The notes beneath the pieces are model-generated. The model searched no databases. It was not told the DNA's origin and saw nothing but the letters and a program-made list of their open reading frames with translations. The position numbers and the translations under genes were made by a program. DNA of 64,000 nucleotides from assembly GCF_001625215.2 (NCBI RefSeq), contig NC_030385.2:40883598-40947597 (forward strand), written 5' to 3'. This stretch comes from Daucus carota subsp. sativus. Taxonomy: Eukaryota; Streptophyta; Magnoliopsida; Apiales; Apiaceae. Positions 1 to 64,000 of this stretch are shown in pieces; position 1 is the stretch's first letter, and every line of letters begins with the position of its first letter.

Positions 1-197
1 AAATGATTGCTGCAACACCAACAACTAACAGAGGCAACTGAAACAAAGGACAGGTGGGTCTGGGATAGTGAGGGAGCAGTACAACTACTGTAAAACACCT
101 CATGTGCTATCCATATGCTAAGCCTTCTTCATTCTTCCCCCAATTATTTATTTTTATGGGGCTTTTTTTGTCCAGAGGATTTTTAGTTATATTAAAT

Positions 198-430
198 ATC
201 GATTTACCCGCAACAGCCATGGAATTATTGTGAAGATAAATTGTGAAGCTATCATTTTCGGGATTGATGTAGGCTGGATTACTCGAAAAACTTATGTTGC
301 TATTTGTTTAGCTCGTTTTATTATTTATCAATCTGATTGCATTGTTAGTTGGGGATTTGTCCGATTAGACTTGTTTTAATTTAATAAAATGAATTTGTAT
401 TTTGTCAAAAAAAAAAAAATCGATTTACCC
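198..430 (+). mobile_element. 5'-truncated LINE-type retroposon with target-site duplication
   Basis: Seen: the 12-base direct repeat ATCGATTTACCC lies at 198-209 and again at 419-430. It brackets about 209 bp that end in AATAAAATGAATTTG...TTTTGTC followed by a run of 13 A. A 3' A-tail plus a target duplication is the signature of target-primed retroposition. The insert resembles the 3' end of the longer minus-strand copy near 60065-60590: both contain a TGTGA(A/T)...T(A/C)T(A/T)(A/C)TTTTC stretch, TATTTGTTTAGCTCG and TTGGGGATTTGTCC. It is therefore a short, dead copy of the same LINE-like family and no coding capacity is left. The family name is unknown. Confidence 0.8.
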
Positions 431-1810
431 AAATAGCCTCTCTACTCGGGGTACATATATTTTATACAAGGCCACCTCGCATAATTAAAAAAATGGTGTT
501 TGTTGAAAAAAAATATTTTATTAACACTTCAATAAATCAAAAGTCTCAAATTATTTATAAAATCTTTATTGATAATTGTTGATTTAAGATATTTATATAT
601 TATATATTCTACATGACTTACCACTATTACTGTGTTACTTAAGAATATATATGCATGATTTATCACCGTAAGAATGTGGCCCAAATATTGAATTTTGTAT
701 GATGTATGTGTTTTATTATATATAGTTGCTTTAAAATTTAAAATTTTATATATTGACAAACAAATTAAATTATATGATAATTTATTACAATCTCGTTTAA
801 ATTTTGGGTTAGATGTGATTTAATTTAGGTTTACGTTTTCATCAATTTAACTTAAATCTGAGTTCATTTTTAAATATTGAGAACAAATATATGTCAATAA
901 AAAATATATGACTATATTTAATCATTTTTACACAAGATTTCAATATTTGAAATTAAATTAATTATATATAATATATAGTTGTTGTCATCTATTTTAGATT
1001 TTGCATTAAATATTATTTTATTGGAGATTATAAACCGAGCTAGACACATAAAATTTTAGTTTATGTAATTTGAAATTGAGTTGTTATTCAGAGGAAATAT
1101 ATGTCAATAATAAGGATCAGTAGATTCCATCTAATTCTGAATTTTTAATAGCGTATCATTAATTTTTTTCTCTCCTTCTGTGAGAGTGGTTTGGATTCAT
1201 CAATAAAAGCTTTCGGGAATTGCATTTGTGGTTGATAGCTCAAACGGAGTTTTTGGGTGAACACAGAGAAAGGATTTATACATGTACCATCGTCAATTTC
1301 AACATCGCTTATTTGTCTCATCTTGGGTATAAAAACAGGCATGTTAATATGTTTTATATTTGTTCGACTCGATTATTATTATAGATGTCGTAGGGCTATT
1401 ATTTATTAAATTATCTTTTTTAAAAAAAAATAAATAAATAGAGTATCACTAATAGAGTATCCCGTTGACATGCTTCAATACTAATGTTCCATCAATGAAT
1501 TTTCTGTAATAATTCAATGCGGGTGTTTGGGTGCACTACTTCTAAGCTTAAAAGTAGCATAAGCGCACTTCTGCTTTTTGATGCATGTTTGGCCAATTGA
1601 TTGAAGTGCTTAATTATGGTGAAAAGAGCTCACAGAAAAAGCTACAAAAGGTAGCTTCTTCTGAGCCTCAGCTTCTTACTTCTTTTCATGCTTCCTGTTC
1701 CCGCAGCAGAAGTATGCTTGGTTGAAGCTGGATTTAGTAAATGAACGTGCACTGTGACCATATATCACAGAAAATCTCATGTACAAGCTAATTAATTCGA
1801 TGCATAATAA
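431..1810. other. AT-rich intergenic stretch
   Basis: I see no gene here. A 65-codon reading frame on the minus strand (1145-1342) has no recognisable domain. Near 1520-1740 the DNA reads GGTGTTTGGGTGCAC...GCTTAAAAG..., which resembles the mirror image of the block at 8000-8155 (GCTCAGCCAAACGGCCCC). The two may be the ends of an old MITE split by the copia insertion, but the match is loose. Confidence 0.5.
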
Positions 1811-1815
1811 ATCTT

Positions 1816-2042
1816 TGTTATATAATATATACTATAAAGAGAGCAAGTAGAAGAACAAAATGACTAAGAGAATGGTGAGGATTTTCATATGATTTCAAGC
1901 AATACAAAATGCCTTTATATAGGGCATGAGATATAGGTTACAAGTATAATGGAGGGTCAAGAGTCTCCTATTAATGGGAGTAAGTTAAAGGACAAAGTCA
2001 TCCACAAGCCAAAGGTCACCTAAATAAACTAATTACATAACA
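1816..2042 (-). repeat. 3' LTR of the copia element (left copy)
   Basis: 227 bp, TGTTATATAATATAT... to ...ATTACATAACA, next to the polypurine tract at 2043-2050. Its only difference from the right copy is one base near 1921-1925. Confidence 0.97.
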
Positions 2043-2186
2043 CTCCCCCTTGGATGACTTGTACTAACATCATGCCTCATTAAAACCTTACTAGGAAAAA
2101 CCCGGTGGGAAAAACCCTAGTGAAGGAAAAAGAGTACATGTGTTCTACATAGTTTAAAATAATGTCTCCCCCTCATTTTAACATAA

Positions 2187-5100
2187 CTACAAGATGTCCC
2201 GAAGTTTGCGCATTCCAATCTTGTGTACTAACTTCTCGAAAGAAGATGTTGGAAGTGCTTTTGTAAACAAATCTGCTGGATTTTCACATGAGCGAATTTG
2301 ACAAACATTAATATCTCCCCTCTGCTGAAGTTCGTGAGTGAAGAAGAATTTCGGATCAATGTGCTTTGTTCGATCTCCTTTAATGTAGCCTTCCCTGGTC
2401 TGAGTGATACATGCTTCATTATCTTCGTAAAGAATAGTAGGAGTTCCTTTATTAACTGAAAGACCACATGATTCTCGAATATGATGGACCAAAGACCTTA
2501 GCCACACGCATTCCCGGCTAGTTGCATGTAGTGCCAATAATTCAGCATGATTCGAAGAAGTTGCTGCAAGAGTCTGCTTTGTAGACCTCCAAGATATTGC
2601 GGTATCACCATATGTGAATACATAACCTGTTTGAGATCTACCTTTGTGGGGATCAGACCGATATCCAGCATCTGCATGACCAACTAATTCAATTTTTGAG
2701 TCTTTAAAATAAAACAAACCCATATCCATTGTTCCTCGAAGATATCTAAATATTTGTTTCACGCCAGTCCAATGTCTTCGAGTTGGAGCAGAACTATGTC
2801 TTGCCAAAAGGTTAACAGAAAATGCAATATCGGGACGTGTACAATTGGCAAGATACATTAGTGCACCAATGGCACTAAGATATGGTACTTCAGGACCAAG
2901 AAGTTCTTCTCCCTTTTCTCTTGGGCGAAATGGATCCTTATTCTTTTCTAAGGATCGTACAACCATAGGTGTACTCACAGGATATGCCATATCCATAATA
3001 AACCGTTTCAGAATCTTTTCAATATATGAAGACTGGTGGACAAAGATTCCTTTAGATAAATGTTCAACTTGAAAACCAAGACAGAGTTTTGTTTTACCCA
3101 AGTCTTTCATTTCAAACTCTCTTTTCAAATATCCAATCGTCTCATGAAGTTCATTTGGGGTTCCACTGATGTTTAAATCATCAACATATACTGCAATGAT
3201 AGTAAACCCCAATTTTGTCCTTTTAATAAAAACACATGGACATATTACATTATTGGTATATCCATCTTTCAAGAGATATTCACTGAGACGATTGTACCAC
3301 ATACGACCCGACTGTTTCAATCCGTATAATGATCTCTGTAATTTAATTGAGTAAATCTCTCGGGGTCTTGAACTATATGCTTCAGGCATTTTTAACCCAT
3401 CAGGGATTTTCATGTAAATGTCACTATCGAGTGATCCATACAAGTAGGCAGTTACAACATCCATTAAATTCATTCGGAGCCTTTCTAGAATTGATAAACT
3501 TATTAAAAATCTGAATGTTGTTGCATCCATTACCGGGGAATAAGTTTCTTCGTAATCGATTCCCGGTCTTTGTGAGAAGCCTTGAGCAACAAGGCGTGCC
3601 TTGTATCTCACAATTTCATTTTTCTCATTTCTTTTACGCACAAATACCCATCTATATCCGACGGGTTTTATACCTGCAGGTGTTTGGACAATAGGTCCAA
3701 AAACTTGGCGTTTTTCAAGTGATTTCAGTTCAGCTTCAATAGCTTCTTTCCATTTTGGCCAATCATTTCTTCTTTTACATTCATAGATCGATCTAGGTTC
3801 ATGATCCTCGATTTCCTCAGAAATGTCAAGTGCAGCTGCATATGCAAATATATCATCCATGACAATTTCTTTTCTGTTCCACCTCTTTCCTAAAATGACA
3901 TAATTTATCGAGATCTCTTCATTGTCAACAATTTCAGGTGTTTGATCATCTTTGGAAGACGTCTCTTCAGTGATCAATTCTACGATGTCATTTGATGTTC
4001 CAGCTTTATTATCAAGTCTCCTTGTTTTTCTTGGAGTTTTATCCTTGGATCCAATAGGTCTACCACGCTTCAGGCGTGCTTTAGACTCATTTGCTAGCAT
4101 GATTTTATTATCTTCTTCAGGAAGTTTAATCTTACAAGGAACATTAACAGCTGGTATATGTGACTTTGTCACATTTTTGACATCAGTAAATGCATCAGGC
4201 AATCTATTTGCGACTTCTTGTAGGTGGATAATCTTTTGAACTTCAAGTTCACATTGATTTGTACGAGGATCATAATGAGACAGGGATACTGCATTCCATA
4301 AAATTTCTTGCTTTTCTTTTTCAAATTTTGTCTTATCTCCCCCTAATGCAGGAAAAATTGTCTCATCAAATTGACAATCGGCAAATCTTGCCGTGAATAA
4401 ATCACCAGTCTTGGGCTCCAAATATATAATAATTGAGGGAGAGTCAAATCCAATATATACCCCTAATCTTCTTTGGGGTCCCATTTTTGTTCGTTGGGGA
4501 GGGGATATTGGAACATAAACAGCACACCCAAAAATTTTCAAGTGAGAGATATTTGGTTCTTGACCATTTACCAGTTGCAGTGGGGAATATTTATGATAAG
4601 AAGTCGGTCTTAACCGAACTAAAGAAGCCGCATGTAATATTGCATGTCCCCAGGCAGTAGTTGGTAAATTTGTTCTCATAAGTAATGGTCTCGCAATTAG
4701 TTGTAGCCTTTTAATGAAAGACTCGGCAAGACCATTTTGAGTGTGTGTGTGGGCAACAGAATGCTCCACTTCAATCCCAATAGACATACAATAATCTTTA
4801 AAAGATTGGGATGTAAATTCTCCTGCATTGTCCAATCGTATTTTCTTTATATTATAATCAGGAAATTGTGCTCGTAATCGAATTATTTGAGCAAGGAGTC
4901 GTGCAAAAGCAACATTACGAGTGGACAATAAACTAACGTGTGACCATCTTGTTGATGCATCAATGAGTACCATAAAGTACTGAAATGGCCCACTAGATGG
5001 GGTAATTGGTCCACATATATCTCCTTGAATTCGCTCCAAAAATTTTGGGCATTCAATGGCAACTTTCACAGGAGATGGTTTTGTTATCAATTTTCCTTGA

Positions 5101-5645
5101 ATACAAGCAACACATGAAAAATCTTTGGACAATGGAACAATTTTATTTTTGAGCGGATGTCCATTTGAATTTTCAATAATTCTTCGCATCATTGTTGAAC
5201 CCGGATGGCCTAAACGATCATGCCATATAATAAAAATTTTCGGGTCAACAGAACTTTTATTAATAGTCATATGTGACTCAACTGGATTTATGAAAGTATG
5301 ATATAATCCAGAATTATATGATGGGAGTTTTTCTATCACATGTTTTCTCCCTAAGACTATAGTTGTGATACATAAATATTCATTATCACGCTCATTTGTT
5401 GTCTCAATATGATAGCCATTGTGGCGTATATCTTTAAAGCTCAAAAGATTTCTTTTTGATCGGGGGAAAAACATTGCATTTTCAATCAATAAACATGCAC
5501 CATTAGGTAGCATTATACTTGCTCTTCCGGAGCCTTCAATTATATCTGATGCACCCGATATTGTATTAACATTAGCTTTGGCTAATGTTAGATGCGAAAA
5601 ATATGCTTTATTTTTCAAAATTGTATGAACAAAATGATTCTTCAT
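2187..5645 (-). CDS. pol: copia pol polyprotein: integrase, reverse transcriptase, RNase H
   Basis: The 1152-codon open frame carries the enzymes that copy and insert the element. Domains in order: the C-terminal part of protease (about 1-80), GAG-pre-integrase and zinc-binding H142, H147, C178, C181, integrase catalytic triad D209, D272, E308, an AT-hook-like KRGRPIGSKDK near 526, reverse transcriptase with D729 and YVDD at 820-823, and RNase H at about 1010-1130 with a DEAG/EDN-type active site (AELLAL, YEDNEAC). All key polymerase, integrase and RNase H residues look intact. The start is not native: the ATG lies just after an in-frame TGA and replaces the usual VDSGATxH protease centre, so protease is inactive. 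RT and integrase might still be made, but not by normal gag-pol translation. Confidence 0.95.
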   Translation of the reverse strand: MKNHFVHTILKNKAYFSHLTLAKANVNTISGASDIIEGSGRASIMLPNGACLLIENAMFFPRSKRNLLSFKDIRHNGYHIETTNERDNEYLCITTIVLGRKHVIEKLPSYNSGLYHTFINPVESHMTINKSSVDPKIFIIWHDRLGHPGSTMMRRIIENSNGHPLKNKIVPLSKDFSCVACIQGKLITKPSPVKVAIECPKFLERIQGDICGPITPSSGPFQYFMVLIDASTRWSHVSLLSTRNVAFARLLAQIIRLRAQFPDYNIKKIRLDNAGEFTSQSFKDYCMSIGIEVEHSVAHTHTQNGLAESFIKRLQLIARPLLMRTNLPTTAWGHAILHAASLVRLRPTSYHKYSPLQLVNGQEPNISHLKIFGCAVYVPISPPQRTKMGPQRRLGVYIGFDSPSIIIYLEPKTGDLFTARFADCQFDETIFPALGGDKTKFEKEKQEILWNAVSLSHYDPRTNQCELEVQKIIHLQEVANRLPDAFTDVKNVTKSHIPAVNVPCKIKLPEEDNKIMLANESKARLKRGRPIGSKDKTPRKTRRLDNKAGTSNDIVELITEETSSKDDQTPEIVDNEEISINYVILGKRWNRKEIVMDDIFAYAAALDISEEIEDHEPRSIYECKRRNDWPKWKEAIEAELKSLEKRQVFGPIVQTPAGIKPVGYRWVFVRKRNEKNEIVRYKARLVAQGFSQRPGIDYEETYSPVMDATTFRFLISLSILERLRMNLMDVVTAYLYGSLDSDIYMKIPDGLKMPEAYSSRPREIYSIKLQRSLYGLKQSGRMWYNRLSEYLLKDGYTNNVICPCVFIKRTKLGFTIIAVYVDDLNISGTPNELHETIGYLKREFEMKDLGKTKLCLGFQVEHLSKGIFVHQSSYIEKILKRFIMDMAYPVSTPMVVRSLEKNKDPFRPREKGEELLGPEVPYLSAIGALMYLANCTRPDIAFSVNLLARHSSAPTRRHWTGVKQIFRYLRGTMDMGLFYFKDSKIELVGHADAGYRSDPHKGRSQTGYVFTYGDTAISWRSTKQTLAATSSNHAELLALHATSRECVWLRSLVHHIRESCGLSVNKGTPTILYEDNEACITQTREGYIKGDRTKHIDPKFFFTHELQQRGDINVCQIRSCENPADLFTKALPTSSFEKLVHKIGMRKLRDIL

Positions 5646-5841
5646 CTTTCATTTCACATAATGAAAGGCTACCGGCCATATTTCTTCAAAAGAAATATAT
5701 ATAAATATTTTAGAAAATATAATATTTGAAATAATTTAAATAGAAGGAGATTTCATAATATATACTCAAGCAATCATTTCAGAGTTCGAACATAAATATT
5801 TTTATATTCAGTAAGCAAAGCAAGGCTTTTAAATATATGAT

Positions 5842-6657
5842 TTAATTATCGCCACCATCAAATTCGATCATCTCCACATTCCCATCTTCAAAGAAATCAC
5901 TAATTCTGATGTGATCCTTTAAGGCATCACGTTTTTCTTTGGTTTCTCCTCATCTTTCCTCCAATTCTAGAGGTGAGCATTTTTATTTTATTAAAAATGG
6001 AGAAACTGTGGTAATCATGACCTCGACCATGCCCAAAACCACAATCACGGGCATGTCCATGACCACGTCAAAATGTCTTATTATTTTTTTACACTCATGA
6101 ATAGACACAACATTCACTTCAGGGAATGGTGTTGAACCAATCGGGTTCATGGTTTTGTTCATCAAGGAGCAATACTTAAAATAAGCTCAGAATATTTTGT
6201 GAATCCACGTTCACGATATTGTTGATGAAAGAGCATGTTATTGACGGGGAATGTGGAGTTTGTTTTCTCCAACATATCTTTATCAGTGATATTCTCGCCA
6301 CACAACTTTAGTGGAGATGTAATTTTAAACATTGCAAAGTTATACTTGCTCTCACTTTTATAGTCTTGCAAGCGCAAGTGATGCCAATCATAGCGAGCCT
6401 CGGGAAGTATCACTTCCGTTTTTTTTGTGTTGTCATATTTTTCTTTCAGATCCTTCCAAAGAGTGTGGATCTTTTCAAAAAAAAAAAATCATAACCTTTG
6501 CTTTATCTTACTCAGAGGCCTTATTTTCCTCATTTATTGTGTCACCAAGGCTCATGGCACTTAGATGGATTTCCGCATCCAGAATCCATGTCAAGTAATA
6601 TTTTTTTTTTCGGGTGACATCAAGTACATTGAACTCAAGTTTTGTAAGATTTGATAT
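5842..6657 (-). pseudogene. gag: copia gag remnant with several breaks
   Basis: Translated in pieces on the minus strand, this stretch matches copia gag. It has an N-terminal NLTKLEF...DV segment, ILDAEIHLSAMSLGDTI, then LPEARYDWHHLRLQDYKSE, KLCGENITDKDMLEKT and QQYRERGFTKYSEL, and finally a linker ending in EFDGGDN at 5842. Breaks seen: the expected start codon reads ATA (6655-6657), an A10 run (6601-6610) and a T/A run at about 6478-6488 shift the frame, an in-frame TAA follows ENKASE, part of the middle is missing, and the zinc-knuckle region near 5983-6165 is degraded. No functional capsid protein is possible. The unbroken pieces are 6162-6413 and 5983-6165. Confidence 0.9.
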
Positions 6658-7595
6658 TTCAAATACTAAAACAAATTATCTAGAGAGCAAACATCAAAGT
6701 AAGATTTTAATAAATTTATTATGTGTATCACAAATAGGTCTATACTAACCAAACATCCTAGTTGTGTTAAATACCAAAAACACATACTCAAAAATCACAT
6801 GCTCAAATATCTTAAATCTCCCAAATTAAGAATAGTATCAAAAATAACCTCAAAACATATTAATCCAATATCATGAATCAAAGAATAGCAATTTACTCTA
6901 TGATAAGTCATAATTCTATGATAAAATCAAATCTGATCAGTTTCAAAGAATGTCAATTTACACTATGAAGATGATTTTATCTGGAAAAGTATAAAACACG
7001 AAAAACGTAGAATATTCCAAGATCTTTTCAGAATGGTAAGGCTCGTTAAAAACGAACAAGTAATGAATTCAGAAAACAAATATTTGTGGACTGCAGATGC
7101 AAAATCAGCTTCTGATTATGATAGTATTTTAATATTTAAAACATCAAAATCACAGAATATCGAAATGGAGTGTAAAGACAAAAAGTAGATATCAGAAAAG
7201 AGGTTTCCAGAATGGTATTGCTCATAATATTTGGAAAAATATTCAATTTACTATGAATTTTAGAAGTGACAGCATATCAACTTGAATCATACAATCAGAT
7301 TACACAAAATGCAGATTTTGACATACTTACGAGCATATTTTAGAAATATGCGAAGAAGATCAAAAGACCTTTGCAACGAATATAAGATCAATGTATTCCG
7401 ATGAACAATGAACCAAATACGAAATTTATAAGACTCAAACACATAATAAGCACATAAAGATCATACTATTGCAAGTAAAGCAAAGTAAGCTACAAGAAGT
7501 GTACTTACTTGATGGACAAAGTTTAACAAGATTTTCGTAGAATCCTTCTACTTCTTGGATTTCCAATACCTATTTACACTATCGTGCTGATAACG
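6658..7595 (-). other. copia leader between 5' LTR and gag
   Basis: About 940 bp of AT-rich, non-coding DNA inside the element. Just inside the 5' LTR the minus strand reads CGTTATCAGCACGATAG, the position of the primer-binding site. It matches the initiator-Met tRNA 3' end only partly (TATCAG), so the primer is unresolved. Confidence 0.6.
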
Positions 7596-7822
7596 TGTTA
7601 TATAATATATACTATAAAGAGAGCAAGTAGAAGAACAAAATGACTAAGAGAATGGTGAGGATTTTCATATGATTTCAAGCAATACAAAATGCCTTTATAT
7701 AGGCCATGAGATATAGGTTACAAGTATAATGGAGGGTCAAGAGTCTCCTATTAATGGGAGTAAGTTAAAGGACAAAGTCATCCACAAGCCAAAGGTCACC
7801 TAAATAAACTAATTACATAACA
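7596..7822 (-). repeat. 5' LTR of the copia element (right copy)
   Basis: 227 bp, TGTTATATAAT... to ...ATTACATAACA, followed by the target duplication ATCTT (7823-7827). It differs from the left LTR at one base. Confidence 0.97.
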
Positions 7823-7827
7823 ATCTT

Positions 7828-8376
7828 ATATTTATTATAATATTATTTAGTTATTAATTTTTTATTTTAATGCAGAATTTAAAATTTTGTATTGGTAAAA
7901 TGTGTCATGTATTAATAATAAAAGATCTTATATTATTATAATTTATTTTAAAAAAAAACAAATTACTATTAAATTATAAAATTACGAAACTATACCAACT
8001 TATAAGTTAAGTTATCCAAACACTTAAAATCTTATAAGTCATGGTATCCAAACACTTATAATAGCTTATAAGTCCAAGCCAACTTCTCACTTTTAATCCA
8101 CTTCTTTATTTTAAACAATAAGTCACTTCTTTTAAGCTCAGCCAAACGGCCCCAATATAAAACATTGTAATTGACTTCTCATGCAACATATTTTACAAAA
8201 CAACTTATCATCTGTTTCGATGTCTCAGAGTCAAACTTATATACATTTTGTTGTTCAACAGTTCATTTTGTTGTTCAACAGTTCCTCTAGAACTTTTCAT
8301 CGACAAAGTGAATTGATAAGACCGTTCATCCAACCTGAAAAATATATTTTTGAAGTGACTTAAAAGTATAACTACC
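7828..8376. other. Intergenic DNA with a possible MITE end
   Basis: No gene seen. Between about 7985 and 8155 short phrases of the type CCAAACACTTATAA...CTTATAAGTC repeat and end in GCTCAGCCAAACGGCCCC, a sequence type common at the ends of plant MITEs. Confidence 0.45.
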
Positions 8377-8837
8377 TAAGAGCAACTGAGCAAGTCCAAT
8401 AGGTTACCTATCTTATTACTTATAAATAATATAAAATAATGAGTGCTAGTATATTTTAGTGATTTGGATAATTTATTTTTAGTGTCAACTCCAATAGTAA
8501 TCCCTATATTTGTTCTCCTAACATTATTTTAATAAAAAATTTGAGAGAGAGGGAGAAAAGAAGAGAATAGACAAAGAAAGAAGAAGAGAGATGATTATTT
8601 TATTCATAAACATTAAATAGGTAATGGCTAGGGGTTACTTATAAATAGGTAATGGCTAGGAGAATTAAGGTTGTGCTAGTGATTTAGGATAACACTATGA
8701 TAGTGTTTGAGTGCATTTTTTTGACACATTACCTAAATATGAGTTTAGGACATCATAATGTTTGAGTGCATTTTTTTGACACATTACCTAAATATGAGTT
8801 TAGGACATCATATAGGTAACCTATTAGACTTGCTCTT
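8377..8837. mobile_element. MITE with AGAGCAAGTCCAATAGG ends
   Basis: The left end reads TAAGAGCAActgAGCAAGTCCAAT followed by AGGTTACCTAT. The right end (8811-8837) reads ATAGGTAACCTATTAGACTTGCTCTT, its inverse complement apart from a small insertion. Inside, a unit of about 56 bp (TAATGTTTGAGTGCATTTTT...) is duplicated in tandem at about 8700-8812. No coding capacity. The end type matches the cluster at 21434-22535. Confidence 0.75.
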
Positions 8838-9895
8838 CATGAATTTAAAAATTTCCTACATCTCATTTCACATCCTATCTTACCTTATCTCTATATTCTT
8901 TTTTATATTAATTCTTTCTTTCTCTTTCATTTATTATCAAATCAGTTACACCTAAAAATAAAACTAAAAAATGGAATGAGAAATGTGCATGAGTCCCCAA
9001 ATATGGGGTTTTAGTTTTTGTCCCTAAAACTAAACCCTCTTTTAGGGTTTCGGATGGAGCTTCAATTTTGATAAAAAGTTAAAAAATTCTTTAAATTATA
9101 TTATAGGAATATGAAACATGTGAGAAAACCAATGAAAATGTTGTAAGATAAGCTTTAAAAAAGTGATTTCTTGCTCAAAGTAAAGAAGTGAATTAGAAGT
9201 GAGAACTAAATAATTTAGTAAAATATTTAACAAAATAGAAACTGTGAAAAAAAAGCTAACATTCTCATCTTCTTAAAAGTGATTCCACATATTTACACAA
9301 ACGGGTCAATATTTTCTGCTTCTCGGAAACTCGGAAACAAACATGCCAATATTTTCTTCTTGAATCTTTACTCAAACATGACATAAAGTAATTTTAGAGA
9401 ATTAACTTCCGCCAAATAAATATTTTATAAATATAAAAAAAATTATTTTTATAATGAATTAAGACATCATGTTAATATATAAACTCAAACAATATATCTT
9501 ATTACTATGTTTTATTATTAAAATTATAAATATATTTAAATTATTATTGGAGGAAAATGAAAAGGAAAGATGTGTTCAAATGATAGGATCTTATTATTGT
9601 GTTTTATTGTTTAAAAAAATAATATATTTAAATTATTATTGTAAGAAAATGAAAAGGAGAGATGTGTTGAAATGATGGGGATATATTTTTTTTAATGATA
9701 GAAATAAATCAGACATAAATATACTACTAAATTCATTTACTTCAATGTCTTACATTTTGAGTTAGAAGACTGTGCTGTCTATACTACCTTTAACTAGAAT
9801 TTAGTTAATTTTGTATATGAAAGATTAATAAGAATAATTTTATGTATTCCAATTTTCTTTCAAAAAAATTTTCACAATAATTTTTGGATACTTAC
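8838..9895. other. AT-rich intergenic stretch
   Basis: No gene supported. Around 9490-9675 a stretch of roughly 95 bp (TTATTATTG...GAAAATGAAAAGG...GATGTGTT) is present twice in tandem; the small open frame across it is a by-product of that repeat. Confidence 0.5.
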
Positions 9896-11099
9896 AGGGG
9901 TGTATTGGATAGAGATTTTAAATGATTTTTTTTGCATTCATGAAATATGAGGGTATTAAATTGTAATTGTTTAAAATTCATTAAAATCGAGAGGTATTCA
10001 ATTGAGATTTTTGAACTATTTACAAAAACTGGTGGTATTCAATTAGGATTTTAAATTATGCTTTTAAATCCGATTGTATTCAATTGGGATTGTTTAAAAT
10101 TAGGGATGGGCATTAAACCCGACCCGCCCGATCCCCGCACCGAATGGTGCGGGGATTCGGGGATTTTTTCGGGTACGGGTCGGGGAACGGGGACGATTTT
10201 GAAAAAATATCGGGGATCGGGTCGGGTACGGTTTTTCACATTCCCCCGGCCCGATCCCCGACCCGATTTTCCCCGATTGTCGGCCCGATCCCCGACCCGA
10301 TTTTTATATATATTATATATATATTATAATTATTTAAAATATATATATATATATATATATATTATAATTATATATTAATATGTTTATATACCTCTTTAGG
10401 TGCAACTTCGGTCATGGATTTTCACATCACCTATTTATTTATTATAATATATTATAATTTCATATTTAATATAATTAAATTTATTGAAATAAGTTTTAAT
10501 ATTTAATTCTATTAATATAAGTCTTAAAATTTAAAAGGTCTTAATCATATCATTGAAGCTCTGTTTAAATAAAAATAACGAGGTATTAATAAGACATATT
10601 AAAAACTAATCCTAATTATGAATTTAAGTATTTAATTAGAAATTTTGGTTTAAATTAAAAATACTCAAATCACCGCGGGTATCCCTGAATCCCGATCGGG
10701 CTGGGGATGGGGATCGAAAAATAATCCCCGATGGGGATCAGGCCGAGGATGGGGATTGGGTTTGGATTCGGGGATCAGGGACGGTTATAGCGATCCCCGA
10801 CCCGAAGTGACCCGATGCCCATCCCTATTTAAAATTCAATAAAATCTTATGGTATTCAAATGCTGGTGGATTTTTTGGATTTCATAAAATGATGAATTTT
10901 ATGGCATTTATCGTTATATTTTAAGTTTTTTACATTCCCATCAAAATTCATGAGATTTTGAAGTATTGTGCCTAAATCCTAAAAAATTTCATATCAACTC
11001 TACAACATTTTATCGAGAATCCGCAAAAAATCAAATACAATTCCTTAAAATCTATAGCTAAAAAATTATCCATTAAAATCCTAATCGAATATACCCTAT
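9896..11099. mobile_element. Older MITE-like repeat hosting the hAT element
   Basis: The left edge GGGGTGTATTGGATAGAGATTTTAA and the right edge, read inversely, AGGGTATATTCGATTAGGATTTTAA, are imperfect inverted repeats. Internal phrases such as GTATTCAATT(G/A)GGATTNTTTAAAAT recur on the left side and in inverse form on the right. The hAT-type element at 10101-10827 interrupts it. No target duplication could be matched. Confidence 0.5.
10093..10835. mobile_element. Non-autonomous hAT-type element, 727 bp
   Basis: Perfect 13-bp terminal inverted repeats TAGGGATGGGCAT (10101-10113) and ATGCCCATCCCTA (10815-10827) are flanked by the 8-bp target duplication TTTAAAAT (10093-10100 and 10828-10835), the hallmark of hAT transposition. 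Subterminal regions on both sides are rich in CCCGACCCGATCCCCG-like phrases and their complements. The core is AT-rich with a (TA)n run near 10339-10361. No transposase is encoded. Confidence 0.92.
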
Positions 11100-11724
11100 T
11101 AACCTTTTTCTTAATATAATATATACGGTTTCAATTTAGTGCCATCTAATTAGAATCAAGTTGATTTGTTTTCTGACAAAGAAGAATCAAATTGATTGGT
11201 ATACCAATTTTAAAGATTTAAACTAGCATAACATTCAGTTAGATTGCATTAAAAATAAAATCAAGTTGATGTTATCGCCAACGACTTTATTCTAATTGGA
11301 TGTGGTTTTGTTTTAAGATCCTATCAGCAGAGACTTCAGAGAACTTGATTTCTAGATAGAAACGGAATATGATAATTTGGAATCTGCAACGTGACTCCTA
11401 TGTCAACTTATCAATTTGAAACTTTTTACATTTTCTTGAATATAACATTAAATTTTTTAAATTAATATAAAATTATATTTTATAAATTACTTTTGATAAT
11501 GATTATATATATATATATGTAAAATAATTATAAATTAAATTAAATTTATAAAGTCATTACACCAAAAATCTAAAATACATATACCTATTCTGAGCTGACT
11601 TACAAATTTCAGGCCAAACAGCCCGTGATTATAGTTAAGGAATATATTCCATGTTTAGTCACTAGTCAGTGCTCATAGAGGTTGCCATTTCTAACCACAT
11701 CATCATTCTAATGGGGGAAATTAA
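11100..11724. other. Intergenic DNA
   Basis: AT-rich, with no gene or clear repeat seen. Confidence 0.4.
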
Positions 11725-11891
11725 ATGTACACAATTGTACAGCCGACTTTTACAACCAACAAATCGTGATCGTTGGTTGGGTGAGATCTACGGTGCTGGT
11801 TGCGTACATCAGTGACTTAAAGTCACTGATCAGTGACTTTATATCACTGATGTCCCCTCCATAATTCCTTTCCCTATCATACCCTTACCGT

Positions 11892-12090
11892 ATTAATAAC
11901 AACAGTGAGTTCAAGTCCCTAATGGTGTATACATTAATAACAACAGTGAGTTCAAGTCCCTGATGGTGTATACATTAATAACAACAGTGAGTTCAAGTCC
12001 CTGATGGTGTATACATTAATAACAACAGTGACTTCAAGTCCCTGATGGTGTATACATTAATAACAACAGTGAGTTCAAGTCCCTGATGTA
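11892..12090. repeat. 41-bp tandem repeat, five copies
   Basis: Units begin ATTAATAACAACAGTGAG at 11892, 11933, 11974, 12015 and 12056, spaced exactly 41 bp. Each holds GTGA(G/C)TTCAAGTCCCTGATG, a decayed half of the AGTGACTT palindrome found throughout the composite element. Confidence 0.95.
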
Positions 12091-12116
12091 TATAATGTTA
12101 TTTACATTTTTACTAA

Positions 12117-13834
12117 ATCATCCATACTTACGGATGTTGAGGTCTAAATGTATCAGTGATATTATATGAATTTCAGAAGAAGAAAAATAACTCTATTTGT
12201 ATTGAGATTTTAGCAGTCAAGTAGTGGTTTGTTTGACTTATACTATTATCGTGTACTTTATCATGTATTACTGCTTACATTTTTTTAAAAAATATTTTTG
12301 GATGATCCAACCGTACGGATGTCAAGATTTATATATTTTGATGATATTAAAAAAATTTCAGAAAAATATAATTTTATTTGGATTGAGATTTCAGTAGTCA
12401 ACTAGTGTTTTGAGTTGTATTAGTATCTAGTGTTTTATCATGTATTACTGCTTACATTTTTTTAAAAATATTTCTGGATGATCCAACCGTACGGATGTGG
12501 AGATTTATATATTTTGATGATATAAAATAAATTTCATAAAAAAATAATTTTATTTGGATGGAGAGTTTAGCAGTCAACTAGTGGTTTGACTTGTACTAGC
12601 ATCTAGTGTTTTATCATGTATTACAGCTTACATTTTTTAAAAAATATTTCTGGATGATCCAACCGTACGGATGTGAAGAATTATATATTTTGATGATATT
12701 ATAAAAGTTTCAGAAAAAAATAATTATATTTGGATGGAGAGTTTAGCAGTCAACTAGTGGTTTAACTTGTACTAGCATCTAGTGTTTTATCATGTATTAC
12801 TGCTTACATTTTTTTAAAAATATTTCTGGATGATCCAACCGTACGGATGTGAAGATTTATATATTTTGATGATATTATAAAAGTTTCAGAAAAAAAATAA
12901 TTATATTTGGATGGAGAGTTTGGCAGTCAACTAGTGGTTTGACTTGTACTTGCATCTAGTGTTTTATCTTGTATTACAGCTTATATTTTTTAAAAACTAT
13001 TTCTGGATGATCCAACCGTACGGATGTGAAGATTTAGATATTTTGATGATATTAAAAAAGTTTCAAAAAAAAATAATTTTATTTGAACAGAGAGTTTAGC
13101 AGTCAACTAGTGGTTTGACTTGTACTAGCATCTAGTGTTTTATCATGTATTACAGCTTACATTTTTTAAAAAATATTTATGGATGATCCAACCGTACGGA
13201 TGTGAAGATTTATATATTTTGATGATATTATAAAAGTTTCATAAAAAAATAATTGTATTTGGATGGAGAGTTTAGCAGTCAACTAGTGGTTTGACTTGTA
13301 CTAGCATCTAGTGTTTTATCATGTATTACTGCTTACATTTTTTTAAAAATATTTTTGGATGATCCAGCCGTACGGATGTCAAGATTTATATATTTTGATG
13401 ATAGTAAAAAATTTTCAGGAAAAAATAATTTTATTTGGATGGAGAGTTTAACAGTCAACTAGTGGTTTGACTTGTACTAGCATCTAGTGTTTTATCTTGT
13501 ATTACAGCTTATATTTTTTAAAAAATATTTCTGGATGATCCAACCGTACGGATGTGAAGATTTATATATTTTGATGATATTAAAAAAGTTTCAAAAAAAA
13601 ATAATTTTATTTGAATGGAGAGTTTAGCAGTCAACTAGTGGTTTGACTTGTACTAGTAACTTGACATTTATCATGTATTTGTGTTTCTATTTTTTTGAAT
13701 AATTTTTCTCGATGATCCAACTGTACGGATGTCAAAGTCTATATATTTTGATGATATTAAAAAAGTTTCAGAAAAAAATAACTATTTTCCGTTTGAAATC
13801 TTAACAGTCAAATAGTGGTTTGACTTGTAAATGT
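12117..13834. repeat. 176-bp tandem array, left part (nine units plus a degenerate one)
   Basis: The landmark GATGATCCAACCGTACGGAT occurs at 12301, 12477, 12653, 12829, 13006, 13182, 13358, 13534 and 13711, giving periods of 176-177 bp. A diverged unit precedes it near 12117. Each unit also carries CAGTCAACTAGTGGTTTGAC and TCTAGTGTTTTATCATGTAT. The units are non-coding and AT-rich, with a monomer length in the range of plant satellite DNA. Confidence 0.95.
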
Positions 13835-13857
13835 AAGTAGTACAAAAATGACTTTCC

Positions 13858-14226
13858 GCGTCGCCCCTTAGCGTCGGTTAAAGACAAAACCGACGCTGTA
13901 GATACTTTTATGCGTCGGTCGGGCAAAATGCCGACGCTATAGGTTCACTTGTAGCGTCGGTCGGGAGAATGCCGACGCTATAGGTTCACTTGTAGCGTCG
14001 GTCCGGAGAATGCCGACGCTATAGGTTCACTTGTAGCGTCGGTCACGAGAATGCCGACGCTATAGTTTCACTTGTAGCGTCGGTCGAGCGAACGCCGACG
14101 CTATAGGTTCACTTGTAGCGTCGGTCCTCAGATGGCCGACGCTATAGGTTCACTTGTAGCGTCGGTCAAGAGAATGCCGACGCTATAGATATACTTGTAG
14201 CGTCGGTGAAGAGAATGCCGACGCTT
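13858..14226. repeat. Left subterminal CACTA repeats (41 bp)
   Basis: Units of the form GTAGCGTCGGTC...GAATGCCGACGCTATAGG, each able to pair AGCGTCGG with CCGACGCT as a hairpin. These are likely transposase-binding sites by analogy with En/Spm. Confidence 0.9.
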
Positions 14227-15190
14227 TAGATTTTATATTTATTTAAAATTATTTTATTTTATATAATTTTATAACTATAATTTAACATATGATTATATGT
14301 ATAATCTAGTTTTAATATTTTAATTGAAATTATATCGCATATGATAAAACTAAAAATTCGAAATATTTCTTATTAAAAATATAATCTTATAATTCAATTA
14401 AATTAAATTATATATGTATATATATTGTAATTTAAAAGTATATCTTTTAAAATTTTAATATTCAATTATATATAATGTAATTTTAAAACTTTAATTTTAT
14501 AATATATATGTATATATATATATATATATGTATATGTATGTATGTATGTATCTCTAATTATAATTATATCATATAAATATAATTAAAAATTTTAAATATT
14601 TATTATCAATATTATATGTTATAATTATAATTATAATTTAATTAAATTATGCACATTCTATTTTAAAATTATATATTTATTATAAATATAAAATTATATT
14701 ATATAAAATATAAATTTTAAATTATAAATAAAATTGTATTATATATAATACAAATAGAATACTCCCTCCGTCTCCCGGGATAGTATACATTGGGGGACCG
14801 GGAAGCTGCACGGACTTTAATGCTCCTGTAAAGAATAGTTGCGCAATTCATCTTTAAAATTTTCTTTTTCTTGAATTAATATTTAGAAGTTAAATTTTTA
14901 TTCATAAATTTTTTTTAAAAGTTTTTATTAATAACTTAATCTTATAATTTAAATTAATGAAATTTCATATATTATATATAATTTAAAAATATATTTGTTA
15001 TTATTATCTTAAATTTACTTTTATATTATTTAGTTTTAAAATTAAAAGAGATTTAATATTATTTTAAAATTGTGATATAATTTATAGTTTAAAATATATA
15101 TTATAAATATAATCATATTTAATATAATATAAAGAAAAATATATTATATAATTCACTTTTAAAATTATAAAAAAAATATAAAAAAAAAAT
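14227..15190. other. AT-rich interior of the CACTA element
   Basis: Very AT-rich with (TA)n and TATG runs near 14500-14550. A Stowaway-like end, CTCCCTCCGTCTCCCGGGA, begins at about 14762; its partner end was not found. No coding signal. Confidence 0.5.
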
Positions 15191-15219
15191 TTGAATAACT
15201 AAACTATAGGATAGGATTT

Positions 15220-16440
15220 ATACGAGAGTGCTAGGCTGTCAGGTGCTGGTGGCCTGGTATACACACGTTCGCCTCACAGAACTTCTCAGCAAACTGTCGA
15301 CTCAAAGAGTCAAAATACCTAATTCACTCTCCATCCAATCATCCATGATCCATCAGTGATCAATCTTTTTTCAGTTTCCCACTCTCGATCTCTTCTCGCT
15401 TTTTCCACTCAATGTCACTTTCCCTTTTCGATATCTTGGTGGATGGCGGGATCGATTATTCTACAGGTTCACTAGATTGCGCGGCTTCCCAAACTGATTC
15501 GGATGCTTAATTACGGGATTAATTAATTGATTTCACAGATGGATTGCTGGGCTTCTTGTATCGGTACTTTTCTATATCCCCAAATTTAGGGATCAGTCTG
15601 AAAAATTGCATCTAGGTTTTGTTTTAGTATTGATTCTTGATGGGTTTGAGTTTGGTGTACTGTTTGATGTTGTTAATTTTATTCTAGTCATGTGATGATG
15701 TTTTGTGAAATGGGCATTTGTTGTTAACTCGATTAATTAGTGACGATGATTTTACTTGGCTATACTGTTTATTTTGTTTTTTTGACTTCTGATGTACTTG
15801 GCATTTCTGTCAATGTTATCGTCCACTGTAGGAATTTAAGCATAAGCCTGAGTAATTGAATCTGTCGTGTAGGAATAATTGTGCGAAGTTTACCTTTACT
15901 TTACAGTAAGAGATAAGTTGGAATATGAAGTAGGACTGTTCAAGAATGATAGTTTATTGAAGCAACGAATATGAAATCTGATCACATGAGTTGATGCTTG
16001 TCACGGGTGAAAATTTGAAGTATAAAAGTTTTGAGGATAAGTTCAACTTGGTTCCAGACACAAAAGTATTGCTACATTGTGTTTACAATTTTCAGAGCTT
16101 TGAAAAGTCAGAAGACTTGACTTATAGAACCAAGGTTAATATAGTCTTGTAAATACAATTCAGCTTTACTATTTGTTTGGAAAAGTCCGAAGCAATGCTA
16201 ACGCCTACACGCATAATTAATTAGATCATCAACTTTTATGCATCATATTTCTTTTCCTCTCGAGAATTATTATTTTTATTGTGATCACACATTTGAATGG
16301 CTATTCATGTTTTTGGCTGTTTTGTACACAGGGGTATGGTATGACTGAGACAAATATGATTAGTGGTGTTGGTCAATCTGGTATATCTTCTGCTAATGGC
16401 ACAATGATGCCGACTCCTGGAATGGGTCAACAAGGACAGT
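15220..16440 (+). pseudogene. Captured gene leader and exon, possibly HAC-type acetyltransferase
   Basis: 15220-15560 is less AT-rich, resembles a plant 5' leader with pyrimidine tracts, and ends at a donor-like TCG|GTACTT. The segment 16332-16438 is bounded by ACAG and GTATTT and reads GYGMTETNMISGVGQ...SSANGTMMPTPGMGQQGQ. The (I/M)PTPGM phrase resembles repeated motifs in the N-terminal part of plant p300/CBP-like HAC proteins. That is recalled similarity over about 15 residues, so the parent is uncertain. Exon-like pieces at 16640-16740 and 16815-16970 were not identified. The fragments cannot encode a complete protein. Confidence 0.4.
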
Positions 16441-17742
16441 ATTTAAACTTCTTTACTGTATTAGTGCTTGCTTCGGTTAGTGTATTTCTTCTTCTCATTC
16501 TCATTTTGCCAACTATAATTTTGATATTATCATCCTCATTTGTTATCTGAAAAGATAGATACATCTATATTTCCACACATGAAATAAATTATAGAGCTCT
16601 GGCTCCTATATAGGAGTATCTGTCTAGCTGTTTATTAGCAAGTATTGCAAGGACTAATTCAAATAACTTTGGAAGGTACCAAAACCTCAGTTCGGCCTTG
16701 CTGGTATAATGTGGGTAGCTTTCGCCGAGAGCAAACAGGTATGTCACCTTGCTGTAGTTATATGTGCAATTTATATATGTTCATTATTCTTGTATTTAAC
16801 TTTCATTGTTTTAGATCTATTAAGGGATTTTTGCCCGGTAAAAGCTGTGAATGCATCAAGAAATGTGGACACTGAAAACTGCATGGTCAACTAATAGATA
16901 CAGTTTATTAGTGAGAAAGTTGCTTGTTTGGCTTATGCTCGAATCCAGGGTAAGGCAGCCCTTGCACCCAGTTGCTTGCTCTTGTGCTTTCTTTTTTCTT
17001 GTGTATTAAGTTGAGGTTTTCTCTTGCAGCTTCTCTTATCATCTTGGAAGAGATATATTATACCGGGTATATGTGGCATTCTTGCGGGTTCTTTATATCA
17101 GTTAAATTTTTTTTTACATCCGAAAATTGAAGGTGATCCAGGACTTTTAACATGTTCCATATACTAATACTATGGGAATACTTCTACTTTCATTTTTATA
17201 CATATTTTGTTATAGCTCTGTTAGTTTTTTAAAGAAGAAGGAAGTGAACTTTAGATTAAATAATAATGTTAGTGGCATCAGTCTTATCTATTCTTCATAT
17301 GTATCGAGAATAAAACATTAAGTAATCAAGACTATGTCACTTGAACTCGGCTGATAGTGTCCAAGTGACAAGCTCGACAACATATTTTAAATTTGCCCTG
17401 TTAAGTAAATAAAGGGTAACTATTTTTATCACAGGCTTTCTGGTGCATCTTCTCTCCTGTTTTTAGTCCCCTTCTTAGTCCGCTTTGCTTACATATTTCC
17501 TATCTTTAGAAATAAGCTTACTTATATAAGGTGGAACAAGTGAATGTTTATCACACGCTTTCTGGTGCATCTCCTATCCTGTTTTTTGTCCCTTTTATCT
17601 TTCTTTGTTTTTTTTTTAAAAACAACTTTTGTTGCACATCATACAATGGTAATATATTGCTAATGATATTGGTTTAATATTTCCTCACTGTAATTATATT
17701 GGACTGCAGACTTATTTACAATGTGACTTCTCTTATATGCAG

Positions 17743-17811
17743 AAGTTGCCTCAGTTCCCATTACCCACTCACAATGTTGTTGTGAGAGGACATTCTCCGC
17801 GGGAATTTGAG
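17743..17811 (+). pseudogene. Captured chromomethylase (CMT) exon
   Basis: A 69-nt segment bounded by ATGCAG and GTATGT encodes 23 residues, KLPQFPLPTHNVVVRG followed by HSPREFE. The (K)LPxFPLPTH(D/N)VVVRG phrase is characteristic of the catalytic region of plant chromomethylases such as CMT3, which methylate cytosines in CHG context. Exon-intron borders are kept, so genomic DNA rather than cDNA was captured. No catalytic PCQ/ENV motifs lie nearby, so it is only a fragment. Confidence 0.72.
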
Positions 17812-18034
17812 GTATGTTTCTACTTGTGTAAACTCCTGTAGAATTTAAGGCTGCCTTTTTATTGGTTTTGGTTACTTGGTGATAAAAATGTAAACTTGTG
17901 TACTCTTTTCAGTCCAACCTGCTTTTATGTTGCCATGTGTACTATTTTAGTCCAGCCTCCTTTATGCAATAGTATGATGCTGGCTTTGCAGAGATCTGAA
18001 AAGTTACAACCTCACTTACATTCATTATTTTTAG

Positions 18035-18237
18035 ATCTTCGTGCAACATATCAAGACATTGCTTTCGGGGCTTAAATTATGCACTAGTTTCCGTCGCAAA
18101 GGAGCATCCTAGTTATGGAACAGCTTTGTCTTCTGTGATTGAGGGAAAGAACGAAGAAATGTCTAACACCTGAGCTGTCTGGTGGAGCAAGAATTCATTA
18201 TATATTCCAATTAATATTTGTGAAGAGTTTGGAGATG
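18035..18237 (+). pseudogene. Captured dynamin-related protein 3 (DRP3) fragment
   Basis: After an acceptor-like TTTTTAG the plus strand reads IFVQHIKTLLSGLK. After a frame change it reads YALVSVAKEHPSYG, then IEGKNEEMSNT, and after another change ELSGGARIHYIFQ and FVKSLE. These are consecutive blocks of the middle/stalk region of plant DRP3-type dynamins, the GTPases that divide mitochondria and peroxisomes. At least two frame breaks and an internal deletion make it non-functional. A roughly 60-bp duplication follows (18192-18252 against 18256-18318). Confidence 0.85.
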
Positions 18238-18459
18238 TTCTTAGTGTAATAAAAAAATTCATTATATATAACAATTAATATGCGTGAAGAGTTTGGAGAT
18301 GTTTCTAATGTAATAAACTAGGTAATATTTTTTTATTAATAAGATCGAGTTGTTTATTCATTTCTCTCATGTAATTTGAGCACATTCTTATGACCGTGGT
18401 GAATTGTCAAAAGCTTACACCAAAATAAAAATATTATTATTATTAAAAAGAACACTTTA

Positions 18460-18820
18460 GGCGTCGGCATTTGAGACAGCTGACGCTATAGGTAAGGGCT
18501 ATAGTGTCGGCATTTCAGACAGCCGACGCTATAGGTAAGGGCTATAGTGTCGGCATTTCTGACAGCCGACGCAGTAGGTTAGGCTATAGCGTCGGTATTT
18601 CAGATAGCCGACGCTATAGATAAGGGCTATAGCGTCGGCATTTCAGACTGCCGACGCAATAGGTTGGGATATAGCATCGGCATTTCAGATAACCGACGCT
18701 ATTGTCAAGACAATAGCGTCGCCTACTTAACCGACGCTAAAGGCATATACCTATAGCGTCTCCTACATTTGCTACGCCACTTAACCGACGCCTTAGGGGT
18801 TATTTGACCGACGCTGAAAG
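18460..18820. repeat. Right subterminal CACTA repeats (about 43 bp)
   Basis: Units CAGCCGACGCTATAGGTAAG followed by GGCTATAGTGTCGGCATTTC, in inverse arrangement to the left block. The motif core GCGTCGG is shared with 13858-14226. Confidence 0.9.
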
Positions 18821-18837
18821 TCCATTCTGTACTAGTG

Positions 18838-20330
18838 AGTTTAGCAGTCAACTAGTGGTTTGACTTGTACTAGCATCTAGTGTTTCATCATGTATTACAG
18901 CTTACATTTTTTAAAAAATATTTATGGATGATCCAACCGTATTTATATATTTTGATGATATTATAAAAGTTTCATAAAAAAATAATTATATTTGGATGGA
19001 GAGTTTAGCAGTCAACTAGTGGTCTGACTTGTACTAGCATCTAGTGTTTTATCATGTATTACTGCTTACATTTTTTTAAAAATATTTTTGGATGATCCAA
19101 CCGTACGGATGTGAAGATTTATATATTTTGATGATATTATAAAAGTTTCAGAAAAAAAATAATTATATTTGGATGGAGAGTTTGGCAGTCAACTAGTGGT
19201 TTGACTTGTACTTGCATCTAGTGTTTTATCTTGTATTACAGCTTATATTTTTTAAAAACTATTTCTGGATGATCCAACCGTACGGATGTGAAGATTTATA
19301 TATTTTGATGTTATTAAAAAAGTTTCAAAAAAAAATAATTTTATTTGAACAGAGAGTTTAGCAGTCAACTAGTGGTTTGACTTGTACTAGCATCTAGTGT
19401 TTTATCATGTATTACAGCTTACATTTTTTAAAAAATATTTATGGATGATCCAACCGTACGGATGTGAAGATTTATATATTTTGATGATATTATAAAAGTT
19501 TCATAAAAAAATAATTGTATTTGGATGGAGAGTTTAGCAGTCAACTAGTGGTTTGACTTGTACTAGCATCTAGTGTTTTATCATGTATTACTGCTTACAT
19601 TTTTTTAAAAATATTTTTGGATGATCCAGCCGTACGGATGTCAAGATTTATATATTTTGATGATAGTAAAAAATTTTCAGGAAAAAATAATTTTATTTGG
19701 ATGGAGAGTTTAACAGTCAACTAGTGGTTTGACTTGTACTAGCATCTAGTGTTTTATCTTGTATTACAGCTTATATTTTTTAAAAAATATTTCTGGATGA
19801 TCCAACCGTACGGATGTGAAGATTTATATATTTTGATGATATTAAAAAAGTTTCAAAAAAAAATAATTTTATTTGAATGGAGAGTTTAGCAGTCAACTAG
19901 TGGTTTGACTTGTACTAGTAACTTGACATTTATCATGTATTTGTGTTTCTATTTTTTTGAATATTTTTTCTCGATGATCCAACTGTACGGATGTCAAAGT
20001 CTATATATTTTGATGATATTAAAAAAGTTTCAGAAAAAAATAACTATTTTCCGTTTGAAATCTTAACAGTCAAATAGTGGTTTGACTTGTAAATGTAAGT
20101 AGTATTTTATCATGTATTGTCGTTTCAATTTTTTTTGAAAATATATCTCGATGATCCAACCGTACGAATGTCAAAGTTTATATATTTTGATGGTATTAAA
20201 AAAGTTTTAGAAAAAAATAATTTTTTTTCGTTTGATATTTTAACAGTCAACTAGTGGTTTGACTTGTATTTTGGTTATTTGTAAGTAAAATTATTTTTCA
20301 AAAATATGTCTGGATGATAATAAAAAATAT
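18838..20330. repeat. 176-bp tandem array, right part (eight units)
   Basis: Landmarks at 18927, 19091, 19268, 19444, 19620, 19796, 19973 and 20150; the 164-bp step comes from a 12-bp deletion after CCAACCGT in the first unit. The first seven units match left units 12653-13711 one for one, including private variants (GATCCAGCCG at 13358 and 19620; ACTGTACGGAT at 13711 and 19973). A further unit follows at 20150. Confidence 0.95.
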
Positions 20331-20572
20331 AAATTATATTATTAGTTATAAGTGATGGGTTTTTATGTCAAGCAAAATAATCATCTAAATTGAAAAGATA
20401 ATATGTGTTGTGTTGAACTTGTGCAAAATTCCATCCTTTTCATTTTATTATTGTTCTTAAAAAATCGCGGACTTAGTTTTTTTTCGTTAATTATAGATAT
20501 AACGAAACTCCTATACCTTATGTTAATCAAATGCTAAACAAAAATCAACATTTTTTTGAGTTTTACTTAAAC

Positions 20573-21335
20573 TCATGTCAGTGACTTAAAGTCACTAGTA
20601 TTTACTTGGAATTTTTTTTTCCCGTGTCGCTTATTTTTTATTTGAGATTCTTTCCAAACCTCTAAATCAATCTCCAAAATTACAACAGTGACTTGAAGTT
20701 ACTGATTTTCTTTACTTAATTTTTTTTTCAAGATTACGCATTAGTGACTTCAGCTCACTAATGTTCTTTACTTAATTTTTCCAGCCCTCTAGTTTTGGGG
20801 AGCTACTTTAACGATTTCATCAGTGACTTAAGGTTACGAATATTCCCAGAATTACATTAGTGACTTCAAGTCACTGATGTTTTTGACTTAGAATTTTTTC
20901 CAGCCCTCTAGTTTTGGGGAGCTACTGTAACGTTTTCATCAGTGACTTAAGATCACGGATATCCCCAGAACTATAACAGTGACTTGAAATCACTGATGTT
21001 CTTTACTTAAAAAATTTTCCACCGCTCTAGTCTTGGGAGCTAATATAACGATTTCATTTCATTAGTGACCTTAATTATGATTTTTTTACTAGGTAGTTGG
21101 GGTGTTGGTACATTGTTGGCTGATGTAAATTAGATGCAACATCAGTGATCTCATGTCACTGAAGGTGAGAGGGATAATACCGACATTTTAGGTTTTCGCT
21201 CAACATCAGTGACTTCCAGTCACTGATTAGTGACTTGAAGTCACTAACGTAGCTATTTAATCCTTTTTTCATGCGTCCGGAAGATCATGTCACTGATGTA
21301 CTTCATTTAATGCACACCATTAGTAACTTCAAGTC
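20573..21335. repeat. Cluster of AGTGACTT-AAGTCACT palindromes
   Basis: About a dozen variants of CATCAGTGACTT(A/G)AAGTCACTGATG occur here, for example near 20578, 20687, 20743, 20856, 20937, 20973, 21141, 21203, 21225 and 21310. A phrase with CCAGCCCTCTAGTTTTGGGG recurs between them (about 20783 and 20900). Two more palindromes lie at the left end of the composite. They may be protein-binding or replication-related sites of the element, which is inference. Confidence 0.85.
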
Positions 21336-21433
21336 ACTGATGGTGTACACCTACCTTTCCTGTACAATTGTGTACATGTAACCGGCCCTCTATTTACCTT
21401 TATAATGTTCTTCTAGCCACCAGGTACTTAACA

Positions 21434-22535
21434 TAAGAGCAAGTCCAGGAGTGTCCTAGTTCATGCCCCAAATATAATATAAAATATTATGTCCTAGTAA
21501 TTTAGGACATACTTTACTAACTTGAACTCCAACAATGTGTCTTATTCTCACACTATGTTTAATATTTTATTATAAAAGACTCTCTTTCATCATTTAAGCA
21601 TAATATAAAAGTAGAGAGAGAAAGAGTGTGATGAGAATTTATAATAAAATATTGAATAGGGCAAGGTGAGATGTGCCCCAAAAATAGGGCTTGGGGAGGT
21701 TGTCCTAGTAATATAAGGCATCACTAGGACATTAGAGCAAGTCCAACAGTGCCCTATAATGGTGTCCTAAGTTAAAATTTAAGGCATTTGAGATAAATAT
21801 GCAATCCAACAGTGTCCTAATGGTGCCCTAAAACACTAGGACACACTACATGTGCCTTATTTATAAGGCACTACCACACTTGTCCTAAACCATTTTAATC
21901 CATAAAATATTCACTTTCTCTCTCTTTTCACACCTTTTCATACTTGGCTTATATATAGTTGTATATAAATATATTAATATTTTAATATTAAGACATGAAG
22001 ATAAGGCATATTGTTGGAGTAAATGTATGTGTATAGTGTCCTAAATCACTAGGACATTATATTTTATTATATATATAGGGTTTCTACTAAGACACTATTC
22101 CAACAGCTGCCTCAAATGATGTCCTAAGTCATAATTTGAGGCATTTGATTGAAAACATTGCTCCAACAGTGTCCTAGTGATGCCTTAAATCACTAGGACA
22201 ACTTACTTCAGCCCTATTTTTAGGGCTCACCTACTTGAGCCTCATTTCACTTTTAATAATAAAATATTATCATTCTCTCTCTCCCCACTACTTTTCCCTC
22301 TACTTTTTCATTCAAAATATTAATATTTTAATAATAGGGCTTGTGGATAAGGCTTTTTGTTGGAGTGAATTTATAAAAGTGATGTCCTAAACTACTAGGA
22401 CATTATATTTTATTATTTATATAGGGCATCCTCTAAGACACTCTTGGACTTGCTCTTATTGGATCAAGTTTTTTGATCAATTGCCCTAAATTATAACTTA
22501 GGACATGATATAGGGCATCTGTTGGACTTGCTCTA
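21434..22535. mobile_element. Nested MITEs with AGAGCAAGTCC ends
   Basis: Left-type ends AGAGCAAGTCCA(G/A)(G/C)AGTG lie at 21436 and 21734. Right-type ends GGACTTGCTCT(T/A) lie at about 22447-22457 and 22524-22535. The phrase TCCTA(A/G)...ACTAGGACA recurs many times in both orientations. Two or more related elements appear to have inserted next to or inside each other. No coding capacity. Confidence 0.75.
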
Positions 22536-23380
22536 ATAAGGCTTCACAGGCAAGAGGGGTGTCTCAAAAATAAATAAAGACATGCGTCGGATTTACCGTT
22601 AGACCAAAAGTTAATATTGGTTGAGAATTCAATTTAACACTGATGTGATTCATTTATTTAATAACTTGTTAATGAATTTTGAAAAATACCACTAAATGGG
22701 AGTGGGCAACCCAGAAAAAAATAAAAATTTAGGCAGGTGGTAGTCTAGAGTCTACACTTCCTAATTTGGTAGACGACACAAATGTAATACAAAAATTAGT
22801 ATTTGTATTCTAATATTGGTACATAATATGAAAATACATGCTGAATAGTGTTGTGTTAATATGAATTTTCATTTTATATACAAAAAAATATATGAAATAA
22901 ATATTTTTTATAATAAATAACTATATTTTATGTAAAAAATATATATTCAAATATAATATATTTTTAAATATATTTAAATTAGATTTTTATTATAATATTT
23001 ATATTAAATATACACGATACATATATAAGTTTGAGAGTAAATACACGAATCCTGAATGAATTGGATACAAATTATAATTCCAATACATTAAACACGAAAA
23101 TACACCGTTCCCATGTCCAAGTGGTATCCGTGAAGCAACCTCTACACAATTACTCCTGACTCTATAATTAAGATCTTCGTATAAAAGTTTGATTTGATGA
23201 AAAAAAATTATGATCGCATTTGTTTTTCATTAAAATCGATATTTTAATCTTTAATGGCCAGGATCATTCTTCGATAAACGATGCTCAATAAAATTTTGAG
23301 GGAGCCCTTTTTCTATTATTATCAAGCAAGACTGCAAGAGGGATGAATAATACTTTAGCATTTGGTAGAATTTCGTAAAA
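22536..23380. other. AT-rich intergenic stretch
   Basis: No gene or defined element seen. Confidence 0.4.
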
Positions 23381-23384
23381 AACC

Positions 23385-23680
23385 AACCAAGAGCACAGGT
23401 ACAACACCAGCGTACCAAACATGCATCATAAAATTTTCTAGTACCCAAAAAGAATCCAGCTCATTAGGTTAAACCAGGCCCGATCATGTCAGCACTGTTG
23501 GAGGATCCATAGTCCAATTAAAATGGGCTTGTCCGCCTCTACACGACGTGATCCATTCTGAATCTGGCAATGGTCATAACATTTCATTTCGCAATCATTT
23601 AAGTCTTTTTTTTTCCTGAGTCATTTAAGTCTTCATGATGTTATTATCTGTTTTTTTTATATGACGCTTTGATTTTTGAC
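23385..23680. repeat. Orphan copy of the UGT upstream block
   Basis: CCAGGCCCGATCATGTCAGC at about 23476 and the following GAGGATCCATAGTCCAATT, ACACGACGTGATCCATTCTG and GGTCATAACATTT match the stretch at 32595-32830 upstream of the first UGT gene, with few differences. No UGT coding sequence follows here. Confidence 0.85.
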
Positions 23681-23866
23681 ACACACTTTTAAATATTTTG
23701 ACCGGATGATTAAAAATATTATTTTTTAAAATTTCTTTTTCAGAATAATAATATATAATCAAATTTTTTATTCAAAATAAGAAAATTCAAAAAATAATAA
23801 TTTTAATTACCCAGTCAAAGCACTTAAAAGTGTGTGTCAAAATCAAAGAGTCATATAAAAAAAGGG
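23650..23866. mobile_element. Small MITE with arms of about 55 bp
   Basis: The left arm TTTTTTTATATGACGCTTTG, then ATTTTTGACACACACTTTT, is mirrored by the right arm, which ends CAAAGAGTCATATAAAAAAA. With arms this long relative to its length of about 215 bp, the transcript would fold into a near-complete hairpin. Confidence 0.75.
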
Positions 23867-24158
23867 TAACTATGCAACCACTTTTTTTTTTTCTTACACA
23901 GGAATTGGCAAGTCTGCCAGAAAAACAGATCTTGCAACAGAGGGAATATCCCTATTCCATACAGCGCTAGCTCGACTTGATGAAGCTATCTTGGCTAAAC
24001 AATGAGCAAGACCATTAGCGGATCGTACTACATAATCAACACTCTTAAAACCTACACGAGGGGTCAATGTTTTGATTTTATCAACTAAACCATCAAAATC
24101 GCTACATCCATAGTAGGACTTATTTAACAAACTTACAGCATTAACTATGCAACCACTT
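23867..24158 (-). mobile_element. 5'-truncated LINE with RNase H-like C terminus
   Basis: A 17-base duplication TAACTATGCAACCACTT (23867-23883 and 24142-24158) brackets 258 bp whose minus strand ends in a poly-A tail (T run at about 23882-23892). The insert encodes, at 23894-24130, 78 residues with FDGLVDKIK, FKSVDYVVRSANGLAHCLAK and a W. This is the RVT_3-type RNase H end typical of plant LINE-derived proteins. Target-primed insertion with 5' truncation explains all of it. Confidence 0.93.
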
Positions 24159-24287
24159 TGAATAGACTATTTTCCTCCGATACGAAGGTTTACCCTTAAA
24201 GTTCAAAAATGAGCGGTCCAACCACCGAAGTTACAGAAATGTAGGTACTAGCCACCTGACTCGTGTTATCGCCTCCATAGTAGTTAG

Positions 24288-24591
24288 TACTACCTCCGTC
24301 CCATTTTATGTGAATGGGTTTGACTTTCACGGAGATTAAGAAAAAGGTTGTAAATGTAGTTGAAAAGTGGGTAAAGTGGTGGGACCTATCAATATTTAAT
24401 AATAGATTTGAGATAGTGGAGAAAGGTAGTGGGTGTAATAGTATTTATTTAATAATAAGAGAGTATAAAATAGAGAGGTAGTGGGTGTAATAGTGAAAAT
24501 AGTGTTAAAAAATAGTAAGTATTCTAGGTTCATTCTTTTTGGTACGTCCCAAAAAGGAAATGAGGTCACATAAAATGGGACGGAGGGAGTA
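24288..24591. mobile_element. Stowaway-type MITE, 300 bp
   Basis: Ends CTACCTCCGTCCCATTTTAT and ATAAAATGGGACGGAGGGAG (element 24290-24589) with a TA duplication on each side. The CTCCCTCCGTCCC terminus is the Tc1/mariner-related Stowaway signature. Confidence 0.93.
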
Positions 24592-24609
24592 CTATGCAGC
24601 AACTCCCAT

Positions 24610-27250
24610 TATTCTTTTTAAAACAAATGCACCCAGTATTATTCATTAATAAATTTTTTTGAGCGCTTTTGGTATATTTTTATGTTAGTATTTTATTTTA
24701 AATTTAAATATTATTTATTAAATTATTTTTTGAGCCTCTTGTATTGATTCGTTAAATAATTTTAGTAAAATAATTAATATATAATTTTTTATTTCTTATT
24801 ACAAATTATATATTATAATTAAATTATTATTTATTTTTTGTGTTAAATAAATTAATATATTTAACATAAAAAATAAATAAGGCTCGACTGAGGGACCAGC
24901 CAAGTGAGCAATTGAACTTTTTATATTTCGATTTTAATGATATAATAATATATGGTATAGCATAGATTTATAATATTACTTTTAATGTGAGACTATTAGA
25001 GTATTTAAAAATAATGTTAACATATTTTGGTTGAAAAATATCACCAGTTATTTATTAATATTTATATATATTAATATTATATTTTTATATATATGTCTCT
25101 CGTGTTAATTGTAGAACATCGGTTTTTGTAGTTATAAAAATCTAAAAACGATAATGTATTTTAGTTTAAAAGGTAATTACTATGTTGATCGATGTTAATT
25201 TAGAAGATTGAGTTTTTTAGTTAATAAATATAAAAAAAATAGTATATTTTAGTTAAAAAGAATAAATTGATTATATAAAGAGACCCGTATTTCGGTTCCA
25301 TTACCGACCGATCAAATTTTCAATGTTTTGACTTCTATCATGCTGAGCGAATTTTTAAATATTATCGGAACACGTTATATATTAAGGAGATCCGTAGAAT
25401 TATGTCGACCGGCTGATAAAACTCCACCGACCAATAAAAATATTAAATTTTCAGTTTTAATATAATAATAATTATATATAGTATAGTATAGTATAAGTAG
25501 CTAGTATAGATCTATTATATATTACTTTAAAGTGATAATATGGAGAAATTAAAAATAACATTAATGTATTTAGTTGAAACAAATCACCAGTTGTATATTA
25601 ATAATTAAATAATTGTATATAATAATATTTTTTTTATATGTATTTTGCAGGTATTATTTTTAAAATTTTGGTTTTTTAGTTAGGAATCTGAAAAAGATGA
25701 TGTATTTTAGTTAAAAAGAATAGTTTCTATGTTGTCCAATGTTATTTTCAGAAGATTGAGTTTTTTTAGTTAGAAAATATAAAAAAAATAATAGTATTAG
25801 TCAAAAGTATAATTGACTATATAAGTAGGCCCATAATTCGGCTCAAGTACCGACCGACCAAACTTTTAATGTTTCTGCTCTAATATAGTACTAGCTTATA
25901 ACCCGTGCAATGCACGGGCGGTTATAATATTTTTTATTTTTCGGCCCAAGTACCGATCGACTGACCGACCGACCAACTTCAATGTTTCAGCCTTAATAAT
26001 TTAATAGATAATAAAAAAAATATTATAACATATTATGAATTTAAATACCAACCGGATCATCAAACTCGAGAGACCGATCGACCGACGCGGTTATAATATT
26101 TTTTATTTTTCGGCCCAAGTACCGATCGACTGACCGACCGACCAAACTTCAATGTTTCAGCTTTAATAATTTAATAGATAATAAAAAAAATATTATAACA
26201 TATTATGAATTTAAATACCAACCGGATCATCAAACTCGAGAGACCGATCGACCGACCAACTGAACTTTTTTTGTTTCGGCTTTAATAATATGATAATATA
26301 GTATATCATGAATTGATAAATTACTTTTTAAAGTGAGATCATCAGAGAATTTAAAAATGATGTTAATATATTTTGGTTGAAAAATATCACCGGTTATTTA
26401 TTAATAATATATATATAATAACATTATATGTTTATATATATGTTGCCCGTGTTAATTAGAAGATAAGTTTTTTTAGTTAGGAAATCTAAAAAAGATAATA
26501 TGTTTTAATTAAACTACTATATTGTTCCATGTTATTCTAGAAGATTGAGATTTTTTAGTTAGAAAATATAAAAAGATGATATATTTTAGTTAAAAGGATA
26601 ATTGATTATATAGATAGGCCCATATTTCGGCCCAAGTACCGACCGACTAAACTTTCAATGTTTCGGTTTTAATAGTATAATAATATAGATATAGTATTTT
26701 TTTAAGGTTTGACTTTAGTTTTGGTATAGTCAAATAGATTTTATATTTGTTTTATGTTTTCATCGTATATTTGTTTTATGTTTTGATTTGTTTATATTTT
26801 ATTTGAACCCACTAATTTTGTTTGAAACCCGTTAATTTTGTTTGAAGCCCGTTAATTATAAAAGTCCGTATAAAAGCCCGCGTACCGACTGACCAAACTT
26901 TTAATGTTTCGGCTTTCATAGTATAGTATAGAAGTATGGGTTTTTTAGTTAAAAATTTGAAAAAGATAACGTGTTTTAGTTAAAAAAGATGATTGCTATG
27001 TTGTCCAATGTTATTTTTAAAATTTTAAATTTTTTAGTTAAAAAATATATAAAAGATAATAGTTTTAGTAATTGATTATATAAAAAGCTCATAATTTGGG
27101 CCAAGTATCGGCGGACAAAACTTTTAGTAATTGATTATATAAAAAGCCCATAAAACCCAAGTACCGACCGACCAAACTTTTAATCTTTCGGCTTTAACAG
27201 TATAATATAGATAGATTTAAGAATTTGAAATAACAACTCAAACATAATTC
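24610..27250. repeat. Degenerate repeat field with GACCGACC phrases
   Basis: No gene seen. Blocks containing (A)CCGACCGACCAAACTTT(C/T)AATGTTTCGG recur near 25300, 25850, 25965, 26135, 26260, 26635, 26885 and 27165, interspersed with AT-rich phrases of the type TTTTTTAGTTA(A/G)(A/G)AA...AAAAGATAAT. A 169-bp stretch (25919-26087) is duplicated in direct tandem at 26088-26257. At about 25900 the palindrome ACCCGTGCAATGCACGGG occurs once. The parent element is unknown. Confidence 0.6.
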
Positions 27251-27254
27251 GAAA

Positions 27255-27600
27255 TTGAAACAATATTTTCACACGGGCTCTAAAAGTAAACTAACCAAGA
27301 AGAGCACATGTTCAACTTCCAAAAGAAATAATCCAGCTCATAAATTTAAATCGGCCCTAGTCCAATTAAAATGCGCCTGCCCACCTCTACACCATGTGAT
27401 CCATTCTGAATCTGGAGCTTCTTTTTTTCTTTTCTGTCATATGGCATGTTGTTTGGGGGCAGTTTTATATGTCTATTGACGTTGTGAATGCTGGTCCATT
27501 CGCATTCAATCAAATATTTCATTTGATAAAGTTTCCGGCTCTTGCCTCTTCGCAATCATTTAATAAAGTCTTCCAGAAAAAAGAAGTCTTCGTGATGTTA
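27255..27600. repeat. Second orphan copy of the UGT upstream block
   Basis: AACTAACCAAGAAGAGCACA, AATCCAGCTCAT, GTCCAATTAAAATG(C)GCCTG and ATGTGATCCATTCTGAATCTGG align with 23385-23680, 32595-32830 and 36360-36650. No UGT coding sequence follows. Confidence 0.8.
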
Positions 27601-27613
27601 AATACTCTACTAC

Positions 27614-27955
27614 TATTCCCTCCATCCCATTTTAAGTATCTACTTTACAAATTTCACACATATTAAGAAATAATTAATATCATGTTTTGATCATTATCTT
27701 CCACAACTAATCACCTTAGTTTTCATAACATATTGATTATGCACCTCATTAATTACTATGTATTTGGACCTTTTTTCATTTCAAATTACACTATACATTC
27801 ATAATCTCTCTTAATACATTTATGAGGGGCTTGTTGGTTGTATTTAATTCTATATTGGAAATAGTATAAAGTTTACATAGATTAAAGAGTATGACACATA
27901 TTTTGAGATATTTTTTTTTGGCAAAATGGACACTTAAAATGGGATGGAGGGAGTA
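27614..27955. mobile_element. Stowaway-type MITE, 338 bp
   Basis: Ends TTCCCTCCATCCCATTTTAA and TTAAAATGGGATGGAGGGAG (27616-27953), flanked by TA. Confidence 0.9.
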
Positions 27956-28056
27956 TTATACAACCACGTTGGACACGGAGGAATCTATTGGAATATGGAC
28001 ACCTAACTATGTCTCCAGAAATTTAGAAAATAAAATTTTAATGATCAAAGAGATGA

Positions 28057-28314
28057 ACTCCAAATAGGGTGATAATTTCGGATAACGAGTCGTGTTCGTG
28101 TCAGTAATCGGGTCGATTTCAGGTTAAGTTAAAATCACTTAAAATTGAATAAAACTTAAAATTGAAGTTATCAGAAATGAAATTCTAATTTCGAGTCATT
28201 TCGGATCAATCGGGTGATTTTAGGGTCACTTTTGGGTTTCTGTCTCATTAAATCGGGTTTCGGATTGGGTCGGGTTCGTGTCGGGTTTCGGATCGTGTCT
28301 GATATTGCCACCCC
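28057..28314. mobile_element. MITE-like repeat rich in CGGGTCGGGTT
   Basis: The left end GGGTGATAATTTCGG and the right end, read inversely, GGGTGGCAATATCAG are imperfect inverted repeats. Internal phrases such as CGGGTTCGTGTCGGGTTTCG repeat. No matching target duplication was found. Confidence 0.55.
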
Positions 28315-28959
28315 TCTCCATCTTCTAGAAACATCTTTTCCTTTGCTCCGATCCTGAAAACAGAAACAAACAAAACAAGACATAAATTAATACAAGAAAA
28401 TCAATAAATCATATATATGTATATAAATATTTGGAAATTTCATAAATATATAAAAATAATGAATCTAATAAAAAAGCAAAATCGAAAGGAGTATATCTAT
28501 TAAAATAGAGAGAAATAAAATCATGAAGAAATAATAACCAAAGGAAAGTCCCTTGCTTAGACACATAAAACTTAATTATTTAATCGAAAAATAAATAATA
28601 GATATTAAAACATAATTAAATATAACATATATAGTAACCATCAAAATGGTAACACAAGTCATGAAAATGGCACCCAATCAGGAAATAAATACAGAAGGTC
28701 ATGATTTTAATTGAGGTTGATTATGTAAATACAGGGGGTCATTTCAATTAAAACTCACCACACAATATTATGTACAATAAACTACAAAATTATGTACACC
28801 AAACATTTTCTATCTTTTAAAGGTATATATGTTTGGATGCCCGAAGTCTCACAAACGTCTCATTTCGGTAGTTTAGTTGATCAACTATCATCTCTCAACC
28901 CCCTGTCTCCGATATTGATCTGCATCTTCAGCTCTCAGACCACAGTTCCAATAGGATTC
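28315..28959. other. Upstream region of the first CYP76 gene
   Basis: No separate gene. 28880-28959 is similar to the stretch just upstream of the CYP76 copies ending at 57044 and 62534 (ATATTGATCTGCATCTTCA, CTCTCAGACCACAGTTCC). It belongs to the duplicated CYP unit and probably serves as 5' leader. The frame stays open back to an ATG at 28792. Confidence 0.6.
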
Positions 28960-31900
28960 ATGGATACAATTTTGATCAGTGTAGCCATGTGCATCCTGCT
29001 AGCCTTTACTCTCCGCTTCTTCCGAAGAATTATAAGCAAAGCTCCTCAAAAACTTCCACCAGGACCTTATCCTTTGCCCATCATCGGAAATATACACAAA
29101 CTAGGCAAGCTCCCTCATAAGTCCTTAAACAATCTTGCTCAGGTTTACGGTCCCATCATGCGTCTGAAATTAGGCCGTGTAACCACCATAGTCATTTCTT
29201 CATCAAGCGCAGCTCAACAAGTCCTCCAAAAGCAAGATTTGGCCTTCTCTAATCGTCTTGTTCCCGATGCTACACGCGGTTCTGACCATCACAAGTACTC
29301 AGTAGTATTCTTGTCTGTCGGTAGTCGGTGGAGAAGTTTAAGAAAAATTACGACCTCATGTATACTTGCAGCCAACAAGCTCGATGCAAGTAAGCATATA
29401 CGAAGTAGGAAGGTGCATGAGCTTATTGGCTACTGTAACACGTGTAGCCAGATTCGTGAGGCTGTAGACATTGGTAGTGCTACATTTTTAACTTCGCTTA
29501 ATCTTTTGTCCAACACTATATTTTCAAAGGATATGATAGATTTGTATCAGGATACCGAGGAGGGTAAAACCTTCAGGGAGTTGGTGTGGAACTTGATGGT
29601 TGAGGCGGGTAAGCCTAATTTGGTAGATTTCTTTCCTATTTTTAAGTGGATCGATCCACAAGGTGTAAACCGGCGAGTTGCTGGTTATTGTGAGAAGCTA
29701 CTCGAGTTGTTTGATGGTTTGATAAATGAGCGCTTGGAGTTGAAGAGATCGGGAAATTCCAGTGAGAAGAGTACAACAGACGTGCTTGATGAACTGTTAA
29801 CGATGTTACAAACAAATGAGATGGACAAAACTCAAATCCAACACCTGTTTGTGGTAAGTTTCATATACTTTTCTTTTTCGAGAAGTGTTTCTTTCATCCT
29901 TGCTGTTCATTACTAGTAACCTAATGCTCGTTATTACAAGAATTCTCAATCGTTTTTGTTTAAGGATTAGTACTTAGTAACTCATCTAACTATAATATAC
30001 TCCCTCCGTCCGGCCCGGAGGTTCACTGTTTGCACGCGGCTATTATAAAATATAGTTAAATAAAGTTTTTTTTTATAAAAGTTTAAACGTCAAATTTTTT
30101 TTTACATTTTTCTGAAAAAAAACATTATGAAACTATATTTTATATGAGTTTTAAAATACGTGCAAAAAAGTAGCATTAAAAACTGATGAGACGGAAGGAA
30201 TATCTTTTATACTCTCTCGGTTCCATTCATTTCTCGACCATTATGGATATAACAGGTAGGGCTGAGCAAAACCGAACCGAACCGAAATAACCGAACCGAA
30301 CCGTACAAATTCGGTTCGGTTTGGTTTGGAAAATTTTAAAATTCCGGTTAGTCCGGTTTTCGGTTATAACCGAATTAAAATTTCGGTTCGGTTCGGTTTT
30401 TGAAAAGTATAAGTTCGGTTTAACCGAAATAACCGAAGTTTTTTTACATATATATGTTTTTAAATTATATTTATGTATAATATTATTGATATTTATATTT
30501 AATAATAATAATACATGAGTAAAGTATTAGATATCAGATTTGCTTTGCCTTGCGCCTCCATTCTCCGACTTGCTCTTCCGGTTTGCCGACTTCCAGTTCA
30601 ACTTTCAAGCTTCACATCTGTTTAATGGTTGGATCTGCTTTATTCTCTTAACATTATTCATGTTCTGATTTCCTTTAAGTATTAAAGTATTCTGAATCAC
30701 TTGGCTAGTGGAATTGACTTGTCTGATGAACTCGTATTGTTTGTGATTTCTGATATTGATACGCGGAAACACTGATTAGTTCTGAGAATATGAAGCACAA
30801 GGATGAAAAACATGAAGTTCGGTTTTTCTTTAACCGAACCGAAAAAACCGAAGTATTTTTCGGTTCGGTTCGGTTCGGTTTGAAAACGAAGTACGGTTCG
30901 GTTCGGTTTACAAAAATTAGAAATTTCGATTTTCGGTTATTTCGGTTCGGTTCGGTTTTCGACCGAACGTTTGCTCAGCCCTAATACAGGTACCACCATC
31001 TTATTATTCTTAAACTCTGTTGGTCAATGGAGGAAGTATATGGTATCGTAGCTTTTAAGTTACTAACTACACCATAATATTAAATTATTATAACGTGAAA
31101 CCTTGATATACCATGCTAAAATGGTAACGTGTCCCCTCATTAGAAAAGACTATTTTCGAGATCAAAGAAAGGAACACTACTGCGCCAGCTAGGACCCTAA
31201 CTCAAGATTTGCTGGGATTTTGTTCTCGTACACTTGAATATATTAAAAGCATCCTATATTCCTATCTTGGAATTTATATCATGTTCATATGATAATACGT
31301 ATGATGTACCCAGCAGTCTGAGATTTTCAAAATCCAAAATCATTAATACTTAATACACATTTGCAGGACTTGTTTGTTGCAGGAACAGATACAACTTCAA
31401 GTACAGTGGAATGGGCAATGGCTGAGATATTACGAAAGTCAGAAACAATATTAGTCAAGGCGAAAGCTGAGCTGAACCAAGTGATTGGAAGAGGAAAGAT
31501 TATTGAAGAAGCGGACATATCTAGGTTGCCTTATTTGCAATGTATTGTGAAAGAAACTTTAAGACTGCATCCACCGGCTCCTTTCTTAGTACCTCGCCAA
31601 GTACAAGAAGATGTCCACCTCTGTGGCTACACTATTCCAAAGAATTCGCGAATTCTAGTCAATGCATGGACTATCGGACGTGATCCCCTGATATGGAAAA
31701 ATTCCTTGTCATTTCAACCGGAGAGGTTCCTGGACTCTGAAGTAGTTGACGTGAATGACCATGATTACGAGCTAATTCCATTTGGTGCAGGTCGAAGGAT
31801 ATGTCCGGGATTGCCATTGGCCATGGGGGTGGTGCCAGTGATGTTGGGCTCCCTCATAAATTGTTTTGACTGGATACTCGAAGGTGGAATTGCAGGAGAG

Positions 31901-31987
31901 GAAGTGGACATGGAGGAGAAGTTTGGGGTCACTCTAGCAAAGCTTCATCCGTTTCGTGCTGTACCAACTCTAGTTGTAGGCTTGTAG
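28960..31987 (+). CDS. Cytochrome P450, CYP76 family (geraniol 8-hydroxylase-like), intact
   Basis: Two exons, 28960-29853 and 31367-31987, joined in phase 0 (HLFV|DLFVAGTDT; GT/AG borders GTAAGT and TTGCAG), give 504 residues, normal for the family. Visible motifs: N-terminal membrane anchor (residues 2-22), proline hinge KLPPGPYPLP, I-helix AGTDTTSS, ExxR at 361-364, PERF at 416-419, and heme loop PFGAGRRICPG with C444. CYP76 enzymes are ER-anchored monooxygenases, many acting on monoterpenols such as geraniol; some act on coumarins or herbicides. The substrate here is unknown. The start is the MDTILI methionine, shared by the paralogues, not the ATG 56 codons upstream. The 1513-bp intron holds several MITEs. 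Paralogues lie at 54831-63612 on the other strand. Confidence 0.93.
29998..30202. mobile_element. Stowaway-type MITE in the CYP76 intron
   Basis: CTCCCTCCGTCCGGCCC at 30000, weaker right end GAGACGGAAGGAA at 30200, TA on both sides. About 201 bp. Confidence 0.75.
30209..31040. mobile_element. Stowaway-like MITE split by a hAT-type element
   Basis: TACTCTCTCGGTTCCATTC on the left and GGTCAATGGAGGAAGTA on the right look like the ends of a diverged Stowaway-type unit whose middle is interrupted by 30257-30983. Confidence 0.5.
30249..30990. mobile_element. Non-autonomous hAT-type element in the CYP76 intron
   Basis: TAGGGCTGAGCAAA (30257) and TTTGCTCAGCCCTA (ending 30983) are perfect inverted ends. 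Flanks ATAACAGG and ATACAGG are a near-perfect 8-bp duplication with one base lost. Subterminal zones are filled with CCGAACCGAA/TTCGGTTCGG. No transposase. Confidence 0.85.
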
Positions 31988-32054
31988 CAGCTGGTTAATA
32001 ATTGACATTTTAGATAAATTCATGTGGTCCATTACTTTGTGAAGGAGAATAAGA

Positions 32055-32330
32055 TACTCCGTCCGTCCCCCAATACAAGTCTTCATTTGGAAGAATTTTT
32101 TTTCCCACAATACTTGTCCACTTTTAGTTTCCACTTTCCAATGCAAAAATAGTGACATTATTCCAAATTTACCCTCTTTTGAATTTGTATAACAATTAAT
32201 TAGAGTTTAAATAAGAGTCTACGTTCATGCATTTAGTAGGGATACAAGTAAGAAAATATTGTCCAATTAATGTTTTCTTAGTATGTGTAATTTTTGCAAA
32301 AGAGACTTGTATTGTGGGATGGAGGGAGTA
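32055..32330. mobile_element. Stowaway-type MITE downstream of CYP76, 272 bp
   Basis: CTCCGTCCGTCCCCCAATAC...TATTGTGGGATGGAGGGAG (32057-32328) flanked by TA. The homologous 3' flank of the CYP76 copy at 63253 (minus strand, near 63180-63235) reads AAAGATAAATAAATTGTAAG without it, which is the empty site. Confidence 0.93.
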
Positions 32331-32594
32331 AATAACTTGTAAGATTGACTCTTATAAGAAACTGAGAGCTTCATAGTTTCAGACTACATCCCTGCTCTAA
32401 CACAGTATATACAGAAATCAGTTACTTAGTTAGTTAGTTACCAGTAAGTTAGTTAGTGTGGTTGGTGCCACTTTTTTGTTTACATATCTAGAATTACCAG
32501 TTAGTTAGTGCATGCATATGTCAGCTGTATGGTTAACTTGTATAGGGATTTCTTACAATGTGTTTTAATGTTTAGGATAGGGTCATTAATTAGT

Positions 32595-32830
32595 TAAACC
32601 AGGCCCGATCATGTCAGCAGACTCAGCACTGTTGGAGGATCCATAGTCCAATTAGAATGGGCTTGTCCATCTCTACACGACGTGATCTATTCTGAATCTG
32701 GCCTTCTTTTTTGGTCATAACATTTTTCATTTAATAAATTGTCCGGCTCTTGCTCTTGAGTCTTGGCAATCATGATGTTATTTAGTGTGGGAAAAAAGTC
32801 TTCGTGATGTTAAATACTATACAACTACTT
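32595..32830. repeat. UGT upstream block, copy before the first UGT gene
   Basis: The same block as at 23385, 27255 and 36360 (CCAGGCCCGATCATGTCAGC, GGAGGATCCATAGTCCAATT). It lies about 0.9-1.1 kb before the UGT start. It may be an ancestral promoter-distal segment duplicated with the gene. Confidence 0.8.
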
Positions 32831-33686
32831 TGAATATGTCTTCATCCTTTTCAATTACCTCATCCAGACATCGACCTCTCTTTGAATCTTGCATACTTGT
32901 AAAAGGTATCCATTAACTTCTGAGAGCACTGTGTCAAATTCCACTTTCACCCAGGGTCCAGGATCACCAATACTTTAGATTCGGATTTGGATTTTTGCCC
33001 GATGAAATTTAGATATTTGAGCGTACATAGTTGTATAAAGATTTGCATGAGCAATCTGTTTTCCAAACAGATTGTATAAAAAATTATTTTCCAAACAGCA
33101 TATGTGTTTTTAAAAGAAGATCAGTTAGTTGACAAGTGTGTAAAAACAAATATACTTGACTTATTTAATAAGTTGTGAGTTTAAAATATGTGTTGGATAA
33201 TTTTGATTTATTGATGATTTATAGGTTGTTAAAAGTATAATAAAATGATTTATGAATAATTTATGATTAATTTTTATCAAAAATTAAGTCATTGAAAAAA
33301 CTATATCAAATTAATTTCTGGTTTTAAGTCAGATTCGCTTATTCCTGCTTTTAAACCGACTTCTGACTAATTATACAAACATACATACATGTTTCGACTT
33401 AAGGTTAGAAACAGTTTTAAGTACCCATTATATTCAAAACAAAAAGGCTCTTAATCTATTCATACAAAAACAATGACAGATACTCACAATTATTAATAAC
33501 ACATTCGGCACTGCAAACATCCTTTTCTTTTTATGAAATGAGAATATGAATTTTCAGTTCATATTCAACTACAAATTTGAAATCAGTGAAGTCAACTAAA
33601 GCCTAGAGGTGACAAATGGGGTGTTTAGGAATGAAATACAGCCACACAACCATCACCTTGAGGTTGCTTCTGCCCATTCAACATCC

Positions 33687-33694
33687 CTATAAAG
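33687..33694 (+). promoter_or_regulatory. Likely TATA box of the first UGT gene
   Basis: CTATAAAG lies 49 bp before the ATG at 33743, leaving room for a 5' leader of about 20-25 nt. The stretch before it (CCATCACCTTGAGGTTG) is conserved upstream of the broken UGT copy near 36965. Confidence 0.5.
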
Positions 33695-33742
33695 CAGATA
33701 CAATTTGTTGTTTAACATAAAAACTTCAAACAAAACCTGAAA

Positions 33743-35149
33743 ATGAACAATCACAATGAGGCACAAAAGCAAGCAACACAGAGTGAAGTGATAGTAGTGA
33801 TCATTCCTTTTCCTACACAAGGCCATCTGAACCAGCTCCTCCACCTCTCCCGTCTCGTCTCGTCGTACTATATTCCGGTTCATTATGTCACCACTCCTAT
33901 CCACTGCCGCCAGGCCAAGCTCAGAATCCAGGGCTGGAACTCCCTCTCAAGTCCCCTGATTAATTTTCATGAATTTTCAGTGCCTGCTTTCGACTCCCCT
34001 CCTGCGAACCCACACTCTGCCTTCCAGTTCCCTTCACATCTTGTACCATCTTTTTTCTCCGCCTTGCACCTCCGAAAACAAGTAGCTCAACTACTATCAG
34101 CTCTGTCTGAAACCACCAAAAGGGTTGTCGTAATTTATGACTATCTGATTCCCTATGTTGGTCAAGATGTGGCCTCTTTGCCAAATGGAGAGGCCTATTG
34201 TTTTCATCCCCTCTCAGCTTTTCGGACATTCTGTGAAACAGTGGGGGAATCCCGTTTTGAAATTATCGATGATCATCTTATAAAACAGCTTCCTTGTGTA
34301 GCACCTACTCTCAGTTCAGAAGTCATGGAATTCTTTTCTAAGCAGCGTGAGGATCTTGTTCAGTACAGCTCGGGTGCACTTTTCAATACCTGTAGAGCAA
34401 TCGAAGCTCCATTTCTTGATGTGCTAGCCGAAGAAAAGGGCAGACAGTGGGCTATTGGACCATTCAACCCATTGAAAATATTCAAGCCTAAGGATCCATC
34501 TCACGGACGCCACAAATGCTTGGAGTGGCTAGACAAACAAGTTCACGAATCTGTAATGTATGTTTCTTTCGGGACAACAACTAGTTTAACAGACGACCAA
34601 GTTGAGAGCCTTGCCATTGGCCTTGAAAAAAGTGGTCAAAAGTTCATTTGGGTGCTGCGTGATGCGGATAAAGGAGACATATTTTTAGACGATGTGAGAG
34701 CATATAAGTTGCCAAATCATTACGAAGAAAGATTAGAACTAAACGGACAGGGAATGATAGTGAGAGATTGGGCGCCTCAGTTGGAGATTTTGGCGCATGC
34801 TTCTACCGGAGGATTTATGAGTCATTGCGGATGGAATTCATGTATGGAAAGTATTACGATGGAAGTGCCTATAGCAACATGGCCAATGCATTCTGATCAG
34901 CCTCACAATGCCTTGTTAGTGACGGAGGTTCTTAAAATCGGAGTTGTGGTCAAGGACTGGGAGAGTAGAGATAAGTTAGTGGAGTCATTGACGATTGAGA
35001 ATGCTGTTAGAGAGTTGATGGCATCGGAGAAAGGAGAAGTGATAAGGAAGAGAGCAGTAGTGTTGGGTTCGGCTGTCAAGAGATCTGTTGCCGATGGTGG
35101 TGATACTCACGTAGAGATTGATAACTTCATTGCTCACATACGAAGATAG
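33743..35149 (+). CDS. UDP-glycosyltransferase, UGT93/zeatin O-glucosyltransferase-like
   Basis: An intronless frame of 468 residues, the usual length. Family 1 plant UGTs transfer glucose from UDP-glucose to a hydroxyl of a small molecule in the cytosol. [20 protein letters not shown] with catalytic His28 and the overall pattern point to the UGT93/zeatin O-glucosyltransferase group, whose members act on cytokinins and also other compounds, so the substrate is not fixed. The 44-residue PSPG sugar-donor box runs from W343 to Q386, with HCGWNS and terminal DQ intact. Odd: the near-invariant Gly of the ESxxxGVP segment is Glu at 374 (MEVP), whereas the sister gene at 38757 has Gly. It is closely similar to that sister and to the broken copy at 37111. 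Confidence 0.92.
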   Translation: MNNHNEAQKQATQSEVIVVIIPFPTQGHLNQLLHLSRLVSSYYIPVHYVTTPIHCRQAKLRIQGWNSLSSPLINFHEFSVPAFDSPPANPHSAFQFPSHLVPSFFSALHLRKQVAQLLSALSETTKRVVVIYDYLIPYVGQDVASLPNGEAYCFHPLSAFRTFCETVGESRFEIIDDHLIKQLPCVAPTLSSEVMEFFSKQREDLVQYSSGALFNTCRAIEAPFLDVLAEEKGRQWAIGPFNPLKIFKPKDPSHGRHKCLEWLDKQVHESVMYVSFGTTTSLTDDQVESLAIGLEKSGQKFIWVLRDADKGDIFLDDVRAYKLPNHYEERLELNGQGMIVRDWAPQLEILAHASTGGFMSHCGWNSCMESITMEVPIATWPMHSDQPHNALLVTEVLKIGVVVKDWESRDKLVESLTIENAVRELMASEKGEVIRKRAVVLGSAVKRSVADGGDTHVEIDNFIAHIRR

Positions 35150-36359
35150 ACGACAGTTTATCTTATCATTTTGGCAATCCTTTCCAGTTCTCTCTGTGTT
35201 TCATTGAATTAGCACTTGATATTATTGTTATTCTATTTTTGTAGTTCATGTCACTTTGTTTTGTTAGTGTTTTGCACTGTCAAATTCTGCTTCGAAGTTC
35301 GAAGAATGTCACGTTCCTGAATGTCAAACAATGAATTATGGCGACTAATTCAATATGTATTACATGTAGACTGAGAGGCTGAATTTAAATTGATTTAATA
35401 CGATAATTTATAAATAAAAACTTTAAATTAGGATTCATTCAATTTGTTTATGAAGAGGACTTCCAGATTTCTGAGCAGCAGAACCAACAATTGTTGATGG
35501 CAGGAGGGGACTGGAGCTTGATCTTCTTCAACCAGTAACGAATATAGGATTTGAGAAAGAGTAGACTTACTTATCATTAAAAAAACTCATACGTTGATAT
35601 CAAATAAAAGATTATACACATTAAATTTATTAATAAACTATGACTAAAACAATTTCTGTAAGCGCTTCTATATATGTATATAATTTTATTTTTATTACTA
35701 ATATTTTACGTATATTTTTTTTTATCAGGAGATGCTTTAGCCGGCTGATCTGCTCGGTCTTCAATCGAAAATAGCATGCATGGGTCTGGTTTTCTGTCAC
35801 AGTTCATCTCCTAAATCATCTCTTAAACAAATAATATAATGTCATCGGCTACGTATTTATAAATCATTTCCTAAACGATAATACAAAATATAATCCTCCT
35901 GATTCAACACATTGAAAACTGTATTCTACTATTTATCCTTTAACTCTTTATATTTAAACTTAGCATTCCTACATAAATTTATACTTAGCATTTTTACATA
36001 AATTTTTCAAGAATTCACTAATTTACTTTTTAACAAAATTTGTATAAACTTTCTTTAATACAAATTGATAGAATCAGTGATACAATAGTAAGAAAAATTC
36101 ATATTAAAAATTTAAGGTTTGATTCCAATAAATAACATATTAAAAAATAATTTATGTAATATTAGCTATCAATTATAGAGAAATGTAAAGTCAAAATAAC
36201 TATATCATATATTATTCTAAAATTATAAAAGAATGATACTATTATTATTAAAATTTTATTAGAAAAAAATATTTGAAAGCAAACAGGTTTTGCATGCGGC
36301 AATTGGCAAATAAGCTACTGTTACGGTCTTACGACCAATCTACTAACCAAAACAACTAA
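35150..36359. other. Intergenic DNA after the first UGT gene
   Basis: AT-rich, no gene. A 3' untranslated region probably occupies the first 150-250 bp. Confidence 0.45.
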
Positions 36360-36990
36360 GAAAACCAAAGTAAACTAACCAAGGTACACCACCAATCCAC
36401 CATATTAACATGCAGTCTGCTGGCCTTTACATAAAGAAATTTCTTGAAACAAAAAGAAATTATCTAGCTCATACAGGTAAATCAGGCCGGATTATGTCCA
36501 CTATATGTTGAAGAATCGCTGGTCCAATTGAAATGAACTTTGATCCATTCTGAATCTGACATATTGTTTCAAACCAGTTATCTAACAAAGTCTTCGCAAT
36601 CATTTCATAAAATCTTCCAGATGTTGAATATTACTAGCATTATACAACCACTTCGAAAAATATCTTCATCCTCTTCAATGGCGACATCAACCTACATCTG
36701 GTTTTTTAATAATTTTCAGAATTTACGACACCAGGATTTATATTTGTCAACAGTTAGATAAAATTTTGACTGGTGAATCCGAATATACTCTTGTTGGCAC
36801 CGATTTAGTGCAGCAAACATCCTTTTTATTGAAACAAGTATGTCGATTGTCGGCATTCAAATTTATGCCGCAATTGAAGTTTCAACTACAAATTTCAAAT
36901 TAGGTGAAGTCAGACAAATGGGGTGTTTACTCTTTAGGGATGAAATACTGCCAGACAAGAGACAGCCATCACCTTGAGGTTGGTTGTGCC
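36360..36990. repeat. UGT upstream block before the broken UGT copy
   Basis: 36360-36650 matches the orphan blocks (AACTAACCAAGG, GTCCAATTGAAATG, TGATCCATTCTGAATCTG). 36880-36990 matches 33560-33680 upstream of the first UGT (CAACTACAAATTTCAAAT, GACAAATGGGGTGTTTA, CCATCACCTTGAGGTTG). Confidence 0.8.
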
Positions 36991-37110
36991 CATACACAGG
37001 ACCATGCTCGTTTAGCATTTGAAATTAATTAGTTTGTTTTTGGACCAATATATATAATTGCATTCAATCTTGCAGAAGATTGATATAGAAAGTTCAAACA
37101 ACAATTAAGA

Positions 37111-37993
37111 ATGAGCAACAACAATGAGGCCAGGAAGCAAGCAACAAAGAGTGAAGTCACAGTAGTAATAATTCCTTTTCCTGCACAAGGCCATCTGAAC
37201 CAGCTCCTCCACCTCTCTCGACTCGTTTCGTCGTACTATATTCAGGTTCATTAGCATCTCCAATGGGGGGTGCCAATGCCATGTGGCATGACATGGACCG
37301 GCACTCTCGTTAGCACCCTCATTGGAGATGTTGGAGTGCTATTGGGGTGTCAAGTGAGTTGGCTTTGGGGTGCCAAAAGTTGGCAACGGGTGCCAACTTC
37401 ATTTGTGGTCCCAATAATACATAAAATATAGATTTGTGATCCCAATAATGCATAAAATATTATATCTCTATTAATAAAGTTGGCATCTTAGAGTGCCGAC
37501 CATTGGAGTGTATTTTGAAAGAAGGGTGCTAAAAATGATTTGGAAGAGTGTGAATATAAAATATAATATTTTGAGTGATGTGTCAAAATTGGCACCCCTT
37601 GAAGGGTGCCAAACCATTGGAGATGCTCTTATTATGTCACCACTGCTATCCACTGCCGCCAGGCCATGCTCAGGGTCCAGGGTTGGGACTCCCTGTCAAC
37701 TTCCCTGATCAAATTCCATGAATTTTCAGTGCCTGTTTTTGACTCTCCTCCTGCCCACAGTCTGCCTTCCAGTTCCCTTCACATCTTGTGCCATCTTTTT
37801 TCTCCGCCTTGCACCTCCGAAAACAAGTAGCTCAGCAACTGTCAGCTCTGTCTACCACCAACAAAAGGGTTGTCGTCATTTATGACCATCTCATTCCCTA
37901 TGTTGGTCAAGATGTGGCCTCTTTGCCAAATGGAGAAGCCTATTGTTTTCACCCCCTCTCAGCTTTTCGGACATTCTGTGAAACAGTGGGGTA
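37111..37993 (+). pseudogene. Broken UGT copy, N-terminal part only, split by a MITE
   Basis: 37111-37253 starts like the intact genes ([14 protein letters not shown], then [18 protein letters not shown]). The match stops in the codons for VHYV at a 370-bp insertion and resumes at about 37630 with the codons after VHY (VTTAIHCRQAM). It runs to the codons for FRTFCETVG, where a TAA follows at once (37992). The remaining 300 codons, including the PSPG box, are absent, and there is a 6-bp deletion before SLPS. It cannot make an active enzyme. The sequence is closest to the two flanking UGT genes. Confidence 0.93.
37253..37628. mobile_element. MITE inserted in the UGT copy, PIF/Harbinger-like
   Basis: Inverted ends GCATCTCCAATGG and CCATTGGAGATGC. 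The intact paralogues read GTTCATTATGTCACC straight through, and here the insertion sits at the TTA of that site, consistent with a 3-bp TTA target. No coding capacity. Confidence 0.85.
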
Positions 37994-38756
37994 ATATTTG
38001 TCTTGCAGTGTGTGGTCTTGCGATTGAAATGCCAATGGATCTATGTAATTTTTCATCAAATTAAGTTATGCAAAATAAAAAATAATAATTGGAAGTCATG
38101 ATTTTATATTAAAATCATCAAATATTTGATTTCGAACTATAAACCAGTTAAATTCGCTTCTGAACTCCAGTAATAATCCGCTTCTGAAATTTTCATCCTT
38201 GTATAAAGCATTTTATATCTTCTGAAACTCTGTGACTCTGTGATAGATTCCACAGACTTGTTTCAATCCACCAGGACCACCAATAATTCAATCGAATTCA
38301 TTTTTTCAAAATGAATTATAAAAATTCAGATATTTTGCACATATTACAAAATATAATATGAATTACAAAATTTACATATTTAGGCACATTTGTGACCTCA
38401 ACTTCTTTATTCATACACGTGTGAATAGAGAAATGCACTTCGAGAAGAAATTGACGGAATCTAGATGGCCTATATTCAGTTTCAGACAGCAGCTCATGTT
38501 GGGCCTTTAATGGCCACAATACCGTTGATACTTCCTTTTCTTAATAATTGATCAAACAAAAACAATAATTGAGATACTGCTAATAATTACATTTATAAAT
38601 ATTGTCAACGCTTCTTGGTTTATAAACGAACACTTATATATTGACATCCCAGAGTTCCTTGATCTGTATAGTTTATCTCAAGTTACAGGTTATTCTAAAA
38701 CCTCAAGTGCCACCGCTACATTGATTTAAAGAAAGTTGAGAATAAAAAACTTGAGA
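37994..38756. other. Intergenic DNA before the second UGT gene
   Basis: No gene seen. The clear upstream block found before the other UGT copies is missing here. Confidence 0.45.
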
Positions 38757-40163
38757 ATGAGCTGTAACAATGAGGCACAGAAGCAAGCAACAGAGAGTGA
38801 AGTGGCCGTAGTAATCGTTCCTTTCCCTGCACAAGGCCATCTGAACCAGCTCCTCCACCTCTCTCGTCTCGTCTCGTCGTACAATATTCCGGTTCACTAT
38901 GTGACCACTGCTATCCACTCTCGCCAGGCCAAGCTCAGAGTCCAGGGTTGGGACTCTCTCTCAAGTCCCCTGATAAATTTTCATGAATTTTCGGTGCCTG
39001 CTTTCGACTCTCCTCCTGCTAATCCGCATTCTGCCTTCCAATTCCCTTCGCATCTTGTACCGTCTTTCTATTCTGCATTACATCTTCGAAAACATGTGGC
39101 TGAACTACTGTCAGCTCTGTCCACCACTGCCAAAAGGGTTGTCGTAATTTATGACTATCTGATTCCTTATGTTGGTCAAGATGTGGCCTCATTGCCGAAT
39201 GGAGAAGCCTATTCTTTTCATCCCCTCTCAGCTTTTCGTATATTCTGTGAAACAGTGGGGGAATCAGGCTTTGAAACCATCGATGATCAGGTTGTGAAAC
39301 AGCTTCCTAGTATACTATCTACACTCAGTTCAGAAGTCATGGAATTTTTTTTAAAGCAGCGGGAGGATCTTGTTCAGTACAGCTCTGGTGCACTTTTCAA
39401 TACGTGCAAGGCAATCGAAGCTCCATTCCTAGATGTGCTTGCAAAAGGAAACGAAAAACAATGGGCTATCGGTCCATTTAACCCCATGGATCTACGCAAG
39501 GCCAGGGATTCATCTTACGTGCGCCACAAATGCTTGGAGTGGCTAGACAAACAAGTTCGTGAATCTGTAATATATGTTTCATTCGGGACAACAACTAGTT
39601 TAACAGACGACCAAGTTGAGAGCCTTGCCATTGGGCTAGAAAAAAGTGGTCAAAAGTTCATTTGGGTACTGCGTGATGCGGATAAAGGAGACATATTCCT
39701 TAATGATGTAAGAGCATATAAGTTGCCAAATCATTACGAAGAGAGATTAGAACTAAACGGGCAAGGTATGATAGTGAGAGATTGGGCGCCTCAGTTAGAG
39801 ATTTTGGCTCATTCATCTGTTGGAGGATTTATGAGTCATTGTGGATGGAATTCATGTTTGGAAAGTATTACAATGGGAGTGCCTATGGCAACATGGCCTA
39901 TGCATTCTGATCAGCCTCACAATGCTTTGCTGGTGACTCAGGTTCTTAAAATCGGAGTTGTGGTCAAGGATTGGGAGAGTAGGGATAAGTTGGTGGAGTC
40001 ATCGACGATTGAGAATGCTGTTAGAGAGTTGATGGCATCAGAGAAAGGAGAAGATATAAGGAAGAGAGCAGCAGAGTTGGGTTCGGCTGTCAAGAGATCT
40101 GTTGCTATAGGAGGCGATACTCGTGCTGAGATTGATAACTTCATTGCTCACATACAAAGATAG
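38757..40163 (+). CDS. UDP-glycosyltransferase, UGT93/zeatin O-glucosyltransferase-like
   Basis: An intronless frame of 468 residues starting MSCNNEAQKQ. This ATG is chosen because it aligns with the start of the gene at 33743; the frame is open a little further but only from TTG. Function class and cell location are as for the sister gene: cytosolic glucosyl transfer to an unknown small acceptor, with cytokinins one candidate. Catalytic His is in AQGHLNQ, and the PSPG box starts at W343 with HCGWNSCLES and MGVP intact and ends in DQ. All hallmark residues are present, so this is the best candidate for an active enzyme in the cluster. It differs from the sister mostly at 190-270, the acceptor-facing half. 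Confidence 0.93.
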   Translation: MSCNNEAQKQATESEVAVVIVPFPAQGHLNQLLHLSRLVSSYNIPVHYVTTAIHSRQAKLRVQGWDSLSSPLINFHEFSVPAFDSPPANPHSAFQFPSHLVPSFYSALHLRKHVAELLSALSTTAKRVVVIYDYLIPYVGQDVASLPNGEAYSFHPLSAFRIFCETVGESGFETIDDQVVKQLPSILSTLSSEVMEFFLKQREDLVQYSSGALFNTCKAIEAPFLDVLAKGNEKQWAIGPFNPMDLRKARDSSYVRHKCLEWLDKQVRESVIYVSFGTTTSLTDDQVESLAIGLEKSGQKFIWVLRDADKGDIFLNDVRAYKLPNHYEERLELNGQGMIVRDWAPQLEILAHSSVGGFMSHCGWNSCLESITMGVPMATWPMHSDQPHNALLVTQVLKIGVVVKDWESRDKLVESSTIENAVRELMASEKGEDIRKRAAELGSAVKRSVAIGGDTRAEIDNFIAHIQR

Positions 40164-43100
40164 ATGAGAATCTGATCAAAATCCTCTCGGTAAACTGGTT
40201 TAACTGATTGGTTGAACCAAATTGTCAATAAGTTGAGACCTTTGGCTCTCACTTATCAACTTGGCAGAAGTTCTTCCGTTACTCTCAACTCGTGATTTAT
40301 TGTTTTTCAGTTTTGTTGTTCTTGTTCATGTCCCTTTGGCTGACTTGGAATGCAGCAACTTTCTCATGTTCCAGAAGTCTTCCTATCTGTAAGATCATTT
40401 TGATTTGTATTATATCGGTAAATCCATAATTTCAGTCCATATTTAAGTTAATTGAGCTATGTTATTTCGGAATTTTTCTCGGTAAATCATACTGCTAATG
40501 GTCGTCCCAGACATCGCCATCGCTGGAGTATGGACGGCAACAAAGTCAAGAGTAGACATTATACTAGTAGTGCCAATGCCCTTTGTTTGGGGTTTCTTTT
40601 CAGTTTTCAACGTGCTGCTATTTATTAGAAGCATTATTTCTTGGTACAGCATGCTAGTAATTAAAAGGTCCAGATTTTTTCAGAGATCTTATTCATTCTT
40701 CATTGGCCGATAAATTTTAGATGTTTTCAGTATATGATTAAGATTAGAGTGTTCTCTTTTCAAAATAAAAAATAAAAAAATTAGAGTGTTCTCATAATTT
40801 AATTTTTTATAAAAATTTAATTTCGAAAAGAAACATTTTTAAAAATGTTATTGTGAAATACATGATTAAGAAATAATTTCTAAAAATTCAAGTCATCGTA
40901 CTACATATAAATAATCAGAATTTGGCCCAAAATAAATAACGATAATTGATGTGTGTGTATTAAATTAATGAATAATTACAGTTTTAATTTTTTAAATAAA
41001 TTTATATGATATAAAAATTTTTGTAGTCATATAATTTCATTCCTGTCGCTCTTCGAAATTAATAATTAGTGCCCTGATATAAAATAACTAAACTCATAAT
41101 TAAACAAAAAATTGATGCTGACATAATATGACAAACACGTCATTCATCTAGAAATAAAAGAATTAAATCATGATTTTACTTTGAAAAATCAAATATAAAA
41201 TTTGTTGAAAACTAAATCAGTTTTGAAAATTTTTTGGTTTTTTTAATTTGTTCTTGTACCGCGTATGCTGTATTTCACCTAAGTAACATATAATCAGGGG
41301 TAGGCCGCTAACCGAATCGAACTCAACCTGTAATTGTGATTGGACTGTGTTTTTAAATGTTTGTCTGGATCGTACTAACAGGATTTGGGCCCTTACACTT
41401 CTCACAATATTATTTTGAATCTTTTGTTTTTATTTAAGTAAATAAATATTAATATTTAGTACAAGAATAATCAATGATACAAAAATATGTAATAGTATTT
41501 TTATTAATATTTTTAATTAATATAAATTAATAAGAGAATTTTTTTAAAAAATTTCCACCGCTACACCAATGATAAATTAAACACATACCACTTTAATCCG
41601 ATTTTTCATTCCAAACAGTGTGAATCAAATGGCCCTTAAAGAGTTCCATCTAAACCGGAAACAGTGGACATACAAATTTAGATTAGATATAGGATTTAAA
41701 AATAGGGATAAAATGTAATTAATTTGAATCAATTCAAAAAAAGTATTTAAATTTATAAGTGAAAGGTAATTTCCATTTTACGTGTTTAGATATTTTTAAA
41801 AATATTTATAATTGATTGGGTGTGAAATTATTAATATAACAAAAACTAATTATAAATTATTTTAATCTTTTACATGTTTATAGAATCAAATTCTATAAAT
41901 TGAAAAAAAACTCACAAAAAAATTTAGGATTTTTGATTTCTAGAAACTAACTTATAACGTTTTATGCACAAACGATAACAAAAATTCTAACTTTAAGCCT
42001 ACAAGCTCGTGATTAGAATAACTCCGATGACTTAATTATTTGAAGTTTTAAATTAAAATATAAGAAATGTGAAAAAAATTGGCTCCATAATATCCAAATG
42101 ATCTTTATATCAAATCTTTTTTTTTTTTCTTATTTTTATCTAACATCTCTATCCTTCTAATATTTAGTTTATATCTGTCTCTTATTACTTTTCCTGTTTC
42201 TCTTTGACACGTTTGCCAATACATACTTTTGATCCTCAATATCATTAATTTTGTATTGATATTAAATATAAAAACTTCATTGTATTAAAGTATTTGTGAA
42301 TACGAATCCAACAATATCACTCACGAGTATATTTTGTCATATAGATTAGACGTAAATTAGTAATTAGTCTCATGTTATGAACAGTCCCGACATATGAAAC
42401 GAGAAAAGAATAAAGAAACGGAGGGAGTAATAGATATTGCAAATAAACATCTTCTCTTTTATTTTTATTTTTTTTATAATGATGATATTCTTTATTGATA
42501 AAAATGAAAAATGATTATAAAAATATTATTACAATGAGAATAATTATTGATATCTTAACTTATTAGAATATAATATTTTTTTTTAATTTTGAAAAACATG
42601 CCAGATCATCTCCTGTGCGTATGGTCTTAACTCTAAATTTAAATTTAAAGAGTAGGACAATAATTTAGGGTAGATTTCAGAGTTTAACACTCAATGGTCT
42701 CTTTGTTAAAGAAATGTTGTGTTTGGTTGGGGTGAATGATTCTGGAAAGAATGTAATGAAAAATGAACAATCTTAGGCATAATTTCAAGAAATTTCTTTT
42801 CTCTATTCCATTCCTCATGGTTACATATCACATCTCCAATTTGAGATGGAATGCTCCATTCTCTCTCATCCTCAATTTCTTTTCAAATCTCATCATAGCA
42901 ATTTTGCACTTCCTCAAAATTTTTTCAAAGCTTTCTTCCTATCTTTATAAATTTCAAGTATTTTTACTCATTCCATTCCCAAACACAAATAATTTAAATA
43001 GCAGCACAACAATTAGTGCTAGTTCTCAAAAGTTGTTTAAATATTTAGGGGTATACTCTCTCTCTTCTTTTTTAAATATTATCTAATAGCTCTTGATATT

Positions 43101-43860
43101 TTAGTTATGAATATAATATTAATTTTTGCTCAAATCTTCCCACTCTTTTAGTTAATCTCTCTCTCTTATTTATAGTAAATAAACATAAAATATGAATAAG
43201 AAGTTAAATATAAATAATAACATTAAAATTCCTACCTTTTTTAATATATTAACTCATTAAGGCAAAAATTTATATTATTATTTAAAAAATTATTTAGGAG
43301 CATGTTGAAAAATGCTCGAGTATACAACATCTCCAAAGTCTTCTAATTGACTTCTAAGTATAATATAAAAAATATGACGAATTTGGTACAAAAGTATGAA
43401 ACTTCAACAATACTCTCTATATTTTTTTTCTATATCATATTTTATTCACACCATTATAACAAAAATCTAAATTCAATAGTGGGAATAAATTGGAGGGAAA
43501 GAATTTCTAATTAATAAAAGAAAATTAAGAGTTAAATTTTGCCTAAATGAGAGGAGAGAAATTTTAATTTTTTTAAGAGCCTCTGAAAATTTATTCAAAC
43601 TCTAATTTATATAGTATTAATTTTTTATTTTTTCACTTAAGAACCTGAATCCAATCCCTCAGTCTGCATAAGCTCTCAGATATTTTTGTTTGAACCGGAG
43701 TCCGGAAAAGCCACAATCTAAAATGATGACTTGTTTGAAATTTAAATTCGAAACTCAAAAAAAGAGTCACGTAAAATACCCCAAACAAAAAACAGAAGTA
43801 TCCCTAGTCGCCTTGTCAACACTCCCAACAAAATTCCCATCCCAATTCCTCCCTCTTGTT
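40164..43860. other. Intergenic DNA, AT-rich
   Basis: No gene supported. Stowaway-like debris ends in ACGGAGGGAGTA near 42418-42428. Between about 42717 and 42988 a likely MITE has TTGTGTTTGGTTGGGG at one side and CATTCCCAAACACAAAT at the other. Short frames here (for example 40498-40713) show no domain. Confidence 0.5.
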
Positions 43861-44670
43861 GGCGATATCACACAATTTCAATTCAACATCAGATCCGTGC
43901 CTAATCGCTTCTCAATCATCTCTCTAGGTATATATCTACACTCCTTTACACATATACTCATGTTTTATTTTATTCTCACTGTTTTTAATTTTGTGACTTT
44001 TGATTATTAGGGTTTGGTTTTTATAATTCATAATCGCTGAGTCTCTCTCTCTACTTTTGTCAACTCGGACCGAGTACACTCAGGTACGAGTCAGTTATCA
44101 GTCATGTTTAATTTCAATTTCGTGGAATCTACATTTTGTGTTTAATTTGAATTTCGATGTTTATGTATGTGTGTGTAATTATATGACATGGTTTTGATTA
44201 ATTTGAGGGGATATAGTTCTAGTTGTAGGCGCTGATTATGTTTTTTTGACCTTGATTTGATTTTGTCTGTTTCATAATTTATTGTATATGTGTTGGGGTG
44301 CGTGGTTGTGTTGATTTTTTGATGATTTACTAGTAATACATTGAAGCGAAATGTGAAATTTAACGTATGTGATTGTGTGTATGGAAATTGTTTTATTAAT
44401 TTTAGATTCACGAGGAAGGTTTGTCGGTTTTGAATTAAAATCTATATACTTATGGAAATATGTTAATGTGAGATGTCAAATTTCAATACTAAGGATTTGG
44501 TGTTTTTGACCTGAACATATTATTTCTCAATTTGGATGATTGATATTAATAATTTGGTATGCTCTACAGGTCAATTTATTTGTGTGAAAGCAGAAAATCA
44601 GTTAATTTAGGGGTAGTTTTCTATTTGGGATTGGGGAGGTATTGTTTTGCCTGTTTCAAAGTGGGAGTGG
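43861..44670 (+). other. Probable 5' leader and leader intron of the EPCR gene
   Basis: A donor-like CTCTAG|GTATAT at 43927 and an acceptor-like CTCTACAG at 44569 would frame a leader intron of about 640 bp ending 101 bp before the ATG. This is inferred from the splice signals only. Confidence 0.45.
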
Positions 44671-47399
44671 ATGCCAGTTGTAAGAATGCGTAGAAGTACA
44701 AGAGGGTTTAAGGTTTTGCGGTCAGGAAAGCGGGTGTGGACTGATCAACTAGTTGAGGTTGGAAAGAAACAGCCCCGTAAAAGAGCCAGGGCTAAGGACA
44801 AAAAGGTCTCGGCTGAAAAGTCTGTAGAGGAGGCACCTGTATTAAAAGATAATGAGAAGGTGGATGACGGTTTTGATATGAGTCGAGAAAAAATTGAGAT
44901 GGATGTTGATGAAGATACTAGAAAAGATTCAGTCAAGGGAAGGGAGAAACCAAGGGGAGCTGTATATGTGAGGAAAGATAAAATGGGTACAGTTGAATCT
45001 CCAGTTAGCTCTACATTTGGATCCTTTGGTGTCCATAAAAGGAGGAGTCTTAGGTTGAGGAAGGGTAGAATATGTTCACCATTGGTCGCAGGGAATGCAG
45101 ATGGTGCTCTGCCTGGTGATTCGTCTATCGGACCTGATGTCTTTCCATGCTCTTCTGTAGAATCTGGTCAGCAGGCTATTAGTTCTCTTGTTGATAATTC
45201 CATCACAAGTGTTAGAAAACGAAAGCATTCACTTCCAGGGTTAATAGAGAATATTGATACTTCAACCTGCTGTACAAATATATTGGTTATTGAATCAGAT
45301 AGATGTTACAGGGTAGAAGGAGCTGCCTTTAACTTGGTAAAATCAGATGCAAACCAGTGGTTTGTTGCAATTGAGAAGGATGGCACAAGGAGATATGATG
45401 TTATCGTGCAGCAGGTTATGAGAACATGTAGCTTTAACAGAATTACTCATGCAGTTATATGGACATGTGATAATGGTTGGAGGCTAGAGTTTCCTAACCG
45501 GAGGGATTGGTTGATTTTCAAAGAGCTGTATAAGGAATGTGCTGAACACAATATTAAGGCTCCTAGAGGGAGTGGCATTCCTGTTCCTGGGGTGCATGAA
45601 GTACCAAGCTACAGTCAAAGTAGCCGTGGTTCCTTCAAAAGACCACACTCATACATCACATGGAAAGATGATGAATTGACTAGAGCATTGGCAAAGGAGA
45701 CTGCATACTACGACTTGGATTGTGAAGATGAACTGTGGCTAGACAAGTTCAATAATGAGTCTTTTCAAGATAAGCGAATTAATAAGCATGTGTCAGCTGC
45801 TGCTTTTGAGCAGATTATTAACTCTTTTGAGAAAGGTTTGTACTGCAGGCAAGAGGATTATTCTGATGTCAGAATTGCTGTTGATCTTTCATTGAATTTA
45901 GAAAGAAAGGAGGTTCTAGAAGCTGTACACAACTATTGGATGAGAAAACGGAAGCAAAAAAAGTCGGCCCTGTCCAGAGTTTTCCAGGTGAACTAAGCTT
46001 TTCCACAATATTAGGCATTCAATGGAAAAATAACTTTGTATAACATTATGCTGCATAGTGGTGATGATATATTGAAGTATGTATAGACATTTCAATTACA
46101 GTATTATTGTGCTTCATATCTTATGACTTACGTTATTTGCTCCATATATGCTTTGCAAACTCACACATGATTTCATATATCTGTAATCTGTTCCACTAAA
46201 AAGAGTCCAGTTGTTATGTACTATTTGAGATGTCAGTATTATGGTGCTATACTTTCAGGGTCATGTGAGATCCTTTAAGCTGCTATAGTTTCAGTCATGT
46301 GATCCAATAAGCTTCCATGATTGCGCGTATGTGTGGACCCAAATTGAGCTTTATTTTGTGCAAATTAGGCAAATGAGATGATCTGTGGGGGAGAGGGAGT
46401 CCTAAAATAGATAAAGCTAAGAAGATAAGAACTTTGATCAAGTTTTTTGAACCATTTTTTCTGGCATAGCAGTAAGAGAATATTTTGATTACGTAGTGGA
46501 GTACTATGGGATGTCTAGTTTATATTTTCTAAAGCTCAAGTAAACAGAGCAACTAAATTTCTTTTCTTTTGGTTATGTTTCTTCTTGACATGAAGTCGTC
46601 AATATCTACCGACTTTTCTTATTTGTTCCTAAAATAAGGTGATTGTCCAAAAGTGATAACTGATGGCAAAATAGCTTCATATGACAATATGTTGCATAGT
46701 GAATACTGAATAGTTCCATGCTTTCTAGTATCATGTCTATTATCTCTCTTTTCTTCCTTTTATCAGTGTTCTTAGATTTCTTTTTACAATTGTGTCTGTA
46801 TACCCTTAGCGATTTAAAAATTTGAGATAAGTCTTTTAGAGTTTAGGTTTGAAGTAGGGGGTGGAAAGTTTTGCATGATTATGGCTTCTCAGTATATATC
46901 TAACATACATAAATGATATTTCCTGACAGTGTTACCAACTGAGGGAAACTCATATTTCAGCGGCAGTTATTCTTGGCAAGAAAAGGTCATGTACTCGACA
47001 AGCTACCAGAAGTGGAAGAGGCCAGCAAAGAACTTTTTCATCAAGTATAGGTCTACCTTTACATCATCCATTATTTTGTTAATAAGAAAAATGCCTAAAT
47101 TTTATTTTCGAGCACATCTGTCATGTTTTAACTAGGAGATGTATTAGAGCTTTTGATTGTCCAATAACGGTAATTATAAGGTATTCTATGATTTGGAGGA
47201 ACGGAAATGTTTTGTGGTGTATGATACATAGATTATAGATGTATATTGCCATGATGCTTTTATCAGCCTTGCTCTTGCAGGATTTTGTTTGATGCCAGGA
47301 AAACTTCCATCGTGCCAGTCAAATGAAAGTATTTTTTTCATCGAAACCAATTTAAACAGAGCTTGTTACTCAGCCTCAATTATCATGCCTAACAGTTAA
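44671..47399 (+). CDS. Enhancer-of-polycomb-related chromatin protein (EPCR-like)
   Basis: Exon 1 is 44671-45987 (439 codons, start MPVVRMRRSTRG; the frame is open upstream only from TTG). Exon 2 starts at 46930 (CYQLRETHISAA, then VILGKKRS). It either runs to a TAA at 47080-47082 (489 residues) or splices at 47044 to 47281-47399 (516 residues); the strong TTGCAG acceptor favours the second. The N-terminal MRR(S/T)TR...RVLRSGKR-type start, basic linkers, the block from about residue 201 (ILVIESDRCYRV...WRLEFPNRRDW) and the EPL-type segment near 326 (SYITWKDDELTRAL) match plant enhancer-of-polycomb-like proteins, nuclear partners of NuA4/PEAT-type acetylation complexes. The usual Ala/Glu/Arg-rich C-terminal helix seen in relatives is not found. 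Single copy here. Confidence 0.83.
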
Positions 47400-48136
47400 G
47401 TTTCTTCTTTGGAGTTAAAACTGTAGCTCCTAATTCTGCAAAATATAATGGCCTATGAATGCATTTGATGCCATTAGCCCATTCACCAATTTTTTGACAG
47501 AATCATTTATGTGAATACACTTTGTTTATTATGCGGTGCTGCTTTGGTTATAAACTTGTCGAGATGTTGATAGTTGTTATTAGTCTCCAACTTCCAAGAG
47601 CACCGTTGCCACAAGTTCTTGTAATAAATTGAATTAATGTATCTCCTTTTCATACGTTTATAAAATAATTTAACTTATAAATAGTGCCAAATCAAAATAT
47701 TCTAATAAATAAATGAATTTTCGAAGCACATGTAAGTTACAATCCATCGCGACTAGAAATAAAAAACAACACGAAGGCAAAGATCATGGTTTAGATTATG
47801 ATTTTTTTTCCTAATAAATATACTTCACTCTTTAAAATTAAAATATTTTAGCATGTGTTCATGAGTATGTATTTTTTAGCTAGACAGAATAATAACTCTT
47901 TTCTAGTTAGACGGAAGATTTTGATCGACAGAATCGATAAAAATCGAATATTCGATCAAAAAGTAACGGTCAATATGTACGTTAGAAAATCAAGAACATT
48001 ACTTAAATCACACCTTGCATCTCAACGAGAATCTGATTAATATGTAGCCGCAATAAGCAACACAAAATTTGCGATACAAAAATATTTAAAATCGGGAAAC
48101 TGTCATTATTTTATGTAGGGATAAAAATAGACAGAA
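47400..48136. other. Intergenic DNA between EPCR and Nudix genes
   Basis: AT-rich, with no gene or defined repeat. It includes the EPCR 3' untranslated region and the Nudix promoter. Confidence 0.45.
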
Positions 48137-51100
48137 ATGGGTGTATGTATAATCACCTCCATTTTGCGCATATCTCCGTCTCTAAACTCCAGTTGTAGAA
48201 TATCAAAAAGCAAAGCGCCACTCCGCCGTTTCAACGCCAATCGAATCACGTGCAGCAGCTCATCAATGGATTCATCTCCTCCTGGTTACAGAAGAAACGT
48301 CGGTATTTGCCTCATCAATTCCGATAACAAGGTCCAATTTCACGTCCCTAACAACCAATTCCATCAATTAATACTCGATAAATTAATTATTCCGTTACTT
48401 TTAGTATAAATTAGCGCGACATAAATTAATATTTGTTTTAGTCGAAAGTTAGTGAAATTTTAGGGAGGTTTTATTGTGTATGTGTAGTATGCTCTATTTG
48501 TATCTATTCACTTTTTGTTTCTGATATGTTCTTGTGCTGGATTGTTGAGACTGTTAGGGAGACATTACGAGATTAGGAATGCATAAATTGGAGATTAGTA
48601 GGATTGGTTAGTCAAGTTGGGATAGAAGTGGCTGCCAATGTGACTTGTTATTGTCGATTTTGTAGGTTTTCTCAGCTTCACGGCTGGATATACCGGAAGC
48701 ATGGCAAATGCCGCAGGTAAAAACAGGCTATTCGGTTTAAATTTTGGCTAGTAATTAGTTAATTACTCTTGATTTTGTGATTATATATGGTGCTTTAGGA
48801 TTCTGCTGACATTGAATATGTATTTGAATTTTAATATGTGTTTCTTTAGTTAGTGGGTGGAACAGGCCAATTTAGTTTGATATATTCTGGATGTGTTACA
48901 TTTACAAGTACTTGGAAGGATGTGATGGACTGAAGGCCTAGTGCCTACTTAATATTCTTTGGATCACACCATAAGTTAGAACATTGGATCATACGTCTAA
49001 ACCCTAAAACGAGTTACTATTATATCCCGTGATTATAAGTGCAAGGGAGATCAGTCCACAGAACTGGGTCGATGCCCATCTCTGGAGTGACTTTTACTTC
49101 ATTCTAACTAAATCATTCAATAATATAATCATGATCTAGTAAGGGGTAATTGGTCTAGGCCCAATGATTGTTCATGACGTACTAACAGCGGATCTTCCTG
49201 TTGGAAAGTAAAAGTAGAGTGAGTCAATTTTCTGCCGGAAGAAAATGTAGCCCCTAAATTCACATAAAAATTAGGCTTAATCTCTTTTAGGTGGAAAAAA
49301 CCGCTAAAAGTATGCTACATCAATCGTTTGTCAAGGATTCAGACTCCTAATAAGGAGTTGCTCACCAATAAATATAACTTTCGATATTTTAAGATTGACA
49401 ACTACTAATTGTAGTATAATATTATGCATATTTTAGTTTATTAAAATATCATTGCCACCAAAAAAAGTGGTCGTCGACTATATAGTAGTTTACCCACCTC
49501 ACTAATTCGTTAGAAGTAACTTTTAATTTATTCCAACCAGGACTCTATCTTATTATAGGAGTAATATAATTAGCATAAGGAGGATCTCTGATTATTCAAG
49601 GTTATGGTTTGGAAATGTTTGGCCCCTAGAACATGATCAGCTCAATCCTTCACAACTACGGATTTTTTACAAATAATTTTTAAATACATAACCAAAATTA
49701 AATGAGTTCTATAAGTCACTACCTTATGATCCATCCACCCAAAATTATATGTCTTGATTTGACCTTTTGTGCTCAAATTGACCAATCTTTGACTGAATAT
49801 TGTATATTATAAAATTGAAAAAACTATAAAACTTATATTATTAGAAAAAAATATACCTAAATACTTTATTATGTATGTATCGGATTTTTTAAATTAGAAT
49901 TTTTTTTCCGGTCAAAATTTGATCAATTTGACTACAAATAGTCAAGTACGACAATTAATTTCGAATAGAGGGAGTAAATATTATGGTCTCAAAACTTGTT
50001 CATCTATCTCTGTTTGGTACTTTACTTCCTTTCAAAGAATCCAGTGCCACTACCTCAATTTTGACATGAGCTTGGAGGGATTTGAGAAACCGTTTATTTG
50101 GAAGGACTAAACTCACTTTTTTTTTTTTGCTTGTTTACTTCATAGTGTAGGGATATTCTCAAACTATATGAAAGATCACCACCCCAAACTATACATAATT
50201 ACATATGACTTCTACTGAACAAGGGTTCTTGCAAAATTATGAATGATAATATGTTATTCTGTTTACTCAATTCAAATTAAGTATCTACTTCCCTCCTTTT
50301 CCTGCTAGGATTGGAAACATTTAGTTTACATTCCCATTTGATTGAGTTCTTTGGTCTCTTTAACCTTAATTTGCCCCCAGAATTAGTGTTCCTCGTTCCA
50401 ATATAATATTCTAATATGGTCGACGTAGTTAAGGGCCACTTGGCGGCTTCTTGGAATGTGATATCCCTGATTTATTAGACACATTAATGTCAACACTGTT
50501 TCATCATTGTAAATGTAGCAAACTGGTCGTGGTCTGAATTACAAATTTCTTAAAGCTACGTATTTGAATTAATTGTATTTGTTTTATCTTTTTAAACAGT
50601 AATCTATGGGACCATAACTAAATAATGAATATTTTAAACAGTAATCTATGGGGCCATTACTAAATAATGAATATTTAAACTCACATTCGTACTAAAGTGA
50701 AATCTACTATCAAGGTTGTCAGGATGTCTAAACAATGGTTGCTTGCTGTAAAAAAATGGTTTGTGATTCAGGCCACTTTGTGAGTGCTGTAATTCTCTGA
50801 GTCAAGGCAATTTGTGAGCACTGAAATTTACTGAGGTGCTCTGGCAACCTTTTTTGCCATCAGCATTTGGTCTATCAACTTGATCTCGCAAAAAAAAAGA
50901 GAGAGTATAAAATGTCATTTACTTATCTAAAATCCTTTGTTATGCAACGCTATGTCAAAGTATTGTCCTCTTTGGAAAATGTGATTTGCTGTTCTGTTTT
51001 TTATGATTTCAATAAACAGGGTGGAATTGATGAAAGTGAAAATCCAAGAGATGCAGCTATCAGGGAACTTAGAGAAGAAACTGGAGTTACCTCAGCAGAA

Positions 51101-53959
51101 ATTATCGCAGAGGTTTAATAATAAATTATATCTTGTTACATCATTATTATAATTATCGTTTTCCTGCAATTAATTTCCTCATTATCCGGATCTGAAAGAT
51201 AATACAGCTTCTGGACAAAGTGGTAGAAGCAAAACAGAATTGCAAATATGTTGTGCTCTTAGTCTGTAATCACTTGTATGGTATAGAACATGATGAGAAT
51301 GCTACATAATATGAACTAATTCTTGAAGGTGTGAACAAAGACCTTCCTCCATTCTGCTCTTTAGATGTAAGTCATGGTTCATTCCTTTCAATTTCAAAAC
51401 GACTCGGCCTTCCTTACACCATTTACTATAAAATTCTCATTATTTTTTTTCATCCTTCTAATAAGTTTCATCTCACAGTCACTTCTCCCATCTCTTATTT
51501 CCTTAAAAGAATATTATTCCTTTCTTCCATCATTCTATCTCTTCCAAATGAACTATCTTTCAAGTGAATGCAACCTTATGGTTTGTTTCAAGGTGTTATA
51601 GTTGGTTATATGATTTGTTATTTTGATGGAAATTTTAATTACAGTGGTCTTATTGAATCAAGGATCACAACTTAATTGATTTCCAGACAGAGAAGATGTG
51701 AAAAAGAATTCAGAAAAACTAGACATGTTATTGGGTGTAATATTGCCATATTGGATATACAGTGAGAATTGCAAAAATTTAAGAATCTAGATATGCACTT
51801 TCTTAAAAATTTGCATTAAATTGACTAAGGATTCCAAGTGTTAGTGGTTAATATAGTCTAGGACTTAGTACCACTTTTCCCACTTGCTCAGTTATACATC
51901 CTTAATTTTGTTGTTTCCTGTTTAATATGCTAGTCTAAGTCTTTGTGCATGGATATAGAGTGGAAATATAAAGATCATATGTTCAAGTAAATGTTAAGCC
52001 CAGGAGAAACTTGAGGAAGGAAATTTTCGCTGCATATATGGGTTGATTTTGCATTTGGTAGAGTTAAAGTACCTTTTTCTTGCATCACATGACCTGCTGA
52101 ATAACCTGCCTCTGTTCAATCTCAAACTCATTGATAATTGGTGACCCAAAGTGGCCTCTGAATGAAATATGAAATAAACTTTTTGATATATGTTGGCCGG
52201 TTATTAAATAATTTATAAAATGACTCTTTAACTACTTTTAATTATTAATATTATTTTAATTTTATTTATAAAATATGATTTTTTATTATTGACCGCCTAG
52301 GCGGGATGTTGACCCATTTTTGTAAAAAGCGTGTAATTCACCGCCTAGGGCCGACTCGGGGCATTTCGGACCTTCGGTACTGCCTAGCGCCTAGGCACTG
52401 CCTAGACGGCTGCCTAGAACGATTTTTAGAACACTGATTAAATCACTGAGCACTTGGCTTGGATGTTCTTTTTCGTTATTAAAGGTCTTAACATGAATTT
52501 TTGGAACTGCTTTAAAATAATTTTACAAGTGCAGTTCAAAAACTACCACTTACGAAAGTTGCAAACGCATAATATGGTCTTATTTAGAGTTTTATCATGC
52601 AGGTACCACATTGGTTGACATATGATTTCCCTCCGGATGTCAGGGAAAAATTAAATCGCCAGTGGGGATCAGACTGGAAAGGTCAAGCACAGAAATGGTA
52701 TGGAATGTGTTACAGTATTAATAGGGCTAGCAGAATCTATTCAGTATAGTATCTAAAAAATGGAATAGATTTATTAGATCGAGGCACCAATTGGTAAAGC
52801 AGAGGCGAAAGCTAAAAATTCAAAACTGCGACAAATAGGTGCTATATAGTAACACCCTGCCCCACATCAAAGCATTGGGGACAAGGTAGTCTATAAACCA
52901 ATGTCCTAGAAGCAAGTGCTCTGACAAAAGAAGCATAAACCTTTATTTTATTTACTCTTTAGCTGATTTCACTAATTTATCAACCCATATCCATTAGAAT
53001 TATAGAATATTATGGATGCACATTGCCAAGCTCTCTCTGTGACTGAATAATGCTCTACCTGGAATCTAATTCCTCTATTTTGTATAGACCCTTCCGCCAT
53101 ACAAGAAATTCACCAGTTGTAAAATAGTATAAAATTGTTTGCACAAACATTCAATCGGTTTCTATCTTTTGAATTTACAACCAGTTTCTACTTTATCATT
53201 AAACTTGTGTCCGCTCTTTCTGTTGTGGGGGTGCCTCAGATGCGATAGGTGAAATCACGTGTCTATCTATAGTTGGCTGTTAATTTTATCCAAGAAATGA
53301 AGGCAAAGCTATGTAATTTTGATCCAAAATTCCTTCTGATGCAACATGCTTTGCCTTCCAATTTACTGCTTTAACAAGTTAGATGAAATATGATATAGTG
53401 ATTGATACTAGTCCTCCCCAAGTGAAATGACCCTATCCTAGATATTATTACTCGTTTTCATGTTTCTTCACCTGGACTAGAATTATGCCATTTTTGTGAG
53501 GAGCACATTATTTTTTGTCTGATATACGTGCATATGCATATCACATTTTGGACAAAGCTTTAGCCAGAAGACCATATCACATTATAATTTGAAAGAAATT
53601 TTTGGTAGTCCATGTTTATTTCATATCTTCACATTTGTCATTATCTTGATACAATTCTCTACTTGAAATTCTTCAGGTTCCTGTTTAGATTTACCGGAAA
53701 GGATGCTGAAATAAATCTCTTGGGCGATGGTACTGAGAAACCTGAGTTTGGAGAATGGTCATGGCTGTCACCAGAACAAGTACTTGACCGAGTGGGTTTC
53801 ACTTCCCCATAAAAGTTTGATAAGAAATTGGGTTTAAAAGTATTTGTTAATCGAATTTACCGTTTACTTTACATTTTTATGCAGGCAGTGGAGTTCAAGA
53901 AATCAGTTTACAAGGAAGTTTTGGAAGTTTTCTCCTCTCATCTCAACTCAAACTTATGA
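48137..53959 (+). CDS. Nudix hydrolase, NUDX26-like, plastid-targeted
   Basis: Six exons joined by GT/AG introns: 48137-48331, 48666-48716, 51020-51112, 52603-52697, 53677-53791 and 53885-53959, giving 207 residues. Residues 1-43 are Ser/Arg-rich and acid-poor, like a chloroplast transit peptide; YRRNVGICLIN opens the domain. The Nudix box GGIDESENPRDAAIRELREE plus TGV fills exon 3, with the Mg-binding REVREE-type helix complete. WQMPQGG before it and the PHWLTYDFP, GQ(A)QKW(F) and FGEWSW segments are typical of the plant diadenosine-tetraphosphate/ppGpp-cleaving NUDX26/27 group. Likely role: hydrolysis of Ap4A-type or ppGpp nucleotides in plastids. Introns 2 (2.3 kb) and 3 (1.5 kb) contain repeat debris. 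Confidence 0.93.
50595..50690. repeat. Tandem duplication in Nudix intron 2
   Basis: AAACAGTAATCTATGGG(A/G)CCAT and the following ACTAAATAATGAATATTT occur twice in a row with a period of about 43 bp. Confidence 0.8.
52285..52436. repeat. CCTAGG-rich repeat fragment in Nudix intron 3
   Basis: GACCGCCTAGGCGGGA, CACCGCCTAGGGCCGACTCG and CTGCCTAGCGCCTAGGCACT cluster, then CTAGAACGATTTTTAGAACACTG. It is GC-rich against an AT-rich intron and so probably a transposon remnant; class unknown. Confidence 0.5.
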
Positions 53960-54830
53960 AGAAGGTTTGAATCGCTCTAGCTACTTTTGTCCTCTGACTT
54001 AAGTTAATTTCCATGCCTGCCTTCACCGACTAGTGATAGCAATGAATGTTTGTGTTGTCTTTCACGAGTGAACCCTTGAGCTCAGTTCTACTTGTAATAG
54101 AGCTCGAAATTAATACAACCAATAAGCCATACCCTTGTCATGCCAGATTGTTGTGCATTTTGTGGAACACCACTTTATATTTTGTTTTTATTTTATAGTA
54201 AAAACATATATTGTTACTTAGCAAACAAAAATGTTGTTTATCGAATTCAGAATAGTCTCCTTCTACTATGACAAAATTTTGCTATGTTGATATCTAAAAA
54301 TTATTAAAAATATCTGTTCTGTATTACTAGCTCATAAGAAAAACTTTGTAGTCTACAATAGTTCCATTTCAGATTCTAATACCAATTGTCATTTTATATG
54401 TTGGACTTTGCAACACTAACTTTTAGGTAAATAAGAGCATAATTATATTAAATTAAATTACATATGTAATTAGTCATATGAGAAGAGAATATATATATTT
54501 AGGTGATATAAGATTTTCGGCTCTCTATTGTAGTATTACTTGAAGGCAACAGATTTAGCCCTAAAAGAATAAGTTATACACAGAACGTTAATGTATATAT
54601 GTGTATATTTAATGAAATAGATTTACATGTGAGAACTAAATAGATAGCTAGCAATTATGTGTGTAACATACAGTAACACATTCCCTCACCCACCAAATCC
54701 CAATTTTGGTAGTATATACTAGAGCAGGGATGTTGTCAAAATAAATTAACAAAATCATTCTCCACCATTGAACCTTTATTTATTATATAGATATAGATAC
54801 ATAAAAGAAGGTACATATATTATGAGGCTC
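53960..54830. other. Region between Nudix and CYP76 3' ends
   Basis: Two genes converge here. No further gene seen. 54760-54830 is the CYP76 3' flank, shared with the copy at 58730-58829 (ACATAAAAGAAGGTACATAT, GAGGCTCTCAGCCTCTT). Confidence 0.6.
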
Positions 54831-57044
54831 TCAGCCTCTTAAAAGAGTTGGACAATGTAAAGGAGCAGATGATTCTAATATCCTAAAATTAATTAGGCAG
54901 AACTGAGTTGGTACAGCACGAAGCGGATGAAGCTTTGCTAGAGTGATCCCGAACTTCTCCTCCATGTCCATTTCCTCTGGTGCAATCCCACCTTCAAGTT
55001 TCCAGTCAAAGCAATTTATGAGGGAGCCCAACATCACTGGCACCATCCTCATCGCCAATGGCAATCCCGGACATTTCCTTCGACCTGCACCAAATGGAAT
55101 TAGCTCATAAAAATGGCCGTTCATTTCAACTTCAGAGTCCAGGAACCTCTCCGGTTGGAATAACAAGGAATTTTTCCATATCAGGGGATCACGTCCTATA
55201 GTCCATGCACTGACTAGGACTTGCGAATTCTTGGGAATAGTGTAGCCACAGAGTTGAACTTCTTCTTGTACTTGGCGAGGTATTAAGAAAGGAACCAGTG
55301 GGTGTAATCTTCCGGTCTCTTTCACAATACATTGCAAGTAAGGCAACCTAGATATGTCCGCTTCTTTTACAATCTTTCCCTTCCCGACCACTTCGTTCAG
55401 CTCAGCTTTCGCCTTCACTAATATTGTATCTGGGTTTTTTAATATCTCAGCCATCGCCCATTCCACTGTTCCTGAAGTTGTATCTGTTCCTGCAGCAAAC
55501 AAGTCCTGCCAGTGGGTATCAAGTATTATTGATTCTGGAGTTGTGATAATCTTAGTTTGTTAGGTAATATTACCATACGAACATGATTTACATTCTAAGA
55601 TGCTACTAATATCTTTAAACTGTCGGACAGTAAAATTATCAAGAGGTGTCGCTGAGCTAATTGACCCAGCAACCATAAAATTATCATGAGGTGTCACTTT
55701 GACCCAACAATCTTGAGTTCAGAGTCCTAGCTAGCAATGCAGCGAAGTAGCGTTCCTCGTTCCAATCTAAAAAAGATAGCCTTTTGAACGAGGGACACAT
55801 TACCATTTTAGCATGATATAATCGATATCCATATTAAGGCTTCTCATAGTACTGTAACTTATTATTTTAGTGGAGTTGGTAACTTTAAAAGCTAGGACTA
55901 TTATATATAGTTAAAAGTAGTTATCCTCGAACAAATAACAATTGAGGATTTTTGTAATAACGAATAATAAGTTACTACGAATAGCAACGACGAAGAAACA
56001 ATTTTTTACTAGTATTGTAGCCTAGCGAATCCAGTTCCCCTGCAACAAGAAGTCAAGAGTTTGACACTTAGCAGAGGCGTGTACGAGCATCCAAATTTTA
56101 GTAATTAATTGTATCGAAAAGCCAGAAAAAGAAAAGAGTATGGAATATACCAGAAACAAGTGTGTCATTTGAGTTCTGTCGATCTCATTTGTTTGTAATA
56201 TTGTTAACAGTTCATCCATCATGTCTGTTGTACTATTCTCACTGGTGTTTCCCGATCTCTTCAACTCCAAGCGCTCATTTATCATACCATCAAACAATTT
56301 GAGTAGCTTCTCAGTATAACCAGTATTTCGCCGGTTTATACCTTGTGGATCAATTCTCTTAAGAATGGGGAAAAAATCTACTATATTAGGCCGACCCACC
56401 TCCTTCGTCACGTTCGACACCAAGTCCTTTAATTTTTTACCCTCCTCTGATTTCTGATACGGATCTATCATATCCTTTGAAAATATAGTGTTGGACAAAA
56501 GATTAAGCGAAGTTAGAAATGCAGCATGACCAATATCTACAGCCTCACTACTCTGGCCACACTTCTTACAGTATTCGATAAGCTCATGCACTTTCCTACT
56601 TCGTATATGCTTATTTGCATCGAGCTTGTTAGCTGTTAATATAGATGAAGTCGTAATTTTTCTTAAACTTCTCCAACGACTACCAACAGACAAAAATACT
56701 ATTGAGTATTTATAATGGTCGCAACCACGTGTCACGTCAGGAATAGGACGATTAGAGAAGGCGAGGTCTTGCTTTTGGAGGGCTTGTTGAGCTGCACTTG
56801 ATGAAGAAATGACTATGGTGGTTACACAGCCTAACTTCAGACGCATGATGGGACCGTAAACTTGAGCAAGGGTATTTAAGGACCTGTGAGGGTGCTTGCC
56901 TAGTTTGTGTATATTTCCGATGATGGGCAAAGGATAGGGTCCTGGTGGAAGTTTTTGAGGAGCTTTGCTTATAATTTTTCGAAAGAAGCCAAGAGTAAAG
57001 GCTAGCAGACTGCACATGGCTACACTGATCAACATTGTATCCAT
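54831..57044 (-). CDS. Cytochrome P450, CYP76 family, with frameshifted C-terminal tail
   Basis: Exon 1 57044-56151 (894 bp) and exon 2 55505-54831 give 522 residues. Visible motifs: membrane anchor after MDTMLIS, hinge KLPPGPYPLP, I-helix AGTDTTSG, ExxR as ETGR, FQPERF, heme loop FGAGRRKCPG. The exon borders equal those of the gene at 28960. Odd: after LRAVPT the reading differs from all paralogues (TLV(L/V)...stop); one T is missing in the ACTCTAGTT codons, so translation runs on for 20-odd unrelated residues (QFCLINFRI...). The change lies after all catalytic elements, so activity is possible. It lies in a minus-strand array with three further CYP76 copies. Substrate unknown; a monoterpenol oxidation role is only a family guess. 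Confidence 0.88.
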
Positions 57045-58729
57045 GAATCCCGGAGGAACTGTGGTCTGAGAGGTGAATATGCAGATCAATACTGGAGACT
57101 GGAGGTTGAGATATTATTTAGTATTCTTTTTGATAAGAAACACAGTAGATATTGTAGTTGGCATAAGTTAATAACCCAACTACCAGAATGAGAGGTCCAT
57201 AAGATTCGGCGTCCAAACATATTTACACGTTTTAAAAGACAATGTTCTGTGTATTGCTCTCTCGTTTTATGATACTCGTCCACTTTTGACTTTTGACTGG
57301 TCAAATTGATCAAATTTTGACTAAATATTAAAATTGTTTTTATAAAATTTCAGATTGTAGCAAATAATGCACCTTGACAACTAAGTCCAACAACCCTATC
57401 AGTTTGTAATATTCGCGGTGCCTCTGCGACTGATTAGAATACATCGGCCTTTAATTGCATCCATCTGACAAGTTGGTAAAATATTAATGGAACTCAACAT
57501 ATGCAACCCTGAAGCCTTTATCTTATTTCACTGTTTAACATTTGGTTTTACAGCGGCAACAGGTAGATATTATAATCTCCGCAGCTAAATGGTTTAGTCT
57601 TGCGTCTCAAAAGCCTCAGCTACCAGGTAACCAAGTCTGTGAACAGAACTTGATATACATGGCACCTTGATTAATGCTCCTTTGATCTCAAACAAAATAA
57701 TCACTTCAACTGGAAAACATTCAATTAGGCCTTATTATACATAGGCCTAATCATTCGTATAAGTTCCTTGAACGATGATATTCAATGCAAAGGCCTCTTA
57801 TTTCTGCCTTGCATTGGTGCTTCGTGTACTAAAACTATTATATGTGTTTGATTGGGATGATATTCAAAAAACTAAAAATTATAATTTAAAATAAAATATA
57901 TATACATTTTACTAATATACACCATGGGTACTTTGTACTAGCAAATAATGCACCTAGACAACCCTCTCAAATTGTGGAACTCAGATGACCACATTGACAG
58001 TGCCTTGGCGCTCGTCTTGAATACATTGGTCCCCTAATTGCATCCATCTGACAAATTGACTACTCTGGGACCCGGATACAACGTAGGAATTTTCAGACCA
58101 ACACCAACAGGTAGCTATTAACATAATGGAAAGCATAATCCAGTTCGATGCCTTGTCAGAGTACGTCAGTAGGGCATTATACGACGTTCAGATCCAGAAC
58201 CCCTTTAAATTCCTAACTTGCACTCTTCATTCACAGCGATCCTGGTAAAAGATGTTCTGTCCAAAGTATAATATCCAACCTCCTATACTGTGAACAGACC
58301 TTGATATACATGACACCTTGATTATGCTTTTTTGGCCTCTAATGAAACAATCCCTTCAACCGGAACATCAAATTAGCCTTATTATACATAGGCGTCTTCA
58401 CCAGGATCTTCCGTATAAGTTCTTTCAACGACATTAATTGTCATGTAGTATCAGTTAATGAATAGGTCTGACTGTTCCAAAATTAAAAAATAGTTGAGCA
58501 AGACAGATTATTAGGCTATTACTAAATTCGTTAGTAGGTTTATACAGATTCGGTTTCAAGTTTAAGGGGTTTATACAGAATTTATTAGGAAGTTATCAAA
58601 TTGAATCCAGTTTCGACCTAAATTTGTCATCCGTGTGGGCGAGCAATTAGGAAAACAAGCACAAGAACTATAGCCATACATAACACATGCTACAGCTAGC
58701 ATTGAACCTTTATTTATTAATTATTATAC
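57045..58729. repeat. Duplicated intergenic block between CYP76 copies
   Basis: 57360-57790 and 57940-58450 are paralogous: both contain CAAATAATGCACCT(T/A)GACAAC, AATTGCATCCATCTGACAA, GAACAGA(A/C)CTTGATATACAT followed by (G)GCACCTTGATTA, and CCTTATTATACATAGGC. They mark successive duplications of the CYP unit with its flank. No other gene is present. Confidence 0.85.
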
Positions 58730-58829
58730 AGATATAAATACATAAAAGAAGGTACATATTATGAGGCTCTCAGCCTCTTATTAGAGTTTACCAATGTAAA
58801 GGAGCAGGTGACTATCTAATATCCTAATA

Positions 58830-59507
58830 TTAATGAGGCAGAACTAGAGTTGGTACAGCACGAAGTGGATGAAGCTTTGCTACAGTGATCCCAAACTTAT
58901 CCTCCATGTCCAATTCCTCTGGTGCAATCCCACCTTCAAGTTTCCAGTCAAAACAATTTATGAGGGAGCCCAATATCACCGGCACCATCCTGATCGCCAA
59001 TGGCAATTCCGGACATTTCCTTCGACCTGCACCAAATGGAATTAGCTCGTAATAATGACCATTCACATCAACTTCAGAGTTCAGGAACCTCTCTGGTTGG
59101 AATGACAAGGAATTTTTCCATATCAGGGGATCACGTCCTATAGTCCATGCATTGACTAGGACTTGCGAATTCTTGGGAATAGTGTAGCCACAGAGTTGAA
59201 CTTCTTCTTGTACTTGGCGAGGTATTAAGAAAGGAGCCGGTGGGTGTAATCCTCCGGTCTCTTTCACAATACATTGCAAATAAGGCAACCTAGATATGTC
59301 CTCTTCTTTTACAATCTTTCCCTTCCCGACCACTTCGTTCAGCTCAGCTTTCGCCTTGACTAATATTGTATCTGGATTTTTTAATATCTCGGCCATCGAC
59401 CATTCCACTGTACCTGAAGTTGTATATGTTCCTGCAGCAAACAAGTCCTGGCAGTGTGTATCAAGTATTAATGATTCTGGACTTATGATAATCTTAGTAT
59501 CATAATC
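58830..59507 (-). pseudogene. CYP76 exon 2 remnant, three key motifs destroyed
   Basis: 59448-58830 is the complete second exon of a CYP76 gene, still open (205 residues with DLFAAG at the start), but exon 1 is absent. Homology to the neighbouring intron ends near 59507. Three signature residues are lost: I-helix AGTDT reads AGTYT, ExxR reads ETGG, and the heme loop RRKCPG reads RRKCPE. Loss of the ExxR arginine alone abolishes P450 folding in studied enzymes. It is closest to the intact gene at 60867-62534. Confidence 0.93.
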
Positions 59508-59806
59508 GTCAAGAAAGCAGTGCAGGCGTGTGCAGCCTTTGCTAATAGCAAAGCAAAGAGAGAACAGTCCAAATTAGATCTAAAATCGGACTATAACAAA
59601 TAGTCTGAAATAGTAATTTTATTTTCTATAGATCTAATAGGATCGAAATTCTATAATTGACTGATCGGACCGAAATTATTTTAAAAATGTAAATAAAACT
59701 AAAATTTATGATTTATTAAAAAAATTAATAGTAATTAATGACCACACCACTTCGCCAAAATAGGTATACTAAATTTACAAATAAGATATTACAATTATAA
59801 TTTATA

Positions 59807-59856
<50 letters not shown>

Positions 59857-60060
59857 GTAATTAATATTATATTGTTTGGATTATTCGGTTCGGACCGAAA
59901 TATTTTTTTAGAAATCTACCCGAACGAAATTTATTTGAATTATTTAATTAGAATTTAGACAGAATTTTCAAAAAATTAGGACCAAATCGAATTCACACAG
60001 TTCCGTTTTGTTCTACCCTGCTGAAGAGTTGTGTTTGGACACCTTTCTTTCTTTCTTTCT
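59508..60060. other. Intergenic DNA with (TA)n run
   Basis: A (TA)n tract at about 59810-59850. The phrases ATCGGACCGAAATTATTTT and GGTTCGGACCGAAATA suggest MITE remnants. No gene. Confidence 0.5.
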
Positions 60061-60841
60061 TTTTTCTTTGACGAACAATAGGATTTTATTGAACATAAAA
60101 CATAAGAACACAGTCGGGACAAATCCCCAAACTGACAATTACAACTTGATTGTGAAACAAAAATCGAGCTAAACAAATAGCCGCAAACAAAAATCGAGCT
60201 AAACAAATAGTCGTTTTGTTTTCAGATTGCTTAACAGATAGAATATAAATATTCTTGATAATAAAAATGATTACAAAAGTTTCTCGAGCAATCCAGTCGA
60301 CACCAACATCACTGAAAATAGTAGAATCACAATTGACCTGCGCACTTAAAAAACCGGTGATAGACCAGTGTTCGTATCCATCAGTTACACCAACTGAGGT
60401 TGGGGGTACAAATGCCCCATATATTGAACAATCTTTTGTTGTGCGAAGTGAGCTCTCGCGATAAGTACCACAATTCCAGATTTGAAGCGGGTTGCTCAGA
60501 TTTCCCGATACACCGTAGAAATCATTCTTAAAGCAACATGACAACGAATCAAAAACGCAACAAGACATACACCCAAAAATTGGGGACAATCAACAACCCA
60601 AAAAGATGGGTACGGTAACAAGATCACACCGAAAGGGATTTAGATCTCGATTATATTGAAAACTATTAGAATATAAATTAAAGATTTAGAAATGGAGGAA
60701 ACGGGATGAGAGGAAAACTATTAGAATATAGATTAAAGATTTAGAAATGGAGGAAACGGGATGAGAGGATGGATGGGATGGATGTGGATTTGATGGAAGA
60801 AGGGGCGGTGAAGGATGGAGGATAGTTATGAACGGCGGCCG
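60061..60841 (-). mobile_element. LINE-like retroposon copy
   Basis: Read on the minus strand it ends in TTCAATAAAATCC...GTCAAAG followed by an A-rich tail with GAAA repeats (60040-60070). It encodes at 60086-60589 an open stretch with FVPPTSVGVTDGYEHW and WIARE, shared in its last part with the small copy at 210-418. A 28-30-bp unit (AAAAATCGAGCTAAACAAAT) is duplicated at 60160-60210 and a 55-bp unit (AAACTATTAGAATATA...) at 60655-60765. It abuts and replaces the 3' flank of the next CYP76 gene. No clear target duplication. Confidence 0.6.
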
Positions 60842-60866
60842 ACTCTCATTATCTAATATCCTAAAA

Positions 60867-62534
60867 TTAATTAGGCAGAACTAGAGTTGGTACAGCACGA
60901 AGCGGATGAAGCTTTGCTACAGTGATCCCGAACTTATCCTCCATGTCCAATTCCTTTGGTGCAATCCCACCTTCAAGTTTCCAGTCAAAACAATTTATGA
61001 GGGAGCCCAACAACACTGGCACCATCCTCACGGCCAATGGCAATCCTGGACATTTCCTTCGACCTGCACCAAATGGAATTAGCTCGTAATGATGGCCATT
61101 CACATCAACTTCAGAGTTCAGGAACCTCTCTGGTTGGAATGACAAGGGATTTTTCCATATCAGGGGATCACGTCCTATAGTCCATGCATTGACTAGAACT
61201 TGCGAATTCTTGGGAATAATGTAGCCACAGAGGTGAACTTCTTCTTGTACTTGGCGAGGTATTAAGAAAGGAGCCGGTGGATGTAATCTTGCAGTCTCTT
61301 TCACAATACATTGCAAATAAGGCAACCTAGATATGTCCTCTTCTTTTACAATCTTTCCCTTCCCGACCACTTCGTTCAGCTCAGCTTTCGCCTTCAGTAA
61401 TATTGCATCTGGATTTTTTAATATCTCAGCCATGGCCCATTCGACTGTACCTGAAGTTGTATCTGTTCCTGCAGCAAACAAGTCCTGCCAGTGTATATCA
61501 AGTATTAATGATTCTGGACTTATGATAATTTTAGTATCTTAGGTAATAACCTAACAAACCTTAGTTGAGGCATGTCTGAGCATTTGAATATCAGTAATTA
61601 ATCGTACCCAAAAGACAGAAGAACAATATATGAAACTTACCACAAACAGGTGTTGGATTTGAGTTTTGTCGATCTCATTTGTTTGTAATATTGTTAACAG
61701 TTCATCAAGAATATCTGTTGTACTATTCTCACTGGAATTTTCCGATCTCTTCAACTCCAAGCGCTCAATTATCAAACCATCAAACAACTCGAGTAGCTTC
61801 TCACAAGAACCAGTAAATCGCCGCTTTATACCCTGCGGATCAATCCACTTAAGAATTGGAAAGTAATCTACCAAATTAGGCTTACCCCCCTCAACCATCA
61901 AGTTCCACACCAACTCCCTGAAGTTTTTACCCTCCCCTGAATTCTGATACAAATCTATCATATCCTTTGAAAATATGGTGTTGGACAAAAGATTCAGCAA
62001 AGTTAGAAATACAGCACGACCAATATCTACGGCCTCACCACTCTGGCTACACTCCTTACAGTACCCAATAAGCTCATGCACCTTCCTACTTCGTATATGC
62101 TTACTTGCATCGAGCTTGTTAGCTGTCAGTATAGATGAGCTCATAATTTTTCTTAAACTTCTCCACTGACTACCAACAGACAAGAACGTTACTGAGTATT
62201 TATCATGGTCGCAACCGCGTAGAGCATCCGGAACAGGACGATTAGAGAAGGCCAAATCTTGCTTTTGGAGGACTTCTTGAGCTGCACTTGATGAAGAAAT
62301 GACTATGGTGGTTACACGGCCTAAATTGAGACGCATGATGGGACCGTAAACTTGAGCAAGGGCGTTTAAGGACTTATGAGGGAGCTTGCCTAGTTTGTGT
62401 ACATTTCCAATGATGGGCAAGGGATAGGGTCCTGGTGGAAGTTTTTGAGGAGCTTTGCTTATTCTTCTCCCAAAGAAACGTAGAGTAAAGAGTAGCAGTA
62501 TGCAGATGAATAAACTGATTAATATTGTATCCAT
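60867..62534 (-). CDS. Cytochrome P450, CYP76 family, intact
   Basis: Exon 1 62534-61641 (894 bp) and exon 2 61484-60867, separated by a short 156-bp intron, give 503 residues. All landmarks are present: membrane anchor (MDTILISLFICILLLFTL), hinge KLPPGPYPLP, I-helix AGTDTTSG, ExxR as ETAR, FQPERF, heme loop FGAGRRKCPG. This is the only fully regular copy in the minus-strand array and the compact-intron counterpart of the gene at 28960. ER membrane monooxygenase needing cytochrome P450 reductase; substrate unknown, with monoterpenols the leading family precedent. The start is the conserved MDT; the frame is open 44 codons further upstream without family similarity. Confidence 0.93.
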
Positions 62535-63240
62535 GAATCCTGGTAAAATTGTGTGCCAGAAGTGAAAATGCATATCAATATTGGAGACCGAAGGTTGATA
62601 TATCATGCTGATGACTGCCAAATTGTTTATCTTGTTAAAATGTCTGGTGCATAACACTTTAGCCATTACATTTACACCGACGGAAATTTGACGTCTAAAT
62701 ATAATTATCTTTTAAAAAAATTATATAAAAATAATTAAAATCCATTTTTTCCAGGTCAAGTATAATACGTTTTTAATCATGAAATATGTATCTAAAAGTC
62801 GAATATTTGAATAGGAAAGAGTATTCTTAAAATTTCGTGGTTGCAAATTATATATTAAATAAATGATGAATAAGATTGCAAATGTTTACGATGCAAATAT
62901 GAAAATAAATTATTTCTTAAAATAAATGATTAGAATAATAAGAATGAACAACAAGTAACTTTAGCCATGCAATTGCTATCCAAAAAAAAAACAAACTACA
63001 TCCACACAATCAAAATGATTTGTCAAGATCGTTGGATGATGACATTTGAAAGATGAAAAATATTAAATACTTTGTTGAGACAAATTATTTCTGTATATTA
63101 TGTATTAGAGCAGCGATGTAGTCGACGTACATACATAAAAGAATCTTTGTCCTAGGCTCTCAGTTTATTATCAGAGTTACTCTTACAATTTATTTATCTT
63201 TTTCTGGTTCACAAAGTAAAGGACCACATGCCTTTATCTA
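62535..63240. other. Upstream of one CYP76 gene and 3' flank of the next
   Basis: 62535-62600 resembles the other CYP76 leaders. 63110-63240 resembles the 3' flank of the gene at 28960 (TGACATTTTAGATAAA, ATGTGGTCC, inverse strand). The middle is AT-rich without features. Confidence 0.55.
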
Positions 63241-63252
63241 AAATGTCAATAA

Positions 63253-63612
63253 TTAACCAGCTTCTACAACTAGAGTTGGTACAGCACGAAGCGGATGAAG
63301 CTTTGCTAGAGTGATTCCAAACTTCTCCTCCATGTCCACTTCCTCTTCTGCAATCCCACCTTCGAGTTCCCAGTCGAAACAATTTATGAGGGAGCCCAAT
63401 ATCACTGGCACCATCCTCATGGCCAATGGCAATCCCGGACATTTCCTTCGACCTGCACCAAATGGAATTAGCTCGTAATTATGGCCATTCACGTCAACTT
63501 CCGAGTTCAGGAACCTCTCTGGTTGGAATGACAAGGAATTTTTCCATATCAGGGGATCACGTCCGATACTCCATGTATTGATTAGGACTTGTGAATTTTT
63601 TGGAACAGGGTG
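63253..63612 (-). pseudogene. CYP76 exon 2, cut by an LTR element
   Basis: From the stop at 63253 upstream the minus strand gives PTLVVEAG, the heme loop FGAGRRKCPG, FQPERF, SIGRDPLIWKN and VPKNSQVLI. Homology stops at 63610-63612, about 85 codons into exon 2. The missing part, including I-helix and ExxR, may lie beyond the window on the far side of the inserted element. The 3' end (LVVEAG...) and flank are closest to the gene at 28960. Confidence 0.88.
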
Positions 63613-64000
63613 TTTGAAAATGGAGTTTTAAGCTCATAATTTTATTATGTTCTTGTTGTTAATTCCATAATCTAATGATTGGAAGTTGTTTCTAGATATC
63701 GGAACTTAAACTTTCATGTATGGGTTTAAGAATTTTCTTAATGAAATCCATAAGAGAAATGAAGTTGAAGTTAGTAGCTTGAAAGAGCTTGTTTTTGAGA
63801 ATGTTGTTTGTCCCACATTGAAAGAAATAAAGGGGGTGTTGGCTTTATATAGTATAACACACATGGGTAGTGCATAACTACTAAGGTGTGTTATGGTGCG
63901 TGGTGTTCTCACGAGCCCACGCGCGCGCCGCCGCCGCCGCCCCACCACGGGTCGGGTCGGGTCGGGGCGATTTGGGCGAATGTCTCGGCGTCTCGCGTAC
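63611..64000 (+). mobile_element. LTR of a retrotransposon, running off the window
   Basis: Starts TGTTTGAAAATGG at the point where CYP76 homology ends. It contains TTTGTCCCACATTGAAAG and a TATA-like CTTTATATAGTATA (63842-63855), then becomes strongly GC-rich (CGCGCGCGCCGCCG, GGGTCGGGTCGGG). The TCCCACATTG-plus-TATA arrangement is common in plant LTR promoters. The other LTR and any coding region are outside the window, so a solo LTR or a gene-related transposon is not excluded. Confidence 0.6.

Follow-up and report, generated by a model that had tools for sequence, protein, structure and literature searches.

A probable Pack-CACTA transposon of Daucus carota carrying sense-strand DNA of ten host genes

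Pack-MULEs and gene-carrying Helitrons shuffle gene fragments from multiple donors and give rise to chimeric transcripts; they use ends and transposases of other kinds. The element family described here differs from both in its 3-bp target site duplications (TSDs) and CACTA ends. Host-gene DNA is described in several CACTA systems. Tgm-Express1, a soybean CACTA element in the wp allele, carries five unrelated gene fragments in about 5.7 kb, and splicing of its exons yields chimeric transcripts (PMC1947982). The Tpn1 family of Ipomoea nil is non-autonomous; its ends are conserved while the interior is replaced by host genes (PMC5105172). Of the Pack-TYPE elements of maize, it is the Pack-CACTA elements that hold the most distinct loci (PMC8903248), and in Chenopodium the gene fragments of CACTA elements sit in the 5' part (PMC8978399). 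For Arabidopsis Pack-CACTA elements the published model is tandem insertion followed by aberrant excision (PMC13317346, PMC8903248); PMC13317346 adds that unlinked genes might be captured by a further mechanism yet to be discovered.

The window analysed here is a stretch of 64,000 nucleotides (C5:40883598-40947597; C and L numbers denote contigs and loci). It contains what is very probably a Pack-CACTA transposon, non-autonomous, with cargo captured at the DNA level and probably acquired by gap repair. Like Tgm-Express1, this is a CACTA element with unrelated gene fragments in which exons and introns are retained; splice sites of the soybean element are usable. Unlike Tgm-Express1, it holds DNA of ten named donors in 5.0 kb; the genome has it in four near-full copies, alongside a sister element whose cargo indicates an order of capture, and it is known from sequence alone. 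Cargo orientation, small RNAs and silencing are not mentioned in the available portion of PMC1947982. Tpn1 resembles the window element, by description only, in having captured host genes between conserved ends. The Pack-CACTA elements of Arabidopsis and maize share with it CACTA ends, genic cargo and several loci per element (PMC8903248); in contrast to those elements, no element ends lie between the captures here, and the tandem-excision route of that paper consequently fits poorly. The window element is thus gene shuffling of a known type in an exceptionally cargo-rich form, and nothing found lies outside the known kind.

Searches were made at the DNA level against the same genome (441,086,747 bases, 11 contigs), and the resulting counts are lower bounds. 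Three near-full copies, L009 on C8, L010 on C3 and L011 on C9, align with the window element end to end (L011 in two blocks); read at their termini, all three start with CACTAGTACA and end with TGTACTAGTG. Together with the sister element L012, also on C3, they form a set of four related elements, all of which have CACTAG...CTAGTG ends and 3-bp TSDs (GTT in L009, CTT in L010, AGT in L011 and ATT in L012). The CACTA...TAGTG terminal inverted repeats of the superfamily are present in L009-L012 and, in the window copy, at the 3' end only. Short subterminal repeats in both orientations, also typical of the superfamily, are present. GCGTCGG-type motifs occur at 13871-14218 and 18461-18808; none was found between 14218 and 18461, nor in the interiors of five other elements examined. 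A Helitron, which has neither TSDs nor terminal inverted repeats, was considered and rejected, as both are present.

The four copies differ pairwise by 0.8-2.6% overall and by 0.9-1.9% in the cargo; L010 and L011 are the closest pair, followed by the window copy and L009. About 460 bp of extra DNA at approximately 2132-2589 of L011, in the AT-rich part, is probably a later insertion. A 22-nt pattern from the 5' end has 16 exact matches in the genome; the pattern misses L009 and the window copy, and this number is not a total for the family. The same cargo is found in all four copies, three of which have their own TSDs, which indicates mobilisation as a unit after capture. The cargo is copied host-gene DNA: the ten matching host loci still stand elsewhere, from which it follows that copying took place at the DNA level, introns included. 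Capture through cDNA is rejected because intron flanks are present in the cargo. No open reading frame of 130 aa or more is listed between window positions 5645 and 28792, in a listing that ignores introns. Features of the element, its flanks and its sister are collected in Table 1.

Table 1. Features of the window element, its flanking array and the cargo of sister element L012 (window positions).
Feature	Position	Strand	Match or donor	Basis or remark
176-bp tandem array, left copy	12564-13842	+	98.4% identity to 18838-20104	
Probable non-autonomous CACTA (Pack-CACTA) element	13838-18837	+		End-to-end alignment with L009, L010, L011
5' subterminal repeats	13869-14229	+		41-bp unit, GCGTCGG
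Leader-like segment	15254-15590	+		32-codon ORF at 15412-15510
Pyroglutamyl-peptidase gene fragment	15591-15798	+	C2:26713405-, 83%	Peptidase_C15 exon 5 kb downstream of match, same strand
Pectinesterase gene fragment, from downstream of first exon	15833-16038	+	C6:14195325-, 90%	PMEI and Pectinesterase profile matches
AMP-binding (4CL-like) ligase, intron and exon start	16036-16351	+	C5:2952824+, 93%	PF00501 profile match
48-codon open exon, in-frame fusion of AMP-ligase, MED25 and KMS1-like	16332-16475	+		
MED25 exon fragment	16350-16438	+	C8:30810201-, 98%	Med25_VWA match (one listed) 3.1 kb upstream, same strand
VTT-domain gene, exon, intron, exon	16436-16713	+	C8:26880772+ (best donor), 87-94%	PF09335 match below family cut-off; related stretches at several other loci
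68-nt fragment outside named donors	16749-16816	+	C2:46113167+, 88%	
Mei2-like gene fragment, two pieces	16815-16973	+	C1:48632200-, 90-92%	PF04059 (RRM_2) profile match
Rhomboid-like gene fragment	16960-17392	+	C6:33975943-, 88%	No match in profile search of donor
SDR gene fragment, two pieces	17385-17635	+	C2:31975332+ (91%), C2:31976028+ (69%)	Identity weak: weak SDR matches, 69% for larger piece
Chromomethylase fragment, intron, 69-nt exon (17743-17811), intron	17633-17873	+	C2:41160153+, 95%	
Dynamin-related gene fragment, two pieces joined at 18116-18118	17892-18241	+	C6:22792775+	Local alignment of 17892-18118 and 18116-18241
3' subterminal repeats	18461-18808	+		43-bp unit
3' end CTAGTG of element	18832-18837	+		
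176-bp tandem array, right copy	18838-20104	+		Out of register from element's 3' end
L012: P5A-type ATPase gene, two pieces		sense	96%	
L012: O-fucosyltransferase (O-FucT) gene, between the two P5A-ATPase pieces		sense	86%	
L012: RING gene		sense	86%	Profile just below family cut-off
L012: EF1-beta-like and TPLATE-like genes		sense		Open frames and likeness

The cargo of the window element traces to ten named donors on C1, C2, C5, C6 and C8, packed in 2.7 kb and all (10/10) in the sense direction. Matches reach E <1e-20 for nine of the ten and 4.8e-14 for SDR, the weakest. Donors were assigned from genome DNA searches and local alignments, and their identities, except for the rhomboid-like gene, from profile or structure matches; in some cases the matching locus may be a paralogue of the true donor. 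The VTT-domain donor is presumably KMS1-like, and we take the rhomboid-like donor to be RBL18-like. Weaker or repeated matches of the window searches were set aside, including some dozen VTT-like stretches elsewhere in the genome, C4:24300135 and C4:24293762 (38 nt), C9:40683694, C5:1494658 and C2:53513531/52501773. The skips within single donors (KMS1-like, Mei2 and dynamin) could be deletions that followed capture.

An initial annotation of this DNA had proposed a Pack-CACTA element with three captured pieces from several unrelated loci in one orientation, spanning 15220-18237. The class of element is confirmed by the ends and TSDs of the related copies, the subterminal repeats and the host cargo; so are the unrelated sources and the single orientation, and a search of the host's own genome recovered parent loci of the fragments elsewhere. 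The number of pieces and the extent were both underestimated. The stretch 15220-16438, read as a leader plus exon of a HAC-type acetyltransferase, has a different origin: 16350-16438 matches the MED25 locus on C8, with AMP-ligase and VTT/KMS1-like sequence on either side of it in one exon, and the leader is a separate unit. No gene donor for the leader was found in the same-genome DNA search. Two other CACTA-type loci contain parts of it, namely L025/L039 and L040 (end pattern at C5:22382721; 72% match to part of the leader), and the leader is therefore probably either a 5' exon native to the family or an early capture. L025 (C8:4403601) was rejected as a donor gene for the leader, since a CACTA 3' end of the same orientation (L039) is present about 2.6 kb from it; L025/L039 is more likely another element of this CACTA kind.

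The chromomethylase (CMT) piece contains exactly one CMT exon with AG/GT borders, just as had been annotated. This 69-nt exon is identical to the host CMT gene on C2 at 67/69 nt in the window copy and at 69/69 in L010 and L011. The catalytic exon of the donor matches PF00145 at E 7.9e-19, and its joined exons score about 213 bits against PDB entries 4fsx, 7ubu and 9mvy, compared with 95 bits or less for the other 39 sequences listed; profile and PDB scores together identify the C5-methylase domain of the plant CMT group. The PDB label of the three entries reads methyltransferase 1 only; we take 4fsx to be the maize chromomethylase ZMET2. A second CMT locus, L015 on C6, is more distant (198/223 positions, 88.8%).

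A DRP3 dynamin stretch had been annotated at 18035-18237; its dynamin-related origin holds, while the piece is larger than had been thought. Exons of the C6 donor match Dynamin_M (PF01031), one clearing the family cut-off and the other falling short of it. The dynamin central region is present in the donor by profile, and a second comparison, with a query that was approximate in its first letters, agrees. Between its two parts the piece omits about 1.1 kb of the donor, including at least one exon, and it contains a frame-breaking 11-nt deletion common to L016-L018. Those three loci were considered as dynamin genes and rejected, since they are CACTA elements distantly related to this one that share the 11-nt deletion; at the 3' end their identity to the window element is no more than 75-77%. 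Further pieces of L016, L017 and L018 match other genome loci.

L012 has the ends and the CMT piece in common with the window element, and the dynamin piece in part; no other shared cargo was found at the threshold used. It has five further assigned donors, all in sense and all 5' of the CMT piece. Its two P5A-ATPase pieces are about 1.2 kb apart in their gene. Two donors, presumably EF1-beta-like and TPLATE-like, have no useful profile or PDB match. Among 31 match rows for L012, donors are given only to P5A, O-FucT, RING, EF1-beta-like, TPLATE-like and CMT. On the CMT donor locus (L014) the captured piece spans 4619-4894 in L012 and 4654-4894 in the window element; the 3' breakpoint is common to both lineages, and the 5' side is 35 nt longer in L012.

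All 15 assigned donors of the two elements are in the sense orientation (15/15), a count that covers neither the 68-nt window piece nor L012 pieces without an assigned gene, such as rows C7:28842147, C6:11957131 (84%) and C2:1761544. Profile or structure evidence backs twelve of the 15 to some degree, with VTT, SDR and RING falling under the curated cut-offs; RBL18-like, EF1-beta-like and TPLATE-like are identified from open frames and likeness. In the simplest history, the dynamin piece would be older than the CMT piece, as L016-L018 carry dynamin with the same deletion; CMT would come next, after which each of the two lineages would have gained genes of its own on the 5' side. The pattern points to capture in rounds that placed fresh DNA upstream of older cargo; the 5'-ward order is judged from two lineages. 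Such nested, datable cargo makes a testable case, in which sister elements log successive captures against donors in one genome.

How the cargo was assembled can be explained in several ways. Most probably the element is moved by a transposase supplied in trans and gained DNA in successive gap-repair rounds; repair synthesis would have switched between unlinked templates, and new material would have been joined 5' of older cargo. A more tentative proposal is that the family shows a way of capturing unlinked genes distinct from tandem excision: in each round of gap repair with template switching, sense-strand DNA of transcribed genes would be joined 5' of a retained 3' block (dynamin as the oldest piece, CMT next and lineage-specific cargo last), and the element would grow like a stack whose history is written 3' to 5'. 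Gap repair is favoured by the absence of element ends between captures, by the O-FucT piece that sits inside the split P5A gene in L012 and by the sense orientation of every assigned donor. Clean exact overlaps (3, 2 and 3 nt) are found at 3/9 scored junctions and none at the other six, where later substitutions may have removed them; the scarcity of clean overlaps and the reliance on only two lineages count against gap repair. Sense-only cargo could equally result from selection against antisense or polyadenylating cargo, and this raises the question of whether selection is responsible or the capture process is itself directional. Tandem insertion and aberrant excision, in which two neighbouring elements enclose chromosomal DNA and a hybrid element results once per capture, has the published Arabidopsis model in its favour, but it is an unlikely source of this cargo: ten donors from five contigs lie side by side, no subterminal motif separates the captures, and the P5A / O-FucT / P5A order in L012 is hard to reach by this route. 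That all pieces are one ordinary host gene, or similar to other loci by chance, is extremely improbable, given separate donors on five contigs, the E-values of nine of the ten and the intact element ends of three sister copies; CMT and dynamin donors were both found, at separate loci, rather than no CMT match or a single normal host gene.

DNA methyltransferases such as CMT silence CACTA-class transposons, and a piece of such a gene within this transposon class makes a reasonable though unproven subject for small-RNA studies. With L014, the four copies and L012 have 84-113 21-mers in common (simple words dropped) and exact runs of 54-108 nt, long enough in principle for 21-24-nt small RNAs to match. 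The CMT piece is also one of two captures retained in both lineages, and epigenetic conflict as a general idea is already in print (PMC8978399). A counter-defence, in which element transcripts would give rise to small RNAs that lower CMT and the piece would be kept for that effect, is nevertheless very improbable: the assigned cargo is sense, no inverted CMT copy is found among the 25 longest inverted-repeat pairs, and the dynamin piece is also kept and is more widespread. With about ten unrelated captures, one silencing gene among them is unremarkable, nothing sets CMT apart from the other donors, and the presence of a methyltransferase fragment calls for no special explanation. A priori, small RNAs against CMT are unlikely. 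If the element were transcribed, its retained splice sites would be expected to produce chimeric RNAs or, within an intron, extra exons, as in Tgm-Express1. It is still less probable that such a transcript, or the AMP-ligase/MED25/KMS1-like exon, is translated and useful as a new host gene. The peptide of this exon joins GYGMTET from the AMP-ligase, NMISGV...PGMG from MED25 and QYLNFFTVLVLAS from the KMS1-like gene; its 48 codons are open in 4/4 copies, and splicing to a 21-codon exon at 16676-16738 would preserve the phase in the window copy. Yet two in-frame junctions would arise by chance in about one case in nine, and the open exon alone is accordingly no sign of selection; the read-through frame past it differs in L010 and L011, and the dynamin part is frame-broken by the shared deletion.

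The window copy is damaged at its 5' terminus, which is without the first CAC. The junction falls in TAGTA, which is common to the element and to the flanking 176-bp array. No 3-bp TSD is present in this copy, and its flanks are rearranged: they form the seam of a tandem duplication and therefore do not show a clean target duplication. A tandem duplication with one breakpoint at the 5' end of the element would explain the seam, and its position there is as expected for a transposon-end break joined to a sister array copy. The array flanks the element on both sides (window 12178-13829 and 18941-20268). Outside both array arms are repeats with motifs like GTGACTTCAAGTCACTGATG (window 11892-12088 and 20739-21350), an arrangement which suggests that array and Pack-CACTA element are nested in a larger transposon.

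Several other features are present elsewhere in the window. A 1152-aa open frame on the minus strand (2187-5645) resembles, by eye, a Copia-type retrotransposon polyprotein, and an open frame at 44647-45996 has an Enhancer of polycomb-like domain (PF10513). Cytochrome P450-like open frames lie in two orientations at 28792-31987 and 54831-62666; PF00067 is found in 3/3 of those scanned, and the remaining frames are assigned by likeness. Two UGT-like genes are located between the P450-like groups, at 33743-35149 (PF00201) and 38736-40163 (likeness only); the P450-like and UGT-like genes possibly form a metabolic gene cluster.
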